Assembly (NCBI GenBank): GCA_947497245.1
Contig: CANMFO010000003.1
Coordinates: 372,001-436,000 of the forward strand
Source: an uncultured Flavobacteriaceae bacterium
GTDB lineage: Bacteria > Bacteroidota > Bacteroidia > Flavobacteriales > Flavobacteriaceae
DNA length: 64,000 nucleotides
Reading direction: 5' to 3'
This document shows, piece by piece, positions 1 through 64,000 of this stretch; positions within the stretch are counted from its first letter, which is position 1; each line of letters starts with the position of its first letter. The notes beneath the pieces were generated by a model, which worked only from the letters and a program-made list of their open reading frames with translations, was not told the origin of the DNA and made no database searches. The translations under genes and the position numbers were made by a program.

Positions 1-135
1 AATAAGATGAGTTTGGAAGCCTTGTTCTTAGGATTGAAATTCATCCATCGGGTGTATATTCCAAAGATAGCGCAAATTGCCGAAAAATGCCGTGTGCTGT
101 TCCCCTTAGGATGTTTTAAAAGGATACAAATTGCG

Positions 136-143
136 TACCTTTA
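136..143 (+). promoter_or_regulatory. -7 box of the Bacteroidota type for the flavin reductase gene
   Basis: TACCTTTA lies 7 bases before the ATG at 151 and fits TAnnTTTG with one mismatch at the last base. It supports the start at 151 over an in-frame upstream extension that lacks family similarity. I see no clear -33 TTG at proper spacing. Confidence 0.35.
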
Positions 144-150
144 TCCTTCG

Positions 151-1032
151 ATGACAAAAATGGTTTCCTTACTTCCGGCCGATATGCCCGTCCCTAAATT
201 GCATGGGTACCTTTTGGGGGCTATCGGGCCCCGGCCCATTGCTTTTGCCAGTACCATGGACGAAAACGGCAGGCCCAACCTGTCGCCCTTTAGCTTCTTC
301 AATGTTTTTAGTGCCAATCCCCCCGTATTGCTTTTCTCTCCGGCAAGAAGGGCACGGAACAACACCACCAAGCATACCTTGGACAACGTGCTGCGGACCA
401 GGGAGGTGGTGATCAATATTGTAAATTTTGATATGGTGCAGCAGATGTCGTTGGCAAGCACGGAATATCCCGAAGGGGAAAACGAATTTAAAAAGGCCGG
501 GCTGGGCATGTTGAAATCGGACCTTGTAAGACCCTATAGGGTGGCAGAATCCCCGGTACATTTTGAATGTAGGGTAAGTAAGGTCGAGGCTTTGGGAAAG
601 AAAGGCGGAGCAGGAAACCTGGTTTTCTCCGAAGTGGTGAAAATGCATATCGATCCGGCTGTTTTGGATGAAAACGGTAACGTGGATCAATTCAAGATCG
701 ATCAAGTGGCCCGTATGGGGGGCAATTGGTACAGTAGGGCCAATAAGGGCCTTTTTCAAGTGCCCAAACCACTTTCCACCCTGGGAATGGGGGTAGATCG
801 AATTCCGGAACACATCCGGCTCAGTAAAACACTCACAGGGAACGATTTGGGCATGTTGGGGACAGTCGAAGCACCCCCCTCCCCAAGGGAGGTGAATGAT
901 TTTGTGGCCTCCGACAAGGAAATACGGACCATTATCCGCAGTGGGGAACGGGAACTATTGGAATTGAAAGCTAAGGAATATTTGAACCGAAACGACGTAC
1001 TTTCCGCCTGGAAGATATTATTGGCCCCATGA
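151..1032 (+). CDS. Flavin reductase family protein (FMN-binding split barrel)
   Basis: The protein (about 293 residues from the ATG at 151) belongs to the flavin reductase/flavoredoxin family, which binds FMN in a split-barrel fold. The N-terminal stretch with GAIGPRPIAFASTMDENG and then NLSPFSFFNVFSANPP is the typical FMN-binding signature of this family. The open frame extends 48 codons further upstream, but that extension resembles nothing and a promoter-like TACCTTTA ends just before 151. A C-terminal extension of about 90 residues after the barrel is predicted helical and charged. The gene overlaps the next one by ATGA, so the two are probably co-transcribed. The physiological substrate is not evident; such proteins reduce flavin or act on small aromatic or quinone substrates. 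Confidence 0.88.
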   Translation: MTKMVSLLPADMPVPKLHGYLLGAIGPRPIAFASTMDENGRPNLSPFSFFNVFSANPPVLLFSPARRARNNTTKHTLDNVLRTREVVINIVNFDMVQQMSLASTEYPEGENEFKKAGLGMLKSDLVRPYRVAESPVHFECRVSKVEALGKKGGAGNLVFSEVVKMHIDPAVLDENGNVDQFKIDQVARMGGNWYSRANKGLFQVPKPLSTLGMGVDRIPEHIRLSKTLTGNDLGMLGTVEAPPSPREVNDFVASDKEIRTIIRSGERELLELKAKEYLNRNDVLSAWKILLAP

Positions 1033-1835
1033 AACGGATACAACTTTTTGAATTTGAAGATTTTAACTGGTTCCCAAACTGGTTGCGCAACTGTATGACC
1101 AAGCTGATCGTGGTACTCCACAAAATGATGGGTATCAGCGAGGTACTGGCCGGGTTGATGGCCAAGGCCCTTAAGGGAAAAAAACTGTCACAAATAGTGG
1201 ATTTGGGCTCCGGATCGGGCGGTGCAATGCCAGAAGTGATGAAAACCTTGCACGAGACCCAAGGGCTGGAACAGGTTTCCCTGATCCTTACGGACCTATA
1301 CCCAAATCCCGATTGTATCAGAAAATTCAACCAGGACACGAACGACAAGATCAGTTATAGCGAAATAGCCATCGATGCCACCGATATCGCCTCGGCTCCG
1401 GAGGGACTCAAAACCATGATCAACAGTTTTCACCATATGCCTCCGGACGCCGCACGAAAAATATTGGAATCCGCTGAAAAAAACCAACAGGCCCTGTTGA
1501 TCTATGAAATGGCGGAAAATAAAATTCCCTTGTTGGTATGGTGGGTGTTGTTGCCGATTTCATTGATAATACTCATGATCATGGTACTGTTTATGACCCC
1601 TTTTGTAAAACCCCTGACCTGGAAGCAAGTTGTCTTTACCTATTTGATTCCCATCATACCCATATGTTATGCCTGGGACGGTCAGGCCTCACTGCCCAGA
1701 ATGTACTCCCTTAAGGATGTGGACCAACTATTGGAAGGGCTGGGCTCGGAACGGTATAAATGGGAAAAGGGGCATGCCTTAAAAAGGAATGGTAAAAAAC
1801 TGGGTACTTTTATACTCGGACTTCCTTCGACCTAG
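1029..1835 (+). CDS. SAM-dependent methyltransferase-like protein with embedded membrane segments
   Basis: The 268-residue product carries the class I SAM-binding glycine loop VDLGSGSGGAMPEV near residues 57-70 and an acidic residue after the second strand (LILTDLYPNP), as expected for a Rossmann-fold methyltransferase. The motif NSFHHMPPDAAR near residue 140 resembles the post-IV region. Unusually, two hydrophobic stretches follow at about residues 165-190 and 198-212, separated by a short loop, so the enzyme is probably membrane-attached. The start overlaps the flavin reductase stop (ATGA), indicating translational coupling. The methyl acceptor is unknown; a hydrophobic substrate such as a lipid or quinone is an inference from the membrane segments and the flavin reductase neighbour. 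Confidence 0.75.
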   Translation: MKRIQLFEFEDFNWFPNWLRNCMTKLIVVLHKMMGISEVLAGLMAKALKGKKLSQIVDLGSGSGGAMPEVMKTLHETQGLEQVSLILTDLYPNPDCIRKFNQDTNDKISYSEIAIDATDIASAPEGLKTMINSFHHMPPDAARKILESAEKNQQALLIYEMAENKIPLLVWWVLLPISLIILMIMVLFMTPFVKPLTWKQVVFTYLIPIIPICYAWDGQASLPRMYSLKDVDQLLEGLGSERYKWEKGHALKRNGKKLGTFILGLPST

Positions 1836-2003
1836 TTTGGGCATGGCCCAGCTATTCAATTTGGGGGAAATGTACATGGATTTTGAAGCAGCGGTACCAT
1901 GGGTCAGCCCTTTCATGATCGGAAGAAGGTAGGGTTTCCGGGCCATCGATTGTTTTGTTTTCGATGAAGCGCTCATCAACTTTTCAACCGCCAATACTAC
2001 CTT

Positions 2004-2672
2004 ATGAAATTGCTCCACACCCTATGTTTGCTGACATTCTTGGCCACTGTGGATGTTCACTCCCAAAATCGGGAGGCCCACCGACAGGAAAACACAAATT
2101 CCTTTATAACCTTGAGCCTTTGGCCCATTGCCGATCCATATGCCCCTAGATTGAGGGTGGGGTATACCGCACACCTAAAGGGGCATTGGAAAGTGGGTTT
2201 GGACGCGGGTTACGGCAATGGTGCCCTGTCCTTTATGGCCAATGAGGAATTCCAAAACGAGTACAAACTTTGGGAGGTACGGCCGGAGGTGCACTACATC
2301 CTCAACCCTAAAAGCAGCACGATCAAATATCTTTCGGCCGAACTTTTTTACATACATCAGACCAATGTATTTCTGAACGGGGATTACACCACCGATGATG
2401 GAAATGACATTGCCTTTGACCAGGCAGACTACCAACGTCAAAAATACGGGATGCACTTTAAGTTCGGCCTTTTCCTGAATATAGGTAAAAACCTTGGCTT
2501 TAATTTTTATGGTGGAGTGGGTTTTCGTATCAGGGACAATCAGTACTCCAATACCATAAATCCAAGGGAGACCGATATTTTTAGGGAATGGTTTGCCCAG
2601 CCCAACGAATTTGAGGGCAGGGATTTCAACTTCAACCCCGCGCTGGGCATAAAGTTCTATTACAAAATATGA
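2004..2672 (+). CDS. Outer-membrane beta-barrel protein (DUF3575-like), hypothetical
   Basis: The 222-residue protein starts with a signal peptide (MKLLHTLCLLTFLATVDVHS, cleavage probably before QN). The rest shows alternating hydrophobic/polar strands rich in aromatic residues and glycine, for example LRVGYTAHLKGHWKVGLDAGY, and ends with FNPALGIKFYYKI, a short terminal beta-strand typical of outer-membrane barrels. It is similar in style to DUF3575 small barrel proteins. No ligand can be inferred. It follows the methyltransferase on the same strand after 168 bases and may have its own promoter. Confidence 0.62.
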   Translation: MKLLHTLCLLTFLATVDVHSQNREAHRQENTNSFITLSLWPIADPYAPRLRVGYTAHLKGHWKVGLDAGYGNGALSFMANEEFQNEYKLWEVRPEVHYILNPKSSTIKYLSAELFYIHQTNVFLNGDYTTDDGNDIAFDQADYQRQKYGMHFKFGLFLNIGKNLGFNFYGGVGFRIRDNQYSNTINPRETDIFREWFAQPNEFEGRDFNFNPALGIKFYYKI

Positions 2673-2777
2673 AGGGGATATCTATTTGATAACTTGCCTT
2701 GGTTTTGTTAGGTGTATTATGGTAATAAGCTTATTTTTATTGACTTTAAAATTTTAGTAGCCATATAATTCACAGTC

Positions 2778-3155
2778 ATGGAAATAGAAGGAAAGATTAA
2801 ATTGGTCGGAGAGACCCAAACGTTTGGAAGCAACGGATTTAGAAAGAGGGAAGTGGTCATTACCACCGAAGAGCAGTACCCACAGCATATCATGGTCGAG
2901 TTTGTTCAGGACAAAACGGAATTGTTGAACAATTTCAGCATAGGACAGGCCGTAAAAATCAGTATCAACCTTAGGGGCCGTGAATGGACCAACCCCCAGG
3001 GCGAGGTAAAGTATTTTAACTCCATTCAAGGATGGCGTATAGAAAGCCTGCAGCCCGAGCAAGGGGCTGGCGAAATACCACCGGCACCTCCAACGGAGGC
3101 CTTCGAACCCGCCGATAACCTCAATGAGGAAGACCACGACGATTTGCCATTTTAA
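2778..3155 (+). CDS. DUF3127 domain protein (single-strand-binding-like fold)
   Basis: The 125-residue protein matches the DUF3127 family: MEIEGKIKLVGETQTFG, then FRKREVVITTEEQYPQHI and VKISINLRGREW, which together resemble an OB-fold of the SSB type. The C-terminal third is acidic and proline rich and ends in an acidic tail (EEDHDDLPF). That tip strongly resembles the acidic DxPF protein-interaction tail of bacterial SSB, so a role in single-stranded DNA or RNA transactions is plausible but not established. A perfect terminator follows 47 bases downstream. Confidence 0.8.
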   Translation: MEIEGKIKLVGETQTFGSNGFRKREVVITTEEQYPQHIMVEFVQDKTELLNNFSIGQAVKISINLRGREWTNPQGEVKYFNSIQGWRIESLQPEQGAGEIPPAPPTEAFEPADNLNEEDHDDLPF

Positions 3156-3201
3156 AAGGTCTTTTCCAGGCCGCTGTTCCGGCCTGCCCCAACATATTTT
3201 T

Positions 3202-3230
3202 GACCCCGACCCCAGTGTCGGGGTCTTTTT
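3202..3230 (+). terminator. Rho-independent terminator after the DUF3127 gene
   Basis: A perfect 9-bp stem, GACCCCGAC (3202-3210) and GTCGGGGTC (3217-3225), encloses a 6-base loop and is followed directly by TTTTT. It ends the DUF3127 transcript and separates it from aat. Confidence 0.92.
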
Positions 3231-3269
3231 GTCAACTGTGTTCCCGTATGCCTGGTTCCCCTTTTTCCG

Positions 3270-3277
3270 TATCTTTA
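3270..3277 (+). promoter_or_regulatory. -7 box upstream of aat
   Basis: TATCTTTA matches TAnnTTTG except at the last base and lies about 45 bases before the ATG at 3322. It is only about 17 bases before the alternative TTG at 3295, which makes the later ATG the better start. Confidence 0.4.
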
Positions 3278-3321
3278 AATGAAAAGCTCCCGTTTTGAAA
3301 AAAGATACAGGATATCACCCG

Positions 3322-3966
3322 ATGTTCTTCCTTGGTGAATCATTGGAATTCCCACCGGTGGAAAATGCCAATGCCGAAGGACTTTTGGCAGTGGGCGGGG
3401 ACTTATCGTCGGCCCGATTGCTATTGGCCTACGAAAATGGGATTTTTCCTTGGTTCAACGAGGATTCACTAATTCTTTGGTGGAGTCCCGATCCCAGAAT
3501 GGTCCTTTTTCCAAAAGACGTGAAAATATCCAAAAGTATGCGCAAAGTGCTAAAAAGCGCCTCCTTTCGTTTGACCAAAAACCATTGTTTTGAAAGGGTG
3601 CTAGACCAATGTGCCAACATAAAAAGGGAGGGACAACAGGGCACTTGGATCACAAAGGAGATGAAACATGCCTATGTGGCCCTGCACAAAAAGGGTTTTG
3701 CCCAGTCCTATGAAGTATGGGAAGGCGATAATTTGGTTGGCGGATTGTACGGGATCGACCTGGGTCATGTATTTTGTGGGGAGAGCATGTTCAGTACAGC
3801 GGACAATGCTTCCAAATTTGCTTTTATCGAGTTGGTCCGGGAACTCGATCGGAAAAACTATAAACTTATCGATTGCCAACTGTACACCGAGCATTTGGCC
3901 AGCCTGGGGGCCATTGAAATACCCCGGACCGACTTTATCGAAATCTTAAGGGAAAAACAGCGATGA
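3322..3966 (+). CDS. aat: Leucyl/phenylalanyl-tRNA--protein transferase
   Basis: Aat transfers Leu or Phe from aminoacyl-tRNA to N-terminal Lys or Arg of proteins, creating N-degrons for ClpAP/ClpS. The family signature is clear: FPPVENANAEGLLAVGGDLS near the start, then YENGIFPWF, LWWSPDPRMVL, TWITKEMKHAYVALHKKGFAQSYEVW in outline, GGLYGIDLG, and FCGESMFS. Length (214 residues from the ATG at 3322) is normal. The open frame begins 9 codons earlier at a TTG (3295), but the family normally begins at the MFFL-type start and the promoter spacing favours 3322. Confidence 0.95.
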   Translation: MFFLGESLEFPPVENANAEGLLAVGGDLSSARLLLAYENGIFPWFNEDSLILWWSPDPRMVLFPKDVKISKSMRKVLKSASFRLTKNHCFERVLDQCANIKREGQQGTWITKEMKHAYVALHKKGFAQSYEVWEGDNLVGGLYGIDLGHVFCGESMFSTADNASKFAFIELVRELDRKNYKLIDCQLYTEHLASLGAIEIPRTDFIEILREKQR

Positions 3967-4134
3967 AATTCGTAAGAACAAGGTCTTTCGCCCCGTCCTC
4001 CTCCTGAAGCACCATGTGCGATTTTTAGCCCTGCCCCCTTTTTGTGAACGAACAAGGCCACCATTCCCCTTGGCGGGTAAAATCGTTTTGGGAAAAGGCC
4101 CCCGGCCACAAATAAAGGTCGGGCGCGCCGCTAG

Positions 4135-4716
4135 CTAATACAGTACATGGTCATAGTTTGGGGGTGGTGATTTCCGGATGTTCCTGAAATTCCCCTCGGC
4201 ATCAAAAAGAAGTTCGTAGCGCTCATGACCCCTCGTTTTCTTTCCTGAAACCATCAACGCATAGTTGATCGAGGGCAGCAAAAGGTTTTGGAACGCGTTT
4301 TTTAGCGTCTGTTCTTGCGATTCGCTCCCGATAACGGGGTACTGTTGCCGCATTTTGCGAACCCTTACCTTCTTGAAGGTTCGGGTCAGGTAATTTTGGA
4401 TGTGTTGCCAACTTGCATCGGGCAAGTCCACTTGTTTGACATCGATTTCTATTTCCTTTAATGTACCTTCCGCATTGAACGCCACCCCGTATCGGAGTCG
4501 GTCTCTTTTGAATTGGACCTCGTAGGTGATTCCGGTGCTGTCCATTTCCTTGTAATAACGGATTTTTCGCGCCTCTTCCAACTCTCCGGAAATAGTCTGC
4601 AGCGCTTTTTGGGGAAACTGCTTTTTGAGGATACGGAACGCGCGCTCATACTTGACCTGGGCCGTTCCCTGAACAACCATGGTACAGCAGAGAACCAAGA
4701 TCAAACTATACTTCAT
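4135..4716 (-). CDS. Small secreted protein, PepSY-like, hypothetical
   Basis: From the ATG at 4716 the product is 193 residues with a signal peptide (MKYSLILVLCCTMVVQGTAQ, cleavage near GTAQ/V). The mature part contains two similar segments, each with charged helices followed by strands (for example YEVQFKRDRLRYGVAFNAEG and YELLFDAEGNFRNI), a pattern like PepSY or BamE-type periplasmic inhibitor domains. No catalytic motif is visible. It lies directly downstream of tag, and its start overlaps the tag stop by 11 bases, so it is probably the second gene of that transcript. An alternative in-frame ATG at 4740 lies inside tag and would place extra residues before the signal peptide, so it is less likely. 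Confidence 0.6.
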   Translation of the reverse strand: MKYSLILVLCCTMVVQGTAQVKYERAFRILKKQFPQKALQTISGELEEARKIRYYKEMDSTGITYEVQFKRDRLRYGVAFNAEGTLKEIEIDVKQVDLPDASWQHIQNYLTRTFKKVRVRKMRQQYPVIGSESQEQTLKNAFQNLLLPSINYALMVSGKKTRGHERYELLFDAEGNFRNIRKSPPPNYDHVLY

Positions 4717-5269
4717 CGTATCTGAAACAATTGACCTCATGGTCGTTTACCATTCCCGTCGCCTGCATATGGGCGTAAACCACCGTGCTGCCCACAAATT
4801 TAAACCCCCGTTTCTTCAGGTCTTTGCTCAGGGCATCGGATATGGCGGAGGTGGCGGGGGCCTCCTTGTAGTTTTCGAGGGAATTTTTCACGGGACTTCC
4901 ATCGACAAACCCCCAGATGTAGGTGCTAAAGCTGCCAAACTCCCCCTGGATCTTCATAAATTGTTGGGCATTGGTGATGGTGGCATGTATCTTCAGTTTG
5001 TTTCTGACGATACCTGGGTCCTGTAGGAGCGCATCGATTTTTGACTGATCGTACCGCGCAATTTTTTTATAATCGAAATGATCGAATGCCTTTCTAAAAT
5101 TTTCCCGTTTTCGGAGGATGGTGATCCAGCTCAGCCCGGCCTGAAAGGTCTCTAGGATCAAAAATTCAAACAGGGTCGCATCGTCCCTTACCGGAACGCC
5201 CCATTCCAAATCGTGGTAGGCCTCGTACAGGTCGTCGCCCTTGCACCAACCGCATCTGTGTTTCCCCAT
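4706..5269 (-). CDS. tag: DNA-3-methyladenine glycosylase I
   Basis: Tag removes 3-methyladenine from alkylated DNA. The 187-residue product begins MGKHRCGWCKGDDLYEAYHD, which holds the N-terminal zinc-binding Cys and His of the family, then EWGVPVRDD and FQAGLSWITILRKRENFR. The C-terminal end HMQATGMVNDHEVNCFRY supplies the second His/Cys pair. The open frame continues upstream for 83 codons but only the start at 5269 fits family length. A secreted-protein gene overlaps its 3' end. Another alkylation-related gene, an alkyltransferase-like protein, lies elsewhere in the window (47829). Confidence 0.95.
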   Translation of the reverse strand: MGKHRCGWCKGDDLYEAYHDLEWGVPVRDDATLFEFLILETFQAGLSWITILRKRENFRKAFDHFDYKKIARYDQSKIDALLQDPGIVRNKLKIHATITNAQQFMKIQGEFGSFSTYIWGFVDGSPVKNSLENYKEAPATSAISDALSKDLKKRGFKFVGSTVVYAHMQATGMVNDHEVNCFRYDEV

Positions 5270-5511
5270 GGAATTGAATATGGAATTAAAGATAGCCCAA
5301 AAATTGAAAAATAGAGGAAAATATCTTGGCCAAAGACCTAAACTTTTGCCATGATGTGGGCTGGTATCACAGGCGATGCTTTTTAGATTCTGCGAGTGCG
5401 ACCACCATTGCACGGAACGTTTCCCGAAAGCACCGACCATGTTTTCCCTGGATAAACTAGCAAAGTGTGGTCCTGGCATGATCGGTGCACAGAGAACATT
5501 AACACTAAACA

Positions 5512-5525
5512 TGTTCAATTGAACA
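5512..5525. repeat. 14-base perfect palindrome, possible operator
   Basis: TGTTCAATTGAACA is a perfect even palindrome about 40 bases upstream of the AGTAnTACT pair and 120 bases before the TetR start codon. It may bind a different dimeric regulator. The assignment rests on symmetry alone. Confidence 0.4.
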
Positions 5526-5553
5526 GCTCAAATTTAGGGTCGAAGCACGTCAA

Positions 5554-5612
5554 AATAGTATTACTTTCGTTAAATGTTAGTTAAACTATTGAATTATGAT
5601 AGTAATACTATT
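5554..5612. promoter_or_regulatory. Paired inverted repeats, candidate TetR operators
   Basis: AATAGTATTACT (5554-5565) and its exact reverse complement AGTAATACTATT (5601-5612) form a perfect 12-bp inverted repeat with a 35-base spacer. Each arm is itself built on the odd palindrome AGTA-n-TACT, and the second extends to ATAGTA-A-TACTAT (5599-5611). The two centres (5561 and 5605) are 44 bases apart, close to four helical turns. The first copy overlaps a -7-like box, so binding there would block transcription of the TetR-ABC-HlyD-TolC operon that begins at 5645. Confidence 0.6.
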
Positions 5613-5644
5613 AATTTTGAACCCGAAAACAAAACACAAAAAAT

Positions 5645-6322
5645 ATGGAACGTCTACTGCAATCCGTAAAAATTTCTATCAACGAGAACATCTATGTAAA
5701 AGATCCCGAGTCGTCCAATTTGGGAAAACGCATCGTGGAGGAGAGCATTTTGATGATTCATGATATGGGTTTTGAAAGTTTTACCTTTAAGAAACTGGGA
5801 ATGCAGATCGGGTCCAACGAAAGTTCCATTTACCGTTATTTTGAGAACAAGCATAAGCTATTGCTCTACCTGACCTCTTGGTATTGGGGATGGCTGGAAT
5901 ATCAATTGGTATTCTCGACCAACAGTATTGCCGCTCCTTCCAAAAAATTGGGAAAGGCCATTGAAATAGTTACCAAGACCACACAGAAAGATTCCGCTTT
6001 TTCGCATATCAACGAGGTGGTTTTGAACAAGATCGTGATCAACGAGTATTCCAAGTCGTACTTGACCAAAGAGGTCGACCAGGAAAACAAGGAGGGGTAT
6101 TTCACTATTTACAAAAGGCTGGTCGATCGGATCAGCGAAATGATCCGGGAGGTGGATGAAGATTATCCCTATCCCTCCAGCCTGTCCAGCACCATTCTGG
6201 AGGGCTCGCTGCACCAACATTTTCTGAAAGATCATTTCACATCGTTGACCGATTGTCGCAAGGCCAACGATCCTTCCCAATATTTTACACACTTGGTTTT
6301 CAACTTGCTTAGGGAAAAATAA
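5645..6322 (+). CDS. TetR/AcrR family transcriptional regulator
   Basis: The 225-residue protein has an N-terminal TetR-type helix-turn-helix at about residues 22-72: GKRIVEESILMIHDMGFESF, FTFKKLGMQIGSNESSIYRY, then YFENKHKLLLYL. The C-terminal ligand domain is not like any class I know. The start lies 33 bases after the second candidate operator. The gene is followed after a single base by the ABC transporter gene, so the regulator probably controls its own operon, as is usual for TetR proteins with efflux genes. The inducer is unknown. Confidence 0.88.
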   Translation: MERLLQSVKISINENIYVKDPESSNLGKRIVEESILMIHDMGFESFTFKKLGMQIGSNESSIYRYFENKHKLLLYLTSWYWGWLEYQLVFSTNSIAAPSKKLGKAIEIVTKTTQKDSAFSHINEVVLNKIVINEYSKSYLTKEVDQENKEGYFTIYKRLVDRISEMIREVDEDYPYPSSLSSTILEGSLHQHFLKDHFTSLTDCRKANDPSQYFTHLVFNLLREK

Positions 6323-6323
6323 T

Positions 6324-7991
6324 ATGGCAAAAACGGTAATGACCGCTTGGCAAAGGCTGGTCGGTCTTTTAAAACTGGACAAAAAGGACGTATTTCAGGT
6401 TTTTTATTACGCCATTTTTGCCGGTCTGGTGAACCTCTCGCTTCCCTTGGGCATACAGGCCATTGTCAATTTGATACAAGGGGCCCAGGTCAGTACGTCC
6501 TGGATTGTTTTGGTGACCTTGGTCACCCTGGGTGTGGCCTTTGTTGGAATCCTACAGCTGATGCAGATCCGAATCATAGAGAACTTACAGCAGAAAATTT
6601 TTACAAGGGCCTCCTTTGAATTTGCCTATCGTTTCCCAAAGATTAAAATGAGCGAGCTTCGGAACTATTACCCCCCCGAGCTTGCCAATAGGTTTTTCGA
6701 TACCCTCACCGTACAAAAAGGGTTGGCCAAGATACTCGTCGATTTTCCCGCGGCCCTGCTGCAGATTATTTTTGGCCTGATGCTGCTCTCCTTTTATCAC
6801 CCGTTCTTCATTATTTATGGAATTCTACTGTTGCTGTTGGTTTATATTGTATTCAAATTTACCGCACAGCGCGGATTGGAGACCAGCTTGGACGAATCCA
6901 GGAACAAGTACAGGGTGGCGCATTGGATCCAAGAAGTGGCGCGGTCCATTGTTGGGTTTAAACTATCCGGCAGGACCACCCATGCCATGGACAAAAACGA
7001 TACACTGGTTGCGGATTATCTGGGTGCCAGGGAAAGCCACTTTAAAGTGCTGGTGGTTCAGTTTGTCCAAATGATCGGGTTTAAGGTGTTGGTCACAGCG
7101 GGATTATTGCTCATTGGGGGACTTTTGGTGCTCAATCAGGAAATGAACATAGGCCAGTTTGTTGCAGCCGAACTCATTATTCTCTTGATCATTGGATCCG
7201 TGGAAAAGTTGATCCTTGGCCTGGAATCCGTCTACGATGTGCTCACCTCTTTGGAAAAATTGGGGCAAGTGGTCGACAAGGAATTGGAACCCCAGGAAGG
7301 CGAACGTCCATTCAAGGAAGGGGAAGGTTTTACCTTGGAACTGGATCAGGTGGGATATCAGGTACCGGGAAGTACCAAAAAGATCCTCAGTGATATTTCT
7401 CTGCGCATAACCCCCAGCTGTAAAATTTTGGTGCAAGGCCCCAGTGGTTCCGGAAAGTCTACCCTCTTGCGCCTCATTGCCGGAATCCTTGAGCCGACCG
7501 TCGGGAATATTTATGTCAACGATGTATCGCTCCAGGGACTTAATCTGAACGAATACAGGTCTTATCTGGGACAATCCTTGACGGAAGAGTACCCCTTTGA
7601 AGGTACTTTGGAAGACAATATCACCTTCGGGGACCCTGCCGTGACGGGTAAGGAGATCTATTGGGCCTTGGAGAAAACAGGTCTTACCCAGTTTGTGAAA
7701 TCACAGGAGCAAGGACTAAAAACGGTACTTTACCCGGAAGGGAAGCAGATACCGTATACCGTATCGAGGAAGATTGTTCTGGCCAGGAGCATTATCAGAA
7801 GGCCCAAACTTCTGGTACTTATAGATCCATTGGACCAATTCGATGAAAGGGAAGCAAAGAAAATTATGGCATTTCTGACAGACCCTTCCAACGGATGGGC
7901 ATTGCTGGTGGTCAGTCAAAACCCCAGATGGATGGATGGGTGCAGTCGGATCATAACGATGAAAGAGGGCAGGATTATCGAAGAAAAATAG
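6324..7991 (+). CDS. ABC exporter-type protein (membrane plus nucleotide-binding domain) with degenerate catalytic motifs
   Basis: The 555-residue half-transporter has about six membrane segments (residues 28-300) and a C-terminal nucleotide-binding domain (about 335-555). Walker A is intact (GPSGSGKST, about 372-380). The remaining motifs are changed. The Q-loop reads LTEEYPFEG, with Thr for Gln. The signature reads IPYTVSRKIVLAR in place of LSGGQ. Walker B reads KLLVLIDPLDQFD, with Ile for the Asp and Asp for the catalytic Glu. The H-loop reads VVSQNP, with Gln (532) for His. The MsbA-type protein at 51316-53052 has all canonical residues, so the contrast is real. With the HlyD and TolC genes downstream it forms a type I secretion-like tripartite exporter. 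It may hydrolyse ATP poorly, act as a nucleotide-gated scaffold, or need a partner subunit encoded elsewhere. Confidence 0.85.
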   Translation: MAKTVMTAWQRLVGLLKLDKKDVFQVFYYAIFAGLVNLSLPLGIQAIVNLIQGAQVSTSWIVLVTLVTLGVAFVGILQLMQIRIIENLQQKIFTRASFEFAYRFPKIKMSELRNYYPPELANRFFDTLTVQKGLAKILVDFPAALLQIIFGLMLLSFYHPFFIIYGILLLLLVYIVFKFTAQRGLETSLDESRNKYRVAHWIQEVARSIVGFKLSGRTTHAMDKNDTLVADYLGARESHFKVLVVQFVQMIGFKVLVTAGLLLIGGLLVLNQEMNIGQFVAAELIILLIIGSVEKLILGLESVYDVLTSLEKLGQVVDKELEPQEGERPFKEGEGFTLELDQVGYQVPGSTKKILSDISLRITPSCKILVQGPSGSGKSTLLRLIAGILEPTVGNIYVNDVSLQGLNLNEYRSYLGQSLTEEYPFEGTLEDNITFGDPAVTGKEIYWALEKTGLTQFVKSQEQGLKTVLYPEGKQIPYTVSRKIVLARSIIRRPKLLVLIDPLDQFDEREAKKIMAFLTDPSNGWALLVVSQNPRWMDGCSRIITMKEGRIIEEK

Positions 7992-7997
7992 AAACGG

Positions 7998-9350
7998 ATG
8001 TTGAACATTTCATACAATAAGCTGAATAGAAAAGTTGATATCACAGGGTACAAATCGGGCCAAAAAGTGTTTCACAACAGGCATTACAAACACCTCAACA
8101 GGTTTTTATTGGGTTTTACGCTTATCGGCTTTTTTGTGCTTTTTTTGCCATGGACCCAGAGCGTAACGGGGGAGGGTTACCTCACGACACTGACCCTGGA
8201 CCAAAGGCCACAGACCATTCAATCGCCCATTCCTGGGCGTATTGAAAAGTGGTTTGTACGCGAAGGTGATTTTGTGGAAAAAGGAGATACCATCCTTTAT
8301 ATTTCAGAAATAAAGAACGAGTACTTCGATCCCAAATTGGTCGAGAGAACGAGCGATCAGATCAAGGCCAAGGCCATGTCCGTGGTCGCTTACGAAGAAA
8401 AGGTAAGCGCCCTGAACAATCAGATCGGGGCCTTGGGCCGGGAACGTGGACTTAAGCTAGAACAGGCCAAGAACAAACTGATACAGTCCAAATTGAAGGT
8501 CGTCAGCGATAGCATTGATCTTGAAGCGGCCAAAACCAATATCGGGATCGCCCGGAGGCAGTACGATCGAACCTTGCAACTACAGGGCGAAGGGCTCAAG
8601 GCTGTGACCGATGTAGAGGAAAAACGCCTAAAATTACAGGAGACCCAGGCCAAACTGATCTCCCAGGAAAATAAATTGCTTGCCAGCAAAAATGCGATTG
8701 TTAATGCAGAACTGGAGATAAACAGGGTAAGGGCGGAGTATACCGACAAGATTTCCAAGGCCCAAAGCGACATGTACACGGCCCGGTCGAGCCAATTTGA
8801 TTCGAAGGCCCAGGTGACCAAGTTGGAAAATGAATACACCAATTACGAAATGCGAAGTGAGATGTATTACATAAGAGCGCCGCAAAACGGGTACATCAAC
8901 AAAGCGCTCCAGGCCGGTATTGGGGAGACCTTTAAGGAAGGCGACCAATTGGTGGGGATAATGCCGGCCGAATACGATATGGCCGTGGAAACCTTTGTCA
9001 CGCCCTTGGACCTGCCCCTGATCCATTTAGGGGAGAAAGTGAGGATACAGTTCGACGGCTGGCCGGCAATCGTGTTCAGCGGTTGGCCCAACATTTCATA
9101 TGGCACCTACGGGGGCGAGGTGGTGGCCATTGAAACCTTTATCAGCAAAAATGGAAAGTACAGGGTATTGTTGGAGCCCGATCCCAACGATCACCCATGG
9201 CCAAAAGATATCCGTGTGGGATCTGGGGCCAGCACCATTGCCCTTTTGGAGGATGTTCCCATATGGTACGAACTGTGGAGACAGCTCAATGGCTTTCCAC
9301 CGAATTATTACCAACCAGAAAAGGCGATGGCCAAATCGACCAGAAAGTAA
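7998..9350 (+). CDS. HlyD family membrane-fusion (periplasmic adaptor) protein
   Basis: The 450-residue protein has a single N-terminal membrane anchor (about residues 33-50, FLLGFTLIGFFVLFLPW), a biotinyl-lipoyl-like half (IQSPIPGRIEKWFVREGDFV), a long Ala/Lys/Gln-rich coiled-coil hairpin (about 110-290), the second lipoyl half (IRAPQNGYINKA) and a C-terminal barrel region. This is the usual order for adaptors that bridge an inner-membrane exporter to TolC. It follows the ABC gene by 6 bases and is followed by the TolC gene after 1 base. Confidence 0.93.
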   Translation: MLNISYNKLNRKVDITGYKSGQKVFHNRHYKHLNRFLLGFTLIGFFVLFLPWTQSVTGEGYLTTLTLDQRPQTIQSPIPGRIEKWFVREGDFVEKGDTILYISEIKNEYFDPKLVERTSDQIKAKAMSVVAYEEKVSALNNQIGALGRERGLKLEQAKNKLIQSKLKVVSDSIDLEAAKTNIGIARRQYDRTLQLQGEGLKAVTDVEEKRLKLQETQAKLISQENKLLASKNAIVNAELEINRVRAEYTDKISKAQSDMYTARSSQFDSKAQVTKLENEYTNYEMRSEMYYIRAPQNGYINKALQAGIGETFKEGDQLVGIMPAEYDMAVETFVTPLDLPLIHLGEKVRIQFDGWPAIVFSGWPNISYGTYGGEVVAIETFISKNGKYRVLLEPDPNDHPWPKDIRVGSGASTIALLEDVPIWYELWRQLNGFPPNYYQPEKAMAKSTRK

Positions 9351-9351
9351 T

Positions 9352-10755
9352 ATGGGAAAACTTCTTTTTTTAATAGCGGTTTGGTGTGTGCCATTTCAGA
9401 CCCTCTTGGGCCAGGATAGCACTGTGCTGTCGTTCAAAGAATATTTGGGATATGTGAAAAGGTACCATCCCATTGCCAAACAAGCCGAATTGACCCTTGA
9501 TATCGGGCAGGCGAATTTAATGAGGTCCCGAGGGGGTTTCGACCCAAGGATAGAGGTCGATTATGAACGTAAAAAATTCAAAAACACGGAATACTACGAT
9601 CGCTTGAACACCACTTTTAAGATTCCTACCTGGTATGGAGTGGAGCTCAAAGGGAAGTATGAACAAAACGAGGGTGTTTTTTTGAATCCTGCTGAAAACG
9701 TCCCCGCCGATGGGCTGTACAGCGCCGGAGTGTCAGTTTCCCTGGGCCGTGGCTCCTGGATCAACGAACGCATGGCCACACTGAGGCGGGCCAAATTTTT
9801 CAGGGAGCGTTCCAGGGCCGATAGGGACCTGCTGATCAACCAGATCTTGTACGATGCGGCTTTGTCCTATTTTGAGTGGTTACGGGCATATCGCGAAACG
9901 GCAATCTATCGGGACTTTTTAAGGAATGCCCAAATCAGGTTCGAAGGGACAAGAAGTAGGGCCGTGGCGGGCGATATCGCTGCCATTGACACCGTGGAGG
10001 CAAAGATTGCCATGCAAAATAGGGCCTTAAACTTGGAGCAGGCCACCCTGAAGTTGGCCAACAGCTCTTTAGAACTTGCCAATTTTCTTTGGATGGGAGA
10101 TAATATCCCCATGGAACTGCGGCCCAACGTGGTTCCCGACATCGGTTCGGAAGCCGATATCGATGTCACCTTGGAAATAATGGGGAAGCCATTGGACAGC
10201 TTCCTCCTGGAAAATCACCCCAAGTTAGAATCCCTGAGCTACAAAATAAAGGGTCTAGAGGTCGATAAGAGTCTAAAGACCAATAAGCTGATGCCAAAAA
10301 TGGACTTGGAGTACAATTTCCTGACGGAAACTCCGGAATTGATCGGTTCGTTGGCAGGCGGGGAGTATAAGGGAGGGATCCATTTTATGTTTCCATTGTT
10401 CCTAAGAAAGGAGCGGGGCGAGTTGAAACTGGCCAAATTCAAACTAAGGGACGCCCAATATGAGTTCGACAATGCCGAATTACAGCTTCGGAACAAGGTC
10501 CTGGCCATTTACAACGAACTGGAGTCGTATCGGTCGCAGACCCAACAGATCGGTGCCATTGTGGAAAGTTACGCTACACTCCGGGCCGCGGAAGAGCGAA
10601 AGTTCAGTTTTGGGGAGAGTTCACTGTTCCTGATCAATGTGCGGGAAAACAAGCTCATCGATGCCCAATTGAAGGAAATACATATTCAGAACAAATTTTT
10701 TAGGACCAAAGCAAAATTGTTTAATAGTTTGGCGGTGGTCCCCAAGAATTTGTGA
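9352..10755 (+). CDS. TolC family outer-membrane efflux protein
   Basis: From the ATG at 9352 the product is 467 residues with a signal peptide (MGKLLFLIAVWCVPFQTLLG, then QDS). The mature part has two long repeated helical segments with the TolC-type pattern (LSFKEYLGYVKRYHPIAKQA; LLENHPKLESLSYKIKGLEV) and strands between them. The open frame extends upstream into hlyD, but the signal peptide fixes the start. It is the last gene of the tetR operon, giving the outer-membrane exit for the exporter. Confidence 0.9.
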   Translation: MGKLLFLIAVWCVPFQTLLGQDSTVLSFKEYLGYVKRYHPIAKQAELTLDIGQANLMRSRGGFDPRIEVDYERKKFKNTEYYDRLNTTFKIPTWYGVELKGKYEQNEGVFLNPAENVPADGLYSAGVSVSLGRGSWINERMATLRRAKFFRERSRADRDLLINQILYDAALSYFEWLRAYRETAIYRDFLRNAQIRFEGTRSRAVAGDIAAIDTVEAKIAMQNRALNLEQATLKLANSSLELANFLWMGDNIPMELRPNVVPDIGSEADIDVTLEIMGKPLDSFLLENHPKLESLSYKIKGLEVDKSLKTNKLMPKMDLEYNFLTETPELIGSLAGGEYKGGIHFMFPLFLRKERGELKLAKFKLRDAQYEFDNAELQLRNKVLAIYNELESYRSQTQQIGAIVESYATLRAAEERKFSFGESSLFLINVRENKLIDAQLKEIHIQNKFFRTKAKLFNSLAVVPKNL

Positions 10756-10835
10756 TTTTGAAATTTAACGGGAATTGGTCCTGGGGGACCGCTTAAAAAG
10801 GATACCTTCAACACACGCTTAAAACCTAAAATCAT

Positions 10836-11765
10836 ATGGGAGCCAGATCAAAAACTGATTTTTATGTCCTGGGCCACTTCAGGTCGTATTTGAAGCGATC
10901 CAGAACGTTTAGGGTTACGGTCAAGTCCTTTTTCAAGGATGTTTTCTTCATCATAGTGGGAATTTTTTCCGCGGCCTTTGGACTGGAGAGCTTTTTGCTC
11001 CCGAACCGATTTATTGATGGGGGTGCCACTGGAATTTCGCTTTTGGTCAGCGAGGTGACCCATTTGCCGCTTTATCTTTTGGTTGTATTGGTCAACGTTC
11101 CTTTTTTGGTGCTGGGATTCAATGTTATCGGCAAACGGTTTACCATAAAGGCCAGTTTGGCCATTTTGGGCCTTGCACTGGTCCTGGCGACCATTAGTTT
11201 TCCGGAAGTGACCCAGGACAAGCTGTTGGTCGCTGTCTTTGGTGGCTTCTTCCTGGGTGCGGGCATCGGCCTTTCCATTAGGGGTGGTGGTGTACTGGAC
11301 GGTACCGAGGTGCTGGCCATTTTCCTCAGTCGAAAGATGGGTGCTACCATTGGGGATGTGATCATATTGATCAACATCGTTATTTTCTTGACCGCTGCAT
11401 ATCTATTGTCCATGGAAACCGCGCTCTATTCCATGCTTACCTATTTGGCGGCTTCCAAAACACTCGATTTTGTTGTCGAAGGAATAGAGGAATATACCGG
11501 TGTAACGATTATTTCCGTGAAAAGCGAGGAAATAAGGGCCATGATCATTGAGCGGATGGGCCGCGGTGTTACACTCTACAAGGCTAGGGGCGGCTTTGCC
11601 AAAAACGGGGCCCATAGAGAATACGAGGTCATCTTCACGGTCATCAGCCGATTGGAAATTCGAAAATTGAATATTGAAATCTCCAAAATCGACCCAAAGG
11701 CCTTTGTGGTCATGAACAAGATCAACGATACCCGGGGCGGGATGATCAAAAAGCGCATTTTGTAA
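10836..11765 (+). CDS. YitT family membrane protein (DUF161 plus DUF2179)
   Basis: The 309-residue protein has about five to six membrane segments with the YitT signatures LPNRFIDGGATGISLLVSEV, GIGLSIRGGGVLDGTEVLAI and a C-terminal soluble DUF2179 domain (MGRGVTLYKARGGFAKNGAH in outline). Function of the family is not firmly known; transport of a small ion or amino acid has been proposed. The first ~30 residues are charged and poorly conserved, so an internal start is possible. It is transcribed alone. Confidence 0.9.
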   Translation: MGARSKTDFYVLGHFRSYLKRSRTFRVTVKSFFKDVFFIIVGIFSAAFGLESFLLPNRFIDGGATGISLLVSEVTHLPLYLLVVLVNVPFLVLGFNVIGKRFTIKASLAILGLALVLATISFPEVTQDKLLVAVFGGFFLGAGIGLSIRGGGVLDGTEVLAIFLSRKMGATIGDVIILINIVIFLTAAYLLSMETALYSMLTYLAASKTLDFVVEGIEEYTGVTIISVKSEEIRAMIIERMGRGVTLYKARGGFAKNGAHREYEVIFTVISRLEIRKLNIEISKIDPKAFVVMNKINDTRGGMIKKRIL

Positions 11766-11807
11766 GGTTTCGGGACTTCATACTACTTAGGGTATCTGGT
11801 TTGGCAA

Positions 11808-11840
11808 TTGATTTTAACGGATGAACCCATAATATATTTC
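11808..11840 (+). promoter_or_regulatory. Promoter of the thioredoxin-like gene (-33 TTG, -7 TATATTTC)
   Basis: TTG at 11808-11810 and TATATTTC at 11833-11840 are separated by 22 bases, within the range for Bacteroidota promoters. The ATG at 11854 follows 13 bases after the -7 box. Confidence 0.5.
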
Positions 11841-11853
11841 TAATCGATATCGT

Positions 11854-12489
11854 ATGGAAACAAGTGTTTTACAACCTATGGAAAAGATCGCCGGCGAACT
11901 GATTCGGGAGAGCCTTCCCACTGCAATGTCCTATGAAGCCTATAGGGCGAGGGTAACCCAACTTGCCGAAGCCGGAAAATCCACGGGTCCGCAACAGACC
12001 GAGGCCCTGACCAATTATACCCAATTGAACGACAAGCGAATGAAGCGCTGGGACAAGACCCTAAAGTTCGGTCCGGAAGTGGTCGATGCCTTGAACGCCC
12101 AGCATAAAAAAATCACCTGGTTGGTACTTACCGAAAGTTGGTGCGGGGACGCCTCCCCATCGATGCCTGTGATGAACAAAATGGCGGAATTGAGCCCGAA
12201 CATCTCCTTAAAGGTGCTGTTGCGCGATGAAAATATAGAGTTGATGGACCGCTTTCTTACCGATGGTGCACGGTCCATTCCCAAATTGATCATCGTTGAC
12301 GATGCAACGGGGGAGACCATTGGATCCTGGGGCCCCCGATCGACCAATGCCACAACCTTGGTGGATGCCTACAAACAGAAGCATGGAGAATTGACACCAG
12401 AGTTCAAGCAAGACCTACAGATTTGGTACAATAAGGATAAAGGGCAAAGTGTGGTGGAAGACCTTCTATCGGGCCTTCGGTTGGAATAG
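11854..12489 (+). CDS. Thioredoxin-like family protein with a single-cysteine WCGDASPS motif
   Basis: The 211-residue cytoplasmic protein has a thioredoxin-like fold: ITWLVLTESWCGDASPSMPV around residues 88-106, then ISLKVLLRDEN, the cis-Pro region ARSIPKLIIVD, and ETIGSWGPR. The active-site CxxC is replaced by C-G-D-A, leaving one cysteine (C97), so it cannot form the usual disulfide; Bacteroidota have a family of such WCGD proteins. A role in redox sensing or thiol conjugation is possible. Its 3' end overlaps the convergent TonB-like gene by 24 bases. Confidence 0.8.
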   Translation: METSVLQPMEKIAGELIRESLPTAMSYEAYRARVTQLAEAGKSTGPQQTEALTNYTQLNDKRMKRWDKTLKFGPEVVDALNAQHKKITWLVLTESWCGDASPSMPVMNKMAELSPNISLKVLLRDENIELMDRFLTDGARSIPKLIIVDDATGETIGSWGPRSTNATTLVDAYKQKHGELTPEFKQDLQIWYNKDKGQSVVEDLLSGLRLE

Positions 12490-13200
12490 ATACGTAATGG
12501 TGCCCTTTTGTAGGGTTTTTGTCGAAGAGCTGAATTTTGCCTTTAGCGCATAGGTAACGGCATTATCCACTAAGCATCCATTTGAGGTTCCGGAGCTCTT
12601 GGCATTAAAATCGGCCGCGATTACGTTTCCCAGGGCGTCCACTTCAATGTTAATGACCACTTTTCCACCTTCAATGCAGGTGTAGATGGGCGGAGGTAGT
12701 CGATAATTGTTCCGATCGACCAAAGAATAGGAAACCGAGGTCCGTCGCTTGGCCAAATGATTGGTGAATTCCTCCTTCTTGGCTTCCTTCTCCCCCAGCA
12801 GTTGTTTTTTTTCTTCCCTTTTTTTGGCGAGTTCCTTTACCTTGGCAGCATACTCCGAATCCGAAATCAGGTCGCTTGGATCTTCACTGTCCGATAGCGC
12901 CTCCTTCTCCTCCATGAGTTCCTCCAGGGTCTTTAGGGGCTCGGGGTTCCCAAAACTGGGTTTGGCCGTTTCGTTGAAGGCCATATGGCTTTTGATGGGA
13001 TCGGCCTTGGCCAATTCCTCCAATAATTTCTCCTCTTCCTTCAGCAATTCTTCTATATCCTCTTCGGCCAACATCATTTCCACGATGTACTCGTCCTCTT
13101 TCTCCGCCTGTCCAAGTTGGATATTGTACAATACCAGAACCACAATCGACATGGTGAAGAAAGTGATCAAAAATGATAATTGCTTGCGATTGAGGTTCAT
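12466..13200 (-). CDS. TonB-like energy transducer with an acidic coiled-coil linker
   Basis: The 244-residue protein has an N-terminal membrane anchor (LSFLITFFTMSIVVLVLYNI, residues 9-28), a long highly charged Glu/Lys-rich middle (about 35-160), and a C-terminal TonB-type domain (about 165-244) with CIEGGKVVINIEVDALGNVI and a final KGTITYLFQPKAR strand. TonB couples inner-membrane proton motive force to outer-membrane receptors. The usual Pro-rich spacer is replaced by predicted coiled coil, so it is a divergent member and may not serve classic receptors. Convergent 24-base overlap with the thioredoxin-like gene. Confidence 0.72.
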   Translation of the reverse strand: MNLNRKQLSFLITFFTMSIVVLVLYNIQLGQAEKEDEYIVEMMLAEEDIEELLKEEEKLLEELAKADPIKSHMAFNETAKPSFGNPEPLKTLEELMEEKEALSDSEDPSDLISDSEYAAKVKELAKKREEKKQLLGEKEAKKEEFTNHLAKRRTSVSYSLVDRNNYRLPPPIYTCIEGGKVVINIEVDALGNVIAADFNAKSSGTSNGCLVDNAVTYALKAKFSSSTKTLQKGTITYLFQPKAR

Positions 13201-13270
13201 AGTGCTATAACCACAATTTTAAAAAAATATTTTAATTCATCGTCAAACGGAAAGTTAATTGAGACAATTT

Positions 13271-13993
13271 TTAGGGATTGTCCCATTTTCCGAGCAAATT
13301 TTCCCCAAAAATGCTGGGGTCAAGGGCATTATTTACGTTGTAATCCCCTATTTTGGTTCTCCGCAACTCGGATAAATGTGCACCGCTGCCCAGTACCTGT
13401 CCCAAATCATGTGCCAAAGATCGGATATATGTGCCTTTACTGCAGACCGCCCGAAATTTGATGTTCGGTAGGTCGACCTGGGTACTTTCGAACTCGAAAA
13501 GGGTCACTTTTCTGGTTTTTATGGCCACTTCCTTCCCTTCCCGGGCGTACTCGTAAAGGCGTTTCCCATCTTTTTTCAAGGCGGAGAACACAGGAGGCCG
13601 CTGTTCGATCTCCCCGATGAATTGCGGAAGGGTATCCCTGATAAGTTCTGGGGTAATATGGTCTATGGGAAAAATTTGGTCTACCTCGGTTTCTAGGTCG
13701 AAGGAAGGGGTCGTAGCGCCTAGGGTAATGGTCCCCGTGTATTCCTTTGGCTGCCCTTGCAGTTCATTGATCGTTTTGGTGAACTTGCCCGTGCAGATCA
13801 AAAGGAGTCCGGTCGCAAGGGGGTCTAGGGTGCCCGCATGCCCGATTTTGATCTTTTTCAGTTCGAATTTCTTGCGGATGGCCCATTTAATTTTATTCAC
13901 CGCTTGAAAAGACGACCAACCGAGCGGCTTGTCGATGAGCAGCAGTTGTCCGTTTAGGAAATCTTCTTTTGTCCGTGAATCCATATCGGGCAA
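13271..13993 (-). CDS. truB: tRNA pseudouridine(55) synthase
   Basis: TruB converts U55 of the tRNA T-loop to pseudouridine. The 240-residue product shows the family core: LLLIDKPLGWSSFQAVNKIK, the catalytic motif KIGHAGTLDPLATGLLLIC with its Asp, then KEYTGTITLGATT, QRPPVFSALKKDGKRLYEYA and GTYIRSLAHDLGQVLGSGAH. It is the last gene of the ftsX-DUF3098-uppP-truB run, 36 bases after uppP. An internal ATG three codons in is an equally good start. Confidence 0.96.
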   Translation of the reverse strand: MPDMDSRTKEDFLNGQLLLIDKPLGWSSFQAVNKIKWAIRKKFELKKIKIGHAGTLDPLATGLLLICTGKFTKTINELQGQPKEYTGTITLGATTPSFDLETEVDQIFPIDHITPELIRDTLPQFIGEIEQRPPVFSALKKDGKRLYEYAREGKEVAIKTRKVTLFEFESTQVDLPNIKFRAVCSKGTYIRSLAHDLGQVLGSGAHLSELRRTKIGDYNVNNALDPSIFGENLLGKWDNP

Positions 13994-14029
13994 TTTTTAG
14001 TGGCCGTTTTGTTCGGGGCAATGGTGCGC

Positions 14030-14824
14030 TTAGGCAAAGTAACCGTAGCCGATGGCAATCAGGCCCACAATCAGACAGTAGATCGCGAAATATGAGAGCT
14101 TGCTATTTTTTACGAGCTGGATCATCCAAGTACAGGCCGCAAGGCCCGCTACAAAGGCGGCGATAAATCCTGCCGCCAGGGCCAGGTTGTTCTCCCCGCT
14201 AAAGTTGAGCTCTCCGCTCATGAGATCTTTTCCGATTTTTCCAAAGATCAGCGGTACGGCCATCAAAAAGGAAAAACGGGCCGCTTTGCTCTTGTCGACG
14301 CCCAGTAGAACGGAGGTGGATATGGTGGCCCCACTTCTTGAAATCCCAGGGAGCATAGCGATAGCTTGGGAAACTCCGATAACAAAAGCGTTCGAAAAGG
14401 TCACTTTGTGATTGGTGTCTTTGGCCTTGTCGGCAAAATAGAGGAGCATCGCCGTAATCAACAGCATAAAGCCCACAAAGCGAAAGTTTCCGCCAAAAAA
14501 AGCTTCCAATTGCGTTTCAAAAAAAAGTCCCACGGCCATGGCGGGCAACATCGAAACAATAATTTTTAAAGAAAATTGGGTTTCTTCGTTCCATTTGAAA
14601 TCAAAAAGGCTACGGAAAATCTCCCAAACATCCTTTCGGAAAACCACCATTGTGCTCAAGGCCGTGGCAAAATGCAGGACTACGGTGAACAAAAGACTGT
14701 CCTCTGCGACGGAACTATCCCCCAAAATGGCTTTTCCCAGTTCCAGGTGGCCGCTCGAGGATACAGGTAAAAACTCGGTCAATCCTTGGATAATGCCAAG
14801 GATGATGGCGTCTAGAATGTCCAA
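14030..14824 (-). CDS. uppP: Undecaprenyl-diphosphate phosphatase (BacA family)
   Basis: UppP recycles the lipid carrier for cell-wall and polysaccharide synthesis by dephosphorylating undecaprenyl diphosphate at the membrane. The 264-residue protein has about seven membrane segments and both signatures: GIIQGLTEFLPVSSSGHLEL at the N-terminus (with catalytic Glu and the Ser/His run) and AMLPGISRSGATIS near residue 160 with the conserved Arg. Its start lies one base after the DUF3098 stop, so the genes are co-transcribed. Confidence 0.97.
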   Translation of the reverse strand: MDILDAIILGIIQGLTEFLPVSSSGHLELGKAILGDSSVAEDSLLFTVVLHFATALSTMVVFRKDVWEIFRSLFDFKWNEETQFSLKIIVSMLPAMAVGLFFETQLEAFFGGNFRFVGFMLLITAMLLYFADKAKDTNHKVTFSNAFVIGVSQAIAMLPGISRSGATISTSVLLGVDKSKAARFSFLMAVPLIFGKIGKDLMSGELNFSGENNLALAAGFIAAFVAGLAACTWMIQLVKNSKLSYFAIYCLIVGLIAIGYGYFA

Positions 14825-14825
14825 A

Positions 14826-15095
14826 TTAATCTTGCTTCTTGTGCGGGTTCAATAAAATGGCGTACACCTCGATGCCCAGGCCTATCAGTACCAATGTTGG
14901 TGCCAGGCGTATTCGTCTGAAATTATAGATCTCTTCGTTGAAAACATTGGGGTCCTCACTCCCGCCCCCGCTCATAAGAATAAAACCCAATGCTATGCAC
15001 GCGATACCGATGAACATGAACATATAGTTCCTTTTCTGGAAGATGAATTCTTGCTGCGCCCGTTTTTCAGGTCGATTGTTTTGATTCTTGCCCAT
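14826..15095 (-). CDS. DUF3098 small membrane protein
   Basis: The 89-residue protein has a basic N-terminus and two membrane segments (MFMFIGIACIALGFILM and LAPTLVLIGLGIEVYAILL) separated by a short loop with SEDPNVFNEEIYNFRRI, the DUF3098 pattern. From memory of Bacteroidota genomes it commonly sits between ftsX and uppP, as here, suggesting a link to division or envelope synthesis. Function unknown. Confidence 0.88.
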   Translation of the reverse strand: MGKNQNNRPEKRAQQEFIFQKRNYMFMFIGIACIALGFILMSGGGSEDPNVFNEEIYNFRRIRLAPTLVLIGLGIEVYAILLNPHKKQD

Positions 15096-15104
15096 GCTGC
15101 AAAT

Positions 15105-15989
15105 TTAGTAATATAATTCGTCCGTTCTTAAGTTCAGGAAGCGTTGTGTGGCAAAAAAGGTACTGATGAACGAAATCAGTATCCCCAGGACAAAGACCCC
15201 GACAAACAGAATGACCAAAACCGCAGGATCCCCCAACAGGTTCAATTCTGGAAAGGCGGTGTCGAGGTAATATAAAAAGCCGGCCAGGGCCAACATGGCC
15301 AGAAGTGCTCCCAACATCCCCAATTTGATGTTCGTCCAGATGAACGGACGACGGATAAAGGTTTTGGTCGCCCCCACCATTTGCATGGTCTTGATGATAA
15401 AGCGTTTGGCATAAATGCTCAAGCGGATCGAACTGTTGATCAACAATACCGCAATAAAGGTCAATACCGCACTGGCGACCAAGATCCAAAAACTGATTTT
15501 TTTTACGTTGTCGTTCAAAAGCCCCACCAAGGGTTTGTCATAGCCTACCTCGTCCACATACCCCTTGGCGGAAAGGTCCGCAGCGATTTCCTCTATTTTT
15601 TCGGGCGAAACGAAATCGGCGTTCAATTTTACATCGATGGAGTTTTTCAAGGGATTGTAACCCAGGAAATCCATGAAATTCTCTCCAATTTCCTCACTGT
15701 GCAGCTTGGCGGCCTCTTCTTTGGAAACATAGGTGGCCGATTTCACATATTCGGCCATGGCAAGACTTTTCTGCAACTGGTTCACTTCCACTTCTTTGGC
15801 ACTTTCCTTTAAAAATATTGAAATGGCGATCTGCTCCTTGAAGTGATCGGCCATCTTCTTTGTGTTCAGCACCAAAAGCCCTAGTACACCTAACAAAAAA
15901 AGTACCAGGCCGATGCTCAACACCACTGAAAAGTAGGAGGAGATCAGCTTTCTTTTTTGGTAGCTCTCAAAAGATGTGCCCATAGCCAC
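15105..15989 (-). CDS. ftsX: Cell division protein FtsX-like permease
   Basis: The 294-residue protein has an N-terminal membrane segment (about 20-42), a periplasmic domain (about 50-165) with the FtsX pattern AISIFLKESAKEVEVNQLQK, and three C-terminal membrane segments (about 170-290). FtsX with FtsE activates peptidoglycan hydrolases at the division site; FtsE is not in this window. ATG codons at 15989 and 15983 are both possible starts. First gene of the ftsX-DUF3098-uppP-truB run; 9 bases separate it from DUF3098. Confidence 0.92.
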   Translation of the reverse strand: MAMGTSFESYQKRKLISSYFSVVLSIGLVLFLLGVLGLLVLNTKKMADHFKEQIAISIFLKESAKEVEVNQLQKSLAMAEYVKSATYVSKEEAAKLHSEEIGENFMDFLGYNPLKNSIDVKLNADFVSPEKIEEIAADLSAKGYVDEVGYDKPLVGLLNDNVKKISFWILVASAVLTFIAVLLINSSIRLSIYAKRFIIKTMQMVGATKTFIRRPFIWTNIKLGMLGALLAMLALAGFLYYLDTAFPELNLLGDPAVLVILFVGVFVLGILISFISTFFATQRFLNLRTDELYY

Positions 15990-16029
15990 GTATGAAGGTG
16001 TAAAAATAGGAAAGTAAATCGAATAAACT

Positions 16030-16037
16030 TATTTTTG
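16030..16037 (+). promoter_or_regulatory. -7 box for leuS
   Basis: TATTTTTG is a perfect TAnnTTTG match, 55 bases upstream of the leuS ATG, in the divergent ftsX-leuS intergenic region. No -33 TTG at usual spacing is apparent. Confidence 0.55.
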
Positions 16038-16092
16038 CCCCGCATTCAAATCTGTTGGGCCTGGGGCCATCGAACCTATTCGAAAAGAAGAC

Positions 16093-19011
16093 ATGAACTA
16101 CAATTTCAGGGAAATAGAGGCCAAATGGCAAAAGTATTGGGCGCAAAACCAGACATTCAAAACAGAAAACAATTCCGAAAGGGAAAAGTTTTATGTACTG
16201 GACATGTTCCCGTACCCTTCCGGAGCGGGACTTCATGTGGGCCACCCCCTTGGGTATATTGCAAGTGATATCTATGCCCGTTACAAAAGGCACAAAGGGT
16301 TTAACGTGCTGCACCCCATGGGCTACGATTCCTTTGGCCTACCCGCCGAACAATATGCCATACAGACCGGACAGCACCCCGCGATCACCACGGAGACCAA
16401 CATTAATAGGTATCGGCAACAGCTAGACAAGATGGGTTTCTCGTTCGATTGGAGCAGGGAAGTACGGACTTCGGACCCCAAATATTACAAATGGACACAA
16501 TGGATCTTTGTTCAACTTTTCAATTCCTGGTACAATACGGATACCGATAGGGCGGAAGCCATTGATAGCCTGGTCTCCAAGTTTGAGGACAACGGAAACA
16601 CCGCCGTAAATGCCGTTTGTGATGAAGCGACCGAACTTTTTTCCGCCGAGGACTGGAAGCAGTTTTCCGACAGAAGGAAACAGGAGACCTTGTTGAAGTA
16701 CCGCCTGACCTACCTGGCGGAAAGCGAAGTTAATTGGTGCCCCGCCCTGGGTACGGTATTGGCCAATGATGAGATCGTCAATGGGGTTTCGGAACGCGGT
16801 GGGCATCCTGTGGTCCGAAAGAAAATGACCCAATGGAGCATGCGCATCACGGCCTACGCACAACGTTTGCTCAATGGCCTGGATGCCGTCGATTGGCCGC
16901 AACCGCTTAAGGATTCCCAGACGAACTGGATAGGACGTTCTGAAGGAGCGGCCGTTGTTTTCAAGCTTCACAAAGCTTCCAACCCTAGAGCGTTAGGGGA
17001 GCATGAAGGACAAATCGAGGTTTTCACCACCCGCCCCGATACCATCTTTGGAGCGAGTTTTATGACCTTGGCCCCGGAACACGAATTGGTGCACAAAATA
17101 ACCACCCCGGAACGAAAGGCGGAAGTGGCTGCCTACATCGAAGCAACGGCCAAACGCTCCGAGCGCGATCGCATGGCCGATGTAAAAAGTATTACCGGAG
17201 CCTTTACGGGCGCCTACGCGGAGCATCCGTTCACGAAAGAGCCCATTCCAATTTGGATCGGGGATTACGTATTGGCGGGATATGGTACGGGGGCAGTGAT
17301 GTCGGTTCCCTGTGGGGACCAAAGGGACTACGACTTTGCCAAGCATTTCAATATTCCCATCCCCAATATTTTTGAAGGGATCGATATTTCCGAAACGGCC
17401 TTTGCCGACAAGGAGAAAACCATTATCGCCAACTCTGATTTTCTCAATGGACTCGCCTACAAACAAGCGGTCCGAAAGATCATCGATGCCCTCGAACAAC
17501 TCGGCCAGGGGAAAGGGAAGGTCAACTACCGGTTACGGGACGCGGTCTTTAGCCGCCAACGTTACTGGGGCGAACCTTTTCCGGTCTATTATGTCGACGG
17601 CATGCCGAAGATGATCGAGGTGGAACATTTGCCCATCGAACTCCCCGAGGTCGAAAAATATTTGCCCACGGAAACCGGGGATCCCCCTTTGGGGAACGCC
17701 ACCGAATGGGCCTGGGACACCGAACGTTCCGCAGTGGTCGAGAACCGCTTGATCGACGGGCGAACCATATTTCCATTGGAGCTCAACACCATGCCCGGCT
17801 GGGCGGGCAGTTCCCAATACTTTAACCGCTATATGGACCCCAGCAATGAGGCGGCGATCTTTTCTGGCGAGGCCATCCGGTACTGGCGGGAGGTGGATCT
17901 CTATATCGGGGGCAGCGAACACGCCACGGGGCATTTGCTGTATTCCCGTTTTTGGCAGAAGTTCATGTTCGACAAAGGCCTGGTGCCCCAAGATGAATTT
18001 GCCAAAAAATTGATCAACCAGGGGATGATATTGGGAACCAGCGCTTTGGTTTATAGAGTGGCTGGACGCGATAATCTATTTGTTTCAAAATCAATACGGG
18101 ACCAGGCTGCCCAAGGGACAGTGGAAGGGGAAGTGCTCTCGCAATTAAAGCAGTTCACGGGCTTGGAGACGGGCCCATTTACCTTTGATGAGATCCATGT
18201 CGACGTTTCCTTGGTAAATTCTTCCGACGAACTGGATATTGAAGCACTAAAACAATGGCAGCCCGAATTCAAGGATGCCCAATTTCTCACAGAAGCGGGG
18301 AGGTATATTGTCGGTAGGGAAGTGGAAAAAATGTCCAAGCGATGGTACAATGTGGTTAACCCCGATGAAATCTGCGAGGAGTACGGCGCCGACAGCCTCC
18401 GCCTCTACGAAATGTTCCTGGGCCCATTGGAACAGTCCAAACCTTGGAACACTGCCGGGATTACCGGAGTGCATTCGTTCCTTAAAAAGTTATGGAAATT
18501 GTACTCCCCATGGGAAGGGGACCAGGCCGGTACGGACGATATCCCTTCGGCAGAAAACCTGAAAACGCTCCACAAGACCATCAAAAAGGTGGAGGAGGAT
18601 ATCGAAAGCTTCTCCTTCAATACCTCGGTCTCCACCTTCATGATCTGTGTAAACGAATTGACGGCGCAAAAATGTAGGTCCAGGACCATTCTGGAGCCTT
18701 TGGCGATAATCGTATCACCCTACGCCCCACACATCGCAGAAGAACTCTGGGAACGAATGGGACATAAGGCGTCCATTTCCACGGCGCCCTTCCCTAAATT
18801 TGAAGAACAATACCTTGTGGAAAGCAGTAAGGAATACCCAATTTCCTTCAACGGAAAAATGCGCTTTAAACTGGAACTTCCGGTGGACATGGGCAAAGAG
18901 GACATTGAGGCGGCGGTAATGGCGCACGAAAAAACCCAACAACAATTGCAGGGCCGCAGCCCGAAAAAAATAATCGTGGTGCCCGGAAAGATTGTCAATA
19001 TAGTGGGATAG
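16093..19011 (+). CDS. leuS: Leucine--tRNA ligase
   Basis: LeuRS charges tRNA-Leu. The 972-residue protein has the class I HIGH motif as HVGH (residues 48-51, in PYPSGAGLHVGHPLGY), a connective-peptide editing domain (about 270-470) with FTTRPDTIFGASFMTLAPEH, and the KMSKS motif as KMSKR near residue 745. It carries an extra segment of about 50 residues before the zinc-region homologue (around residues 150-205), longer than the E. coli enzyme; I believe this insert is usual for Bacteroidota. The C-terminal end (KKIIVVPGKIVNIVG) is complete. Confidence 0.98.
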   Translation: MNYNFREIEAKWQKYWAQNQTFKTENNSEREKFYVLDMFPYPSGAGLHVGHPLGYIASDIYARYKRHKGFNVLHPMGYDSFGLPAEQYAIQTGQHPAITTETNINRYRQQLDKMGFSFDWSREVRTSDPKYYKWTQWIFVQLFNSWYNTDTDRAEAIDSLVSKFEDNGNTAVNAVCDEATELFSAEDWKQFSDRRKQETLLKYRLTYLAESEVNWCPALGTVLANDEIVNGVSERGGHPVVRKKMTQWSMRITAYAQRLLNGLDAVDWPQPLKDSQTNWIGRSEGAAVVFKLHKASNPRALGEHEGQIEVFTTRPDTIFGASFMTLAPEHELVHKITTPERKAEVAAYIEATAKRSERDRMADVKSITGAFTGAYAEHPFTKEPIPIWIGDYVLAGYGTGAVMSVPCGDQRDYDFAKHFNIPIPNIFEGIDISETAFADKEKTIIANSDFLNGLAYKQAVRKIIDALEQLGQGKGKVNYRLRDAVFSRQRYWGEPFPVYYVDGMPKMIEVEHLPIELPEVEKYLPTETGDPPLGNATEWAWDTERSAVVENRLIDGRTIFPLELNTMPGWAGSSQYFNRYMDPSNEAAIFSGEAIRYWREVDLYIGGSEHATGHLLYSRFWQKFMFDKGLVPQDEFAKKLINQGMILGTSALVYRVAGRDNLFVSKSIRDQAAQGTVEGEVLSQLKQFTGLETGPFTFDEIHVDVSLVNSSDELDIEALKQWQPEFKDAQFLTEAGRYIVGREVEKMSKRWYNVVNPDEICEEYGADSLRLYEMFLGPLEQSKPWNTAGITGVHSFLKKLWKLYSPWEGDQAGTDDIPSAENLKTLHKTIKKVEEDIESFSFNTSVSTFMICVNELTAQKCRSRTILEPLAIIVSPYAPHIAEELWERMGHKASISTAPFPKFEEQYLVESSKEYPISFNGKMRFKLELPVDMGKEDIEAAVMAHEKTQQQLQGRSPKKIIVVPGKIVNIVG

Positions 19012-19058
19012 CCGTTCTTAATATGGCACCGGCAATATCTTATCATAAACAAGCAAGT

Positions 19059-19313
19059 ATGCCAACAATTGAGATTCTGGGCCTTGTGGCCGCTACGATC
19101 ACCACCTCCGCCTTTGTCCCACAGGTATTCAAGACCTGGAGGGAAAAATCGACCAAGGACATCTCCCTGACCATGTATACGGTGATGTTCATCGGGGTCT
19201 CCCTTTGGTTCGTTTATGGGGTCTTGATCCAGAGTGTTCCGGTAACCTTGGCCAATGGGGTGACCGCAGTGTTGATTTTTGCTTTGATCTTGTTGAAATT
19301 AAGGTACAAATGA
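19059..19313 (+). CDS. SemiSWEET-type sugar transporter
   Basis: From the ATG at 19059 the product is about 84 residues with three membrane helices, the size of a SemiSWEET subunit, which dimerises to make a sugar pore. The PQ motif is visible (TSAFVPQVFKTW) followed by TKDISLTMYTVMFIGVSLWF. The substrate cannot be told. An in-frame start at 19023 adds an unlikely polar leader. It follows leuS by 47 bases and may be read from the same transcript. Confidence 0.88.
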   Translation: MPTIEILGLVAATITTSAFVPQVFKTWREKSTKDISLTMYTVMFIGVSLWFVYGVLIQSVPVTLANGVTAVLIFALILLKLRYK

Positions 19314-19546
19314 TCGGTATCGATACCCCTCCCCACAGTGCCGCTCATCAAAATCGCACGGATTTCCCGGGCCGATGGAAAGTGGGAGCAGCTTATTTGG
19401 CATGAATACGGGGAACCGCTTTGGCATAGCACACACATTTTGTCAGTTTGAATGCCGCCTTTCCCCCTTTTTGGCAAATTCGATAAGATTGGCGAGGTTT
19501 TTGATTTCCAAAAAATGAAAGTTTCCATTGGCGTGGAATCTTTCGT

Positions 19547-19554
19547 TATCTTTA
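19547..19554 (+). promoter_or_regulatory. -7 box for the YugP-type protease gene
   Basis: TATCTTTA fits TAnnTTTG at all but the last base, with a TTG at 19528-19530 sixteen bases upstream. The start codon at 19580 follows after 25 bases. Confidence 0.5.
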
Positions 19555-19579
19555 AGTTACCAATAAAAATAGAAAAGTT

Positions 19580-20275
19580 ATGATGGGATATTATATATTG
19601 ATAGGAGCTATTGCACTGGTAAGCTGGTTGGTCAGTAGCAAGTTGAAGAGCAAGTTCAAGCACTATTCCAAGGTGCATTTGCGCAATGGTATGAGCGGTG
19701 CGGAAATTGCCGAAAAAATGTTGGCCGATCACGGTATCCGCGATGTAAAGGTGGTTTCTACCCCTGGAATGTTGAGCGATCACTATAACCCCGCCAATAA
19801 GACGGTGAATTTGAGCGAAGGGGTCTATAGCCAGCGCAACGCCGCCGCCGCCGCGGTCGCGGCACATGAATGCGGTCATGCGGTACAGCATGCACAGGCC
19901 TATGAATGGTTGACCATGCGGTCCAAACTGGTCCCCGTGGTAAGTGTTACTTCCGGGATGAGCATGTGGGTCGTTTTTGGTGGAATTATGCTGGGAGCGG
20001 CCGCAGGAGTCGGTTTTGGTTATTGGGTGGCGGTTGCCGGGCTGGTAATGATGGCCTTGGCCACTTTGTTCAGTTTTATTACCCTACCGGTCGAATATGA
20101 CGCGAGCAATCGGGCATTGGCCTGGTTAAAGGCAAAACACGTGGTTACCCAAGAAGAATACAAGGGTTCCGAGGACGCCCTGAAATGGGCTGCCAGAACG
20201 TATTTGGTCGCCGCCATTGGCTCCTTGGCGACCTTGGTCTATTGGGGATTGCAAGTGCTTGGCGGACGGGATTAG
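19580..20275 (+). CDS. Membrane zinc metallopeptidase, YugP family
   Basis: The 231-residue protein has an N-terminal membrane segment, the zinc motif HECGHAVQHA (HExxH, about residues 96-105), two hydrophobic stretches after it (about 120-175) and a conserved C-terminal part with LPVEYDASNRALAWLK. These match the YugP (DUF/peptidase) family of membrane-bound neutral zinc metallopeptidases. Substrate unknown. A perfect 11-bp terminator lies 21 bases after the stop. Confidence 0.92.
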   Translation: MMGYYILIGAIALVSWLVSSKLKSKFKHYSKVHLRNGMSGAEIAEKMLADHGIRDVKVVSTPGMLSDHYNPANKTVNLSEGVYSQRNAAAAAVAAHECGHAVQHAQAYEWLTMRSKLVPVVSVTSGMSMWVVFGGIMLGAAAGVGFGYWVAVAGLVMMALATLFSFITLPVEYDASNRALAWLKAKHVVTQEEYKGSEDALKWAARTYLVAAIGSLATLVYWGLQVLGGRD

Positions 20276-20296
20276 AAATTGGGAAGACATAACAGC

Positions 20297-20330
20297 AAGA
20301 CCTGTCCCTATCCCTATCGGACAGGTCTTT
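20297..20330 (+). terminator. Rho-independent terminator after the YugP-type gene
   Basis: A perfect 11-bp stem, AAGACCTGTCC (20297-20307) and GGACAGGTCTT (20319-20329), with an 11-base loop, runs into a T-rich tail. Its symmetry and A-rich left flank would let it work on both strands, but only the + strand transcript arrives here. Confidence 0.9.
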
Positions 20331-20363
20331 CTTATTTAAAGGTAGAACATCGAAAAGAAAGCG

Positions 20364-20807
20364 ATGGAAGATATCCGTATCAAGTTGGCCGGCCTGGAAG
20401 ACCTTGCCCCTCTGGAGGCAGTAGGCGATAAGGTATTTGATCATGAGATTAAAACCGATAGGGCCCGGGAGTTTTTGACCGACCCGAGGCACCATTTGGT
20501 CCTGGCGTACCATGGTGATACCGTGGTGGGCATGGCGTCCGGATTCCACTACGTGCATCCGGACAAGGAGCCCTCCCTTTTCATCAACGAGGTTGGGGTA
20601 GCGGAAGCTTATCAAAATCAGGGCATTGGCAGGGCATTGGTACTGTTTTTACGCGAACATGGCAGCACCCTGGGGTGCCGGGAAGCGTGGGTCGCCACGG
20701 AACGATCAAACCTGGCCGCCCAAAAGGCGTATAAGGCTGCAGGAGGTATTGAGGACCCGGAACCGATCGTAATGTTCGAGTTTAAGAATGTTCCGCATAG
20801 CGGTTAG
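20364..20807 (+). CDS. GNAT family N-acetyltransferase
   Basis: The 147-residue protein has the GNAT acetyl-CoA site VGVAEAYQNQGIGRALV (about residues 76-92) with Q/R-x-x-G-x-G/A and the downstream AAQKAYKAAGG motif. The overall pattern (DHEIKTDRAREFL, then HHLVLAYHGDTVVGMASGF) is close to the AAC(3)-I-like subgroup, but an aminoglycoside substrate cannot be claimed. Its stop codon overlaps the convergent Lrp gene by four bases. Confidence 0.85.
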   Translation: MEDIRIKLAGLEDLAPLEAVGDKVFDHEIKTDRAREFLTDPRHHLVLAYHGDTVVGMASGFHYVHPDKEPSLFINEVGVAEAYQNQGIGRALVLFLREHGSTLGCREAWVATERSNLAAQKAYKAAGGIEDPEPIVMFEFKNVPHSG

Positions 20808-21274
20808 ATGGTAATCTGCCGGTCGATCTGTTGGGCCAAGGAAATGAAGGTCTCCGTACGGGACACCCCTTCGATCTGTTGTATTTCATTGTTGAGGACC
20901 TGCATCAAGTGTTCATTGTCTCGGCAGAGCACTTTGATCAAGATCGACCAATTTCCCGTTGTATAATGGCATTCGAGCACCTCTGGGATTTTTTCCAATT
21001 GCTTTACGGCCATGGGATTGCTCATCGCCTTGTCCAGATAAATGCCGATATAGGCCATTGTGGTATAGCCCATCACCTTCGGGTTGATCACAAACTTGGA
21101 CCCGGCCAACAATCCGGAAGCCTCCAATTTTCGAAGCCTTTGGTGGATGGCCGCCCCTGAAATCCCAATGTTACGGGCAATTTCCAAAACGGGCTTTCGC
21201 GCATCGGCCATTAGAAATCTTAGGATTTTCTTGTCAATCCCATCAATCTTCAACTTTTCGTTGGTGGATTTCAT
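20804..21274 (-). CDS. Lrp/AsnC family transcriptional regulator
   Basis: The 156-residue protein has an N-terminal winged helix (IDGIDKKILRFLMADARKPV, then ISGAAIHQRLRKLEASGLL) and a C-terminal RAM/AsnC ligand domain (TMAYIGIYLDKA, ECHYTTGNWSILIKVLCRD). Such regulators respond to amino acids. It lies downstream of the saccharopine dehydrogenase gene on the same strand (97-base gap), which makes amino-acid-responsive control of that gene plausible. Confidence 0.92.
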   Translation of the reverse strand: MKSTNEKLKIDGIDKKILRFLMADARKPVLEIARNIGISGAAIHQRLRKLEASGLLAGSKFVINPKVMGYTTMAYIGIYLDKAMSNPMAVKQLEKIPEVLECHYTTGNWSILIKVLCRDNEHLMQVLNNEIQQIEGVSRTETFISLAQQIDRQITI

Positions 21275-21370
21275 ACTTATGATTTCAATTTAACGGTAAA
21301 AGTATGGATTTCGTACCAAACACAAAGAATGCAATCTTACGGCCCAGTAAATAGGGAAACTATCGAAGGC

Positions 21371-22753
21371 CTAGACCGATCGGGTCGTAACAACATCTGG
21401 ACAATAGCCCAAATAAGGTACTTCGAACTCTTTGAACCGAATTCCATACTCCCTCAATTCAGAGAGAATGGGGTCGTAAACCTCCTTTTTGATGGGAATT
21501 TGGACCCCTGGGGTATGGATCTTCCCGTTCAATATCGACAAGGTGGCCATGGCCACTGGAAGCCCTACGGTCTTGGCCATGGCCGTGTGCGTACGGTTTT
21601 CCCCGATAACCACCATATTGGCATCAATTTGCTGTTTTTTGCCTTCAAGTTCATAGCCGAACTTATGGTACATCACGATCATGTCCTTATCGTCGTCGGC
21701 AAGGGTCCAACTGTCTTCCAATACGTATTGCAACATTTGGGCAGGGGTGGCATTTGCTAAGGGGATGGTTTTTTTCGGATTGAAAAGATCCAGTTCTTCG
21801 AGCTTGCCCCACATATTATCGTCCTGGTCTATTTTTAGGTAATGCCTAAGCTTAAGCTCAACCGAATCCGTGGGGGAATACGGAAGAAAAAGATTGACAA
21901 ATTCCCGGTACGACATTCCATTGGAATCCTCGATCATATAGCTGTCATCGGTCATGCCCAATTGTACGAACATGTTCCAGGCCTTGGAGAACCCCACCCT
22001 GCGCATCGTACCCCTATACAAGGTAAGGACATCCTGCAGGCCATAGGCTTCCCGATAGTTCAGCGAATCCCGATTGGCATATCCTTCGAAGGTTCCATAC
22101 CCCTCAATGTTGAAAAACTCCGTCCGTCGAAAAAGCTTGTGGTAGGGGATGTATTTATATGAACCTTCCTGGATAAATTTGGCCGCCCCGCCTTGTCCGG
22201 CGAGAACCACGTTTCTTGGGTTCCAGGTAAATTTATAGTTCCAAAGGTTGTTGTCGTGTTCGGGAGCGACCAAACCTCCGGTAAAAGATTCGAACAATAG
22301 TATTTTCCCCCCGCTGTCCCTGACCTGGTCGATAATTTGCATTGCACTCATATGGTCGATACCGGGATCGAGGCCTATCTCGTTCATAAAAACGAGCCCT
22401 TTTTTCTTTGCCTGTGCATCCAACGCCATAATCTCGTCGCTCACATAGGAGGCGGTGACCAGATGCTTTCCCAAGGCGATACAATCCCGGGCGACCTTGA
22501 TATGGAAACGCGCGGGAAGCATGGACACTACTATTTCGCAGTCCCGAACGGCGTTTTTTCGATCTTCGTCCTGAAGGACATCCAAGGGTATCACCGTGCA
22601 GGCGGGGTGGTTCTTGATCGTCTCGGGAAGGGCATTGGGGTCCAGGTCCCCGATGATTAGATGAAGATCTTCCGTACGGGCCTTGTCCAAAAAATAATCC
22701 AAGAGATAGGAAGTGGATTTCCCCGCTCCAATTACTAGTATTCTGCGCGACAT
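21371..22753 (-). CDS. Saccharopine dehydrogenase family protein
   Basis: The 460-residue protein starts with a Rossmann NAD(P) site (ILVIGAGKSTSYLLDYF), continues with the saccharopine-dehydrogenase pattern DCEIVVSMLPARFH, GKHLVTASYVSDE and GLDPGIDHMSAMQIIDQV, and has a long C-terminal dimer/substrate domain (about 130-390). This is the arrangement of saccharopine reductases and dehydrogenases in lysine metabolism. From context I cannot tell whether it works in lysine catabolism or another amino-dicarboxylate step. The Lrp-type regulator downstream may sense the relevant amino acid. Confidence 0.88.
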   Translation of the reverse strand: MSRRILVIGAGKSTSYLLDYFLDKARTEDLHLIIGDLDPNALPETIKNHPACTVIPLDVLQDEDRKNAVRDCEIVVSMLPARFHIKVARDCIALGKHLVTASYVSDEIMALDAQAKKKGLVFMNEIGLDPGIDHMSAMQIIDQVRDSGGKILLFESFTGGLVAPEHDNNLWNYKFTWNPRNVVLAGQGGAAKFIQEGSYKYIPYHKLFRRTEFFNIEGYGTFEGYANRDSLNYREAYGLQDVLTLYRGTMRRVGFSKAWNMFVQLGMTDDSYMIEDSNGMSYREFVNLFLPYSPTDSVELKLRHYLKIDQDDNMWGKLEELDLFNPKKTIPLANATPAQMLQYVLEDSWTLADDDKDMIVMYHKFGYELEGKKQQIDANMVVIGENRTHTAMAKTVGLPVAMATLSILNGKIHTPGVQIPIKKEVYDPILSELREYGIRFKEFEVPYLGYCPDVVTTRSV

Positions 22754-22836
22754 AAGTTTAGTTATTTTTATATGGATATAACGAGGGACTAAGGTATCAA
22801 ATTGTTACATTTATAAAAAAAGTAAGGTGTTAAGTT

Positions 22837-23226
22837 ATGAACAGAACAATTTTTTTGACAGGTATTGGATTCGGGGTTTTGGCAGTGGTCCTAGGTGCCT
22901 TTGGGGCCCATGGATTGGAAAAATGGATCGATGCCGAGGCCATCAATACTTTTGAGACAGGGGTCAGGTACCAGATGTACCATGCCTTCTTTCTTTTAAT
23001 CTTGGGGGGCATGGCCAAAATGCCCCGGCGTTCCAAGAAATGGGTATACTATCTTATTGTTGTGGGGACCATCCTATTTTCATTTTCGATATACTTATTG
23101 GCCACCAATGGCCTTACCGGGTTTGATTTTAGGGCCCTTGGTTTTTTGACCCCTATCGGCGGTACCCTGCTCATCTCGGGCTGGCTGGTTTTGGGCTATC
23201 ACGGTTTCAAACATTTTGATCAATAA
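22837..23226 (+). CDS. DUF423 membrane protein
   Basis: The 129-residue protein has four predicted membrane segments and the DUF423 signature GVLAVVLGAFGAHGLEKWID, followed by FETGVRYQMYHAFFLLILGG. The family (YgdD/YwdK-like) has no assigned biochemical function. Divergent from the saccharopine dehydrogenase gene; pckA follows on the same strand with its own promoter box. Confidence 0.93.
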   Translation: MNRTIFLTGIGFGVLAVVLGAFGAHGLEKWIDAEAINTFETGVRYQMYHAFFLLILGGMAKMPRRSKKWVYYLIVVGTILFSFSIYLLATNGLTGFDFRALGFLTPIGGTLLISGWLVLGYHGFKHFDQ

Positions 23227-23262
23227 ATCCTCAATTTCAGGGGAGCCAAAATAAAATAATGA

Positions 23263-23270
23263 TAATTTTG
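23263..23270 (+). promoter_or_regulatory. -7 box for pckA
   Basis: TAATTTTG is a perfect TAnnTTTG match 21 bases before the pckA ATG at 23292. Confidence 0.55.
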
Positions 23271-23291
23271 CCCCATAAAAACACCATTTGA

Positions 23292-24908
23292 ATGAGTATT
23301 TCGAAAAAGCATCAAAAAAGCAGCTCCCTTGCTGCCTATGGGATTGCCCATAACAATGTACGGTATCAATTGTCCCCGACCGAACTTCACGCCATTACCC
23401 TTGAAAAGAAAATGGGTCGGGAGACCTCTGCCGGTGCTTTGGCGATCGACACAGGGGAATTCACCGGCCGTTCGCCCCAAGACCGGTTCATAGTAAAAGA
23501 CCCCGTTACGCAGGATAAGGTTTGGTGGGGCGATATCAATATCCCCTTCGATCCCTCAAAGTTCGACGCGCTCTATGACAAGGTCATTGCCTACCTGAAC
23601 GGGAAGGAGCTTTATGTGCGGGATTGTTATGCCTGTGCAGATGCCAATTACCGGATGGACATTCGGGTGATCAACGAATATCCATGGTCGAACCTATTCG
23701 CGTACAACATGTTCATACGGCCTACCGAGGAAGAGCTCAAACATTTCGAGCCGGAATGGACCGTGGTCAATGCCCCGGGTTTCATGGCCAATGCGAAGGA
23801 GGATGGTACCCGACAGCACAACTTTGCCATCCTTAATTTTACGAGAAAGATCGCGTTGATCGGGGGAACGGGCTATACAGGGGAAATCAAAAAGGGCATC
23901 TTTTCCGCTTTGAACTTCATTCTTCCGGTGCAAAAGAAGACCCTTCCCATGCACTGCTCCGCAAATGTGGGCAGAAATGGGGAAACGGCCATCTTCTTCG
24001 GTCTTTCCGGAACAGGTAAGACCACACTGTCCACCGATGCTTCCCGCAAATTGATCGGTGATGATGAACACGGCTGGAACAACGAAAATGCGGTGTTCAA
24101 TTTCGAAGGTGGGTGCTATGCCAAGGTCATCAACCTATCCCAAGAAAATGAACCTGAGATCTACGGAGCCATCAAAAAGGGTGCCCTGTTGGAAAATGTG
24201 ATTGTGGAGGCGAACGGAGAAGTTGATTTTGCGGATACCTCGATCACCCAGAACACCAGGGTAAGTTATCCCATTTATCATATTGAAAATGTGCAAAGGC
24301 CATCCATAGGAAAAAACCCGAAGAACATCTTCTTTCTGACAGCGGATGCCTTTGGGGTGCTACCGCCGATTTCAAAGCTTACCCCCAGTCAGGCCGCTTA
24401 TCATTTTATCTCTGGTTATACGGCAAAGGTCGCGGGGACGGAAGCGGGGGTAGTGGAGCCCATTCCTTCTTTTTCTGCCTGTTTTGGCGCCCCCTTTATG
24501 CCACTGCACCCTGCAAAGTACGCCGAGATGTTGGGTAAAAAAATGAAGGAGAGCGGGGTCAATGTTTGGTTGGTCAATACCGGATGGACGGGAGGCCCCT
24601 ATGGGGTAGGTACCCGAATGAAGCTGAAATATACGCGTGCCATGATCAACGCGGTACTCGATGGGAAACTGGGCCTGTATTCCTATGACAAATACCACAT
24701 CCATTCGGTTTTTGGGGTAGCACAGCCCAGGGAATGTCCCGGAGTGCCCACGGAGGTTTTGAGCCCACGCGCCACCTGGAACAATGATCAAGCCTATTAT
24801 ACCACGGCTTTCAAGCTGACCAATGCGTTCCGGGAGAACTTTAAAAAGTTTGAGGCCTATGCGAGCGAGGAAATCAGAAGGGGCGGCCCGCAGCGGTATG
24901 CCTTTTAG
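23292..24908 (+). CDS. pckA: Phosphoenolpyruvate carboxykinase (ATP)
   Basis: PckA converts oxaloacetate and ATP to phosphoenolpyruvate and CO2, the gluconeogenic entry step. The 538-residue length is normal. Visible signatures are TGRSPQDRFIVKD, NVGRNGETAIFFGLSGTGKT (the kinase-1 P-loop at about residues 236-246), the metal/phosphate stretch LIGDDEHGWNNENAVFNFEGG and NTGWTGGPYGVGTRMKL near residue 435. It ends at 24908, convergent to hemD. Confidence 0.98.
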   Translation: MSISKKHQKSSSLAAYGIAHNNVRYQLSPTELHAITLEKKMGRETSAGALAIDTGEFTGRSPQDRFIVKDPVTQDKVWWGDINIPFDPSKFDALYDKVIAYLNGKELYVRDCYACADANYRMDIRVINEYPWSNLFAYNMFIRPTEEELKHFEPEWTVVNAPGFMANAKEDGTRQHNFAILNFTRKIALIGGTGYTGEIKKGIFSALNFILPVQKKTLPMHCSANVGRNGETAIFFGLSGTGKTTLSTDASRKLIGDDEHGWNNENAVFNFEGGCYAKVINLSQENEPEIYGAIKKGALLENVIVEANGEVDFADTSITQNTRVSYPIYHIENVQRPSIGKNPKNIFFLTADAFGVLPPISKLTPSQAAYHFISGYTAKVAGTEAGVVEPIPSFSACFGAPFMPLHPAKYAEMLGKKMKESGVNVWLVNTGWTGGPYGVGTRMKLKYTRAMINAVLDGKLGLYSYDKYHIHSVFGVAQPRECPGVPTEVLSPRATWNNDQAYYTTAFKLTNAFRENFKKFEAYASEEIRRGGPQRYAF

Positions 24909-24994
24909 TGGGCTCGTTTCCGACCATTCCGGAAAAAGAGATTTTCAATCAGAAGGCTACCTGAGCCGCCTTGCCCCTGGGCGGGGAAAACGCA

Positions 24995-25741
24995 CTATCT
25001 TTTGTTTACCGTGGTGATGTACTTTTGCAATGCCATGGTCATGGAAGGCGTATCCGGTGTGGGGGCATGGATGTCGATACGCAGCCCGGCACTGGTGGCC
25101 GCTTTTACCGTCGAGTTGCCAAAAACGGCAATTCGGGTATCGTTTTGCTCAAAATCCGGAAAGTTCTTCAGTAGGGATTCGATGCCCGATGGGCTGAAAA
25201 AAACCAGGATATCATAGTAGACATCCCTGAGATCGGACAGATCGCTGATCACGGTCCTGTAGAAAATTCCCCTGGTCCAGTCGATATCCAACTTGTCCAG
25301 GGTTTCGGGTACGATCCGCTTCAACACATCGGAGGAGGGCAATAAAAAGGTCTCGTCCTTGTATTTTTTGAAAAGGCCCACCAAATCGGAAAAAGCCATC
25401 TTCCCCACATAAATTTTTCGTTTGCGGTACACTACATATTTCTGCAGGTAGTACGCTACGGCCTCTGACTGGCAAAAGTATTTCATGGTATCGGGCACCT
25501 TGAAGCGCATTTCCTCCGCCAATCTGAAATAATGGTCCACCGCGTTCCTACTGGTAAGGATTACGGCCGTAAAGTTCTTGAGATCTATCTTTTGTTGGCG
25601 TACCTCCTTGGCATTTACTCCTTCGACATGGATAAATGGCCTAAAATCTACCTTTACCTTCTCCTTGTCAATAAGTCTTGCGTACGGGGAGTTCTCCATT
25701 TTCGGTTCTGGTTGCGATACCAAAATCGTTTTTACTTTCAT
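24995..25741 (-). CDS. hemD: Uroporphyrinogen-III synthase
   Basis: HemD closes and inverts hydroxymethylbilane to uroporphyrinogen III in haem synthesis. The 248-residue product has the two-domain HemD pattern: ILVSQPEPKMENSPYARLID, the first-domain motif FTAVILTSRNAVDHYF, then YFCQSEAVAYYL, FLLPSSDVLKRIVPE, and the second-domain DILVFFSPSGIESLLKNFPD and RIAVFGNSTVKAA. It is the third gene after GT39 and DUF4271, 6 bases after the latter; this pairing with DUF4271 is one I recall from other Bacteroidota. Confidence 0.92.
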   Translation of the reverse strand: MKVKTILVSQPEPKMENSPYARLIDKEKVKVDFRPFIHVEGVNAKEVRQQKIDLKNFTAVILTSRNAVDHYFRLAEEMRFKVPDTMKYFCQSEAVAYYLQKYVVYRKRKIYVGKMAFSDLVGLFKKYKDETFLLPSSDVLKRIVPETLDKLDIDWTRGIFYRTVISDLSDLRDVYYDILVFFSPSGIESLLKNFPDFEQNDTRIAVFGNSTVKAATSAGLRIDIHAPTPDTPSMTMALQKYITTVNKR

Positions 25742-25747
25742 AATTCA

Positions 25748-26404
25748 TCAGCGGTTTAGGTAACTTCCGATTATCACCAAGGGGGCAATTTCGAGAGCGC
25801 AAAGGTACAAAATAAAATAGAAAAAGTTGTTAGCAATGAATTTTTGATGATTCCTCAGTGCTGCGGCCCAACCCATTGCATTGACCAAAAGAATTAGGCA
25901 TATCGCTGCATATACCACAAATTTGGACCCCACAAGCACAAATGAAAGGACCACGTTGGATACGAACATGATCACCCCACTGTAGTTTAGGTAGGAGAGT
26001 TTTTTGAAAATGAGCTCGGAAATGATCTTGTTCGACCCAAAAATAAAACCGTTGCCCAACTGGAGGAACACTTTTAGAATCAGAAAAAGAAGTAGAAACC
26101 CTAGAATAATCGGAAACATCAGGGGAAAGGTATCCGGGCTGTTATCGAGTAGGATATTCCGGGCCAAGTATATGAACAAGGCAAAATTGATGACCTGAAA
26201 AATGGTAAGGAAAACATGGAACCAATTCATCAGTTTGTCCTTTTTATTGTACATAAAGATGTACTTGTTGTTAAAGGGTAGAATGATGAAATTCAAAAAC
26301 CTGCTATAGAACAGGCGCTTGGCAACAACAACAAAGAGCACGCTCGAAAAGATTAAGATCGTGATCCAGTCCACCGAAGATGATGTTCTAAGAATGGGTT
26401 CCAT
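25748..26404 (-). CDS. DUF4271 membrane protein
   Basis: The 218-residue protein has about six membrane segments and matches DUF4271 (early VDWITILIFSSVLFVVVAKR, then FNNKYIFMYNKKDKLMNWF and the end FFYFILYLCALEIAPLVI). Function unknown. Its ATG overlaps the GT39 stop by one base (TAATG), and hemD follows closely, so a GT39-DUF4271-hemD transcript is likely. Confidence 0.9.
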   Translation of the reverse strand: MEPILRTSSSVDWITILIFSSVLFVVVAKRLFYSRFLNFIILPFNNKYIFMYNKKDKLMNWFHVFLTIFQVINFALFIYLARNILLDNSPDTFPLMFPIILGFLLLFLILKVFLQLGNGFIFGSNKIISELIFKKLSYLNYSGVIMFVSNVVLSFVLVGSKFVVYAAICLILLVNAMGWAAALRNHQKFIANNFFYFILYLCALEIAPLVIIGSYLNR

Positions 26405-28071
26405 TAGTTTAGTTTGATGCTGTTCCCGTTGAGCCCATAGTGCAATCCGTTTTCGGAAATCCCAATTCTAAAGTATCCCGGACGTTCCATTTCGGGTTTC
26501 GGAAGTTTAAACGCAAAATTCGTTGTATCATTTGATTTTAGGACCAGAATATTTTCATTCAGGGGTCGGGGCGCTATAGGGATGATATCTTTGATGCGCT
26601 TGTAATCGTTCAAATAGCCCACGGCAAACTGCAACTTTTTTAGATCGATATCCTGTTCGTACGGATTGTATACCCGTAAAATATGCTCCCCATCGCCGTC
26701 CCTGGGGAAGTTTTCGGTCTGCAGGTAACATCTTATTTTCCGGAACGATTCGAAATGGGCCATTTCCCTACCGCAATACTGTTCTCCGTCCGATTTGGTA
26801 AAGGCAATGGCCCCATCGGTGAGGCAGGGCGAAACATAGAACACGGGCTGTTGCTGCACTTCCCTTTCACTGTCATCGATGGAGTATTGGTTTTGGCGAT
26901 AGTAGATATCGTTGAGCGAATAGGACGGGCTGCCCGAATAAAAACTGTACATGGGGGCCAGTCTGTAACTGTTTTCAAAAACAACGGGCATATCGCCCAC
27001 TTTGGATTTTAGCTCTTGGACCCACTGTTGGTTCCCGTGACTTTCGTAATGGATTGGAAAAAGAGGTGCGAATACCAGGCCCAACCTGAGGTACAGCAAC
27101 AGGGCAATGTTCACCAGGCCCACACGATAGATCCATTTCCGCGTGTTTTCACGTTCCATCATATACTGGTAGACCAATAGCACCAAGGGGATGGAGACCA
27201 CAATAATCCACTGGGTCTGTACCCGGCGGTTAAAACTGGAGATGAAAAAGAACAGGAGCACTCCATAGGTAAGGAACAACAGCCCCCTTTCAAATGGGCC
27301 ACGGGCCCTGGTCCTGAAGAGAGCCAGGTATACCCACGGAAAGATAAGGCCGAAAAGTGCGACCAGGTTCACGAGAAAACCCAGCGTGTATTTTTTGAAC
27401 TGGTAGGCATCGTTCGGCCGTTCGAAAAGATGGTATTTGATCGAGACAAAATCATGCTCATACAGCCACACAAAATGGGGCAGATAGGCGAGCAAGGCCA
27501 CGAACACCGCCAACCAGGCGTATCGGCTTCTCACCAGTTTAAGGTTGGACAACAACACGAATACAATTACCAGGACCGCATGGTACTTGCTGTACATGAG
27601 CCCGGCCATGACCAACCCCAAAAAAAGTGCGAGTACGGCCGTTGGTCGTCCGACAAATTTTTTGTACACCCAGAAAAAAAGCGCCGTAAAAAACAAAAGC
27701 GGGGTGTCGGGCAACGTAAAGAACCCATAGGCATTGAGCAGGGTCATGGAGAAGGCCAGTACAAAAAAATGCGGGATAAAACTGTTTTTCTTCGGGTGGT
27801 CCACAGTCCCCCATAACAGGGCGAGGGTACCGACGGACAACAGACAGCTCACTAGGCGGACCCCTAGTTCCCCGTCAAAAAAAAGACTGCCCAGTCCGAT
27901 CATCCAAGCGACCATTGGGGGATGGTCGAAATAACCAAATGCCATGTCCTGGGCATAGTGCCAATAATAGGCTTCATCAAAAATCAGCTCCGTAAAATGG
28001 GCTTGTACCAGGTTGATGAAAAAAATCGCCCCTAGGAGGTAAAGAAATAATCTCGGCAGTTTTTGAGGCAT
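26404..28071 (-). CDS. Glycosyltransferase family 39 (ArnT/PMT-like) membrane protein
   Basis: The 555-residue protein has about 10-12 membrane segments in the first 400 residues and a soluble C-terminal part. The first periplasmic loop has the GT39 acidic motif (FTELIFDEAYYWHYAQD, with Asp-Glu) and then AFGYFDHPPMVAWMI, both typical of ArnT-like enzymes that use polyprenyl-phosphate sugars. A dolichol-phosphate-mannose-type synthase is encoded divergently at 28206, so it could supply the polyprenyl-P-sugar donor. The acceptor (lipid A, protein or glycan) is unknown. Confidence 0.9.
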   Translation of the reverse strand: MPQKLPRLFLYLLGAIFFINLVQAHFTELIFDEAYYWHYAQDMAFGYFDHPPMVAWMIGLGSLFFDGELGVRLVSCLLSVGTLALLWGTVDHPKKNSFIPHFFVLAFSMTLLNAYGFFTLPDTPLLFFTALFFWVYKKFVGRPTAVLALFLGLVMAGLMYSKYHAVLVIVFVLLSNLKLVRSRYAWLAVFVALLAYLPHFVWLYEHDFVSIKYHLFERPNDAYQFKKYTLGFLVNLVALFGLIFPWVYLALFRTRARGPFERGLLFLTYGVLLFFFISSFNRRVQTQWIIVVSIPLVLLVYQYMMERENTRKWIYRVGLVNIALLLYLRLGLVFAPLFPIHYESHGNQQWVQELKSKVGDMPVVFENSYRLAPMYSFYSGSPSYSLNDIYYRQNQYSIDDSEREVQQQPVFYVSPCLTDGAIAFTKSDGEQYCGREMAHFESFRKIRCYLQTENFPRDGDGEHILRVYNPYEQDIDLKKLQFAVGYLNDYKRIKDIIPIAPRPLNENILVLKSNDTTNFAFKLPKPEMERPGYFRIGISENGLHYGLNGNSIKLN

Positions 28072-28093
28072 TGTTCGCGGTTGATTCAGAGGT

Positions 28094-28101
28094 CAAAATT
28101 A
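28094..28101 (-). promoter_or_regulatory. -7 box for the GT39 operon
   Basis: On the minus strand this reads TAATTTTG, a perfect TAnnTTTG match, 22 bases upstream of the GT39 ATG at 28071. Confidence 0.5.
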
Positions 28102-28178
28102 CAAATTATCAACTTTACCGTTGATGTAAAAAAAACATAAATACCGCCTAGCTGTTTTTAACACAGTTGGATAAACAC

Positions 28179-28186
28179 TAAATTTG
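28179..28186 (+). promoter_or_regulatory. -7 box for the polyprenyl-phosphate glycosyltransferase operon
   Basis: TAAATTTG is a perfect TAnnTTTG match 19 bases before the ATG at 28206. With the box at 28094 it makes a divergent promoter pair. Confidence 0.55.
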
Positions 28187-28205
28187 CCCAAATACACAAA
28201 AATTA

Positions 28206-28934
28206 ATGTCCGACAGCTTAGTCATTATTCCTACCTACAATGAGATCGAAAACATTGGGGCCATTATAAAAGCTGTATTTGCATTGCAAAAAGATTTCCA
28301 TGTCCTCATCGTCGATGATAATTCTCCCGACGGTACGGCCGCACAGGTGGTGGGAATGCAAAATGATTTTCGGGACAGGCTTTTTTTGGAGGTTCGAAAA
28401 GAAAAATCGGGACTGGGCACGGCCTATATCCACGGATTCAAATGGGCCATCGCCAAGAAATATGATTACATTTTTGAAATGGACGCCGATTTTTCGCACA
28501 GTCCGCCCGATTTGGAACGTCTGTACGAAGCCTGCCGCAATGGGGCCGATATGTCCGTCGGGTCCAGATATAAAAAGGGGGTCAACGTGGTCGATTGGCC
28601 ATTGTACAGGGTTCTGTTGTCGTATGGGGCCTCGTTTTATGTAAAAATGATCACCGGAATGCGGGTGCACGACCCCACGGCGGGCTTTGTGTGCTACCGC
28701 CGCTATGTGTTGGAGACCATCGATCTGGATTCCATACGATTTATTGGATACGCCTTCCAAATTGAGATGAAGTTCAGGGCCTATCTGCAAAACTATAAGA
28801 TCGAAGAGGTATCCATCGTTTTTCGCGACAGGGTAAAGGGAAAATCAAAAATGAGCGGATCCATAATAAAGGAGGCAGTTTTTGGGGTTTTTATGATGAA
28901 AATGCGAAGTATGTTTCAAAAAAACAGATTCTGA
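28206..28934 (+). CDS. Polyprenol-phosphate mannose synthase-like glycosyltransferase (GT2)
   Basis: The 242-residue GT2 protein shows IIPTYNEIENIGAIIKAVF, the nucleotide-sugar site VDDNSPDGTAAQV, FEMDADFSHSPPDLERL (DxD-type metal site) and the DPM1-like HDPTAGFVCYRR and FRDRVKGKSKMSGSII. It has no large membrane domain, like the soluble catalytic DPM1 type. It makes polyprenyl-phosphate-linked sugar, likely used by the divergent GT39 enzyme. It is followed by the dihydroorotase gene after 1 base. Confidence 0.93.
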   Translation: MSDSLVIIPTYNEIENIGAIIKAVFALQKDFHVLIVDDNSPDGTAAQVVGMQNDFRDRLFLEVRKEKSGLGTAYIHGFKWAIAKKYDYIFEMDADFSHSPPDLERLYEACRNGADMSVGSRYKKGVNVVDWPLYRVLLSYGASFYVKMITGMRVHDPTAGFVCYRRYVLETIDLDSIRFIGYAFQIEMKFRAYLQNYKIEEVSIVFRDRVKGKSKMSGSIIKEAVFGVFMMKMRSMFQKNRF

Positions 28935-28935
28935 T

Positions 28936-30273
28936 ATGGGTCGGCAGCTGATAAAGAACGCTCGGTTAGTGAATGAGCATAGGATCATTGAGGGCGATAT
29001 TTTACTGAAGGATGGGAAAATCCTCAAAATAGACGGTACTATCACCGACCCCAATGCCAAGGTGATCGACGTAGGGGGAAGCTATGTGATGCCTGGGGTC
29101 ATTGATGACCAAGTGCATTTTCGGGAACCGGGACTTACCCACAAGGGGGATATTGCTTCCGAAAGCAGGGCGGCCATTGCCGGTGGGATCACCACCTTTA
29201 TGGAACAGCCCAATACGAATCCACAGACGGTTACCATAGAAAAACTCGAGGAAAAGTTCGCTCGCGCCGCGCAGACTGCCCATGCCAACTATTCATTTTT
29301 GTTCGGGGGCACCAACGACAATCTGGAAGAACTGAAACGGCTGGACAAAAACTCATGCTCCGGGGTAAAATTATTCCTGGGCTCTTCCACTGGGAATATG
29401 CTGGTCGATGATGAGACCGTCCTGGAACAGATCTTCCGCAGTACCGAAATGGTTATTTCAACCCACTGTGAGGACGAGGGGACCATTAAAGACAATCTTG
29501 AAAAATATCGGGAGCGGTACGGAGAGGATATCCCGATCCAGTACCATCCCATGATCCGGAGCGGCGAAGCCTGCTTCCTATCCTCTTCCAAAGCGGTTGA
29601 TCTGGCCAAAAGAACAGGGGCACGGTTGCACGTCTTCCATCTATCGACGGGCAAGGAAACCCAGCTGTTCACGAACGACATCCCCTTGGAACAAAAAAAG
29701 ATCACCGCAGAGGTATGCATACACCACCTTTGGTTTTCACAGGCCGACTATGAGACCAAGGGGACCCTGATCAAATGGAACCCTGCGGTAAAGACCGCGG
29801 CAGACCGAGAGCAGTTATGGAAAGCGCTCTTGGACGATCGTTTGGATGTGGTCGCCACGGACCATGCCCCGCACCTTTTACAGGAAAAGAACAATGTGTA
29901 TACCAAGGCGCCCTCAGGAGGACCATTGGTGCAGCACGCATTGCCCGCCATGTTAGAAAAGTACCATCAAGGAATCATTTCATTGGAAAAGATCGTCGAG
30001 AAGATGTGCCATAACCCGGCGATTTTGTTCCAGATCCACAAACGGGGGTTTCTACGCGAGGGCTACTATGCCGATCTGGTCGTGGTGGATATGGACAGCC
30101 CCTGGCAGGTGGACAAAAAAAATATAGCGTATAAATGCGGCTGGTCGCCATTTGAGGGGGAAACTTTTAGGTCGCAAATAACACATACCTTTGTCAACGG
30201 ACATTTGGCCTACGGGAAAGAGGGCTTTTCGGGACAACGGAATGCGAAGAGATTGACTTTTGACAGGGATTGA
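28936..30273 (+). CDS. pyrC: Dihydroorotase (class I type), one metal-ligand position changed
   Basis: The 445-residue amidohydrolase cyclises carbamoyl-aspartate to dihydroorotate in pyrimidine synthesis. Signatures are GVIDDQVHFREPGLTHKGD, the carboxylated-Lys strand SGVKLFLGSSTG, THCEDEG, HVFHLSTGKE and the catalytic VATDHAPHLLQ. The HxH metal motif after the first strand reads QVH, so the first His is Gln; all other metal ligands are in place. I believe this QVHFREP form is common in Bacteroidota, but could not check. It is translationally close to its neighbours: 1 base from the glycosyltransferase stop, 1 base to the DUF4296 gene. Confidence 0.88.
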   Translation: MGRQLIKNARLVNEHRIIEGDILLKDGKILKIDGTITDPNAKVIDVGGSYVMPGVIDDQVHFREPGLTHKGDIASESRAAIAGGITTFMEQPNTNPQTVTIEKLEEKFARAAQTAHANYSFLFGGTNDNLEELKRLDKNSCSGVKLFLGSSTGNMLVDDETVLEQIFRSTEMVISTHCEDEGTIKDNLEKYRERYGEDIPIQYHPMIRSGEACFLSSSKAVDLAKRTGARLHVFHLSTGKETQLFTNDIPLEQKKITAEVCIHHLWFSQADYETKGTLIKWNPAVKTAADREQLWKALLDDRLDVVATDHAPHLLQEKNNVYTKAPSGGPLVQHALPAMLEKYHQGIISLEKIVEKMCHNPAILFQIHKRGFLREGYYADLVVVDMDSPWQVDKKNIAYKCGWSPFEGETFRSQITHTFVNGHLAYGKEGFSGQRNAKRLTFDRD

Positions 30274-30274
30274 A

Positions 30275-30730
30275 ATGAAACGAAACATACCGTACATACT
30301 GCTTGGGGCCCTCTTTTTTTCCTGCGCGGAAAAGGTGCTGGAGGCACCGGAAAATCTGATCTCCAAAAACAAAATGGTGGAAATGCTCACCGATCTTGCC
30401 GTTATCAATGCCGCAAAGACCACCGGGGTGAACGTCCTGGTACAAAACGACATCCATCCGATGCCCTATCTTTTTGAAAAATATGGCGTGGACAGCCTTC
30501 AATTTGTTGAAAGCGATCGATACTATGCCTCCATTCCCGTAATGTACGAGGAAATTTACCTTGAGGTAAAGGCCGAATTGGAAAAGAAGCACGAGCTTAT
30601 AAAGGCGGCGAAACAAAGGAAGGACAGTCTTAAGCTACTGGAGAGCCAAGCCAGGCGCTTGGCCAAAAAAAACAACCTCACGACAAAAGATCCAGCCGCT
30701 GCAAAAACGCCTACAGACTCTCTTCCATAA
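30275..30730 (+). CDS. DUF4296 lipoprotein
   Basis: From the ATG at 30275 the product is 151 residues. A short signal (MKRNIPYILLGALFFSC) ends in a cysteine at 17, suggesting a lipoprotein. The mature part PENLISKNKMVEMLTDLAVI and FEKYGVDSLQFVESDRYYAS matches DUF4296, a Bacteroidota family without known function. The C-terminal third is a Lys/Glu-rich helix with a Thr/Pro/Ala tail. The last 20 bases overlap the convergent epimerase gene. Confidence 0.85.
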   Translation: MKRNIPYILLGALFFSCAEKVLEAPENLISKNKMVEMLTDLAVINAAKTTGVNVLVQNDIHPMPYLFEKYGVDSLQFVESDRYYASIPVMYEEIYLEVKAELEKKHELIKAAKQRKDSLKLLESQARRLAKKNNLTTKDPAAAKTPTDSLP

Positions 30731-31724
30731 GACGTTCACATGAAAATTGGACCGCGTCCCCAATGGGTTCGAAAGTAAAATCGATGGCCCTCCCTATCTT
30801 TTCGTTGTTATAGAACTTACGATGTCTGAGGGAATGTATGCTGTTTTTGGTCACTCTTCTGCGATGGCCAAAGATCAGATGCCGTAGCAAATCGAAAACC
30901 CTAAAGACTTCGAGCTGCCAAAAACGGAGCTGCCTGCCAGGGGCCTTTAGTCCGAGATGGTGGGACAAAAGCACCAGGATTTCGCGATAGCTCATATTCT
31001 CCGATACCGAAATGAAGCGTTCATTGGTGATGGGCGAATCCATCAGGCCCACCATCATCCCGACCACATCGCGCACCGTGACAAATCCGGTACCCCCAGG
31101 GGGGTAATAGGAGTACCCCTTGCTGGCGGTGGTGAACAGCGTTCCACTACCCCCTTTCCAAAATCCGGGCCCCAAGATTATTCCGGGATTGACCATTACT
31201 ACCGAAAGGCCTTCCTGGGACCCCCGCCACACCTCCATTTCAGCAAGGTACTTGGAATGGGCATAAACATTGGCCCCTTGTTCCGTAAATTCATCTTCCT
31301 CATCGGCCATCCTTCCTTCCGGGGACTTTCCAATAGTGGCAACACTGCTTGCATAGCAAAGTTTCGTCACCCCATTGGAAATGCAAAGGTTTACCACATT
31401 GGCCGTACCCTCGGCGTTTATGCGCATCAACAGCTCATAGTCATTCGGGTCGAAAGATATCAAGGCCGCCACGTGGTACACTTTTTCAATGCCCCTGAAG
31501 GCCGCCCCGAGCGAGGGGATGTCCATAATATCGGATTGGACCCATTCTATTTTTTGGAAGTATTCGTCCACCCTTTCCTTTTCGATATAGTAGGAAAAGA
31601 CTTTTTTCACACTTTGGAGGTCGCTTTCCGCCCTATGGATGGCCCTGACCTCCACGCCCCTTTCCAACAGGTGCAACAACAAGTGCGATCCTACCAAACC
31701 CGTACCGCCAGTAACCAAAACCAT
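30711..31724 (-). CDS. NAD-dependent epimerase/dehydratase family protein (extended SDR)
   Basis: The 337-residue protein has the extended-SDR NAD motif MVLVTGGTGLVGSHLLLHLL, the VYHVAALISF strand, CYASSVATIG for the catalytic Ser region, and VYAHSKYLAEMEV for the YxxxK pair. This matches the dihydroflavonol-reductase-like or 3-beta-HSD-like branch. The exact substrate (nucleotide sugar or small ketone) is not evident. It is transcribed divergently from tyrS and convergent with the DUF4296 gene, with a 20-base overlap. Confidence 0.87.
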   Translation of the reverse strand: MVLVTGGTGLVGSHLLLHLLERGVEVRAIHRAESDLQSVKKVFSYYIEKERVDEYFQKIEWVQSDIMDIPSLGAAFRGIEKVYHVAALISFDPNDYELLMRINAEGTANVVNLCISNGVTKLCYASSVATIGKSPEGRMADEEDEFTEQGANVYAHSKYLAEMEVWRGSQEGLSVVMVNPGIILGPGFWKGGSGTLFTTASKGYSYYPPGGTGFVTVRDVVGMMVGLMDSPITNERFISVSENMSYREILVLLSHHLGLKAPGRQLRFWQLEVFRVFDLLRHLIFGHRRRVTKNSIHSLRHRKFYNNEKIGRAIDFTFEPIGDAVQFSCERLMEESL

Positions 31725-31793
31725 GTGCTAAAGTTAGCGATTTGAGATGGATTAATTTGGGCGGACAAAAGGGAAAACACAAGAGGAGTTCTT

Positions 31794-31801
31794 TATATTT
31801 G
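31794..31801 (+). promoter_or_regulatory. -7 box for tyrS
   Basis: TATATTTG is a perfect TAnnTTTG match 24 bases before the tyrS ATG. No -33 TTG at good spacing. Confidence 0.55.
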
Positions 31802-31825
31802 CAGCTGTAATCCAAACAAACAAGC

Positions 31826-33121
31826 ATGGCCTTTAATTTTGTGGAAGCGTTAAAATGGAGGGGAATGTTGCACGATGCGATGCCGGGAACCGAGGAGCAC
31901 CTGCTCCGCGGAATGCAATCTGCCTATGTCGGGATCGACCCTACGGCGGATTCGCTGCATATTGGACACTTGGTAAGTGTCATGATGCTGCGCCATTTTC
32001 AGTTGGCCGGGCACAAACCCTATGCCTTGGTCGGGGGGGCCACCGGAATGATAGGGGACCCCTCGGGAAAATCTTCGGAACGCAACCTTCTCGACGAAGC
32101 TACCCTGCGTCATAACCAAGAGGCCCTACAGGAACAATTGTCGCGTTTTTTGGATTTCACAAGCGATGCCCCCAATGCCGCGGTACTTGTCAACAACTAC
32201 GACTGGATGAAGGATTTTTCGTTTCTCGACTTCATTCGCGATGTGGGCAAACATATCACGGTAAACTATATGATGGCGAAAGATTCGGTCAAAAAACGAC
32301 TGTCGTCCGATGCCAAGGAAGGCATGTCCTTTACCGAGTTCACCTACCAACTTGTCCAGGGGTATGATTTTTTGCATCTCTATCAAAAGTACGATTGCAC
32401 CCTACAAATGGGGGGTAGCGACCAATGGGGGAATATAACCACAGGTACCGAGCTGATCCGGAGGATTGGGGGTGGAAAGGGCTTTGCACTCACCTGTCCG
32501 TTGATCACCAAGGCCGATGGCACCAAGTTCGGAAAGACCGAAGGGGGCAATGTTTGGTTGGATGCCAACAGAACCTCTCCCTATAAATTCTACCAATATT
32601 GGCTCAATACTTCGGATGAAGACGCTGAAAAATATATCAAGATCTTTACCTTTCTCACTGAGGAAGAGATAGGAAAATTGGTAATGGAACATCGCGGGGC
32701 ACCCCATTTAAGAATACTCCAAAAGCGCTTGGCCGAGGAGATTACCGTTGCCGTACATTCCAAAGCAGACCTGGAAAACGCAGTGCAGGCCAGCAATATC
32801 CTTTTTGGGAAATCGACTTCCGAAGATTTGAAAAAATTGGACGAAAAGACTTTTTTGGATGTTTTTGAGGGAGTTCCCCAAGCGGAAATCGCCAAACCGG
32901 AATTAGAAAATGGACTCGACATGATCGCTGCCCTGGCGGCTAAAACGGGATTCTTGGCCAGCAACGGTGAAGCGCGGCGAGAATTGAAACAGAACTCCAT
33001 TTCCGTAAACAAGGAAAAGGTCAAGGAGAACCATACCATTACGGCTGACGATCTGATCAACGGTAAGTTTGTGGTGATACAAAAAGGAAAGAGAAACTAT
33101 TTTATTCTGGTGGCGGTATAG
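31826..33121 (+). CDS. tyrS: Tyrosine--tRNA ligase
   Basis: TyrRS charges tRNA-Tyr. The 431-residue product has the class I HIGH motif in [18 protein letters not shown], the tyrosine-binding run [20 protein letters not shown] and [18 protein letters not shown], the KMSKS-equivalent [13 protein letters not shown], and a C-terminal S4 RNA-binding domain (about 365-431). The length is normal. Confidence 0.97.
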
Positions 33122-33136
33122 CGCCTCCCATTCGCA

Positions 33137-33144
33137 TATTTTTG
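33137..33144 (+). promoter_or_regulatory. -7 box for the small membrane protein gene
   Basis: TATTTTTG, a perfect TAnnTTTG match, begins 16 bases after the tyrS stop and ends 10 bases before the ATG at 33155. Confidence 0.45.
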
Positions 33145-33154
33145 ATCCCCGGCC

Positions 33155-33484
33155 ATGGCCCCCCTCAATGTTAAGGACCGTATTTTGTCATATATCTTTA
33201 TGGGCATTTCCTTTTTGATGTCTTTGGCAATGTTCCACGCCCTGAGCTCAAAAGGCTTTCCCGATGGGCATTTGACCGAACTTGACAGGGCCGAAACCCC
33301 ACTTTTCGTAATTTTCGGCTTGGGAAACCTCATATTCGGTCTTTCCTTTTTTTATTGTGCCCATTTTTTCACGAAACGCAAGATTCTTCATAAATTAGTT
33401 GGGTGGTCCATCATGGCGGTACTGCTTTTTGTACTGTTGGATACCATGCTGGCCCTAAGCCTTGACAATGGCATGGGAGGCTAA
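33155..33484 (+). CDS. Small three-helix membrane protein, hypothetical
   Basis: The 109-residue product is mostly hydrophobic, with three membrane segments (about 12-30, 50-70 and 84-103) and a charged loop between the first two (SSKGFPDGHLTELDRAETP). I do not recognise a family. Location just after tyrS with its own -7 box, and codon use like the neighbours, support a real gene. Confidence 0.6.
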   Translation: MAPLNVKDRILSYIFMGISFLMSLAMFHALSSKGFPDGHLTELDRAETPLFVIFGLGNLIFGLSFFYCAHFFTKRKILHKLVGWSIMAVLLFVLLDTMLALSLDNGMGG

Positions 33485-33503
33485 TTTCAATAAGCCCTTA
33501 AAA

Positions 33504-34148
33504 ATGAAAGTATACGTACCCGCCATCGTGCATGACCTGGAATCTTTTTATGGAGGATTACTTTGGGCGTATGACGAGTATCCGGGCGTTAAGAACCATT
33601 TGAATGCCCTTGCGAACAAAATGTTGGAGGGGGTACGGGAGAAAAATGAAGCTCTGCTGACCGAAATCAACAACTACCATCCGGATCACCTTGGGCGTAG
33701 CATTGCAGAATTGGCCACCCTGTCCTTTGGCCTGGAAGATTGCAGGCATACCATTGCCAACGAATATGGTTTTCCTGGATGGCCGCACATACCGGATGAC
33801 ATGGTGTACGACCAAAGGTTCGAGGCATCGGTGGACCATTTGCTTTCTGGAAATCTGGCACAGCTCAGGAAACTGCTGGAACGGGACCCCGGTCTGATCG
33901 GAAGAACATCCTCCTATGGACATCAGGCCACCTTGCTGCATTATGCCGGAAGCAATGGGGTGGAATTGTGGAGGCAAAGGGTACCCTACAACCTACCGGA
34001 GATCGTCTCCTATTTGTTGGAACAGGGGGCGGAAAAGAAAGCCTTGATGAAGGTATATGGCGGCGGGTTCACCGCCCTGCAGTTAATGCAGACCAGCGCC
34101 CATCCAAATGAAGCCGGACTTGCACCCGCCCTGGAAGTCTTGCTTTAG
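33504..34148 (+). CDS. Ankyrin-repeat-like protein, hypothetical
   Basis: From the ATG at 33504 the 214-residue protein has an N-terminal helical part and ankyrin-like repeats in its second half: SVDHLLSGNLAQLRKLLERD, then TLLHYAGSNGVE, PEIVSYLLEQGAEKKAL and FTALQLMQTSAHP. Ankyrin proteins of this kind bind partners; no enzyme motif is seen. An in-frame upstream ATG at 33462 would overlap the previous gene, so 33504 is preferred. Confidence 0.7.
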   Translation: MKVYVPAIVHDLESFYGGLLWAYDEYPGVKNHLNALANKMLEGVREKNEALLTEINNYHPDHLGRSIAELATLSFGLEDCRHTIANEYGFPGWPHIPDDMVYDQRFEASVDHLLSGNLAQLRKLLERDPGLIGRTSSYGHQATLLHYAGSNGVELWRQRVPYNLPEIVSYLLEQGAEKKALMKVYGGGFTALQLMQTSAHPNEAGLAPALEVLL

Positions 34149-34259
34149 GGCGGATACGGGGCAATAAAACACCCGAACGAACGATCAAAAGCTTCGATTT
34201 CCCCAAATCTACGCAACCCTTTGTAAGGTTTTGAATCTAATTTAGGAAGGGAGGAAACC

Positions 34260-34640
34260 ATGAAAGCAGCAAAATTCAAAACGTCATTTTTCTTGTTGGT
34301 CCTATGCGGGGTGTTGTCGACATCGTGCAACCGTACGGACTGTTGCGCGGAAACCACCCTGTCCGGCCGTTTTGAGCACCGGATATCCGATTGTGATACC
34401 GGGAGCAATCCAGAAACCAACTGTACGGATTGGTTAGACTTTATAGACGACTCCAAGGTATCGGTGCTGTACGGGGGCGGTGATATCGTATTTCAGTTTA
34501 CCTATCAAATAAAAGAAGGGGTCCTCAGCTTACAGCAAGACCCACTTTCCAGCTTTGCCATCCCGTTTGACTTTGAGGTCATCGACGCGCAGACCCTGCG
34601 GCGTAGGGACAATGGGGACCTATGGAAGAGAAAACAATAG
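34260..34640 (+). CDS. Small lipoprotein, hypothetical
   Basis: The 126-residue product starts with a signal peptide ending in a cysteine (MKAAKFKTSFFLLVLCGVLS then TSC23), so it is probably a lipoprotein. The mature N-terminus is Cys rich (NRTDCCAET, SDCDTGSNPETNC), followed by a beta-rich C-terminal half (VLYGGGDIVFQFTYQI, FEVIDAQTLRRRDNG) reminiscent of lipocalin-like or META-type small domains. No family named with confidence. Confidence 0.6.
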   Translation: MKAAKFKTSFFLLVLCGVLSTSCNRTDCCAETTLSGRFEHRISDCDTGSNPETNCTDWLDFIDDSKVSVLYGGGDIVFQFTYQIKEGVLSLQQDPLSSFAIPFDFEVIDAQTLRRRDNGDLWKRKQ

Positions 34641-34670
34641 GGTTGGCGCGGGAGAAAACATCAAATCATG

Positions 34671-37169
34671 TTACGTTTTATAGGTTTTGCAAAAAGTACT
34701 TTTGACCCTTTCGGACTTCAAGAAATAAGGAATCCATATGGCCGCGCCTACCAATGATCTAAAGGTGTCCTTGAAATAGGAATCGTCTTCCAAACCTTCT
34801 ATGTTTTCTGGGAGCACCTGACTTACCAGGATGGATGAGAGTAACGAAACGATTAGATTCATGGCATAAAAAATAATTATAAGATTTGGCAAGCTGGTCC
34901 TCCTTGTGTAAAACAAAACGATCAGCAAGATTGTAAATATGGTCAGAGCGATGTTGTAGAAGAGCTCAAAACCCATATAAATTTCCAGGAGCGATGCGTG
35001 TTCATAACCTGCCACACGAAAGCTCGACCAGGTATTTTGATCAAAATATTCTCCAGCAATGGTTTGGGTCAACAAGGAGAAAGGAGTAATTGTAAGACCG
35101 ATCGCGGGCAATATCAACCATCCGCCAATAGGTTTGCCTTCACAATTCTCCCGGGAAACCGGATTGTATCCCTTGTACAGTTTAATTGCCATGAAAATTC
35201 CCAGAAAAGAAGTAAATAGGGCTATTAGAATAGATGCGATACTAAGGTTATAGCCAGCATCAGGGGAATTGAGATAGGACAACTGGTAACCCAACTGGTC
35301 TTTGATTTTATCATTGTCAGATAAAAAGGAGGGAACCTCGGTCCCTTCGATCACTTCTTCCTTCAGGGCATATCTATAAGCTACGGAAACCGAATTGCCC
35401 AATAAATTGGTCTCTTTTTCAAAAGCATATGCTTTTTTATCCATCTTCGAATCCTCCCGGGTAATGGTCCACTTTTCCGGCAAGTGGATGTTGGTCTCCT
35501 GTTCAAATTCGAATGGGGCCCCGAGATAATAGGGCATGTTTCTTTTAGCGGATTGGGTGTAGTTCAAAAGACTTTGCAAGACCAGGGGATAGGTCTCACA
35601 ATAAATATAGTTGTCAGTATCGGACTGGGTCCAGAAAGAATCTATTTTGTAAGATTCCTTGATGACCAGGCTATTTTCACTGTCCCTTAGATCGTCTTTT
35701 ACCGATACATTCTCAGTAGCGGTGATCGTTGGGTAAAGGCTGCTGTAATAATTCAGGAATTCCTGGTTTATACTCTCCGAGGAATTGGTCTTGAAATAGC
35801 TCCTCATTTGGTCTGCCTTGCTCCCGAAATATTTGGATTCGACCAAAAAGGTGGCTTCACCCCCAATTGAATCGACAATGATGGTCTCGGCAATCTTTAG
35901 TTTCGATTTTGTAAGGGGCGGCATCTTCTTGAGCCCGATTTGGCCCTTTTTTAACAGCAACCCGTTGCCATAGTCCGAGCCCGATAGGTTTTCCAGATTT
36001 CCACCTTGGTTGGAAATTGTAGGGTCGACAAAATATTCCTTTCCCTCGAATTCAAAATACACTATGCAGTGGTCAAAAACGTTGTGTCCCGGAAGCAGTT
36101 TTGGTAAATTTTTGCCCGATTGGGTGTTTACCAAGAACGGGTATGACACCAAACCTTGGTCTTGCAATAGGTTGGCAAGGAGCAAAGACTTGTCCTTGCA
36201 ATCGCCGTATCTTCTGGAAAGGACCTTTTCGGGACTGTTTGGTTTGTAGGCTCCAATCCCCGATTCAAAACCCAGATAGCGAACTTCGTCCTGGACAAAA
36301 CGTACCAAATCGATGACCAGATTTTCTTTGGAGTCGGATTTCTGCCCGTTTTTTATGGGGTTTTCCAGTTTTTTTGGAGAGAAGGTGTACAGCTCGGAAG
36401 CCAACTCCACTACCGCCTTCCACGATGTAAAGGTAGAAACGGAAATCCGTTTTTGTACATTATACCAATAGGGTGTATTGGTGTCATAGGTGGTATTGTT
36501 CTTGCCGTTTGTATCCCAGATATATTCCTTACCGTGGGCGGAATCGAGGATATTGGGCTCAGTGGCACCATCTATGAGCTGGTATTCGATCGGATTGTTG
36601 GATGAGCTAACAAGTCGGGAGTAAATCCTATGGACAGGCAAGGTATACTCCTGATAAATAACGGCAGAGTAATTCCCCTTGTTCACTGGGTTGAACCCCT
36701 TAATGGTATAGGAGTATTCAATGATATCCCCATCGCGCACGTCGGTTAAATTGATGACCGCTGTCAATGAACCATCGTAGAGCGCGCGTTCGAGATTCGT
36801 TTCCCTTTGAAATGTATTGATGGTACTATTGGCGAGCTTTTCAATGGTTCGGCCATTTCGGACGATTTTGACCTTATGGAATACCAAGGTTTGAAAAGCG
36901 GGGTCAAAAGAGGCACTGATATCCGACATTTGTTGGATGCCGTCGGCGTTGAGAACTTTAACCGCATAATGGATATATTGCTCCTGACTGTGTATGTTGT
37001 CTTGGAAATCAAGCAACAAATAACTAAAGCCACCTTGGTTTTTTTCAATTTCGCCATTCCCGAACTCGACTTGGGTCACCCATTTTGGGATGCTGCCTTT
37101 TGCAACGTTTTGCGCATGGGAAGAAAAAAGAGATAGGATCAGAAAAAATAGGACGAAAGGACGGCGCAT
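34671..37169 (-). CDS. DUF3857 / transglutaminase-like protein with C-terminal DUF2569 membrane domain
   Basis: The 832-residue protein begins with a signal peptide (MRRPFVLFFLILSLFSSHA). A DUF3857 domain (about 30-230) is followed by a transglutaminase core (about 275-400) with the Cys site RRYGDCKDKSLLLANLL, His in GHNVFDHCIVYFEF and Asp in YFVDPTISN. A beta-rich part leads to a membrane segment near 655, and then to the DUF2569-like block KPIGGWLILPAIGLTITPFS with four membrane helices (about 690-815). The first three parts are a common Bacteroidota secreted architecture; the DUF2569 tail anchoring it in the membrane is less usual. The biological substrate is unknown. No operon partner. 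Confidence 0.82.
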   Translation of the reverse strand: MRRPFVLFFLILSLFSSHAQNVAKGSIPKWVTQVEFGNGEIEKNQGGFSYLLLDFQDNIHSQEQYIHYAVKVLNADGIQQMSDISASFDPAFQTLVFHKVKIVRNGRTIEKLANSTINTFQRETNLERALYDGSLTAVINLTDVRDGDIIEYSYTIKGFNPVNKGNYSAVIYQEYTLPVHRIYSRLVSSSNNPIEYQLIDGATEPNILDSAHGKEYIWDTNGKNNTTYDTNTPYWYNVQKRISVSTFTSWKAVVELASELYTFSPKKLENPIKNGQKSDSKENLVIDLVRFVQDEVRYLGFESGIGAYKPNSPEKVLSRRYGDCKDKSLLLANLLQDQGLVSYPFLVNTQSGKNLPKLLPGHNVFDHCIVYFEFEGKEYFVDPTISNQGGNLENLSGSDYGNGLLLKKGQIGLKKMPPLTKSKLKIAETIIVDSIGGEATFLVESKYFGSKADQMRSYFKTNSSESINQEFLNYYSSLYPTITATENVSVKDDLRDSENSLVIKESYKIDSFWTQSDTDNYIYCETYPLVLQSLLNYTQSAKRNMPYYLGAPFEFEQETNIHLPEKWTITREDSKMDKKAYAFEKETNLLGNSVSVAYRYALKEEVIEGTEVPSFLSDNDKIKDQLGYQLSYLNSPDAGYNLSIASILIALFTSFLGIFMAIKLYKGYNPVSRENCEGKPIGGWLILPAIGLTITPFSLLTQTIAGEYFDQNTWSSFRVAGYEHASLLEIYMGFELFYNIALTIFTILLIVLFYTRRTSLPNLIIIFYAMNLIVSLLSSILVSQVLPENIEGLEDDSYFKDTFRSLVGAAIWIPYFLKSERVKSTFCKTYKT

Positions 37170-37260
37170 GTTATTTTAGGTTGGTATGGTGTTAAAACGT
37201 CTACAATCTTAAAAAATTATTTGGCCAAATACGGTTATTTAACAACCAATTTGTCAAAGA

Positions 37261-38241
37261 TCATAAAACCATCAAATTGCATCCCCGAATATCGGAATGG
37301 TCGAACCGGCCTAAGATTTCAAAACTTCCATCCCCATACACCCTGCCCAGATCCTGGGTGGCGATAAAAGCACATGAATTTTGATTGGCCAGATCGATAA
37401 TATTGATACCCCCGGTCTTTCCAAATGCCTGGCCCGTCAGAGGGTCTTCCATATCCCGGACCGATACCCGCATCCAGGGCGGTGTACGGAAAACACCATT
37501 TCCCTTGGAATACGCTTGGGATAGAAGTTCGGTCATTCCGTACTCCGAATGGATTTCGGTTACGCCAAAACCTGCTTCCAACGTGTTGTGAAGCCCCTCG
37601 CGGACCATCTCCTTCCGCCTGCCCTTCATGCCCCCCGTTTCCATTACGATGGTGTTTTTCAATTGAAACCGGTGCCTTTCCACCAAATCCATTAACGCAA
37701 AAGAAACACCTATGAGCAGTACCGGGGATTCTTGGCGATCCAATTGTGCCAGAACATCCGCGAGGGCATCGAGATCGTCCAAATAGAACCCACTGGCCGG
37801 ATGTCCGCTTTTTTTGATCAGATCGTCGACCATGTAGACCAGGGAAGAACCTTTGCGTTCCAAATAGGACGGGAGCAGCGCCAGCACGCAATATTGGGAG
37901 ATATTCCCATAAAAGTGTTCAAAGCCCTTGAGATAACTTTGTTCGTACAGTAGCAGATTGGTAACGTAGTGCTTGCTGTTACCACTTTGGGTGGTGCCGC
38001 TACTGGTAAAAATGGCCGCCGGATCGCCAATGCCGGAAATCACTTTTTTGGATTTAAAAAACTCTATGGGCAAAAAGGGGATGTCGGACAGTTGATCTAC
38101 CCTGGCCCCGGTTCTACCCAAACGATCGCAAAACTCGCGATACACGGCATTGCCGTGGTACTGTTTTCCATAGAGCTCCAAAGCGGCGAACTCAAATTCA
38201 GCGGCTGGAATGGACGTAAACGGATTTTGGATGGCGCTCAT
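37261..38241 (-). CDS. LuxE-like acyl-protein synthetase family enzyme
   Basis: The 326-residue protein resembles LuxE/acyl-protein synthetases, members of the adenylate-forming superfamily. Motifs are DQLSDIPFLPIEFFKSKKVI, the AMP-binding Ser/Thr/Gly run AAIFTSSGTTQSGNSKHYV, and EAGFGVTEIHSEYGMTELLS, which matches the A5-type YGxTE motif. A final FEILGRFDHSDIRGCNLM resembles the A8 hinge end. LuxC and LuxD partners are absent. It may activate a carboxylate for transfer to a protein or cell-surface molecule. The next genes downstream and upstream (T9SS mini-proteins, DUF3857) give no pathway. Confidence 0.82.
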   Translation of the reverse strand: MSAIQNPFTSIPAAEFEFAALELYGKQYHGNAVYREFCDRLGRTGARVDQLSDIPFLPIEFFKSKKVISGIGDPAAIFTSSGTTQSGNSKHYVTNLLLYEQSYLKGFEHFYGNISQYCVLALLPSYLERKGSSLVYMVDDLIKKSGHPASGFYLDDLDALADVLAQLDRQESPVLLIGVSFALMDLVERHRFQLKNTIVMETGGMKGRRKEMVREGLHNTLEAGFGVTEIHSEYGMTELLSQAYSKGNGVFRTPPWMRVSVRDMEDPLTGQAFGKTGGINIIDLANQNSCAFIATQDLGRVYGDGSFEILGRFDHSDIRGCNLMVL

Positions 38242-38321
38242 CTATCAAAAATAACCAAAATAGTAGAGGCCCGTGATGAGGGAAAGCGGAATATTGGTTT
38301 GTTCCGGGCCGGAAGGCAGCT

Positions 38322-38645
38322 TTACTTTACCACCAATTTGCGGATCATTGTTTTCTTGTTCTCAATGACCTGCAGTACATAGACACCAGGGGCAAGGTCG
38401 GATATGTTCAAGATGTTGTTCTTGATCACATCACGGATTACCACCTCGCCAAATATATCATAAACAGAAATTTCTTTTTGCGCATTCAAAGATGTGGTGA
38501 TATAGACCACGTTGTCAAAAGTGGGATTGGGGTAGAGTTTAAACCCTGGGATTTCCTGGGAATTCGGATATTGCAAATCCGATGCCTGCTGAGCAGAGAC
38601 ACAAATGGAGAACACCATAAACAGTGCCAGGTAGGTTATTTTCAT
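38322..38645 (-). CDS. Mini-protein: signal peptide plus Type IX secretion sorting domain (1)
   Basis: From the ATG at 38645 the product is 107 residues: a signal peptide (MKITYLALFMVFSICVSAQ), a short linker, then a type A sorting domain of about 75 residues beginning GFKLYPNPTFDNVVYI, with ISVYDIFGEVV, LAPGVYVLQV and the closing MIRKLVVK. This domain normally sits at the end of a large secreted protein and is removed or attached to the surface by the T9SS sortase. Here almost nothing precedes it. A similar protein lies next to it at 38822. It might be a remnant of a truncated cargo, a decoy or carrier for the T9SS machinery, or a small surface protein. Confidence 0.8.
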   Translation of the reverse strand: MKITYLALFMVFSICVSAQQASDLQYPNSQEIPGFKLYPNPTFDNVVYITTSLNAQKEISVYDIFGEVVIRDVIKNNILNISDLAPGVYVLQVIENKKTMIRKLVVK

Positions 38646-38821
38646 TGGGTATTGATTTGGGATCAACACGATAAAGATAGTGAAAGGGATTCCCTACATC
38701 TTAAAATTTGTTGTGAAATTCGACAAATTGTAGGTAAATATTAAAAAGTATGCATTTGGTCGGATTTTTTGACGGTTTGTCAAACAGAGTGAACTCAAAA
38801 AAGGAAAATGGGGAAGGCCAA

Positions 38822-39130
38822 TTACTTCACTATCAGTTTCCTGGTAGCCACCTTGTTGTTTTCAAAAACGCGGAGTATGTAAACCCCTGCATCCAGATCG
38901 GAAAGGTCAAGTTCTGGACCTAAAATGGTGGTCTGCAATACCTGCGTGCCCAAAACATCAAAAATCAAGATGTTCTTCGGAGCGTTGGCGGTAGTATTGA
39001 TATACACCTTGCCATGGGTCACCGGGTTGGGATACAACTGGAAACCATCGATCTCCCTACTGCCCACCGAATCTTGGGCGGAGGCAACAGAAATAAAAAG
39101 AAGACAGATTAGTAGGTAAAGGTGCTTCAT
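38822..39130 (-). CDS. Mini-protein: signal peptide plus Type IX secretion sorting domain (2)
   Basis: From the ATG at 39130 the product is 102 residues: a signal peptide (MKHLYLLICLLFISVASAQ), a linker of about ten residues, and a type A sorting domain (GFQLYPNPVTHGKVYI, ILIFDVLGTQVLQTT, LDAGVYILRVFE, ATRKLIVK). It is paralogous to the protein at 38322 and lies 176 bases upstream of it in the same orientation, so the pair arose by duplication or insertion of like genes. The in-frame upstream starts lack a signal-peptide shape, which fixes the start at 39130. Confidence 0.8.
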   Translation of the reverse strand: MKHLYLLICLLFISVASAQDSVGSREIDGFQLYPNPVTHGKVYINTTANAPKNILIFDVLGTQVLQTTILGPELDLSDLDAGVYILRVFENNKVATRKLIVK

Positions 39131-39338
39131 ACAGTGGGATAAGCAAAATGTATACCACAAATATAGGAATTTTAGCATTTCAATGCTCCTGGAGGGCAAC
39201 AATCATCGTAAAAATTCGATGAAATACCACAAACTTTCCCAAAACCCTGATTTCAAAAATTGGGGTTTCCGATAATCTGTCGGTGAACCTATCGAAAGGC
39301 CTCCTTCCCGGATTGCTGAACAACCTCATTCCGGACTA

Positions 39339-39368
39339 TTAAAAAACCACCTCGATCAAGAGGTGGTT
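39339..39368 (-). terminator. Terminator of the TonB-receptor/lipoprotein operon
   Basis: On the minus strand AACCACCTC (39368-39360), loop TTGATC, GAGGTGGTT (39353-39345) form a 9-bp stem followed by a run of Ts. It lies 26 bases after the stop of the repeat lipoprotein gene (39395) and ends transcription from the TonB receptor. Confidence 0.9.
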
Positions 39369-39394
39369 AATATATATGGACAATTGCTTATTAA

Positions 39395-40303
39395 CTAGTT
39401 TCCAGTGGCCCAGGCAAATGAGGCCACATCGACCGGCGTTCCCGTATTGTAAGGACCTGTGACCGTGGCGGCGTTGCCGTCGATGACCACATTGGCCAAC
39501 GGACCGCCATCCTTCATGTCAACAAGGGTGACATAGCCTTCCAAATAGATATTGTCCATAGTGGCACCCGATGTCTTCTTGAACTGCAGGGCGGTACCGT
39601 CCGCGGAAGAGACCGCGGTGAAGTTTTCCAAGCTCGGGTTGTTGTTCACCCCATCGGCTTCAACGGCTGTAGAGAACCCGGCTTTGGAGTGCAGTACATA
39701 GGTATTGGTCAAGGTCCCGTTCCATCCCTCCGTCCAGTCAACGGCATCGTCCTCATTGTTTTCCAGATAGAAGTTGCTAGCGCTTACCGTGCCCCCGAAG
39801 AATTCCACACCATCATCCGTACCGTTCATCAAGGCCACGTTGTCTATGACCGTATCGGAACCCACGGCGTACAAGGTCAATCCATTGTACTGCGATTCGG
39901 CATTGATCTGTGCCCCGGCATAGTTGATCACCAAATATTTAATAGACCCCGAGTTGTCATTGTCATTTGATCCGCCATAAGTGAAGCCCCCAACCTCGGC
40001 CGTGGCATCCACGCCTTCGGTGGTAGTGGCATCACCAAGGATCACCAACCCGCCCCAATCTCCTGGACTTTGGCTCGTGGAAGTCATTATCACCGGGTCG
40101 GCGGCCGTACCCTGAATGTCTATTTGGGCTCCTTTCTTGACTACGATATACGTATCGGTCTCCATTCCGCTATCCGCGTTTGCAATGATGAGCGTACCTG
40201 CTGGAATGGTCAATTTGGCTCCACTTTCCACACTGAAACTGCTGTTGAGCATATAAATTATATCGGCATCCAAGGTCATGTCCGCTGTGATCATCCCGGT
40301 CAA
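39395..40303 (-). repeat. Second intragenic repeat unit of the surface lipoprotein
   Basis: This encodes residues 373-674 and matches the block at 40304-41218 with many identical stretches (see the CDS). Unit length is about 302 codons. The two copies differ at many synonymous and replacement sites, so the duplication is not recent. Confidence 0.85.
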
Positions 40304-41419
40304 GGGCTGGGTTTCCACAGATGTATTGGAGCTTACCCAGGCAAAGTTTGCCACATCTACGGTGGCATCACCGATATAGGTGCTGTTGGGATCGGCATCC
40401 GCACCCTCTATTTGAATGTTTGCCAGTGGGCCGGCATCCTTCATATCAACAGAAGTCTCATAGCCCGTCAGTGACAGCCCGGTAATGGTGGCCCCGGATT
40501 CCTTTTTGAACTGGAGGGCCGTTCCCCCTTTGGTGGAAACAGCGGTGAAGTTCGCCAAGGTTGGGTTGTTGTTCGCTCCATCTGCCTCAACCGCGGTAGA
40601 GAATCCAGCATTGGTATGCAAAACGAAAGTGTTGGTCAATGTTCCGTTCCAACCTTCGGTCCAGTCCACGGCATCATCCTCGTTGTTTTCCAAATAGAAA
40701 TTACTGGCATTTACCGTTCCTCCGAAGAACTCAACGCCGTCATCGGTCCCGTTCAAAAGGGCAATGTTGTCCAGGACCGTTCCGGAACCAACGGCATATA
40801 GGGTCAAACCGTTGTACTGTGATTCGGAGTTGATCTGCGCCCCGGCATAGTTGATTACCAAATACTTGATGGAACCTGAATTGTCATCATCGACGGTACC
40901 ACCATACTGGATGCCCCCAACTTCCGCTGTGGCGTCTACCCCTTCGGTTGTGGTGGCATTGCCTGCAATGACCAATCCACCCCAATCTCCTGGAGCTTTC
41001 CCCGCCGAGGTCATTATGACCGGACTGGCCGCCGTACCTTGAATATCGATCTTACCGCCTTTTTGGACCACGATATACTTGTCGGTTCCCTTGTCGGAGA
41101 CAATTTTGGTTCCGGCAGGAACGGTAAGCGTAGCCCCAGATCCAACACTAAAGGTACCGATGAGTTTGTATTCCTTTGTTGCGTCCAAAGTTCTGTCCTC
41201 GGTCAAGGAACCCGTCAGGTTTACTTCTTCTGCCACGGTACATGGACTACAGGATCCGCCACAATCGACCTCTGTTTCCGTCCCGTTTTTAATTCCGTCG
41301 GAACAGGTGGCCGCCGCCGGGGGATCGCCCCCACCGTTGTCGTCGCCACTACAGCTTGCAAAGAATAATGAGGCCGCCATGGCGGACATCATCACAAAAT
41401 TGGATGTCTTCATTTTCAT
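39395..41419 (-). CDS. Surface-type lipoprotein with two tandem 300-residue repeats
   Basis: The 674-residue protein has a lipoprotein signal (cysteine 23 in FFASCSGDDNGGGD). The acidic residues right after the Cys resemble the surface-export signal of Bacteroidota lipoproteins. A Cys-rich segment follows (CSDGIKNGTETEVDCGG, about 39-55), known from other secreted bacterial proteins. Residues about 68-372 and 373-674 are two copies of one unit with near-identical blocks such as GSIKYLVINYAGAQIN, ESQYNGLTLYAVGS, NGTDDGVEFFGGTV and NNEDDAVDWTEGWNGTLTN, which look like a right-handed beta-helix. It follows the TonB-dependent receptor gene by 30 bases, as paired lipoprotein ligand-binding components often do. 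The ligand is unknown. Confidence 0.88.
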   Translation of the reverse strand: MKMKTSNFVMMSAMAASLFFASCSGDDNGGGDPPAAATCSDGIKNGTETEVDCGGSCSPCTVAEEVNLTGSLTEDRTLDATKEYKLIGTFSVGSGATLTVPAGTKIVSDKGTDKYIVVQKGGKIDIQGTAASPVIMTSAGKAPGDWGGLVIAGNATTTEGVDATAEVGGIQYGGTVDDDNSGSIKYLVINYAGAQINSESQYNGLTLYAVGSGTVLDNIALLNGTDDGVEFFGGTVNASNFYLENNEDDAVDWTEGWNGTLTNTFVLHTNAGFSTAVEADGANNNPTLANFTAVSTKGGTALQFKKESGATITGLSLTGYETSVDMKDAGPLANIQIEGADADPNSTYIGDATVDVANFAWVSSNTSVETQPLTGMITADMTLDADIIYMLNSSFSVESGAKLTIPAGTLIIANADSGMETDTYIVVKKGAQIDIQGTAADPVIMTSTSQSPGDWGGLVILGDATTTEGVDATAEVGGFTYGGSNDNDNSGSIKYLVINYAGAQINAESQYNGLTLYAVGSDTVIDNVALMNGTDDGVEFFGGTVSASNFYLENNEDDAVDWTEGWNGTLTNTYVLHSKAGFSTAVEADGVNNNPSLENFTAVSSADGTALQFKKTSGATMDNIYLEGYVTLVDMKDGGPLANVVIDGNAATVTGPYNTGTPVDVASFAWATGN
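40304..41218 (-). repeat. First intragenic repeat unit of the surface lipoprotein
   Basis: This encodes residues 68-372, about 305 codons, the partner of the unit at 39395-40303. Together they account for almost the whole mature protein. Confidence 0.85.
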
Positions 41420-41449
41420 AATTAATGTGTTTGTTTAAAAACTTTAACT

Positions 41450-44287
41450 TTAAAAACTATAATTGACACCCAAACTGAGAACCGATCCACTGTTGTAGGA
41501 ACGAACCGTTTGTTCCGTCTCTATTCCGGTGGTACTGGGTTTGACCAATTGTGTTCTTCTAATATCCGGATTTAACAGATTTCTGGCGATAAAACGCAAT
41601 CTCCAATGTTCTCCGAACTCTTTGATCAACACGGCATCGAGGGAAACAAACCCTTTCTCAATAATCGCATCATTATAGAACGTTTCGCTTTGACTCTGTA
41701 TTTCCGGTGCACCTAGCGCAAATATTTTGTCAGAAGCATAATTCGCTGTCAAAGATGCTGAAAGGGGATTTTCTGAAGGTGTGGAAAAGTTTAAGCTTGT
41801 GTTAACAATCCAGTCCGAAGCGCCCTGTAGGCCGGTCTTTGTTAAGTTTTTGTAACGAAACGTGCGGATGAAGACCCCATCGGCACCACGTACCTCTTTT
41901 AGGTCTTGTGAGTGCCACATCCGGGTGGCATTAAAATTGATCCCCAAATTGATTCCGGTCGGCATATCGCCCTCATCGTTTGCATTTATCAAGTCGATTT
42001 TGGTCTCCAGTTCAAAACCATAAATGGTCGCCTTGTCCCCCGAGTTGAAATAGGAAAAAACACCGGCAGAACCTCTGTCCTGAACTTTGTTGATGGGATC
42101 TTGGACGTCTTTGTAGAAGCCCGCCAAGGATACCAATTGCCCCGGGGAAGGGAAGTATTCCCATTTCAGGTCGTAATTGAGGTCTTTTGAGGCCTCCAAA
42201 TCCGGATTTCCGCGGGTAACCTGTCCGGTTTGGGAAACATATTCAAACGGGGAGATTTCCTTGAATTCGGGAAGGGTAATGGTCTTGCTTACGGCCAATC
42301 GAACAGCGTTTTTCCCGTTGAGGTCGTATTTTATATTAACGCTTGGATAAAGGTTGTTGTATTCTTTAACACTTTCCCCTATCCTCCCGGGAATGTTGCC
42401 AACGTCGTAGTTCACCGTGATATTATCGCCCTGATACCGCAATCCGGCATTAAAATTCCATTTCTCAAGGCTGACGTTAAAATCGGCAAAGGCCGCTTTG
42501 GAATCCAGCTTCCCTTCATACTGATCGGGGAGGAGTTCGTTAAGTTCCAGGACGCCGCTGTCCAGATTGGCCCGGTTGAATATCCCGCCCAGATTATCTA
42601 TCGATTCTGGATTGATGGCATTGGTGGATTGTTCCTCGACCCCGACAAATTTGGATCTGAAATCACGGTTTTTGTTCCTGTAGTTCAACCCCAGTTCAAC
42701 TTTGAACGATTTTCCATGATCTTCATCCTGTATGATTTGGAGGATGTTCTTTAGGTAACCGTTGAATTCATTGTCCGTGATCTCCTGTCTGGATTTTCGC
42801 TGCTGAAACCCCCCGGTACGTCCCAGCTGTACAAGGGTGCCGTTGGGCTCAAAATTGACTTCGTTCCGGATACGGTTGGGTTCGTCTGCCCTTAGGTTGT
42901 TATACCCCCCTGCCCATTCCAACCTATTTTTTTCCCCGAAGCGATGGGTTCCCAAAAGCTGGGTCACTATCAAACGGGTCTGCTTGATGTTCTGATCGCG
43001 CACAAATTGAAAAAGCCCTTCTGCTGGATCGGTTTCCTCAAATATGGTGCCCTCGCCGTTCCTGCCGCCTTCATAAACCTCATCGGAAAGTTTGTTGACC
43101 AAAAAAGTGCTCGATTTAAGCTTGTTTTTTTCGTTGATCAGATAGGTCAGGTCCAAAAGACCGCTTGTGGTCAACTTTTTGCTATAGACGGTCGCGTCGG
43201 TGATGGTATCGTCGATAAAATTCGAACGGAACTGCCGAAACAGGCCCTCGCCATATTCGTAGGCCTGCGATTGGGAAGCAGTCAGAAATGCGGAGAATTT
43301 TTCCTTGATTCGTTTCCCCGCGCTGATCGAATAATTGTAATTGACCGGCATCTTCTCTTTAACCGTATTCCAGCCTTGAACCGTGATCAAGTCCCTGGTG
43401 GTAGCATTTTGATCGTAAAATCCGAAATCGACATTCCTTTGGTTGGGGGAGACCTTGAAGTTGTCGAACACCCCGCTTTGGGCCACATTGGTATTTATTC
43501 CACCCCTTACCCCAACGGCAAGTTCTTCGGACCCGCGCAGCTCCCTGGCGGTAACGTTGATGGCCCCCGAAGATTGATCTGCCGAAGATTGTACGGCAAA
43601 GGTCTTGCTTACACTGACGTTTTGGATGACCCTTGTGGGGAACAGTCCCAGATCGATATTTTTCTTTTCAACATCATCGGAGGGTACGGGCAAGCCGTTT
43701 AAGGTCGTGGAAAGATACCGGTCGCCCAGTCCGCGGACAAATACGTCCCCGGAAGCCTCACTGCTCGAAACCCCCGATATTTTTGTGGTTGCCGTGGCAA
43801 CATCCGAAACCCCTATTTTGGCCAGTTGCTGGGCCCCGATGCTTTCTTTGATCTCGATGGCCTTTTTTTGGTCCAACAACAGGGCCACTTCGGAATCTTT
43901 TCGGGTAGTGGTCACTACCACTACCTCGTCCAGGGAAACCCCTTGGGAAGCGCTCATGGGCACATCGACCGTGGTCACTTTTCCCGCTACGACCTCCATA
44001 TTGGGGATTTCCACGGACTCGTACCCGAGATAGCTGTATACTACGGTGTAGAGGCCAGGTTCCAAGTTTGGAACTTCGTAAAGGCCATCAAAGTCGGAAG
44101 TGGTCCCTTTGGTGGTCCCTTTGATAAGTACATTGGCAAATGCGAGGGGCTCATCGTTCACTTCCTTATCAATTAGTTTTCCCGCGATACTGCCGGTGGC
44201 ATCCTGGGCACGTAACAACATACAGGAAAAAAGTGCGGTCAATACAATTGCTATTCTCAATGGATCTGATTTAGAAATTTGGTGCAA
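41450..44287 (-). CDS. TonB-dependent receptor with N-terminal CarboxypepD_reg-like domain
   Basis: The 945-residue outer-membrane protein has a signal peptide (ending LLRAQ), a CarboxypepD_reg-like domain (about 30-115: GSIAGKLIDKEVNDEPLAFA then GLYTVVYSYLGYESVEI), a plug (about 120-240: IGVSDVATATTKISGVSSSE, VFVRGLGDRYLSTTLNGLPV) and a 22-strand-type barrel ending in NYSF with the terminal Phe. Such receptors import large solutes such as siderophore, cobalamin, peptide or glycan ligands. The downstream lipoprotein is its probable partner. The divergent PhoB/PhoR genes and repeats in between make phosphate-linked control a testable idea. Confidence 0.95.
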   Translation of the reverse strand: MHQISKSDPLRIAIVLTALFSCMLLRAQDATGSIAGKLIDKEVNDEPLAFANVLIKGTTKGTTSDFDGLYEVPNLEPGLYTVVYSYLGYESVEIPNMEVVAGKVTTVDVPMSASQGVSLDEVVVVTTTRKDSEVALLLDQKKAIEIKESIGAQQLAKIGVSDVATATTKISGVSSSEASGDVFVRGLGDRYLSTTLNGLPVPSDDVEKKNIDLGLFPTRVIQNVSVSKTFAVQSSADQSSGAINVTARELRGSEELAVGVRGGINTNVAQSGVFDNFKVSPNQRNVDFGFYDQNATTRDLITVQGWNTVKEKMPVNYNYSISAGKRIKEKFSAFLTASQSQAYEYGEGLFRQFRSNFIDDTITDATVYSKKLTTSGLLDLTYLINEKNKLKSSTFLVNKLSDEVYEGGRNGEGTIFEETDPAEGLFQFVRDQNIKQTRLIVTQLLGTHRFGEKNRLEWAGGYNNLRADEPNRIRNEVNFEPNGTLVQLGRTGGFQQRKSRQEITDNEFNGYLKNILQIIQDEDHGKSFKVELGLNYRNKNRDFRSKFVGVEEQSTNAINPESIDNLGGIFNRANLDSGVLELNELLPDQYEGKLDSKAAFADFNVSLEKWNFNAGLRYQGDNITVNYDVGNIPGRIGESVKEYNNLYPSVNIKYDLNGKNAVRLAVSKTITLPEFKEISPFEYVSQTGQVTRGNPDLEASKDLNYDLKWEYFPSPGQLVSLAGFYKDVQDPINKVQDRGSAGVFSYFNSGDKATIYGFELETKIDLINANDEGDMPTGINLGINFNATRMWHSQDLKEVRGADGVFIRTFRYKNLTKTGLQGASDWIVNTSLNFSTPSENPLSASLTANYASDKIFALGAPEIQSQSETFYNDAIIEKGFVSLDAVLIKEFGEHWRLRFIARNLLNPDIRRTQLVKPSTTGIETEQTVRSYNSGSVLSLGVNYSF

Positions 44288-44346
44288 AGAACGTCAGGTG
44301 TTGTAAATGCCGTGTTATGTCTGTGTTAAACATTTATTTCTTCATA

Positions 44347-44363
44347 GTTACCTTAATGTTACC
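44347..44363. promoter_or_regulatory. Direct repeat GTTACC-N5-GTTACC, candidate OmpR/PhoB-family site
   Basis: GTTACC at 44347-44352 is repeated at 44358-44363, an 11-base period, which is the spacing used by OmpR/PhoB-type winged-helix regulators. It lies about 60 bases upstream of the TonB receptor start and in the region shared with phoB. No affinity data can be given. Confidence 0.4.
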
Positions 44364-44377
44364 ATATTAAATGAAGG

Positions 44378-44416
44378 TTAAGGGGTTTAAGGGTAATAGT
44401 ATTATCTTTACTTTTG
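44378..44416 (+). promoter_or_regulatory. phoB-like promoter: -7 box TACTTTTG with upstream TTAAGGG repeats
   Basis: TACTTTTG (44409-44416) is a perfect TAnnTTTG match. TTAAGGG at 44378-44384 is repeated at 44387-44393 (period 9) just upstream, where a -33 element would be; no TTG is present at proper spacing. This suits an activator-dependent promoter for the regulator gene at 44518. Confidence 0.4.
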
Positions 44417-44517
44417 AGCAGATAACCCATTCTGGAGTAGCTTAAAAATTACGAGGTAAAATCTGGGAGCCCTAGCGGCGAACCTTGTGCAATGCTCAGG
44501 AATACAAGTGTTTACAA

Positions 44518-45207
44518 ATGAAAAAAAGCGATATTAAGATTCTTTTGGTGGACGATGAGCCCGATATCCTTGAAATTGTGAGCTATAACCTTTCTGCTGA
44601 AGGCTATCAAGTGTTCACTGCCAGGAACGGGATGGAAGGTGTTGAAAAGGCCAAGAGAAAAGAACCCCATTTGATCATTCTTGATGTCATGATGCCGGAA
44701 ATGGATGGCATTGAAGCCTGTGAGACCATTAGGGGTACACCTGGCTTGGAACGGACCATCATCACTTTTCTTACGGCAAGGGGAGAAGACTATTCGCAAG
44801 TGGCGGGATTTGATGCCGGAGCGGACGACTACATCACAAAGCCTATTAAGCCAAAAGTACTGTTGAGTAAGGTAAAGGCCCTGCTAAGAAGGTTGAAAGA
44901 AGATGATAGGAAAGAACAGGACGATATCTTCAAAGTGGGCAAGCTGGTCATCAACCGGGAAGAATATAAAATTGTGAACGACGGTACCGAGCTTGTACTT
45001 CCCAGAAAGGAATTCGAATTGTTATCGTTACTCAGTTCCAAACCCAACAAGGTATTCAAGCGAGAGGTTATCCTCGATAGGGTCTGGGGCAACGAGGTTG
45101 TAGTGGGTGGACGTACCATCGATGTCCATATTCGCAAGCTTCGTGAGAAAATCGGTGACAATCATTTTAAGACGGTCAAAGGGGTCGGTTATAAGTTTGT
45201 AATTTAA
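44518..45207 (+). CDS. phoB: Response regulator, OmpR/PhoB family
   Basis: From the ATG at 44518 the 229-residue protein has a receiver domain (LLVDDEPDILEIVSYNLSAE; phospho-acceptor Asp56 in LIILDVMMPEMDG; signalling Lys in YITKPIKPKV) and a winged-helix DNA-binding domain (FELLSLLSSKPNKVFKREV, then GRTIDVHIRKLREKIGD and VKGVGYKFVI). An earlier in-frame ATG at 44485 gives a leader without similarity. The PhoR-like kinase follows 104 bases downstream. The phosphate-response name is inferred from family resemblance and the PhoB-PhoR order, and is not certain. Confidence 0.88.
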   Translation: MKKSDIKILLVDDEPDILEIVSYNLSAEGYQVFTARNGMEGVEKAKRKEPHLIILDVMMPEMDGIEACETIRGTPGLERTIITFLTARGEDYSQVAGFDAGADDYITKPIKPKVLLSKVKALLRRLKEDDRKEQDDIFKVGKLVINREEYKIVNDGTELVLPRKEFELLSLLSSKPNKVFKREVILDRVWGNEVVVGGRTIDVHIRKLREKIGDNHFKTVKGVGYKFVI

Positions 45208-45311
45208 GTAATCGCTTAATATTTCCGGTTGTCCCCAAACTTGGGGCGTAAAGATTACTTTTGTACCACACTTGGCAGCGGGCCAAGTGGTAAAATGTAA
45301 AAGGATTCCCG

Positions 45312-46367
45312 ATGGCCATTAAATTAAGGAAGTCATATAGGTTCGCCCTGCGTTCCGCTTTTATGCTCACCTTATGCTCCACCGGCCTTTTGGGAGGACT
45401 GCTGTATGTACTGCACCGGATGGATTGGGCCTTGTTGGCTCTTTTCAGCCTCTTGTTTTTTGCCATTTCCTTTGCGATACTCCAATTTAGGATACAACGC
45501 TATATCTACCGACGGGTAAAAAAAATATATGACGATGTGGCCCTTCTGGAATCCACCTCTCTGGGGTCGGATCCCATTACCACGGACATGCGTACATTGA
45601 CCGAGGAAATTGAAAAATTTGCCAAGGACAAAAAAATAGAGATCGATACCCTTAAGATCAGGGAGGAATACCGCAAAGATTTTCTGGGAAATGTGTCGCA
45701 TGAACTCAAAACCCCTTTGTTTACCGTGCAGGGCTATCTCGAAACCCTTTTGGACGGGGCCATAAATGATAAGAACGTCCGAAAAAAATACCTACAGCGG
45801 GCCAACAAAGCGGTAGAAAGGTTGATTTACATTGTAAAAGACCTCGATTTGATTACCAAGCTCGAAGTGGGTGAATTGAACTTGGAGCGCGCGAATTTTG
45901 ATATTATAGAGTTGATCACCGGCGTCTTTGAACTTCTCGAAATGAAGTCGGCCAAAAAAGACATCACCCTAACCTTTGATCTGGAATATCCGGAGCCCAT
46001 TGAAGTGTATGCCGACAGGGAAAAAATACAACAGGTACTCACCAATCTGTTGGTGAACTCCATCAAGTATGGCCAAACCAAGGGCACTACCGAGGTAAGT
46101 GTGGAGAACCTCATTAAGAACAAGGTCATTGTCAGGGTAACGGATAATGGGGAGGGAATTCCAGAACAGCATATTCCGAGGCTTTTCGAGCGTTTCTACC
46201 GAGTGGATAAAAGCGGTAGCCGTAGAGAGGGGGGCTCGGGGCTCGGGCTTTCCATCGTGAAGCACATTATTGAGGCCCATGGTGAGAAAATCTATGTGGA
46301 AAGCGTTGAAGAAGTTGGTTCGGAGTTTTCCTTTACCCTGGAAAAGGCACAGAACAACGCTCCATAG
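45312..46367 (+). CDS. phoR: Sensor histidine kinase, PhoR-like
   Basis: The 351-residue protein has two membrane segments near the N-terminus (about 14-33 and 39-58) with almost no periplasmic loop, as in PhoR. The HisKA domain carries FLGNVSHELKTPLFTVQGYL with His130. The ATP-binding domain shows QQVLTNLLVNSIKYGQ (N box), VRVTDNGEGIPEQHIPRLFE (G1/F box) and GGSGLGLSIVKHIIEAHG (G2). No PAS domain is obvious. With the response regulator it forms a two-component pair, and the lack of a sensing loop suggests it senses through other membrane proteins. Confidence 0.92.
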   Translation: MAIKLRKSYRFALRSAFMLTLCSTGLLGGLLYVLHRMDWALLALFSLLFFAISFAILQFRIQRYIYRRVKKIYDDVALLESTSLGSDPITTDMRTLTEEIEKFAKDKKIEIDTLKIREEYRKDFLGNVSHELKTPLFTVQGYLETLLDGAINDKNVRKKYLQRANKAVERLIYIVKDLDLITKLEVGELNLERANFDIIELITGVFELLEMKSAKKDITLTFDLEYPEPIEVYADREKIQQVLTNLLVNSIKYGQTKGTTEVSVENLIKNKVIVRVTDNGEGIPEQHIPRLFERFYRVDKSGSRREGGSGLGLSIVKHIIEAHGEKIYVESVEEVGSEFSFTLEKAQNNAP

Positions 46368-46528
46368 TCGATTCAGAGGTAAACGGGCTTACGCGCCCAT
46401 GGTCCGGCAAAGCCCTGATAAGGAGGACGGCCCATATTCGTTCTGCCTCGAACATGAAAGCAAGGGAACGGCATCCGTAAGCTGGACGGATTTCCTTAGT
46501 TTTGCCAAATCATTAAATTTTTGTTGCG

Positions 46529-47200
46529 GTGGGAAGCAAAAATAAGCTCAAACGGTTTAAGGAGAACGAAACGTTCAAAAATGTGATCCAGCCCGGACGG
46601 GAGGAAATCGCCAATGGATCGTTCGCCCTAAAGGGAAACTGGGCCGAACATTTCGGCAACGACAACCCTATAGTGTTGGAGCTGGGCTGCGGTAAGGGAG
46701 AATATACTGTTGGTCTGGCCAAACAGGCCCCGGACAAAAACTTCATCGGAATCGATATCAAAGGGGCCAGGTTTTGGAGGGGGGCAAAAACGGCCTTGGC
46801 CGAAAATCTGGAGAATGTGGCCTTTTTGCGCGTACAGATCGAATTGATCGATGAACTATTCGGTGAAAGCGAAGTATCCGGGATATGGATCACCTTCCCG
46901 GACCCACAAATTAAATACAAGCGCACCAAACACCGCATGACCAATAAAAATTTCTTGGACAAGTATAGGAGGATCCTCCACCCGGAAGGGGTCGTGAACC
47001 TAAAGACCGATAGCGAGTTTATGCACGGCTATACCTTAGGGCTGCTTCACGGCCTGGACCTAGAGGTCATCTACGCCAACCACGACGTCTACAAAAACGC
47101 GGGAAGCCCAAAAGAGGTTTTGGATATACAGACCTTCTACGAAAATCAGTACCTTGAGCAGGGAAAACCGATCACGTATATCCAGTTTAAGGTAAACTAA
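46529..47200 (+). CDS. trmB: tRNA (guanosine(46)-N7)-methyltransferase
   Basis: TrmB makes m7G46 in tRNA. The 223-residue product begins at GTG (46529) and shows VLELGCGKGEYTVGLAKQAP (SAM site), FIGIDIKGARFWRGAKTALA, and the tRNA-handling IWITFPDPQIKYKRTKHRMT, which match the family. The sequence NLKTDSEFMHGYT and YENQYLEQGKPITYIQF completes it. TTTTTG at 46518-46523 lies only about 5 bases before the start codon, so the mRNA may be nearly leaderless. Confidence 0.95.
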   Translation: MGSKNKLKRFKENETFKNVIQPGREEIANGSFALKGNWAEHFGNDNPIVLELGCGKGEYTVGLAKQAPDKNFIGIDIKGARFWRGAKTALAENLENVAFLRVQIELIDELFGESEVSGIWITFPDPQIKYKRTKHRMTNKNFLDKYRRILHPEGVVNLKTDSEFMHGYTLGLLHGLDLEVIYANHDVYKNAGSPKEVLDIQTFYENQYLEQGKPITYIQFKVN

Positions 47201-47202
47201 GC

Positions 47203-47832
47203 ATGCAACACCTGCTCATCCTGTTTTTTGCTACTTTTTCCGCGGCGGCCATGGCAACGGTCCCGCCGGGGCTGCTGAACATGAATGCGGCCAAGGTAAG
47301 TGTGGAAAAGGGCAAATTGAACGGCGTGATCTTCAGCCTTGGTGTTTCCAGTATGATCTTGATCCAAGCGTACATCGCCGTGATGATCTCGAAATTTTTC
47401 CATAGAAATCCCGAGGTGATCGATTGGCTGTTGAAAGTTGCCCTGATCGTATTCGCCTTTTTTGCCGTGTACTTTTTTATGGCGGCAAGGCAAAACAAAA
47501 AAAAGATTCCCAAAACGGTCGTGGTAAGCAAAAGAAACAGCTATTTCAGGGGTTTTTTGTTGGCCGCTGTCAACCTATTGACCATTCCCTACTACAGTGG
47601 CCTCAATGCGATGTGGAATGCTTCCGGTTGGATCAAGTTTGAGATTACGGATATTCTGACCTTTATACTAGCAGCCGGCCTGGGCACCTTTTCCGTACTG
47701 TACCTCTACGTTTTTTACTTCAACAAATTGGAACAAAAAACGGACGGTTTTTCTAAAAACAGCAACTTTATCCTGAGCGGCTTGATGGTGCTCTTATTGG
47801 TGATAACCATAATCCGAATATTCTGCATATGA
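47203..47832 (+). CDS. LysE family translocator
   Basis: The 209-residue protein has six membrane segments and the LysE-type N-terminus ATFSAAAMATVPPGLLNMNA with the conserved Pro/Gly/Pro run. LysE proteins export amino acids or metabolites. The start is 2 bases after the trmB stop, and the alkyltransferase-like gene overlaps its stop by ATGA, so the three may share a transcript. Confidence 0.87.
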   Translation: MQHLLILFFATFSAAAMATVPPGLLNMNAAKVSVEKGKLNGVIFSLGVSSMILIQAYIAVMISKFFHRNPEVIDWLLKVALIVFAFFAVYFFMAARQNKKKIPKTVVVSKRNSYFRGFLLAAVNLLTIPYYSGLNAMWNASGWIKFEITDILTFILAAGLGTFSVLYLYVFYFNKLEQKTDGFSKNSNFILSGLMVLLLVITIIRIFCI

Positions 47833-48176
47833 CAAGACCGGAAAATCAGAACTTCTTCCAAAGGGTCTATGAAGTGGCCAAACAGATCCCCTATGGCAGG
47901 GTCACTTCCTATGGGGCCATTGCCAAATATCTGGGCGCTGCCCGTAGTGCCCGAATGGTGGGTTGGGCCATGAACGGTGCGGGCAGCGTACCCGACGTCC
48001 CGGCGCACAGGGTGGTCAACAAGATAGGGCTGCTTACCGGAAAACATCATTTTGACGGTACCAACCTGATGCAGCAATTGCTGGAGAACGAGGGCGTTCA
48101 GGTAGTCGACAACCAGATCATCGATTTCGAACGGCATTTTTGGGACCCTTTTAAAGAGCTGGGGGCCGAGGTGTAA
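47829..48176 (+). CDS. Alkyltransferase-like (ATL) DNA-repair protein, no active-site cysteine
   Basis: The 115-residue product is the DNA-binding domain of the O6-alkylguanine transferase family: FFQRVYEVAKQIPYGRVTSY, GAARSARMVGWAMNG, then VPAHRVVNKIGLLTGKHHF. The methyl-accepting PCHR cysteine is replaced by Ala (PAHR), the mark of ATL proteins, which recognise O6-alkylguanine and hand it to nucleotide excision repair. It overlaps the LysE gene by ATGA. Confidence 0.9.
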   Translation: MTRPENQNFFQRVYEVAKQIPYGRVTSYGAIAKYLGAARSARMVGWAMNGAGSVPDVPAHRVVNKIGLLTGKHHFDGTNLMQQLLENEGVQVVDNQIIDFERHFWDPFKELGAEV

Positions 48177-48268
48177 TTTCACCTTCCGGGATGCCACGGC
48201 GATCGTGCCAAAGGTTTCATTGCAATAGGCCGGGCCAATACCACCATGGCACATTTCGATCACAAGCC

Positions 48269-48299
48269 TTTAGGGTCTCGACCCTAAACCCTATCTTTG
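48269..48299 (+). promoter_or_regulatory. Palindrome and -7 box upstream of the Mrp gene
   Basis: TTTAGGGT (48269-48276), four bases CTCG, and ACCCTAAA (48281-48288) form a perfect 8-bp inverted repeat. The -7 box TATCTTTG (48292-48299, perfect TAnnTTTG) begins three bases after it. No T-run follows, so it is a weak terminator for the upstream genes. Its place next to the box fits an operator; hairpin or operator cannot be told apart by sequence. Confidence 0.55.
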
Positions 48300-48337
48300 T
48301 AATTTAGAATGAATTTGAATAGGAAGCAGTTAAGCGG

Positions 48338-49477
48338 ATGAAAATAGACAAGCAAGCGGTATTGGGCGCATTGGAAAAAATCACCGTTCCCGGAGAAGGC
48401 CAGAATATGGTCGAAAGCGGTGCGGTAAGGAACATCCAGATTTTCGGCGATGAGGTCGAAGTGGACATCACCATTCGCAATCCCAGCCTTCAGGCCCGGA
48501 AAAAGACCGAAGTGGAAATTTTAAAGATCATCCACAAAGAGGTCTACGAAAAGGCAAAGATAAAGATCAATGTTAAGGTCGATGCCCCGACCAAACCCAA
48601 AACGAACGAAATTAAGGGGAAGCCCATTCCGGGAATCAAGAACATCATTGCCGTAGCTTCTGGAAAAGGGGGCGTGGGGAAATCAACGGTAACAGCAAAT
48701 CTGGCGGTGACCTTGGCCAAAATGGGCTTCAAGGTGGGCCTGCTGGACGCCGACATTTACGGGCCCTCCATGCCGATCATGTTCGATGTGGCACATGAAA
48801 AGCCCCTTGCGGTCAACGTTCAGGGGAAGTCCAAAATGAAGCCCGTGGAAAGTTATGGGGTACAACTGTTGTCCATAGGATTTTTTACCCAGCCCAACCA
48901 AGCGGTTATTTGGAGGGGACCCATGGCGTCAAAGGCCTTGAACCAAATGATTTTTGATGCCCATTGGGGCGATTTGGATTTCATGTTGCTGGATCTCCCC
49001 CCGGGAACGGGTGATATCCACCTCAGTATCATGCAGGCCATGCCCGTAACGGGAGCGGTCATTGTAAGCACCCCCCAGGAAGTGGCCTTGGCCGATGCCC
49101 GAAAAGGCGTGGCCATGTTCCAACAAGAATCGATCAATGTGCCCGTTTTGGGGATTGCGGAGAATATGGCGTATTTTACGCCCGAGGAGCTTCCAAACAA
49201 TAAGTATTATATCTTTGGAAAGGAAGGGGCCAAGCATCTGTCGGAAGACCTGAAGGTTCCATTTTTAGGAGAAATTCCCTTGGTACAGAGCATTCGTGAG
49301 GCCGGAGACATCGGCAGACCGGCGGCCATGCAGACGGCTACCCCCATTGAAGCGGCTTTTGAAGAGCTCACCAAGAACGTGGTACGGGAGGTAGTGTCCA
49401 GAAACAAAAGCCTTCCACCCACGGAAGCGATAAAAATAACAACAATGGCGGGTTGTTCCGCAGTGAAAAAGCAGTAA
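48338..49477 (+). CDS. Mrp/NBP35-family P-loop ATPase, iron-sulfur cluster carrier
   Basis: The 379-residue protein has an N-terminal MIP18/DUF59 domain (about 5-80) and a deviant Walker A ATPase domain (SGKGGVGKSTVTANLAVTLA near residue 108), LDADIYGPSMPIMF and LLDLPPGTGDIHLSIMQA. Family members assemble or transfer Fe-S clusters. The C-terminal part shows no CxxC that I can identify with confidence. The NifU-like gene follows after 1 base. Confidence 0.93.
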   Translation: MKIDKQAVLGALEKITVPGEGQNMVESGAVRNIQIFGDEVEVDITIRNPSLQARKKTEVEILKIIHKEVYEKAKIKINVKVDAPTKPKTNEIKGKPIPGIKNIIAVASGKGGVGKSTVTANLAVTLAKMGFKVGLLDADIYGPSMPIMFDVAHEKPLAVNVQGKSKMKPVESYGVQLLSIGFFTQPNQAVIWRGPMASKALNQMIFDAHWGDLDFMLLDLPPGTGDIHLSIMQAMPVTGAVIVSTPQEVALADARKGVAMFQQESINVPVLGIAENMAYFTPEELPNNKYYIFGKEGAKHLSEDLKVPFLGEIPLVQSIREAGDIGRPAAMQTATPIEAAFEELTKNVVREVVSRNKSLPPTEAIKITTMAGCSAVKKQ

Positions 49478-49478
49478 T

Positions 49479-49718
49479 ATGACATCGGAAGAGCTTAAAA
49501 CGAATGTGGAAAAAGCCCTAGAGGAGATCCGGCCTTTTTTACAGAGCGATGGCGGCGATATCTCATTGGTCTCCATTGACAATGAAAACTCTGTAAAAGT
49601 ACGTCTGGAAGGTGCTTGCGTAGGTTGTACGGTAAACCAAATGACCCTGAAGAGCGGTGTGGAAATGACCATTAAAAAATTTGCTCCACAGATCGAGGAA
49701 GTTATCAATGTTTCCTGA
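49479..49718 (+). CDS. NifU-like Fe-S scaffold domain protein
   Basis: The 79-residue protein is the NifU C-terminal (Nfu) domain alone: VEKALEEIRPFLQSDGGDIS, then EGACVGCTVNQMTLKSGVEM with CxxC that binds an Fe-S cluster. It carries clusters to target proteins. It follows the Mrp gene by 1 base, indicating co-transcription. Confidence 0.95.
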   Translation: MTSEELKTNVEKALEEIRPFLQSDGGDISLVSIDNENSVKVRLEGACVGCTVNQMTLKSGVEMTIKKFAPQIEEVINVS

Positions 49719-49736
49719 GGAAGTTGAGCAATATCA

Positions 49737-49744
49737 TATTTTTG
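49737..49744 (+). promoter_or_regulatory. -7 box for the ferredoxin-NADP reductase gene
   Basis: TATTTTTG is a perfect TAnnTTTG match 47 bases before the ATG at 49792. Confidence 0.45.
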
Positions 49745-49791
49745 GGACCGCGGGGGACATAGCTTTGCCATGATTTAAACTGGACTTCTGA

Positions 49792-50853
49792 ATGATTGAA
49801 ACAGATATATTGATAATCGGCGCGGGACCTACGGGTCTTTTCGCGGTTTTTGAAGCTGGCCTACTGCAGTTAAAATGCCACTTGATAGACGCCCTACCAC
49901 AGGCAGGTGGCCAATGTTCCGAAATCTATCCCAAAAAACCCATTTACGATATTCCTGGATTTCCGGAAATCCTGGCTGGCGAACTGGTGGACAACCTTAT
50001 GGAACAGATCAAACCCTTCCAACCCGGATTTACATTGGGCGAAAGGGCGGACACAATTGAAAAATTGGAGGATGGCTCTTTTGTGGTAACCACTGGAAAG
50101 GGTACAAAACACCATGCGCCCATCGTGGCCATAGCAGGCGGATTGGGAAGTTTTGAACCCAGAAAACCGTTGTTGGAAAACCTGGCGGAGTACGAGGACA
50201 AAGGGGTGGCCTACATCATCAAAGATCCAGAAATCTACCGTGATAAAAAAGTGATCATTTCGGGTGGCGGCGATTCGGCCCTGGACTGGAGCATTTTTCT
50301 GGCAGATGTCGCCTCCGAAGTTACCTTGGTACATCGCAGGAATGAATTCCGGGGCGCCTTGGATTCCGTGGAAAAGGTGCAGCAGCTAAAAAATCAGGGG
50401 AAGATCAATTTAATTACTCCCGCAGAAGTGGTGGCGCTCCACGGCGATGGACACTTAACATCGGTGACCATCCAAAAAGTAGGCGGCGAACCGGGGCATA
50501 TGGTCCTGGAAGTGGACAATTTTATTCCGTTGTTCGGCCTTTCCCCCAAACTCGGACCCCTTGCGGATTGGGGCTTGGAGATTGAAAAGAACGCCATAAA
50601 AGTGGATAATACCCTGGATTACCAGACAAATATTCCCGGTGTTTATGCCATTGGCGACGTAAACACCTATCCCGGAAAGTTGAAACTGATACTGTGCGGT
50701 TTCCATGAGGCCACCCTGATGTGCCAAAGTGCGTACCAGCGAATTTTTCCGGATAAAAAATACGTGATGAAATATACCACTGTGGGTGGGGTGACCGGTT
50801 TTGACGGGAGTAGAAAAGAGGCGCCGAAAGCTGTGGTCAAGACCATCGACTAA
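49792..50853 (+). CDS. Ferredoxin--NADP+ reductase, thioredoxin-reductase-like
   Basis: The 353-residue flavoprotein has the FAD dinucleotide site ILIIGAGPTGLFAVFEAGLL, the GGQCSEIYPKKPIYDIPGF run without a redox CxxC, the NADPH site KVIISGGGDSALDWSIFLAD and the second FAD motif VYAIGDVNTYPGKLKLI. The lack of CxxC places it among thioredoxin-reductase-like ferredoxin-NADP reductases (Bacillus YumC/FNR2 type). The ferredoxin gene follows 75 bases downstream on the same strand. Confidence 0.92.
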   Translation: MIETDILIIGAGPTGLFAVFEAGLLQLKCHLIDALPQAGGQCSEIYPKKPIYDIPGFPEILAGELVDNLMEQIKPFQPGFTLGERADTIEKLEDGSFVVTTGKGTKHHAPIVAIAGGLGSFEPRKPLLENLAEYEDKGVAYIIKDPEIYRDKKVIISGGGDSALDWSIFLADVASEVTLVHRRNEFRGALDSVEKVQQLKNQGKINLITPAEVVALHGDGHLTSVTIQKVGGEPGHMVLEVDNFIPLFGLSPKLGPLADWGLEIEKNAIKVDNTLDYQTNIPGVYAIGDVNTYPGKLKLILCGFHEATLMCQSAYQRIFPDKKYVMKYTTVGGVTGFDGSRKEAPKAVVKTID

Positions 50854-50928
50854 AGCAAAAAACCTATGGTCTTCCCGGATACGGCAGAAGGCTATGCGTC
50901 GAAAAACGTTTAAAATAGTTCTTAGCTA

Positions 50929-51258
50929 ATGTCAGATATAAAGATTAAAATTACCGACCGCGATGGTGTTACCCATGAAGTGGACGCCCCGACCGACATG
51001 AATATGAACTTGATGGAGGTGGTCCGCTCCTATGAGCTTGCCCCGGAAGGAACCGTTGGAATCTGCGGGGGCATGGCCATGTGCGCCTCTTGTCAATGCT
51101 ATATCAGATCGGATCACCCACTTCCGGAAAAATCGGATGATGAGGACGCCATGCTGGCCGAAGCCTTTCACGTGGAGGACAGTAGCCGTTTGGGGTGTCA
51201 GATCCACATGACGGACGAGCTGAACGGCCTGGAAGTGGAGTTGGCGCCGGAGTCCTAG
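50929..51258 (+). CDS. [2Fe-2S] ferredoxin, adrenodoxin-like
   Basis: The 109-residue protein has the cluster cysteines in GICGGMAMCASCQCYIRSD and the fourth in RLGCQIHM, the pattern of ISC-type [2Fe-2S] ferredoxins. The C-terminal tail ends LEVELAPES. It probably takes electrons from the reductase at 49792 for cluster assembly or biosynthesis. Confidence 0.95.
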   Translation: MSDIKIKITDRDGVTHEVDAPTDMNMNLMEVVRSYELAPEGTVGICGGMAMCASCQCYIRSDHPLPEKSDDEDAMLAEAFHVEDSSRLGCQIHMTDELNGLEVELAPES

Positions 51259-51315
51259 TGCTTAAAACCACGCATGGAACGGGTCCGGGACCTTTGGTTT
51301 GGTATGGGAGGGGCA

Positions 51316-53052
51316 CTATATCCTCGCTTGGTAGGTAAATAGGTTATAGTACCGTCCTTTGGCCGCGATCAACGTATCATGTCTTCCTTTTTCGGCAATA
51401 CGGCCATTTTCGATTACCAGAATCTGATCCGCTTTGCGGATGGTACTCAATCGGTGGGCAATGACAAAGGTTGTTCGTCCTTCGGTAAGGGTAGCCAGGC
51501 TCTTTTGGATAAGGGCCTCGCTCTCGGTATCGAGATTGGAGGTGGCTTCGTCCAGAATCAAGATTTTCGGATCGGCCAGTACGGCCCTGGCAATAGCGAT
51601 CCGTTGGCGCTGTCCGCCGGAGAGCTTTACCCCACGTTCACCGATAAGCGTATCCAAACCTTCCTCAAAACGATCGGTAAATTCGTCCACATAAGCCGCA
51701 CTTACTGCTTGCTCCAGTTCCTCCTCTGTGGCATCGGGTCGCGGAAAGAGGATGTTTTCCCGAATGCTTCCCTCAAATAAAAATTCATCTTGGAGGACCA
51801 CGCCCAAATGTTGACGGTAACTGTTGAGGTCTACCAGCGACAGATCGGTTCCATCTATCGTGATCCTACCGGATTGCGGGTTTAGGAATGTGGCCGCCAG
51901 TCCGGCTATGGTCGATTTTCCTGATCCCGAGCTGCCGACCAAAGCTACCACGGCGCCCGGTTTCACTCCAAAACTGATGTCGTGCAATACCTCTTTGTCC
52001 TCTTCGTAGGCGAATGAAACGTTCTCGAACACAATATCCCCATGGATATCCTTCAATAGGATGGTCCTATTTTCCTCGTCCGATTCGGGGACCATGTTCA
52101 TGAGTTCTTCCGTACGATCCAGTCCAGCCAGCGCCTCGGTCAGCTGGCTCCCGATATTGCTCATTTGTACGATTGGGGCGATCATTAGGCCCAAAAGGAA
52201 CGTAAAGGTCAAAAATTCACCAATGGACAAATCCCCCATCATGATCTTAAAGCCCCCAATGCCCATAATCCCTGTTGTGGCAATGCCCAATAGAAAAGTG
52301 GAAGAACTGGTCATAAAGGCGGTGGCGGTCAAACTCCTTTTTACGTTTTGAAAAAGTTTTTCCACGCCCGCTTCGAATATTCTGTTCTCCTGTTCTTCCG
52401 CATTGAAGCCCTTTATTACCCGAACACCCCCTAAGGTCTCGGTCAATCTTCCCGTGACTTCCGCATTGATCTTACCGCGATTGCGGAAGATCGGCCGAAT
52501 GACCTTGAACGCCTTTAGGGCGATGACGGCAAAAATGGCCAGTGGAATCAGGGTAAAGAGGGTCATGGTCCAACTAATATTGAGCAAAAGGATCAAGGAA
52601 ACGATTGCCGTTACCGTTCCGCCGACCAATTGTACCAAACCCGTACCAATAAGGTTGCGTACCCCTTCCACATCGGTCATGATACGGGAGACCAATTCGC
52701 CCGATTTGGAATTGTCGAAAAAGTGGATGGGGAGCGACAATACTTTTTTCTGTACCTGAGCCCTCAGTTCCGAAATTAGAAATTGGGCCTGCACACTCAA
52801 TATCTTGGTCAATAGGAAGGAAGTGATCGCTTGCACGGTAATGGCCGCAATTACGGCAGCCACCAAAACTTTGAGAAAATCAGTGTCCTTGTTGGGGATA
52901 ATGTCGTCCATCAAATATTTGAGGGACAACGGGGCGACGAAACTGGCCCCCTTGCTGATGACTATCAATAACAGGCCAATAAAAACGAGATTGCGCCGAG
53001 GCCAGATAATGGTTTTAAACGCGGTAAGGATACTGACTTTTTTTTCTGCCAT
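51316..53052 (-). CDS. ABC exporter, MsbA-like (membrane plus ATPase domain)
   Basis: From the ATG at 53052 the 578-residue half-transporter has six membrane segments (about 15-300) and a complete ATPase domain: Walker A GSSGSGKST, Q-loop VVLQDEFLFEG, signature LSGGQRQRIAIARAVL, Walker B ILILDEATSNLD, and H-loop VIAHRLSTIRKADQI. It is a lipid/drug exporter of the MsbA/BmrA type. It provides an internal control for the degenerate ABC protein at 6324. The substrate is unknown. Confidence 0.94.
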   Translation of the reverse strand: MAEKKVSILTAFKTIIWPRRNLVFIGLLLIVISKGASFVAPLSLKYLMDDIIPNKDTDFLKVLVAAVIAAITVQAITSFLLTKILSVQAQFLISELRAQVQKKVLSLPIHFFDNSKSGELVSRIMTDVEGVRNLIGTGLVQLVGGTVTAIVSLILLLNISWTMTLFTLIPLAIFAVIALKAFKVIRPIFRNRGKINAEVTGRLTETLGGVRVIKGFNAEEQENRIFEAGVEKLFQNVKRSLTATAFMTSSSTFLLGIATTGIMGIGGFKIMMGDLSIGEFLTFTFLLGLMIAPIVQMSNIGSQLTEALAGLDRTEELMNMVPESDEENRTILLKDIHGDIVFENVSFAYEEDKEVLHDISFGVKPGAVVALVGSSGSGKSTIAGLAATFLNPQSGRITIDGTDLSLVDLNSYRQHLGVVLQDEFLFEGSIRENILFPRPDATEEELEQAVSAAYVDEFTDRFEEGLDTLIGERGVKLSGGQRQRIAIARAVLADPKILILDEATSNLDTESEALIQKSLATLTEGRTTFVIAHRLSTIRKADQILVIENGRIAEKGRHDTLIAAKGRYYNLFTYQARI

Positions 53053-53199
53053 AGTTGGAACGCCCAAATTTTAGAAATTGCAAGTTAGTTTAAAAAAGCC
53101 GTGAATTTTGGGATGGGGACCGACGGGAAGGTTTTTTATACAAAAATTAGCATTTCAAGCCTTAGACCTTTATTTTCACATGATAAATGAAACCACACC

Positions 53200-53409
53200 A
53201 TGGAAACGAAAGATAGCAATGGGAACGTCTTGGAAGACGGTGATGCGGTGCATGTCACCAAAGACCTAAAGATCAAGGGTATGTCGAAAACCTTGAAAAG
53301 GGGTGTGGCCATCCGTAATATTAGGTTGACCGGAAATCCCCAGGAGGTGGAATGCCGCATTGGGAAGGCGCAGATCGTGCTGAAGACCCAATTTCTGAAG
53401 AGGGCCTAG
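53200..53409 (+). CDS. PhnA-domain small protein (YjdM C-terminal type)
   Basis: The 69-residue product matches the C-terminal PhnA/YjdM domain (DSNGNVLEDGDAVHVTKDLK, KGMSKTLKRGVAIRNIRL, then IGKAQIVLKTQFLKR). The N-terminal zinc-ribbon with its cysteines, usual in YjdM, is absent. The name phosphonate utilisation is historical; the function is not known. Isolated short transcription unit with its own upstream AT-rich region. Confidence 0.85.
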   Translation: METKDSNGNVLEDGDAVHVTKDLKIKGMSKTLKRGVAIRNIRLTGNPQEVECRIGKAQIVLKTQFLKRA

Positions 53410-53469
53410 TGCCAAGGTTTTCCGTTCATTGTCATCGATAACTTTTAGAACCCTAAATAGCCATATGCC

Positions 53470-54834
53470 ATGAATCACTTTGCCGTTATGTTTTGGCTGG
53501 GATCGTTGTTCCTCACTTCACTGGAACAGAAAGACCCGCCGTCAAACGAGGAAACCCGCCCCAATATCCTGTTTATCCTTACGGATGATCAGGGCTATCA
53601 CGACGTATCTTATTATGGTACCTCGGATATCAGAACACCGCATATTGATCAGTTGGCCTCATCAGGGATGCGGTTCGACAATTTTTATGCCAATTCCACC
53701 GTATGTTCGCCCACTCGGGCCGCCTTGCTCACGGGGAGGTACCAAGATCGTGTTGGGGTGCCCGGTGTAATTCGGACCCATCAGGAAAATAATTGGGGGT
53801 ACCTTGATCCAAAAGCAACCCTGGTCGGGAATGAATTAAAACGGACCGGATATGCCACCGCGCTGATAGGCAAATGGCATCTCGGGCTGGAATCACCCAA
53901 TACTCCGACCGAAAGGGGGTTTGATCACTTCCACGGATGGTTGGGCGATATGATGGACGACTATTGGGAGCACCGTCGGCACGACATCAACTATATGCGG
54001 TTGAACGAAAAGGAGATCGATCCCCAGGGCCATGCGACCGATCTTTTTACGGAGTGGTCGGTGGACTATATCAAAAAAAAGGGTCGGGATGAGCAACCGT
54101 TCTTTCTCTATTTGGCCTATAATGCACCCCATTTTCCGGTACAGCCACCTAAAGATTGGTTGGATAGGGTCGTGAAAAGGGAAAAGGGAATCGATTCGAC
54201 CCGAGCAAAATTGGTGGCATTTATCGAACATATGGATGATGGTATCGGAAAAGTGGTGAAGGCGCTGAAAGATAGCGGACAATACGACAATACCATCATA
54301 GTCTTTACCAGTGATAATGGAGGCCATATGCCCAGCAAGGCCAATAATGGGCCCTTGCGGGATGGGAAGCAGAGCATGTACGAAGGCGGGTTAAAAGTAC
54401 CCACTTGCGTGAGCTGGCCCAATAAAATAAAACCGGGAAGCAGCAATCAAAAGTTGCTCATGTCCATGGATTTCTATCCGACCTTGCTGGAGATTGCGGG
54501 GACCGCACCGAAGAATACATTGGACGGCCAAAGCTTTTACCCAGAACTACTGGGACAGAACAAACTGAACACCACGGAGCGCGAACTTTATTTTATCCGA
54601 AAAGAAGGCGGGACAAGGTACGGCGGACAGAACATATATGCGCTGCGCAAAGGAGATTGGAAGTTGTTGCAAAATAGCCCCTATGAACCCTATGAGCTTT
54701 ACAACCTGAAGAACGATCCCATGGAGAAGCAAGACCTCCTCTCCATAGAACCTGAGAAATACAGGGAATTGAACACTGTTTTAATGCAACATATCCAAAT
54801 GGGAGGTCGCACCCCTTGGCAAAGGCCGGAGTAA
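53470..54834 (+). CDS. Sulfatase (arylsulfatase type), exported
   Basis: The 454-residue enzyme starts with a hydrophobic export signal (MNHFAVMFWLGSLFLTSLEQ). The metal site ILFILTDDQGYHDVSYYG, and the formylglycine motif CSPTRAALLTGR (Cys79, to be oxidised to formylglycine by a maturation enzyme not in this window), then the catalytic KWHLG and FTSDNGGH runs mark the S1 sulfatase family. Sulfated marine polysaccharides or smaller esters are plausible substrates. The penicillin acylase-type gene follows after 30 bases. Confidence 0.93.
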   Translation: MNHFAVMFWLGSLFLTSLEQKDPPSNEETRPNILFILTDDQGYHDVSYYGTSDIRTPHIDQLASSGMRFDNFYANSTVCSPTRAALLTGRYQDRVGVPGVIRTHQENNWGYLDPKATLVGNELKRTGYATALIGKWHLGLESPNTPTERGFDHFHGWLGDMMDDYWEHRRHDINYMRLNEKEIDPQGHATDLFTEWSVDYIKKKGRDEQPFFLYLAYNAPHFPVQPPKDWLDRVVKREKGIDSTRAKLVAFIEHMDDGIGKVVKALKDSGQYDNTIIVFTSDNGGHMPSKANNGPLRDGKQSMYEGGLKVPTCVSWPNKIKPGSSNQKLLMSMDFYPTLLEIAGTAPKNTLDGQSFYPELLGQNKLNTTERELYFIRKEGGTRYGGQNIYALRKGDWKLLQNSPYEPYELYNLKNDPMEKQDLLSIEPEKYRELNTVLMQHIQMGGRTPWQRPE

Positions 54835-54864
54835 TGCCTCCCTTAGTCCATGATTTTTTTTCGA

Positions 54865-57042
54865 ATGAGATACTTGTTTCTTTTTTTAGTGTTGGGGATG
54901 GCGGGCTGCAGGACCGGACCCCAAGTGCCAACGGAACTGGAGCGTTGGCAGGCCCAGGCCGAAAACGTAATCCTGATCCGTGATGATTTTGGGGTACCGC
55001 ACATTTATGGAAAGACCGATGCGGATGCGGTATTTGGGCTGTTGTACGCCCAGTGCGAGGACGATTTCAATAGAGTGGAACAGAACTATATCTGGGCCAC
55101 GGGCCGCTTGGCCGAGGTAGAAGGGAAAGCGGCACTGTACAGTGACCTGCGGGCAAAATTGTTCATGACCGAGGAAGAGGCCAAGGCCAATTACGAAAAA
55201 AGTCCCGCATGGTTGCAACGGTTGTGTGATGCCTTTGCAGACGGCATCAACTATTACCTGCATACCCATCCCGAGGTAACCCCCAAACTCCTGACCCGTT
55301 TTGAACCCTGGATGCCCATGTACTTCAGCGAAGGCTCCATCGGAGGGGATATTGAGCGGATTTCCACTGAAAAGGTCCGGGCCTTTTATGAAAGTGGTAT
55401 CGAGATCCCGGAAACGAGGGAGCTCCAACTTAAAAAGGAAAAGGAAAGGGCCGAACCGCAGGGATCGAACGGAATTGCGATTTCTGGAAAGTTGACCCGA
55501 TCGGGCCATGCCATGTTGTTGATCAACCCGCATACATCCTTTTTCTTTAGGGGCGAGGTGCATGTGGTCAGCGAAGAGGGGTTGAACGCTTATGGTGCGG
55601 TGACCTGGGGGCAGTTTTTTGTATATCAGGGCTTCAACGAAAAAACGGGCTGGATGCATACTTCCACTTATACCGATGTCATGGACGAGTTCAAAGAGAC
55701 CTTGGTGAACATGGATGGGGAATTGTTCTACCAATATGGAGAGGAACTGCGACCGATTCGAAAATCCGAAGTGACTTTAAGATACAAGGACGGGCAAGGG
55801 GTAGGGGAAAGAACCTTCCCGATGTACCGCACACATCACGGCCCGATAACCCATATGGTAGATGGACAATGGACCGCCTCGGCCATGATGTGGGAACCGG
55901 TAAGGGCACTGGAGCAATCCTATATCCGTACCAAACAGACCGATTATGCCGGTTTTAGAAAAATGATGGATATCCGCACCAATTCCTCCAACAATACGGT
56001 GTATGCCGATGCCGGGGGAAACATCGCATATTTTCACGGCAATTTTGTGCCTAAAAGAGATGTAGCCCTTGATTATACCCGAGCCGTGGATGGCAGTGAC
56101 CCTAAAACGGATTGGAACGGACTGCATACCGTGGAGGAGAATATTTTGCTCCTGAACCCTGAAAATGGTTGGTTGCAAAACTGTAATTCGACTCCCTATA
56201 CCGCTGCCATGGAATTCAGCCCCAAAAAGGGGGATTACCCAAACTACATGTCTATCGATAGGGAAAATTTCCGCGGAATCCATGCGATTGGATTGCTAAA
56301 GGGTAGAGGGGACCATACCTTGGACGGTTTGATCGAACTGGCGCACGACCCCTACCTGCCCGCCTTTGAAAAATTGATCCCGGGATTGGTCGAGGCCTAT
56401 GACAGGATGGATAGGGGCGAGGCCCTAAATTCCCCGATCGAAGTGCTGCGCCATTGGGATTACAAAGCCTCCAAGGAATCCGTGGCCATGACCTTGGCCC
56501 ATTTTTATGGCACGCGGTATGCGATCAAGGGAGATAGGCCAAGTGGTTTGACCGACATGGAGCTCATGGATTATTTTGGCTCGGGCTCCCCAATGGAGGA
56601 ACGTATCGCTATTTTCGGGCAGGTGGTCAAGCGCTTGGAGGCCGATTTCGGCACTTGGGACCTCCCTTGGGGCGAAGTCAATCGTTATCAGCGGTTGAAC
56701 GGGGATATCCAACAGCCCTTTGATGATGCCGCGCCCAGCATTCCCATTGGTTTTGCCTCGGGGCGTTGGGGGGCATTGGCGGCCTATGGCGCACGGTATT
56801 CGAACCATACCAAAAAACTATACGGTACGCGCGGGAACAGTTTTGTGGCCGTGGTGGAGTTCGGGGAAAGGGTAAAAGCAAAGAGCATACTGGCCGGTGG
56901 GCAGAGTGGCGATCCGAATTCCCCCCATTTCGACGATCAGGCACAGCGTTACGCCGATATGCGGTTTAAAGAGGTGCCGTACTACAGAGAGGATGTGTTG
57001 AAACGGGCGAAGGAGACCTATCGGCCAGGGAAAAGGGAATGA
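54865..57042 (+). CDS. Penicillin acylase family lipoprotein (N-terminal nucleophile hydrolase)
   Basis: From the ATG at 54865 the 725-residue precursor has a signal ending in cysteine 15 (LVLGMAGC). The first half is an alpha-subunit region with DFGVPHIYGKTDADAVFGLL, and the beta subunit begins at Ser201 in EPQGSNGIAIS, the autocatalytic nucleophile site of this family. Typical later residues include PVRALEQSYIRTKQ and GRGDHTLDGLIELAHDPYLP. Such enzymes remove acyl groups from beta-lactams, acyl-homoserine lactones or N-acyl amino acids. It follows the sulfatase gene closely; both products are exported, so the pair may process extracellular acylated substrates. The substrate is not known. 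Confidence 0.92.
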   Translation: MRYLFLFLVLGMAGCRTGPQVPTELERWQAQAENVILIRDDFGVPHIYGKTDADAVFGLLYAQCEDDFNRVEQNYIWATGRLAEVEGKAALYSDLRAKLFMTEEEAKANYEKSPAWLQRLCDAFADGINYYLHTHPEVTPKLLTRFEPWMPMYFSEGSIGGDIERISTEKVRAFYESGIEIPETRELQLKKEKERAEPQGSNGIAISGKLTRSGHAMLLINPHTSFFFRGEVHVVSEEGLNAYGAVTWGQFFVYQGFNEKTGWMHTSTYTDVMDEFKETLVNMDGELFYQYGEELRPIRKSEVTLRYKDGQGVGERTFPMYRTHHGPITHMVDGQWTASAMMWEPVRALEQSYIRTKQTDYAGFRKMMDIRTNSSNNTVYADAGGNIAYFHGNFVPKRDVALDYTRAVDGSDPKTDWNGLHTVEENILLLNPENGWLQNCNSTPYTAAMEFSPKKGDYPNYMSIDRENFRGIHAIGLLKGRGDHTLDGLIELAHDPYLPAFEKLIPGLVEAYDRMDRGEALNSPIEVLRHWDYKASKESVAMTLAHFYGTRYAIKGDRPSGLTDMELMDYFGSGSPMEERIAIFGQVVKRLEADFGTWDLPWGEVNRYQRLNGDIQQPFDDAAPSIPIGFASGRWGALAAYGARYSNHTKKLYGTRGNSFVAVVEFGERVKAKSILAGGQSGDPNSPHFDDQAQRYADMRFKEVPYYREDVLKRAKETYRPGKRE

Positions 57043-57105
57043 TCGGTTTCCAAAAAACCTTGGTATTCCTTATGAACAGGTCAGATTCATGCTTGAACCC
57101 ACACC

Positions 57106-57759
57106 TTACTCCTTGGTAATGATCAAGGTCGCTTTTGAACCCGAAGACAATAACCATTTATTGGAATAGATCAATTGTCCTTGGTCATCGTATACGTCCA
57201 CTTGAGCGGTATTGGGGCTGGACGAACCCTCGTTAAGGGCCTCAAAGTCCAATCTATTGAACCCTTTTTCAAGATCAATATTGACTCCTTTGAAACTTCC
57301 GGTCAACAAGACGTTTGGATCCACGACCCTATCGTTGAGGTAGATCTTAACGCGATCACCATCGACATATTCATGATCTCGACACACCACTCCGATGAAT
57401 TTGCCGTTGCTCTTCACGTCGCCCAGATACATATTTCCAAAGTAATCCGAAGAGCCTTCCTTGTTCTTCTCCCTTGGTCCGACCTTTGGGTCAATTTTCA
57501 TTCCGGAGCCCGCTTGGACCAGTTCCCGGTCCGGATACATCTTTACCGGCTTTCTGCTAGGGGAAACGTCCAGATTGATCTCTGGTCGATCCCCGACCAC
57601 AGATGGGATTTTGAGCGGTGTGCCCTTGTTTTCCTGTCCTTTTGGGTCTACTTTGTTGACAGCCTCAATTTTAAGGGGTTTAGCCGTAGGTCCATCTGTC
57701 TGCGACCAGGATGTCATGGGCAGAACAAAAAGGACCATTGATAGGAGCAAAATCCGCAT
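57106..57759 (-). CDS. Secreted protein, hypothetical
   Basis: The 217-residue protein has a signal peptide (MRILLLSMVLFVLPMTSWSQ). The first mature part is Lys/Pro rich (TAKPLKIEAVNKVDPKGQEN; PEINLDVSPSRKPVKMYPDR), the second half beta rich (GVVCRDHEYVDGDRVKIYLN, KGVNIDLEKGFNRLDFEALN). No known domain is recognised with confidence. Convergent to the acylase gene, with 63 bases between. Confidence 0.72.
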   Translation of the reverse strand: MRILLLSMVLFVLPMTSWSQTDGPTAKPLKIEAVNKVDPKGQENKGTPLKIPSVVGDRPEINLDVSPSRKPVKMYPDRELVQAGSGMKIDPKVGPREKNKEGSSDYFGNMYLGDVKSNGKFIGVVCRDHEYVDGDRVKIYLNDRVVDPNVLLTGSFKGVNIDLEKGFNRLDFEALNEGSSSPNTAQVDVYDDQGQLIYSNKWLLSSGSKATLIITKE

Positions 57760-58069
57760 ACAGGAGTATTGTCGTTTTACAAGCGTAAAAATAACAAATA
57801 CCCTGCCATAGAAGTTCTAAACCCTTGTTAAATCCCCATTTTTTCGACGATCGTCCCAAATATTGGACGGTGTCCGGTAAAATTGGGATGTACAGGGCCT
57901 TTATCGGAGTTGTCCATCTTAGGGCCAAGGATATGTGAACATCACGTTTTGTCCAAACCAATTGATATTGGGTGTTCATAGGGGCATTTGGATTCTTGTA
58001 GCGGTTCACCACCTTTTTTAGGGTCGGAATCGAGATCGATCGGGGTGTGCCCACTATACACAATGAAAG
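57760..58069. other. Intergenic stretch without a supported gene
   Basis: These 310 bases between the secreted-protein start and the D-threonine aldolase stop hold a minus-strand open frame of 127 codons (57680-58063) that overlaps the secreted protein and has no recognisable similarity. No palindromic terminator with a T-run is evident. Nothing else is seen. Confidence 0.5.
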
Positions 58070-59182
58070 TTATATGCTTATTTTCTGTCCTCTTGCTATT
58101 ACTTCCCAAGAATCGGTAATTTCGCCCTTGATCACTGTTTGAAGGGCTTCATACTTCGCTACGGTGGGACAAATGTGCATGGGGATGGCATAGAATGTAT
58201 CCCCCACTTCAAAGGCTTCGGCCCTATTGGTCCTTACCACAAGATGTTCCTCGCTTTGCCCTATTTGCTCACCGTCTTCCAGTCCCAGCAGAAGTATTCT
58301 GGGAAAGTCCATTTCCGGTGCAATGGATTTGTGTCCCAGGTCGAAACAAAGAATATTGGGGGCGGGCTTGCTGACGATCCTGGTAAGTAAAACGGCGGCC
58401 ACCTCAAAACCCATGTCCGGAAAGAGCTCCGCGTACCGGGCGTCCCATAACAGGGTAGTCCCCGGACTGACCTCCACATCGGCCCTTGACACATGTACTG
58501 GAAAAGACGGACTGCCGCCTGCCACAATGCTCGCTACCGCAATTCCTTTGGATTCGATATGGCGCCTCAATTTCGTTACGGCTTCAAATGCCCTATCGCA
58601 GACCTTTTTTCGCTCTTCAAAATCCTGGTTGCGGATATGCCCGTCATAGGCATGAAGCCCCTTGGGATCAACATGGGAATCGGCGTTCATCAGCTGGTAC
58701 AGTTCCAGCGCCCCTTCATTGGGTTCGATACCGGTCCGGTCCATCCCGACGTTCAAGTCCATCCAAAGGGAAACCGTAACTTGGTTTTGCCGAGCCCTTC
58801 CGGCAATCTTGTCCAAGGTGATGGGATTGTCGACCAAGGTTGAAAAATGGGAGCCTGGATAGGACTCCATCAAGCTAAAAAATCGATCCACATGGAAACC
58901 TACCGGCTGCATGGCCAATAGAATATCCTGTGCTCCGCACTGTGCCAAAAGTTCGGCCTCGGCGATAGTGGCACATTTGAACTTCTGAATGCCATGGCGC
59001 ATTTGCATTCGTATGATCTCCGCTGTTTTATGGGTCTTGATATGGGGCCTTAAACTGGAGGTGCCCCCGGCAATGGCAATCATTTTTGCAATGTTGTCCT
59101 CGATCCGGTCCGGATACACCAAAAGTGATGGGGAACCGATGTGTTCTGCATTGGTCAATTGGTACCAGGGTCTTTCTTCCAT
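58070..59182 (-). CDS. D-threonine aldolase-type PLP enzyme (alanine-racemase fold)
   Basis: From the ATG at 59182 the 370-residue protein is of the D-threonine aldolase/DSD1 type. It has the PLP-lysine box RPHIKTHKTAEIIR (about 45-58), the glycine phosphate site VASIVAGGSPSFPVHV, and the metal-binding HICPT near the C-terminus. These enzymes split D-threonine or related D-beta-hydroxy amino acids into glycine and an aldehyde, or dehydrate D-serine. An in-frame upstream start at 59218 lies inside the RidA gene and is unlikely. The RidA gene ends 10 bases upstream. Confidence 0.9.
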   Translation of the reverse strand: MEERPWYQLTNAEHIGSPSLLVYPDRIEDNIAKMIAIAGGTSSLRPHIKTHKTAEIIRMQMRHGIQKFKCATIAEAELLAQCGAQDILLAMQPVGFHVDRFFSLMESYPGSHFSTLVDNPITLDKIAGRARQNQVTVSLWMDLNVGMDRTGIEPNEGALELYQLMNADSHVDPKGLHAYDGHIRNQDFEERKKVCDRAFEAVTKLRRHIESKGIAVASIVAGGSPSFPVHVSRADVEVSPGTTLLWDARYAELFPDMGFEVAAVLLTRIVSKPAPNILCFDLGHKSIAPEMDFPRILLLGLEDGEQIGQSEEHLVVRTNRAEAFEVGDTFYAIPMHICPTVAKYEALQTVIKGEITDSWEVIARGQKISI

Positions 59183-59192
59183 CGGCACCAAA

Positions 59193-59654
59193 TTAGCGGA
59201 GTTCGAACATCGCCTCAATTTCCACGGCTATCCCGCCAGGGAGCATCATGCCCACAGCGCTTCGGACCCCAACACCATTGTCCGCTCCGAAAACCTCCGC
59301 CATGAGCTCACTGAACCCGTTAATGACCAATGGCTGATCCCCAAAATTGGGGGTGCAATTGACCATGCCCAATGTTTTGACCAAGCGTTTAATCCGGTCC
59401 AGATCTCCAAAATGGGTCGTTATGGTGGCCAACATGGTCAACCCTACGTGCCGGGCGGCCTCTTTGCCCTTGTCCAGATCGAGGGTATCGCCAACCCTTC
59501 CGGTGTACAACGAGCCATCGTTCAACATGGGTCCCTGCCCGGAAACATACAGGAAGTTGTCCACTACAAGGATAGGTTTGTACAAGCCCGCGGGTGGGGG
59601 CGCTGGTGGAAGCTCAAGGCCCAAGGTTTTGATTCTTTCTGAAGGGGATTCCAT
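59193..59654 (-). CDS. RidA/YjgF family protein
   Basis: RidA proteins hydrolyse reactive enamine/imine intermediates formed by PLP enzymes. The 153-residue protein has ERIKTLGLELPPAPPPAGLY, YVSGQGPMLNDGSLYTGRVG, then LVKTLGMVNCTPNFGDQPLV and GIAVEIEAMFELR. It belongs to a longer YjgF branch than E. coli RidA, and the conserved catalytic Arg region is not secure by eye. It is encoded just upstream of the D-threonine aldolase gene, a PLP enzyme, which fits its role. Confidence 0.88.
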   Translation of the reverse strand: MESPSERIKTLGLELPPAPPPAGLYKPILVVDNFLYVSGQGPMLNDGSLYTGRVGDTLDLDKGKEAARHVGLTMLATITTHFGDLDRIKRLVKTLGMVNCTPNFGDQPLVINGFSELMAEVFGADNGVGVRSAVGMMLPGGIAVEIEAMFELR

Positions 59655-60068
59655 GGTTTTGATGTTAGGTGTTACTTGATATGAGGTATAAAGATAAGAA
59701 ATGTCTTCGGTCTTATACCGGTGGTCAAACCGTCTTTTGTTCCATAGAATGTTGGATCGTCCCGATGGTCCGGTAGTTGATCTGAAAAGGGATGTAAAAA
59801 TTTATGCCCAAAGCCCGGAAGGCACATATTCTTGTCTTTGGAAAAGCCGAGGGCCTTTTTCTTTTTGATAAGCTTTGGTAAAAAGGTAGGTGTCCCTTGT
59901 TCCGACGGCAGCCGCGGCAAGGACGTTCCGACCATCATGATAGCCATCTGGTGCTTCCGTTCCCCTGATGCCACCAAGGGCACCAAATATATGAAGGGCC
60001 ATCTTTTTTTACGCCATATTGAAACCTAACCTCTTGATTTAGTACCTTGTGGCTTAAATCATTATGCC
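59655..60068. other. Intergenic stretch, possible gene remnant
   Basis: These 414 bases between the divergent RidA and class V aminotransferase genes hold two overlapping minus-strand frames: 59672-59986 (104 codons) and 59802-60002 (66 codons, with ALGGIRGTEAPDGYHDGRN and VLAAAAVGTRDTYLF). Each keeps a moderately protein-like composition in part, so a decayed gene is possible, but no family is recognised and no start signal stands out. I do not call a CDS. Confidence 0.3.
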
Positions 60069-61334
60069 ATGAAAAAACGGGAATTTCTGAAACGCATCGG
60101 CCAGGCCACCATTGCCACCCCCTTTTTGCCCTACGCCATCAACGCACAATCGGAAAAGCAGCGGGTACGGGAATACGACCTCGATGACGGGGACTCTTTT
60201 TGGGAACGGGTTCGCGAGGATTATACGCTGAAGCCCGATTATATCAATTTGGAAAATGGATATTATAATTTTGTGCCGAACCCGACCTTGGACAAGTTCA
60301 TCGAGTACGTGAAGTATGTCAATATTGAGGCGTCCTACTACATGCGGACGGAACAGTGGGACAACAAAAAGCGGATTGGGGCCCGACTGGCCGAATTGGT
60401 GGGATGTTCGGCGGAAGAACTGATCATAACCCGGAATGCCACGGAATCCCTTGACATGATCATTGGTGGATTTCCTTGGGAAAAAGGGGATGAAGCAATC
60501 TTTGCGGAACAGGATTACGGCTCCATGCAAGACCATTTTCGACAGATTTCCAAACGTTACGGCGTAGTGAACAAGATTGTGTCCGTGCCCAACCATCCGG
60601 ATTCCGACGAGGAAATCGTTTCCCTATACGAGCGGCAGATCACCGATAGAACAAAATTGATTATGGTCTGCCATATGATCAATATCACCGGACAGATCCT
60701 TCCCGTTCGCAAAATCTGTGATATGGCACACCGCCATGGCGTCGAGGTCATGGTGGACGGAGCACATTGCATTGGGCACTTTGATGTCGATATTGCCGAG
60801 CTGCATTGTGATTATTACGGATCGAGCCTCCATAAATGGCTGAGTACGCCCTTAGGGGCAGGACTGCTCTACGTGGCACAGGACAAGATCCCCAAAATAT
60901 GGCCGCTTTTGGCAGATTACATCAAGACGCCCGATAAGATTCAGCGCCTAAACCATACGGGAACCCATCCAGTACATACCGATCTGGCCATTGACGATGC
61001 CATGGATTATCTGGAGATGATCGGGATGGAACGCAAGGAAAAGAGGTTGCGGTACTTGCAGCGATATTGGAGCGACCAACTTCGCGGTGTGGGGAACATC
61101 GTGATAAATACGCCTGTCGAAGAACATCGTAGTTGTGGCATTGCCAATGTGGGAATCGCGCACATGAAGCCCACCGATCTCGCCAAAACCTTAATGGACG
61201 ACTACCAGATCTTTACAGTTGCCATTGATTATGCCAATGTAAAAGGGTGCCGCATTACCCCCAATGTCTATACCACGATCGGGGAACTTGATCATTTCGT
61301 GGCCGCGATGAAGGTCTTGGCAGAACGCATCTGA
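60069..61334 (+). CDS. Exported PLP-dependent class V aminotransferase-fold enzyme
   Basis: The 421-residue protein starts with MKKREFLKRIGQATIATPFL then AINAQ, a Tat-like signal in which the first Arg of the twin pair is Lys (KREFLK). The mature enzyme has the class V fold, with ELIITRNATESLDMIIGGFP, the PLP-ring Asp (Asp230 in VMVDGAHCIGHFDVD) and the PLP lysine GSSLHKWLSTPLGAG (Lys256). This matches the isopenicillin-N epimerase/cysteine desulfurase-like branch. PLP enzymes fold with cofactor in the cytoplasm, so Tat export is sensible. The substrate is unknown. It is convergent with the deacetylase gene, with only 5 bases between. Confidence 0.88.
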   Translation: MKKREFLKRIGQATIATPFLPYAINAQSEKQRVREYDLDDGDSFWERVREDYTLKPDYINLENGYYNFVPNPTLDKFIEYVKYVNIEASYYMRTEQWDNKKRIGARLAELVGCSAEELIITRNATESLDMIIGGFPWEKGDEAIFAEQDYGSMQDHFRQISKRYGVVNKIVSVPNHPDSDEEIVSLYERQITDRTKLIMVCHMINITGQILPVRKICDMAHRHGVEVMVDGAHCIGHFDVDIAELHCDYYGSSLHKWLSTPLGAGLLYVAQDKIPKIWPLLADYIKTPDKIQRLNHTGTHPVHTDLAIDDAMDYLEMIGMERKEKRLRYLQRYWSDQLRGVGNIVINTPVEEHRSCGIANVGIAHMKPTDLAKTLMDDYQIFTVAIDYANVKGCRITPNVYTTIGELDHFVAAMKVLAERI

Positions 61335-61339
61335 GCGTT

Positions 61340-62161
61340 CTAGCGGTCTTTTCCGTATTTTTTGGATTTTAGGTAATCCGTTGCTTCTTGAAATGTGGTC
61401 ACCCATATGTCTTCACGATGCGCATCCAGATATTGTAACATTTCTTCATGTGCTTCTTCGGTGACCCTCATGTGTTCTGCACCCACCCCATGGAAAGTCA
61501 GGGTACTCAAGGTCTTGTTTTTGATTATCTGCTCTATGTACGCGATAAGATCTTCCGCTCCGTGCTCATTGGGCGCCCATGAGGGAACGTTGTATATATC
61601 GATCTCAAAGGGCCCTAGAAGTTCCAGTTGTTCTTCAGAACTGCCACGCGCAGCTGTGGCATAGGAGGCAATGGAATCTTTGTAGCTTTTCCCTCCTGCA
61701 TGATAGTGGGCGCAAGGGTAGGCGAATGTTCTTTTCTTTTTTCCATCCATCGCCAACAGAAAACTATTGGCGAGCTGAACTTCTTCCAAAACCTGTTCAA
61801 GAGTGTAGGTATCAAGGTCTTGGTATGCTTTTACCCAGTCCATGCCCACTTCGGATTTTCGACAGGGATGATAGGCGGTATGGTTCCCCATTTCATGTCC
61901 GTCCCGGATCAAGGTTTTCCATTTGTCCATTTCACCATACAGTGAGGGAGCAGCTAGTGTAGGGAAGAAAGTACCTTTGAAATTGTATTTGTTCAAAAGG
62001 GGAACGACCGTGTTCACATGGCTCGACAACCCGTCGTCGTACGTAAGGCATATTGCGGCCTTGGCGCCATTGGGCCATAAGATCTCATCCGTGGTCTGGG
62101 CGCAGGCAGTTGTTAAGAGCAAAAAAAATACATAGCTGATCTTCAGTTTTTGATTCTTCAT
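61340..62161 (-). CDS. Polysaccharide deacetylase (NodB) family protein, exported
   Basis: The 273-residue protein has an export signal ending near TTACAQ. The NodB domain begins AAICLTYDDGLSSHVNTVVP (motif 1, Asp42 and Asp43), with GHEMGNHTAYHPC (motif 2, H94-xxx-H98) and a later TLTFHGVGAEHMRVT (a His of motif 5). Enzymes of this family remove acetyl groups from glycans. It lies in the stretch of exported enzymes from 53 to 62 kb; the substrate cannot be told. Confidence 0.88.
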   Translation of the reverse strand: MKNQKLKISYVFFLLLTTACAQTTDEILWPNGAKAAICLTYDDGLSSHVNTVVPLLNKYNFKGTFFPTLAAPSLYGEMDKWKTLIRDGHEMGNHTAYHPCRKSEVGMDWVKAYQDLDTYTLEQVLEEVQLANSFLLAMDGKKKRTFAYPCAHYHAGGKSYKDSIASYATAARGSSEEQLELLGPFEIDIYNVPSWAPNEHGAEDLIAYIEQIIKNKTLSTLTFHGVGAEHMRVTEEAHEEMLQYLDAHREDIWVTTFQEATDYLKSKKYGKDR

Positions 62162-62411
62162 ATTTCAATTTTTTACGATTACCGGGACCCAGTTCTGCTG
62201 TGGAAAATAAACATTTTTGGTCCCTCTTGGAGCGCATGGTCCCGATTTTTTTCCACGAGGAGGTTTTTTTTGGAGATGAACCGTCAATAGCAATTCGGTG
62301 TATCTTTTCAGTATCGCATTTTTCCATCCCTAAAGGGATTGTCGCGACCTGACCTAGGTCATACCATTTGTTCGGTAAGTGGTTTATTTTAAGTCTTTAA
62401 AGGGATGCGTC

Positions 62412-63134
62412 ATGGAGGTAAAAAAGAACCCGAAGGCAGATTTGAACCGAGATAGTGGCCTTTTTTTTGTCATTGGCCTTGCCCTGGCACTTTTCATTAC
62501 CTGGAGGGCGCTGGAGCATAAAACCTTTCCTTCCGAAGAGCAGTTTGTTGAAATCCTCGAGGTAACGGAAGACCTAAAGGAGGAAGTGCCCATAACAGAA
62601 ACGATCAACACCCCGCCACCCCCGCCCCCACCTCAGGCACCTGAAATTATCGAAATTGTGGAAGATGCCGCGGAGATCGAGGAGACGGTCATTGAAAGTA
62701 CCGAAATAAACCAGGAGACGGTCGTCGAAGAGGTCGTAAAGGTGGACGATGTGGAAGTAGCGGAACTGGAAGAGGAAATCTCCGTTCCTTTTTCGGTCAT
62801 CGAAAATGTACCCATTTTCCCGGGTTGTGAAAACCTGACGGACAATGAGGAACGCAAGGCCTGTTTCCAGGACAAGGTGCAGGAACACATAATAAGGGAA
62901 TTCAAATATCCTCCCGTTGCCATTGAACTGGGGATACAGGGTAGGGTGTACGTGCAATTCGTAATCGACACCCAGGGACATATCACCAATGTTAGAACCC
63001 GGGGACCGGACGTTGGTCTGGAGCAAGAAGCGGCCCGGATCATAGCCTCCCTACCCCAAATGACGCCGGGAAAGCAGAGAGGCAGGGCGGTAAGGGTACC
63101 TTACAATATCCCGGTCATCTTTAAACTTCAATGA
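62412..63134 (+). CDS. tonB: TonB energy transducer
   Basis: From the ATG at 62412 the 240-residue protein has an N-terminal membrane anchor (GLFFVIGLALALFITWRAL, about 17-35), a Pro-rich and acidic periplasmic spacer (with a run of seven prolines near residue 64, then many Glu/Val), and a C-terminal TonB domain (about 150-240) with GRVYVQFVIDTQGHITNVRT and RVPYNIPVIFKL. It energises outer-membrane receptors such as that at 41450, with ExbB/ExbD encoded elsewhere. The usual in-frame upstream start at 62379 adds an unlikely leader. Confidence 0.92.
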   Translation: MEVKKNPKADLNRDSGLFFVIGLALALFITWRALEHKTFPSEEQFVEILEVTEDLKEEVPITETINTPPPPPPPQAPEIIEIVEDAAEIEETVIESTEINQETVVEEVVKVDDVEVAELEEEISVPFSVIENVPIFPGCENLTDNEERKACFQDKVQEHIIREFKYPPVAIELGIQGRVYVQFVIDTQGHITNVRTRGPDVGLEQEAARIIASLPQMTPGKQRGRAVRVPYNIPVIFKLQ

Positions 63135-63144
63135 TCGACCGGGT

Positions 63145-64000
63145 TCAATTTTGGGCCTTCCGATAGCTCTCCAATAGCTCGGGTCCCTCCAATATGGACC
63201 GGATTATCTGTAGGGTCCCGTCATCTTTGGTCTCTATCTGCCATTTGACCAGTGCTATTTTACCTCCCTCGATCTCTATTCCCGTAATGCTCCTCGGATG
63301 TACACAGCTACCATCGTTGAACAACGGAATGTCGCCGGGCTCCGGAAAACGGGGCCTGTGGGTATGGCCTATAATGGTGATCAAGAGTTTGTTCTTTAAG
63401 ATCCATCTTTTGATGCGCCGTTCGACCTTGATGAGTTCCTTATAATTTTTGGCCGGGCTTGTGGGATCGGCAATGCCCCAAACCTGTAAGGGTTTCCAAA
63501 GCACCCGTACCAAAAACCTTCCCCATCGCCAAAAGGTATAGTTCCACCAATCGGCTTGGTGGCCATGTGTGAGGAAAAGTTCCTGGCCCGTGACGGTATG
63601 TTTCAGGATCAGGCCCTCATGGTAGGCCATATCTTCCAACAGCCCTTTTTCACGGCCCTCCACGGGGTCAAAATAGGTCGAAAGATGCCTTTTTACATAA
63701 TCGGGATCCTTGTACACCATATCGTGATTTCCCCAGAGCATGTGCAAGCGATTGTCCAAATGGTACTCCCGTAACAGCTTGTACACATTTTTGTGGGCTT
63801 CGAATATGGGCTTAAAGTTCAGGTTTTCCCAAAGTTCGTCCCCATCGCCCAGTTCGCAATACTCGAAACCTTGCTTAAAATAATACCTCAAGGCATGAAA
63901 ATAGATGTTTCGGTTGTTGGCAAAATCGTCGGCAAAGCTGTTATCGCCCCTATGGCAATCACTGAACAAGATAAACTTCGAACTGTCGTCAAAAGCAACG
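63145..64000 (-). CDS. Metallophosphoesterase, partial (5' end beyond the window)
   Basis: The reading frame stays open through the last base of the window, and the codons before 63969 read VAFDDSSKFI and lead into FSDCHRGDN, so the true start is outside. Motifs of the metallophosphoesterase fold are complete: FSDCHRGD, GDGDELWEN, GNHDMVY, FLTHGHQAD and GHTHRPRFPE. The partner gene tonB ends 10 bases away, convergent. It acts on phosphoesters or nucleotides; the specific substrate is not evident. Confidence 0.92.
   Translation of the reverse strand, partial: VAFDDSSKFILFSDCHRGDNSFADDFANNRNIYFHALRYYFKQGFEYCELGDGDELWENLNFKPIFEAHKNVYKLLREYHLDNRLHMLWGNHDMVYKDPDYVKRHLSTYFDPVEGREKGLLEDMAYHEGLILKHTVTGQELFLTHGHQADWWNYTFWRWGRFLVRVLWKPLQVWGIADPTSPAKNYKELIKVERRIKRWILKNKLLITIIGHTHRPRFPEPGDIPLFNDGSCVHPRSITGIEIEGGKIALVKWQIETKDDGTLQIIRSILEGPELLESYRKAQN

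Follow-up and report, generated by a model that had tools for sequence, protein, structure and literature searches.

EmrAB-TolC is a proton-driven inner-membrane pump that works with an HlyD-like adaptor and TolC, and its membrane component, EmrB, is an MFS protein with another fold. Among ABC exporters, TmrAB and TM287/288 have undergone partial loss of catalytic residues and keep one working site, from the partner chain. The evidence known to us for pumping without ATP by the transmembrane domains (TMDs) of ABC proteins comes from the importer SbmA and from truncated MsbA and LmrA. SbmA is reported to be a relative of ABC TMDs that has lost the nucleotide-binding domain (NBD) together with the coupling helices and that is driven by protons through conserved glutamates (PMC13316013). 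Furthermore, MsbA without its NBD is reported to show drug efflux driven by a pH gradient, and the exporter TMDs MsbA-MD and LmrA-MD to move drugs, again by the proton gradient and without an NBD (PMC4979069).

Here we analyze a stretch of 64,000 nucleotides (hereinafter, the window) from the genome of an uncultured Flavobacteriaceae bacterium (contig CANMFO010000003.1, positions 372,001 to 436,000), with a focus on an ABC-type exporter that has a degenerate NBD and is encoded together with a TetR-family regulator, an HlyD-type adaptor and a TolC-type channel (Table 1). The operon has the three-part layout and the fold of the type I secretion exporters LssB, HlyB and PrtD, and differs from these systems in the loss of the ATPase motifs and in the presence of a TetR gene. 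The HlyD and TolC partners typical of type I systems are encoded in the operon; the best NCBIfam model of the exporter is TIGR03375 (LssB), at 183.8 bits against a cut-off of 693.1, and two other type I models also score below their cut-offs (144.7 vs. 725.55 and 134.9 vs. 510.15 bits). The adaptor matches the EmrA model weakly (56.6 bits vs. a cut-off of 390.8). The exporter shares its fold with the heterodimeric TmrAB and TM287/288 (Foldseek), but, in contrast to these, no partner gene is conserved beside it: a canonical half-transporter is absent from its side in the window and present in one family of relatives, f66. A search by title and abstract, confined to open-licence PubMed Central, found no earlier description of this family, which might have been described elsewhere.

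Organization of the Operon and State of the Nucleotide-binding Motifs

The exporter passes the Pfam cut-offs for ABC_membrane (PF00664; 30.5 bits) and ABC_tran (52.7 bits), with scores far below those of the canonical exporter at 51316-53067 against the same models (161.1 and 116.1 bits). Foldseek matches its AlphaFold model, of modest quality (mean pLDDT 68), to TmrAB, Sav1866, PrtD and HlyB, so that the type IV fold of the TMD is supported both by PF00664 and by structural matches at this level of model confidence. A single base separates the end of tetR from the exporter ATG, which indicates a four-gene operon (TetR, exporter, HlyD, TolC); the gaps that follow are 6 bases between the exporter stop codon and the HlyD start, and 1 base between the HlyD stop and the Met that we chose as the TolC start (9352). 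No phage record matched the exporter protein at E 1e-30, and positions 1-20000 of the window yielded no Rfam match at gathering scores.

Table 1. Features of the exporter operon, in window coordinates.
Feature	Position	Strand	Basis or remark
Further operator-like site ATAGTATTACTTT, differing from ATAGTAWTACTAT at one position	5555..5567	.	window pattern scan; putative function
Palindromic operator ATAGTAATACTAT upstream of tetR	5599..5611	.	putative operator
TetR-family regulator, first gene of the operon	5645..6322	+	Pfam TetR_N
Exporter ORF	6324..7991	+	555 aa, 0 internal stops; ATPase-dead type IV ABC fold
TMD, residues 1-322	6324..7289	+	six long helices in the structure model
ICL2 segment, residues 198-226	6915..7001	+	least kept of six TMD regions in each NBD-less clade
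Glu283, TM6 of the model (mean pLDDT 68)	7170..7172	+	candidate proton site
Pseudo-NBD, residues 338-555	7335..7988	+	ABC_tran match at residues 355-499; catalytic motifs gone
Walker A GPSGSGKST, intact	7437..7463	+	alignment
Q-loop position, Gln to Thr420	7581..7583	+	alignment
Signature position, LSGGQ to IPYTV	7749..7763	+	alignment
Walker B Asp to Ile500, catalytic Glu to Asp501	7821..7826	+	alignment
H-loop position, His to Gln532	7917..7919	+	alignment
HlyD-type periplasmic adaptor	7998..9350	+	Pfam HlyD_3, Biotin_lipoyl_2; conserved next gene
TolC-type outer membrane channel	9352..10755	+	Pfam OEP; start codon chosen by us; conserved

We set the motif positions by aligning the protein with five further exporters encoded in this genome. 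An earlier note on this DNA had described an exporter stripped of most catalytic motifs with Walker A kept, and the alignment confirms this at each position named; in addition, the A-loop Tyr is replaced by Val. The Asp at the position of the catalytic Glu is by itself not striking because one of the five comparison exporters likewise carries Asp there. Among the hallmarks of ATP-driven ABC exporters, the type IV TMD and Walker A are present, and the Q-loop Gln, the signature, the Walker B Asp, the catalytic Glu and the H-loop His are absent. Judging by these motifs, the NBD can hardly hydrolyze ATP.

Fixed Losses and Purifying Selection in Near Relatives

A scan of 84,980 species genomes detected relatives at E 1e-3 in 526 stretches, and ordinary ABC proteins may be among these matches. 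The best 80 of the 526 were read and gave a near set of 77 distinct relatives, including the window copy, the others being 70-87% identical. By record titles, these best 80 of 526 come from Flavobacteriaceae and from one bin named only Bacteroidetes; most of the genera are presumed members of Flavobacteriaceae.

The catalytic residues are missing throughout this set: the Q-loop Gln and the Walker B Asp are retained in 0 of 77 relatives, and the catalytic Glu and the H-loop His in 1 of 77 each. Moreover, the A-loop aromatic is missing in 77/77, and Walker A itself shows substitutions, Lys to Arg in 6 relatives and Ser/Thr to Asn/Ala in 13. In place of the Walker B Asp, 71 of the 77 have Lys, the Ile being peculiar to the window copy, and the positions of the lost motifs hold other conserved residues (e.g., SLxEExPFEG, PEGKQIP, KDPLDQF, SxNxxW). 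The reading frame is continuous to the H-loop in all 77 relatives, and HlyD and TolC genes follow in 73/73 of the near loci whose downstream flank is 3.2 kb or longer. Median dN/dS over 11 near pairs is 0.015 for the TMD and 0.036 for the NBD, the NBD being higher in 11/11, and the corresponding medians for 11 pairs among the other degenerate members are 0.022 and 0.075 (NBD higher in 10/11), all approximate values since dS is about 1.2-1.4; for the closest relative of the window copy, silent sites are saturated. Mean column entropy is also lower in the TMD than in the NBD.

The view of the earlier note that the exporter is maintained, not decayed, within a full tripartite operon is borne out by the fixed changes, the intact frames, the conserved operon and the low dN/dS. 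The note had proposed the homologue alignment and the dN/dS comparison, and had named canonical motifs in homologues and stops in close relatives as the signs that would speak against maintenance; the near relatives have neither, and purifying selection acts on both domains. Sequencing or assembly error is ruled out given that the same positions are altered in near relatives, and decay is ruled out for this set by the intact frames, the conserved operon and the low dN/dS.

A Putative Private Operator

In 73/73 of the near loci whose upstream sequence spans 1.2 kb or more, the TetR gene lies upstream on the same strand; farther loci have it on the same strand in only 66 of 152 cases, with divergent orientation in 6 more. 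In the near upstream regions, the palindrome ATAGTAWTACTAT precedes tetR exactly in 39 of 76, with at most one mismatch in 72/76 and with at most two in 76/76, the mismatch counts standing without a control. Exact sites number 40 across 1.01 Mb of near loci, 39 of them upstream of tetR, and the 5.25 Mb window genome has a single one. The position of the palindrome together with its uniqueness in the genome points to a private, self-regulated operon.

Farther Relatives and Degrees of NBD Degeneration

The order has matches in 66 of 196 genomes and the phylum in 76 of 296, and a TMD-only query matched 145 of 295 genomes of the class. These samples overlap, and many of the genomes are draft assemblies in many contigs. 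The main set consists of 242 distinct members, including 5 TMD-only proteins and 9 TMD-HlyD fusions, and 3 members cut by contig ends were excluded. In the automatic alignment of the 225 NBD-bearing members, the full catalytic set (Q-loop Gln, signature Ser and Gly, Walker B Asp, Glu, His) occurs in none. Seventeen of the 225 keep Walker A, the Walker B Asp, the Glu and the His without the Q-loop Gln, and, on the strength of these motifs, may be ATPases. At the other extreme, Walker A with its Ser/Thr is the sole tested feature retained in 135/225; 20 members have lost either the Lys or the first Gly of Walker A, and inspection by eye found no P-loop in L170, L244-L246 and L248-L250. The partner genes follow in most farther loci, HlyD in 106 of 108 (fusions counted) and TolC in 104. 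Single stops were flagged in the farther copies G163, G545, G510, G823, G836, G160 and G945.

The family extends to Sphingomonadales, where tblastn located it on 15 of 22 matching plasmid records. In the eight of these 15 loci that were examined (L275-L282), the NBD lacks the P-loop in 8/8, and adaptor and TolC genes come next in 8/8, the adaptor of L280 being annotated as a 'biotin/lipoyl-binding protein'. Genes for LysR-type regulators adjoin the sphingomonad trio in three of the eight loci (L279, L280 and L282), and a Sphingopyxis copy (L272:6689-9446) is interrupted and lies beside an IS3-family transposase gene.

In family f66 (L252-L256), a gene for an ABC half-transporter with canonical motifs is located 0.06-1.3 kb upstream of the degenerate one in 5/5 loci read; by this arrangement, the f66 exporters may be heterodimeric. 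Many distant members (L131-L156, e.g., P0010, P0011 and P0012) are extended at the N-terminus by 130-260 residues, a very rough estimate; in the three members tested, no Pfam match above cut-off was found in this extension. A C-terminal motif like WYELWRQxNGFP is recurrent in the adaptors of the family (in the window, 7998-9350), being found in 134/225 by a strict and in 185/225 by a loose definition; the motif is missing in five of the nine fusions.

Relatives Without an NBD

TMD-only frames were found in one family in 24 of the 66 genomes with a match (151 searched), and two further families contributed one such genome each; 20 of the 24 and the two others were read (22 in total). For full-length TMD-HlyD fusions, the numbers are 10 of 88 genomes in one family, 34 of 87 in one order and one in each of three more families, for a total of 47 fusions, 22 of which were read. 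Two frames that run into contig ends (L227, L233) were left out of the TMD-only count; short frames (G846, G851, G747) and partial or broken fusions (G875, G876, G944, G940) were not counted as NBD-less, the fusion of G876, an incomplete genome, having five internal stops.

The HlyD gene adjoins all 22 TMD-only genes read, and TolC is present in the 5/5 TMD-only loci with enough flank and in 22/22 fusion loci read; dN/dS in three TMD-only pairs is 0.029-0.068. No separate NBD gene was detected near the gene in L122-L125 and L127-L130, except for a weak P-loop match in L123 more than 3 kb away, nor in L232 and L239-L243, nor in 17 further fusion loci. Among the 22 TMD-only loci, there is one NBD-like fragment, a 102-aa open frame within 1.5 kb of the TMD-only gene in L299. 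In the fusion group L239-L243, 5/5 loci have tetR in divergent orientation relative to the fused gene and not ahead of it on the same strand.

For phylogenetic analysis, the 242 members were thinned by identity and length to 62, and the tree of their TMDs requires three changes between presence and absence of the NBD. Placement of all NBD-less rows in one clade is rejected (p-AU 9.8e-5) and that of the two fusion groups in one clade is rejected more weakly (p-AU 0.028), in a tree that has several long branches and an outgroup that did not form one clean side of a first, quick tree. Group names, based on architecture, were assigned after that quick tree and before the careful one. Canonical exporters are too distant to fix the root of the family.

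Conserved and Eroded Regions of the TMD

In canonical exporters, ICL2 docks the NBD. Residues 198-226, which we take to be the ICL2 (second coupling loop) of type IV exporters, contain ten conserved columns whose retention is 0.83 in NBD-bearing members and falls to 0.54 in TMD-only proteins and, in the fusion groups, to 0.30 and 0.14. For ICL1, the retention is 0.91 in TMD-only proteins and 0.62 and 0.45 in the fusion groups. Other TMD regions have drifted too (TM5 to 0.70 in TMD-only proteins; 0.45-0.88 in fusions, with TM3-TM4 down to 0.61), so that ICL2 is the extreme of a gradient and not the sole change.

The TMD also has residues that are invariant within the family and not so in other exporters. 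Glu283 (E283) is kept in 145 of 148 farther NBD-bearing members, in 44/44 NBD-less members read and in 8/8 sphingomonad members; the five other exporters of the window's genome have T, Q, L, F or M at this position. K132 and K195 are likewise kept in 44/44 NBD-less members read and in 8/8 sphingomonad members. The sphingomonad members have lost E86 in 7/8 cases and K254, E294 and K295 in 8/8, indicating that a long acidic ladder like that of SbmA is not general. Given that the 17 possible ATPases share the family TMD, E283 alone proves no ion coupling, and the TMD signature, E283 included, could serve substrate binding with no tie to the loss of ATPase activity.

Discussion

The persistence of NBD-less members in the same operon implies that ATP hydrolysis in cis is unnecessary for the role of those members. 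From the dead NBD and the shared TMD signature, we infer that the window protein works like them. We consider it reasonably probable that the window exporter is an ABC-derived exporter that works without ATP hydrolysis as the inner-membrane part of an inducible tripartite pump, possibly driven by protons. Proton coupling is what we infer by analogy with SbmA (PMC13316013) and NBD-free MsbA (PMC4979069). Among the three ideas put forward in the earlier note, that of a different energy source is the one that the sequences suggest as the best fit because relatives have lost the whole NBD, three times according to the tree.

Under the proposed mechanism, the exporter would descend from an ATP-driven type IV ABC exporter, and a TMD homodimer would cycle through alternating access to move the substrate with no need to hydrolyze ATP, most likely by proton exchange, or else by exchange for another ion or down the substrate gradient. 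Glu283 of TM6 would be the likely protonation site, and the positions of Lys132 and Lys195 would form part of a cytoplasmic gate. Because selection acts on the dead NBD in the window's lineage, this domain probably serves a structural or regulatory function, conceivably as a clamp or a regulatory domain. TetR would leave its operator upon binding a ligand, probably one related to the exported compound.

Such ATP-independent export has to be weighed against the action of an ATPase encoded elsewhere, either a lone NBD shared between pumps or a canonical half-transporter in a heterodimer. Heterodimers in which one site is degenerate are a familiar type of exporter, the window's genome has other ABC exporters, and f66 supplies an arrangement of this kind in each of the five loci read. 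However, loci with another NBD gene within 6 kb are few (1 among the 66 near and 10 among the 92 farther ones), and the only other match to the exporter protein in the window is an exporter 43 kb away. Furthermore, ICL2 is eroded in all three NBD-less groups, and, since coupling helices associate TMD and NBD (PMC13316013), this loss argues against a replacement NBD in trans. These observations weaken the unlinked ATPase partner suggested in the earlier note, and we regard it as rather unlikely.

Alternatively, ATP bound at the intact Walker A could, without being hydrolyzed, toggle the dead dimer, which would act as a sensor or gate while transport follows the substrate gradient. The retention of both the first Gly and the Lys of Walker A in 205 of the 225 NBD-bearing members and the purifying selection on the NBD are compatible with such a switch, and the protein may be the nucleotide-sensing scaffold envisaged in the earlier note. 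Nevertheless, the near relatives uniformly lack the A-loop aromatic and some have substitutions in Walker A, and other branches have lost the P-loop or the whole NBD with the operon intact, which makes nucleotide binding dispensable to those systems; we judge an ATP-binding switch to be improbable. It is also conceivable that the protein is no longer a transporter and now serves as a membrane scaffold, keeping HlyD and TolC in place for a different transporter or for the envelope of the cell; the fusion of HlyD to the TMD in two groups is compatible with this as well. The TMD, however, is the better conserved half and has residues whose invariance is confined to the family and does not extend to other exporters, and a regulated operon with its own operator resembles a pump; a pure scaffold therefore appears quite improbable, and we retain export without ATP hydrolysis as the preferred reading.

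On a broader scale, a lineage that comprises Bacteroidota and sphingomonads might have turned from ATP-driven to ion-driven export, with the stages still alive: loss of the Q-loop, of catalysis and of the P-loop, deletion of the NBD in three lineages, and fusion of the TMD to the adaptor. We are evenly divided as to whether this scenario is correct, and the suggested order of the steps is our reading, which hinges on rooting the tree beside the 17 ATPase-like members.

The NBD-less relatives resemble the SLiPTs (SbmA, BacA), which are described as ABC-type TMD dimers without NBD or coupling helices, and differ from SbmA in that the latter is an importer with extra TM0 helices (PMC13316013). 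The window protein itself carries a pseudo-NBD, and only relatives of it are devoid of an NBD. In contrast to the SLiPTs, the loss of the NBD is recurrent here, and relatives with a dead NBD survive. The SbmA Pfam model matches neither the window protein nor the TMD-only proteins P0007 and P0008, which match ABC_membrane instead, and a PDB sequence search with one TMD-only protein returned seven chains (best E 0.36), none of them SbmA. SbmA is not known to have an HlyD or TolC partner. MsbA-MD and LmrA-MD are artificial truncations of ATP-driven pumps, whereas the truncations described here are natural and common to many species.

The present analysis implies that some genes annotated as 'ABC transporter ATP-binding protein' probably encode no ATPase. 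Moreover, natural truncation has apparently occurred several times within one export family in which dead-NBD relatives are alive, so that a comparison of relatives offers a test of the switch from primary to secondary transport. If the ion-driven reading is true, this family would represent a further way of powering tripartite export pumps.
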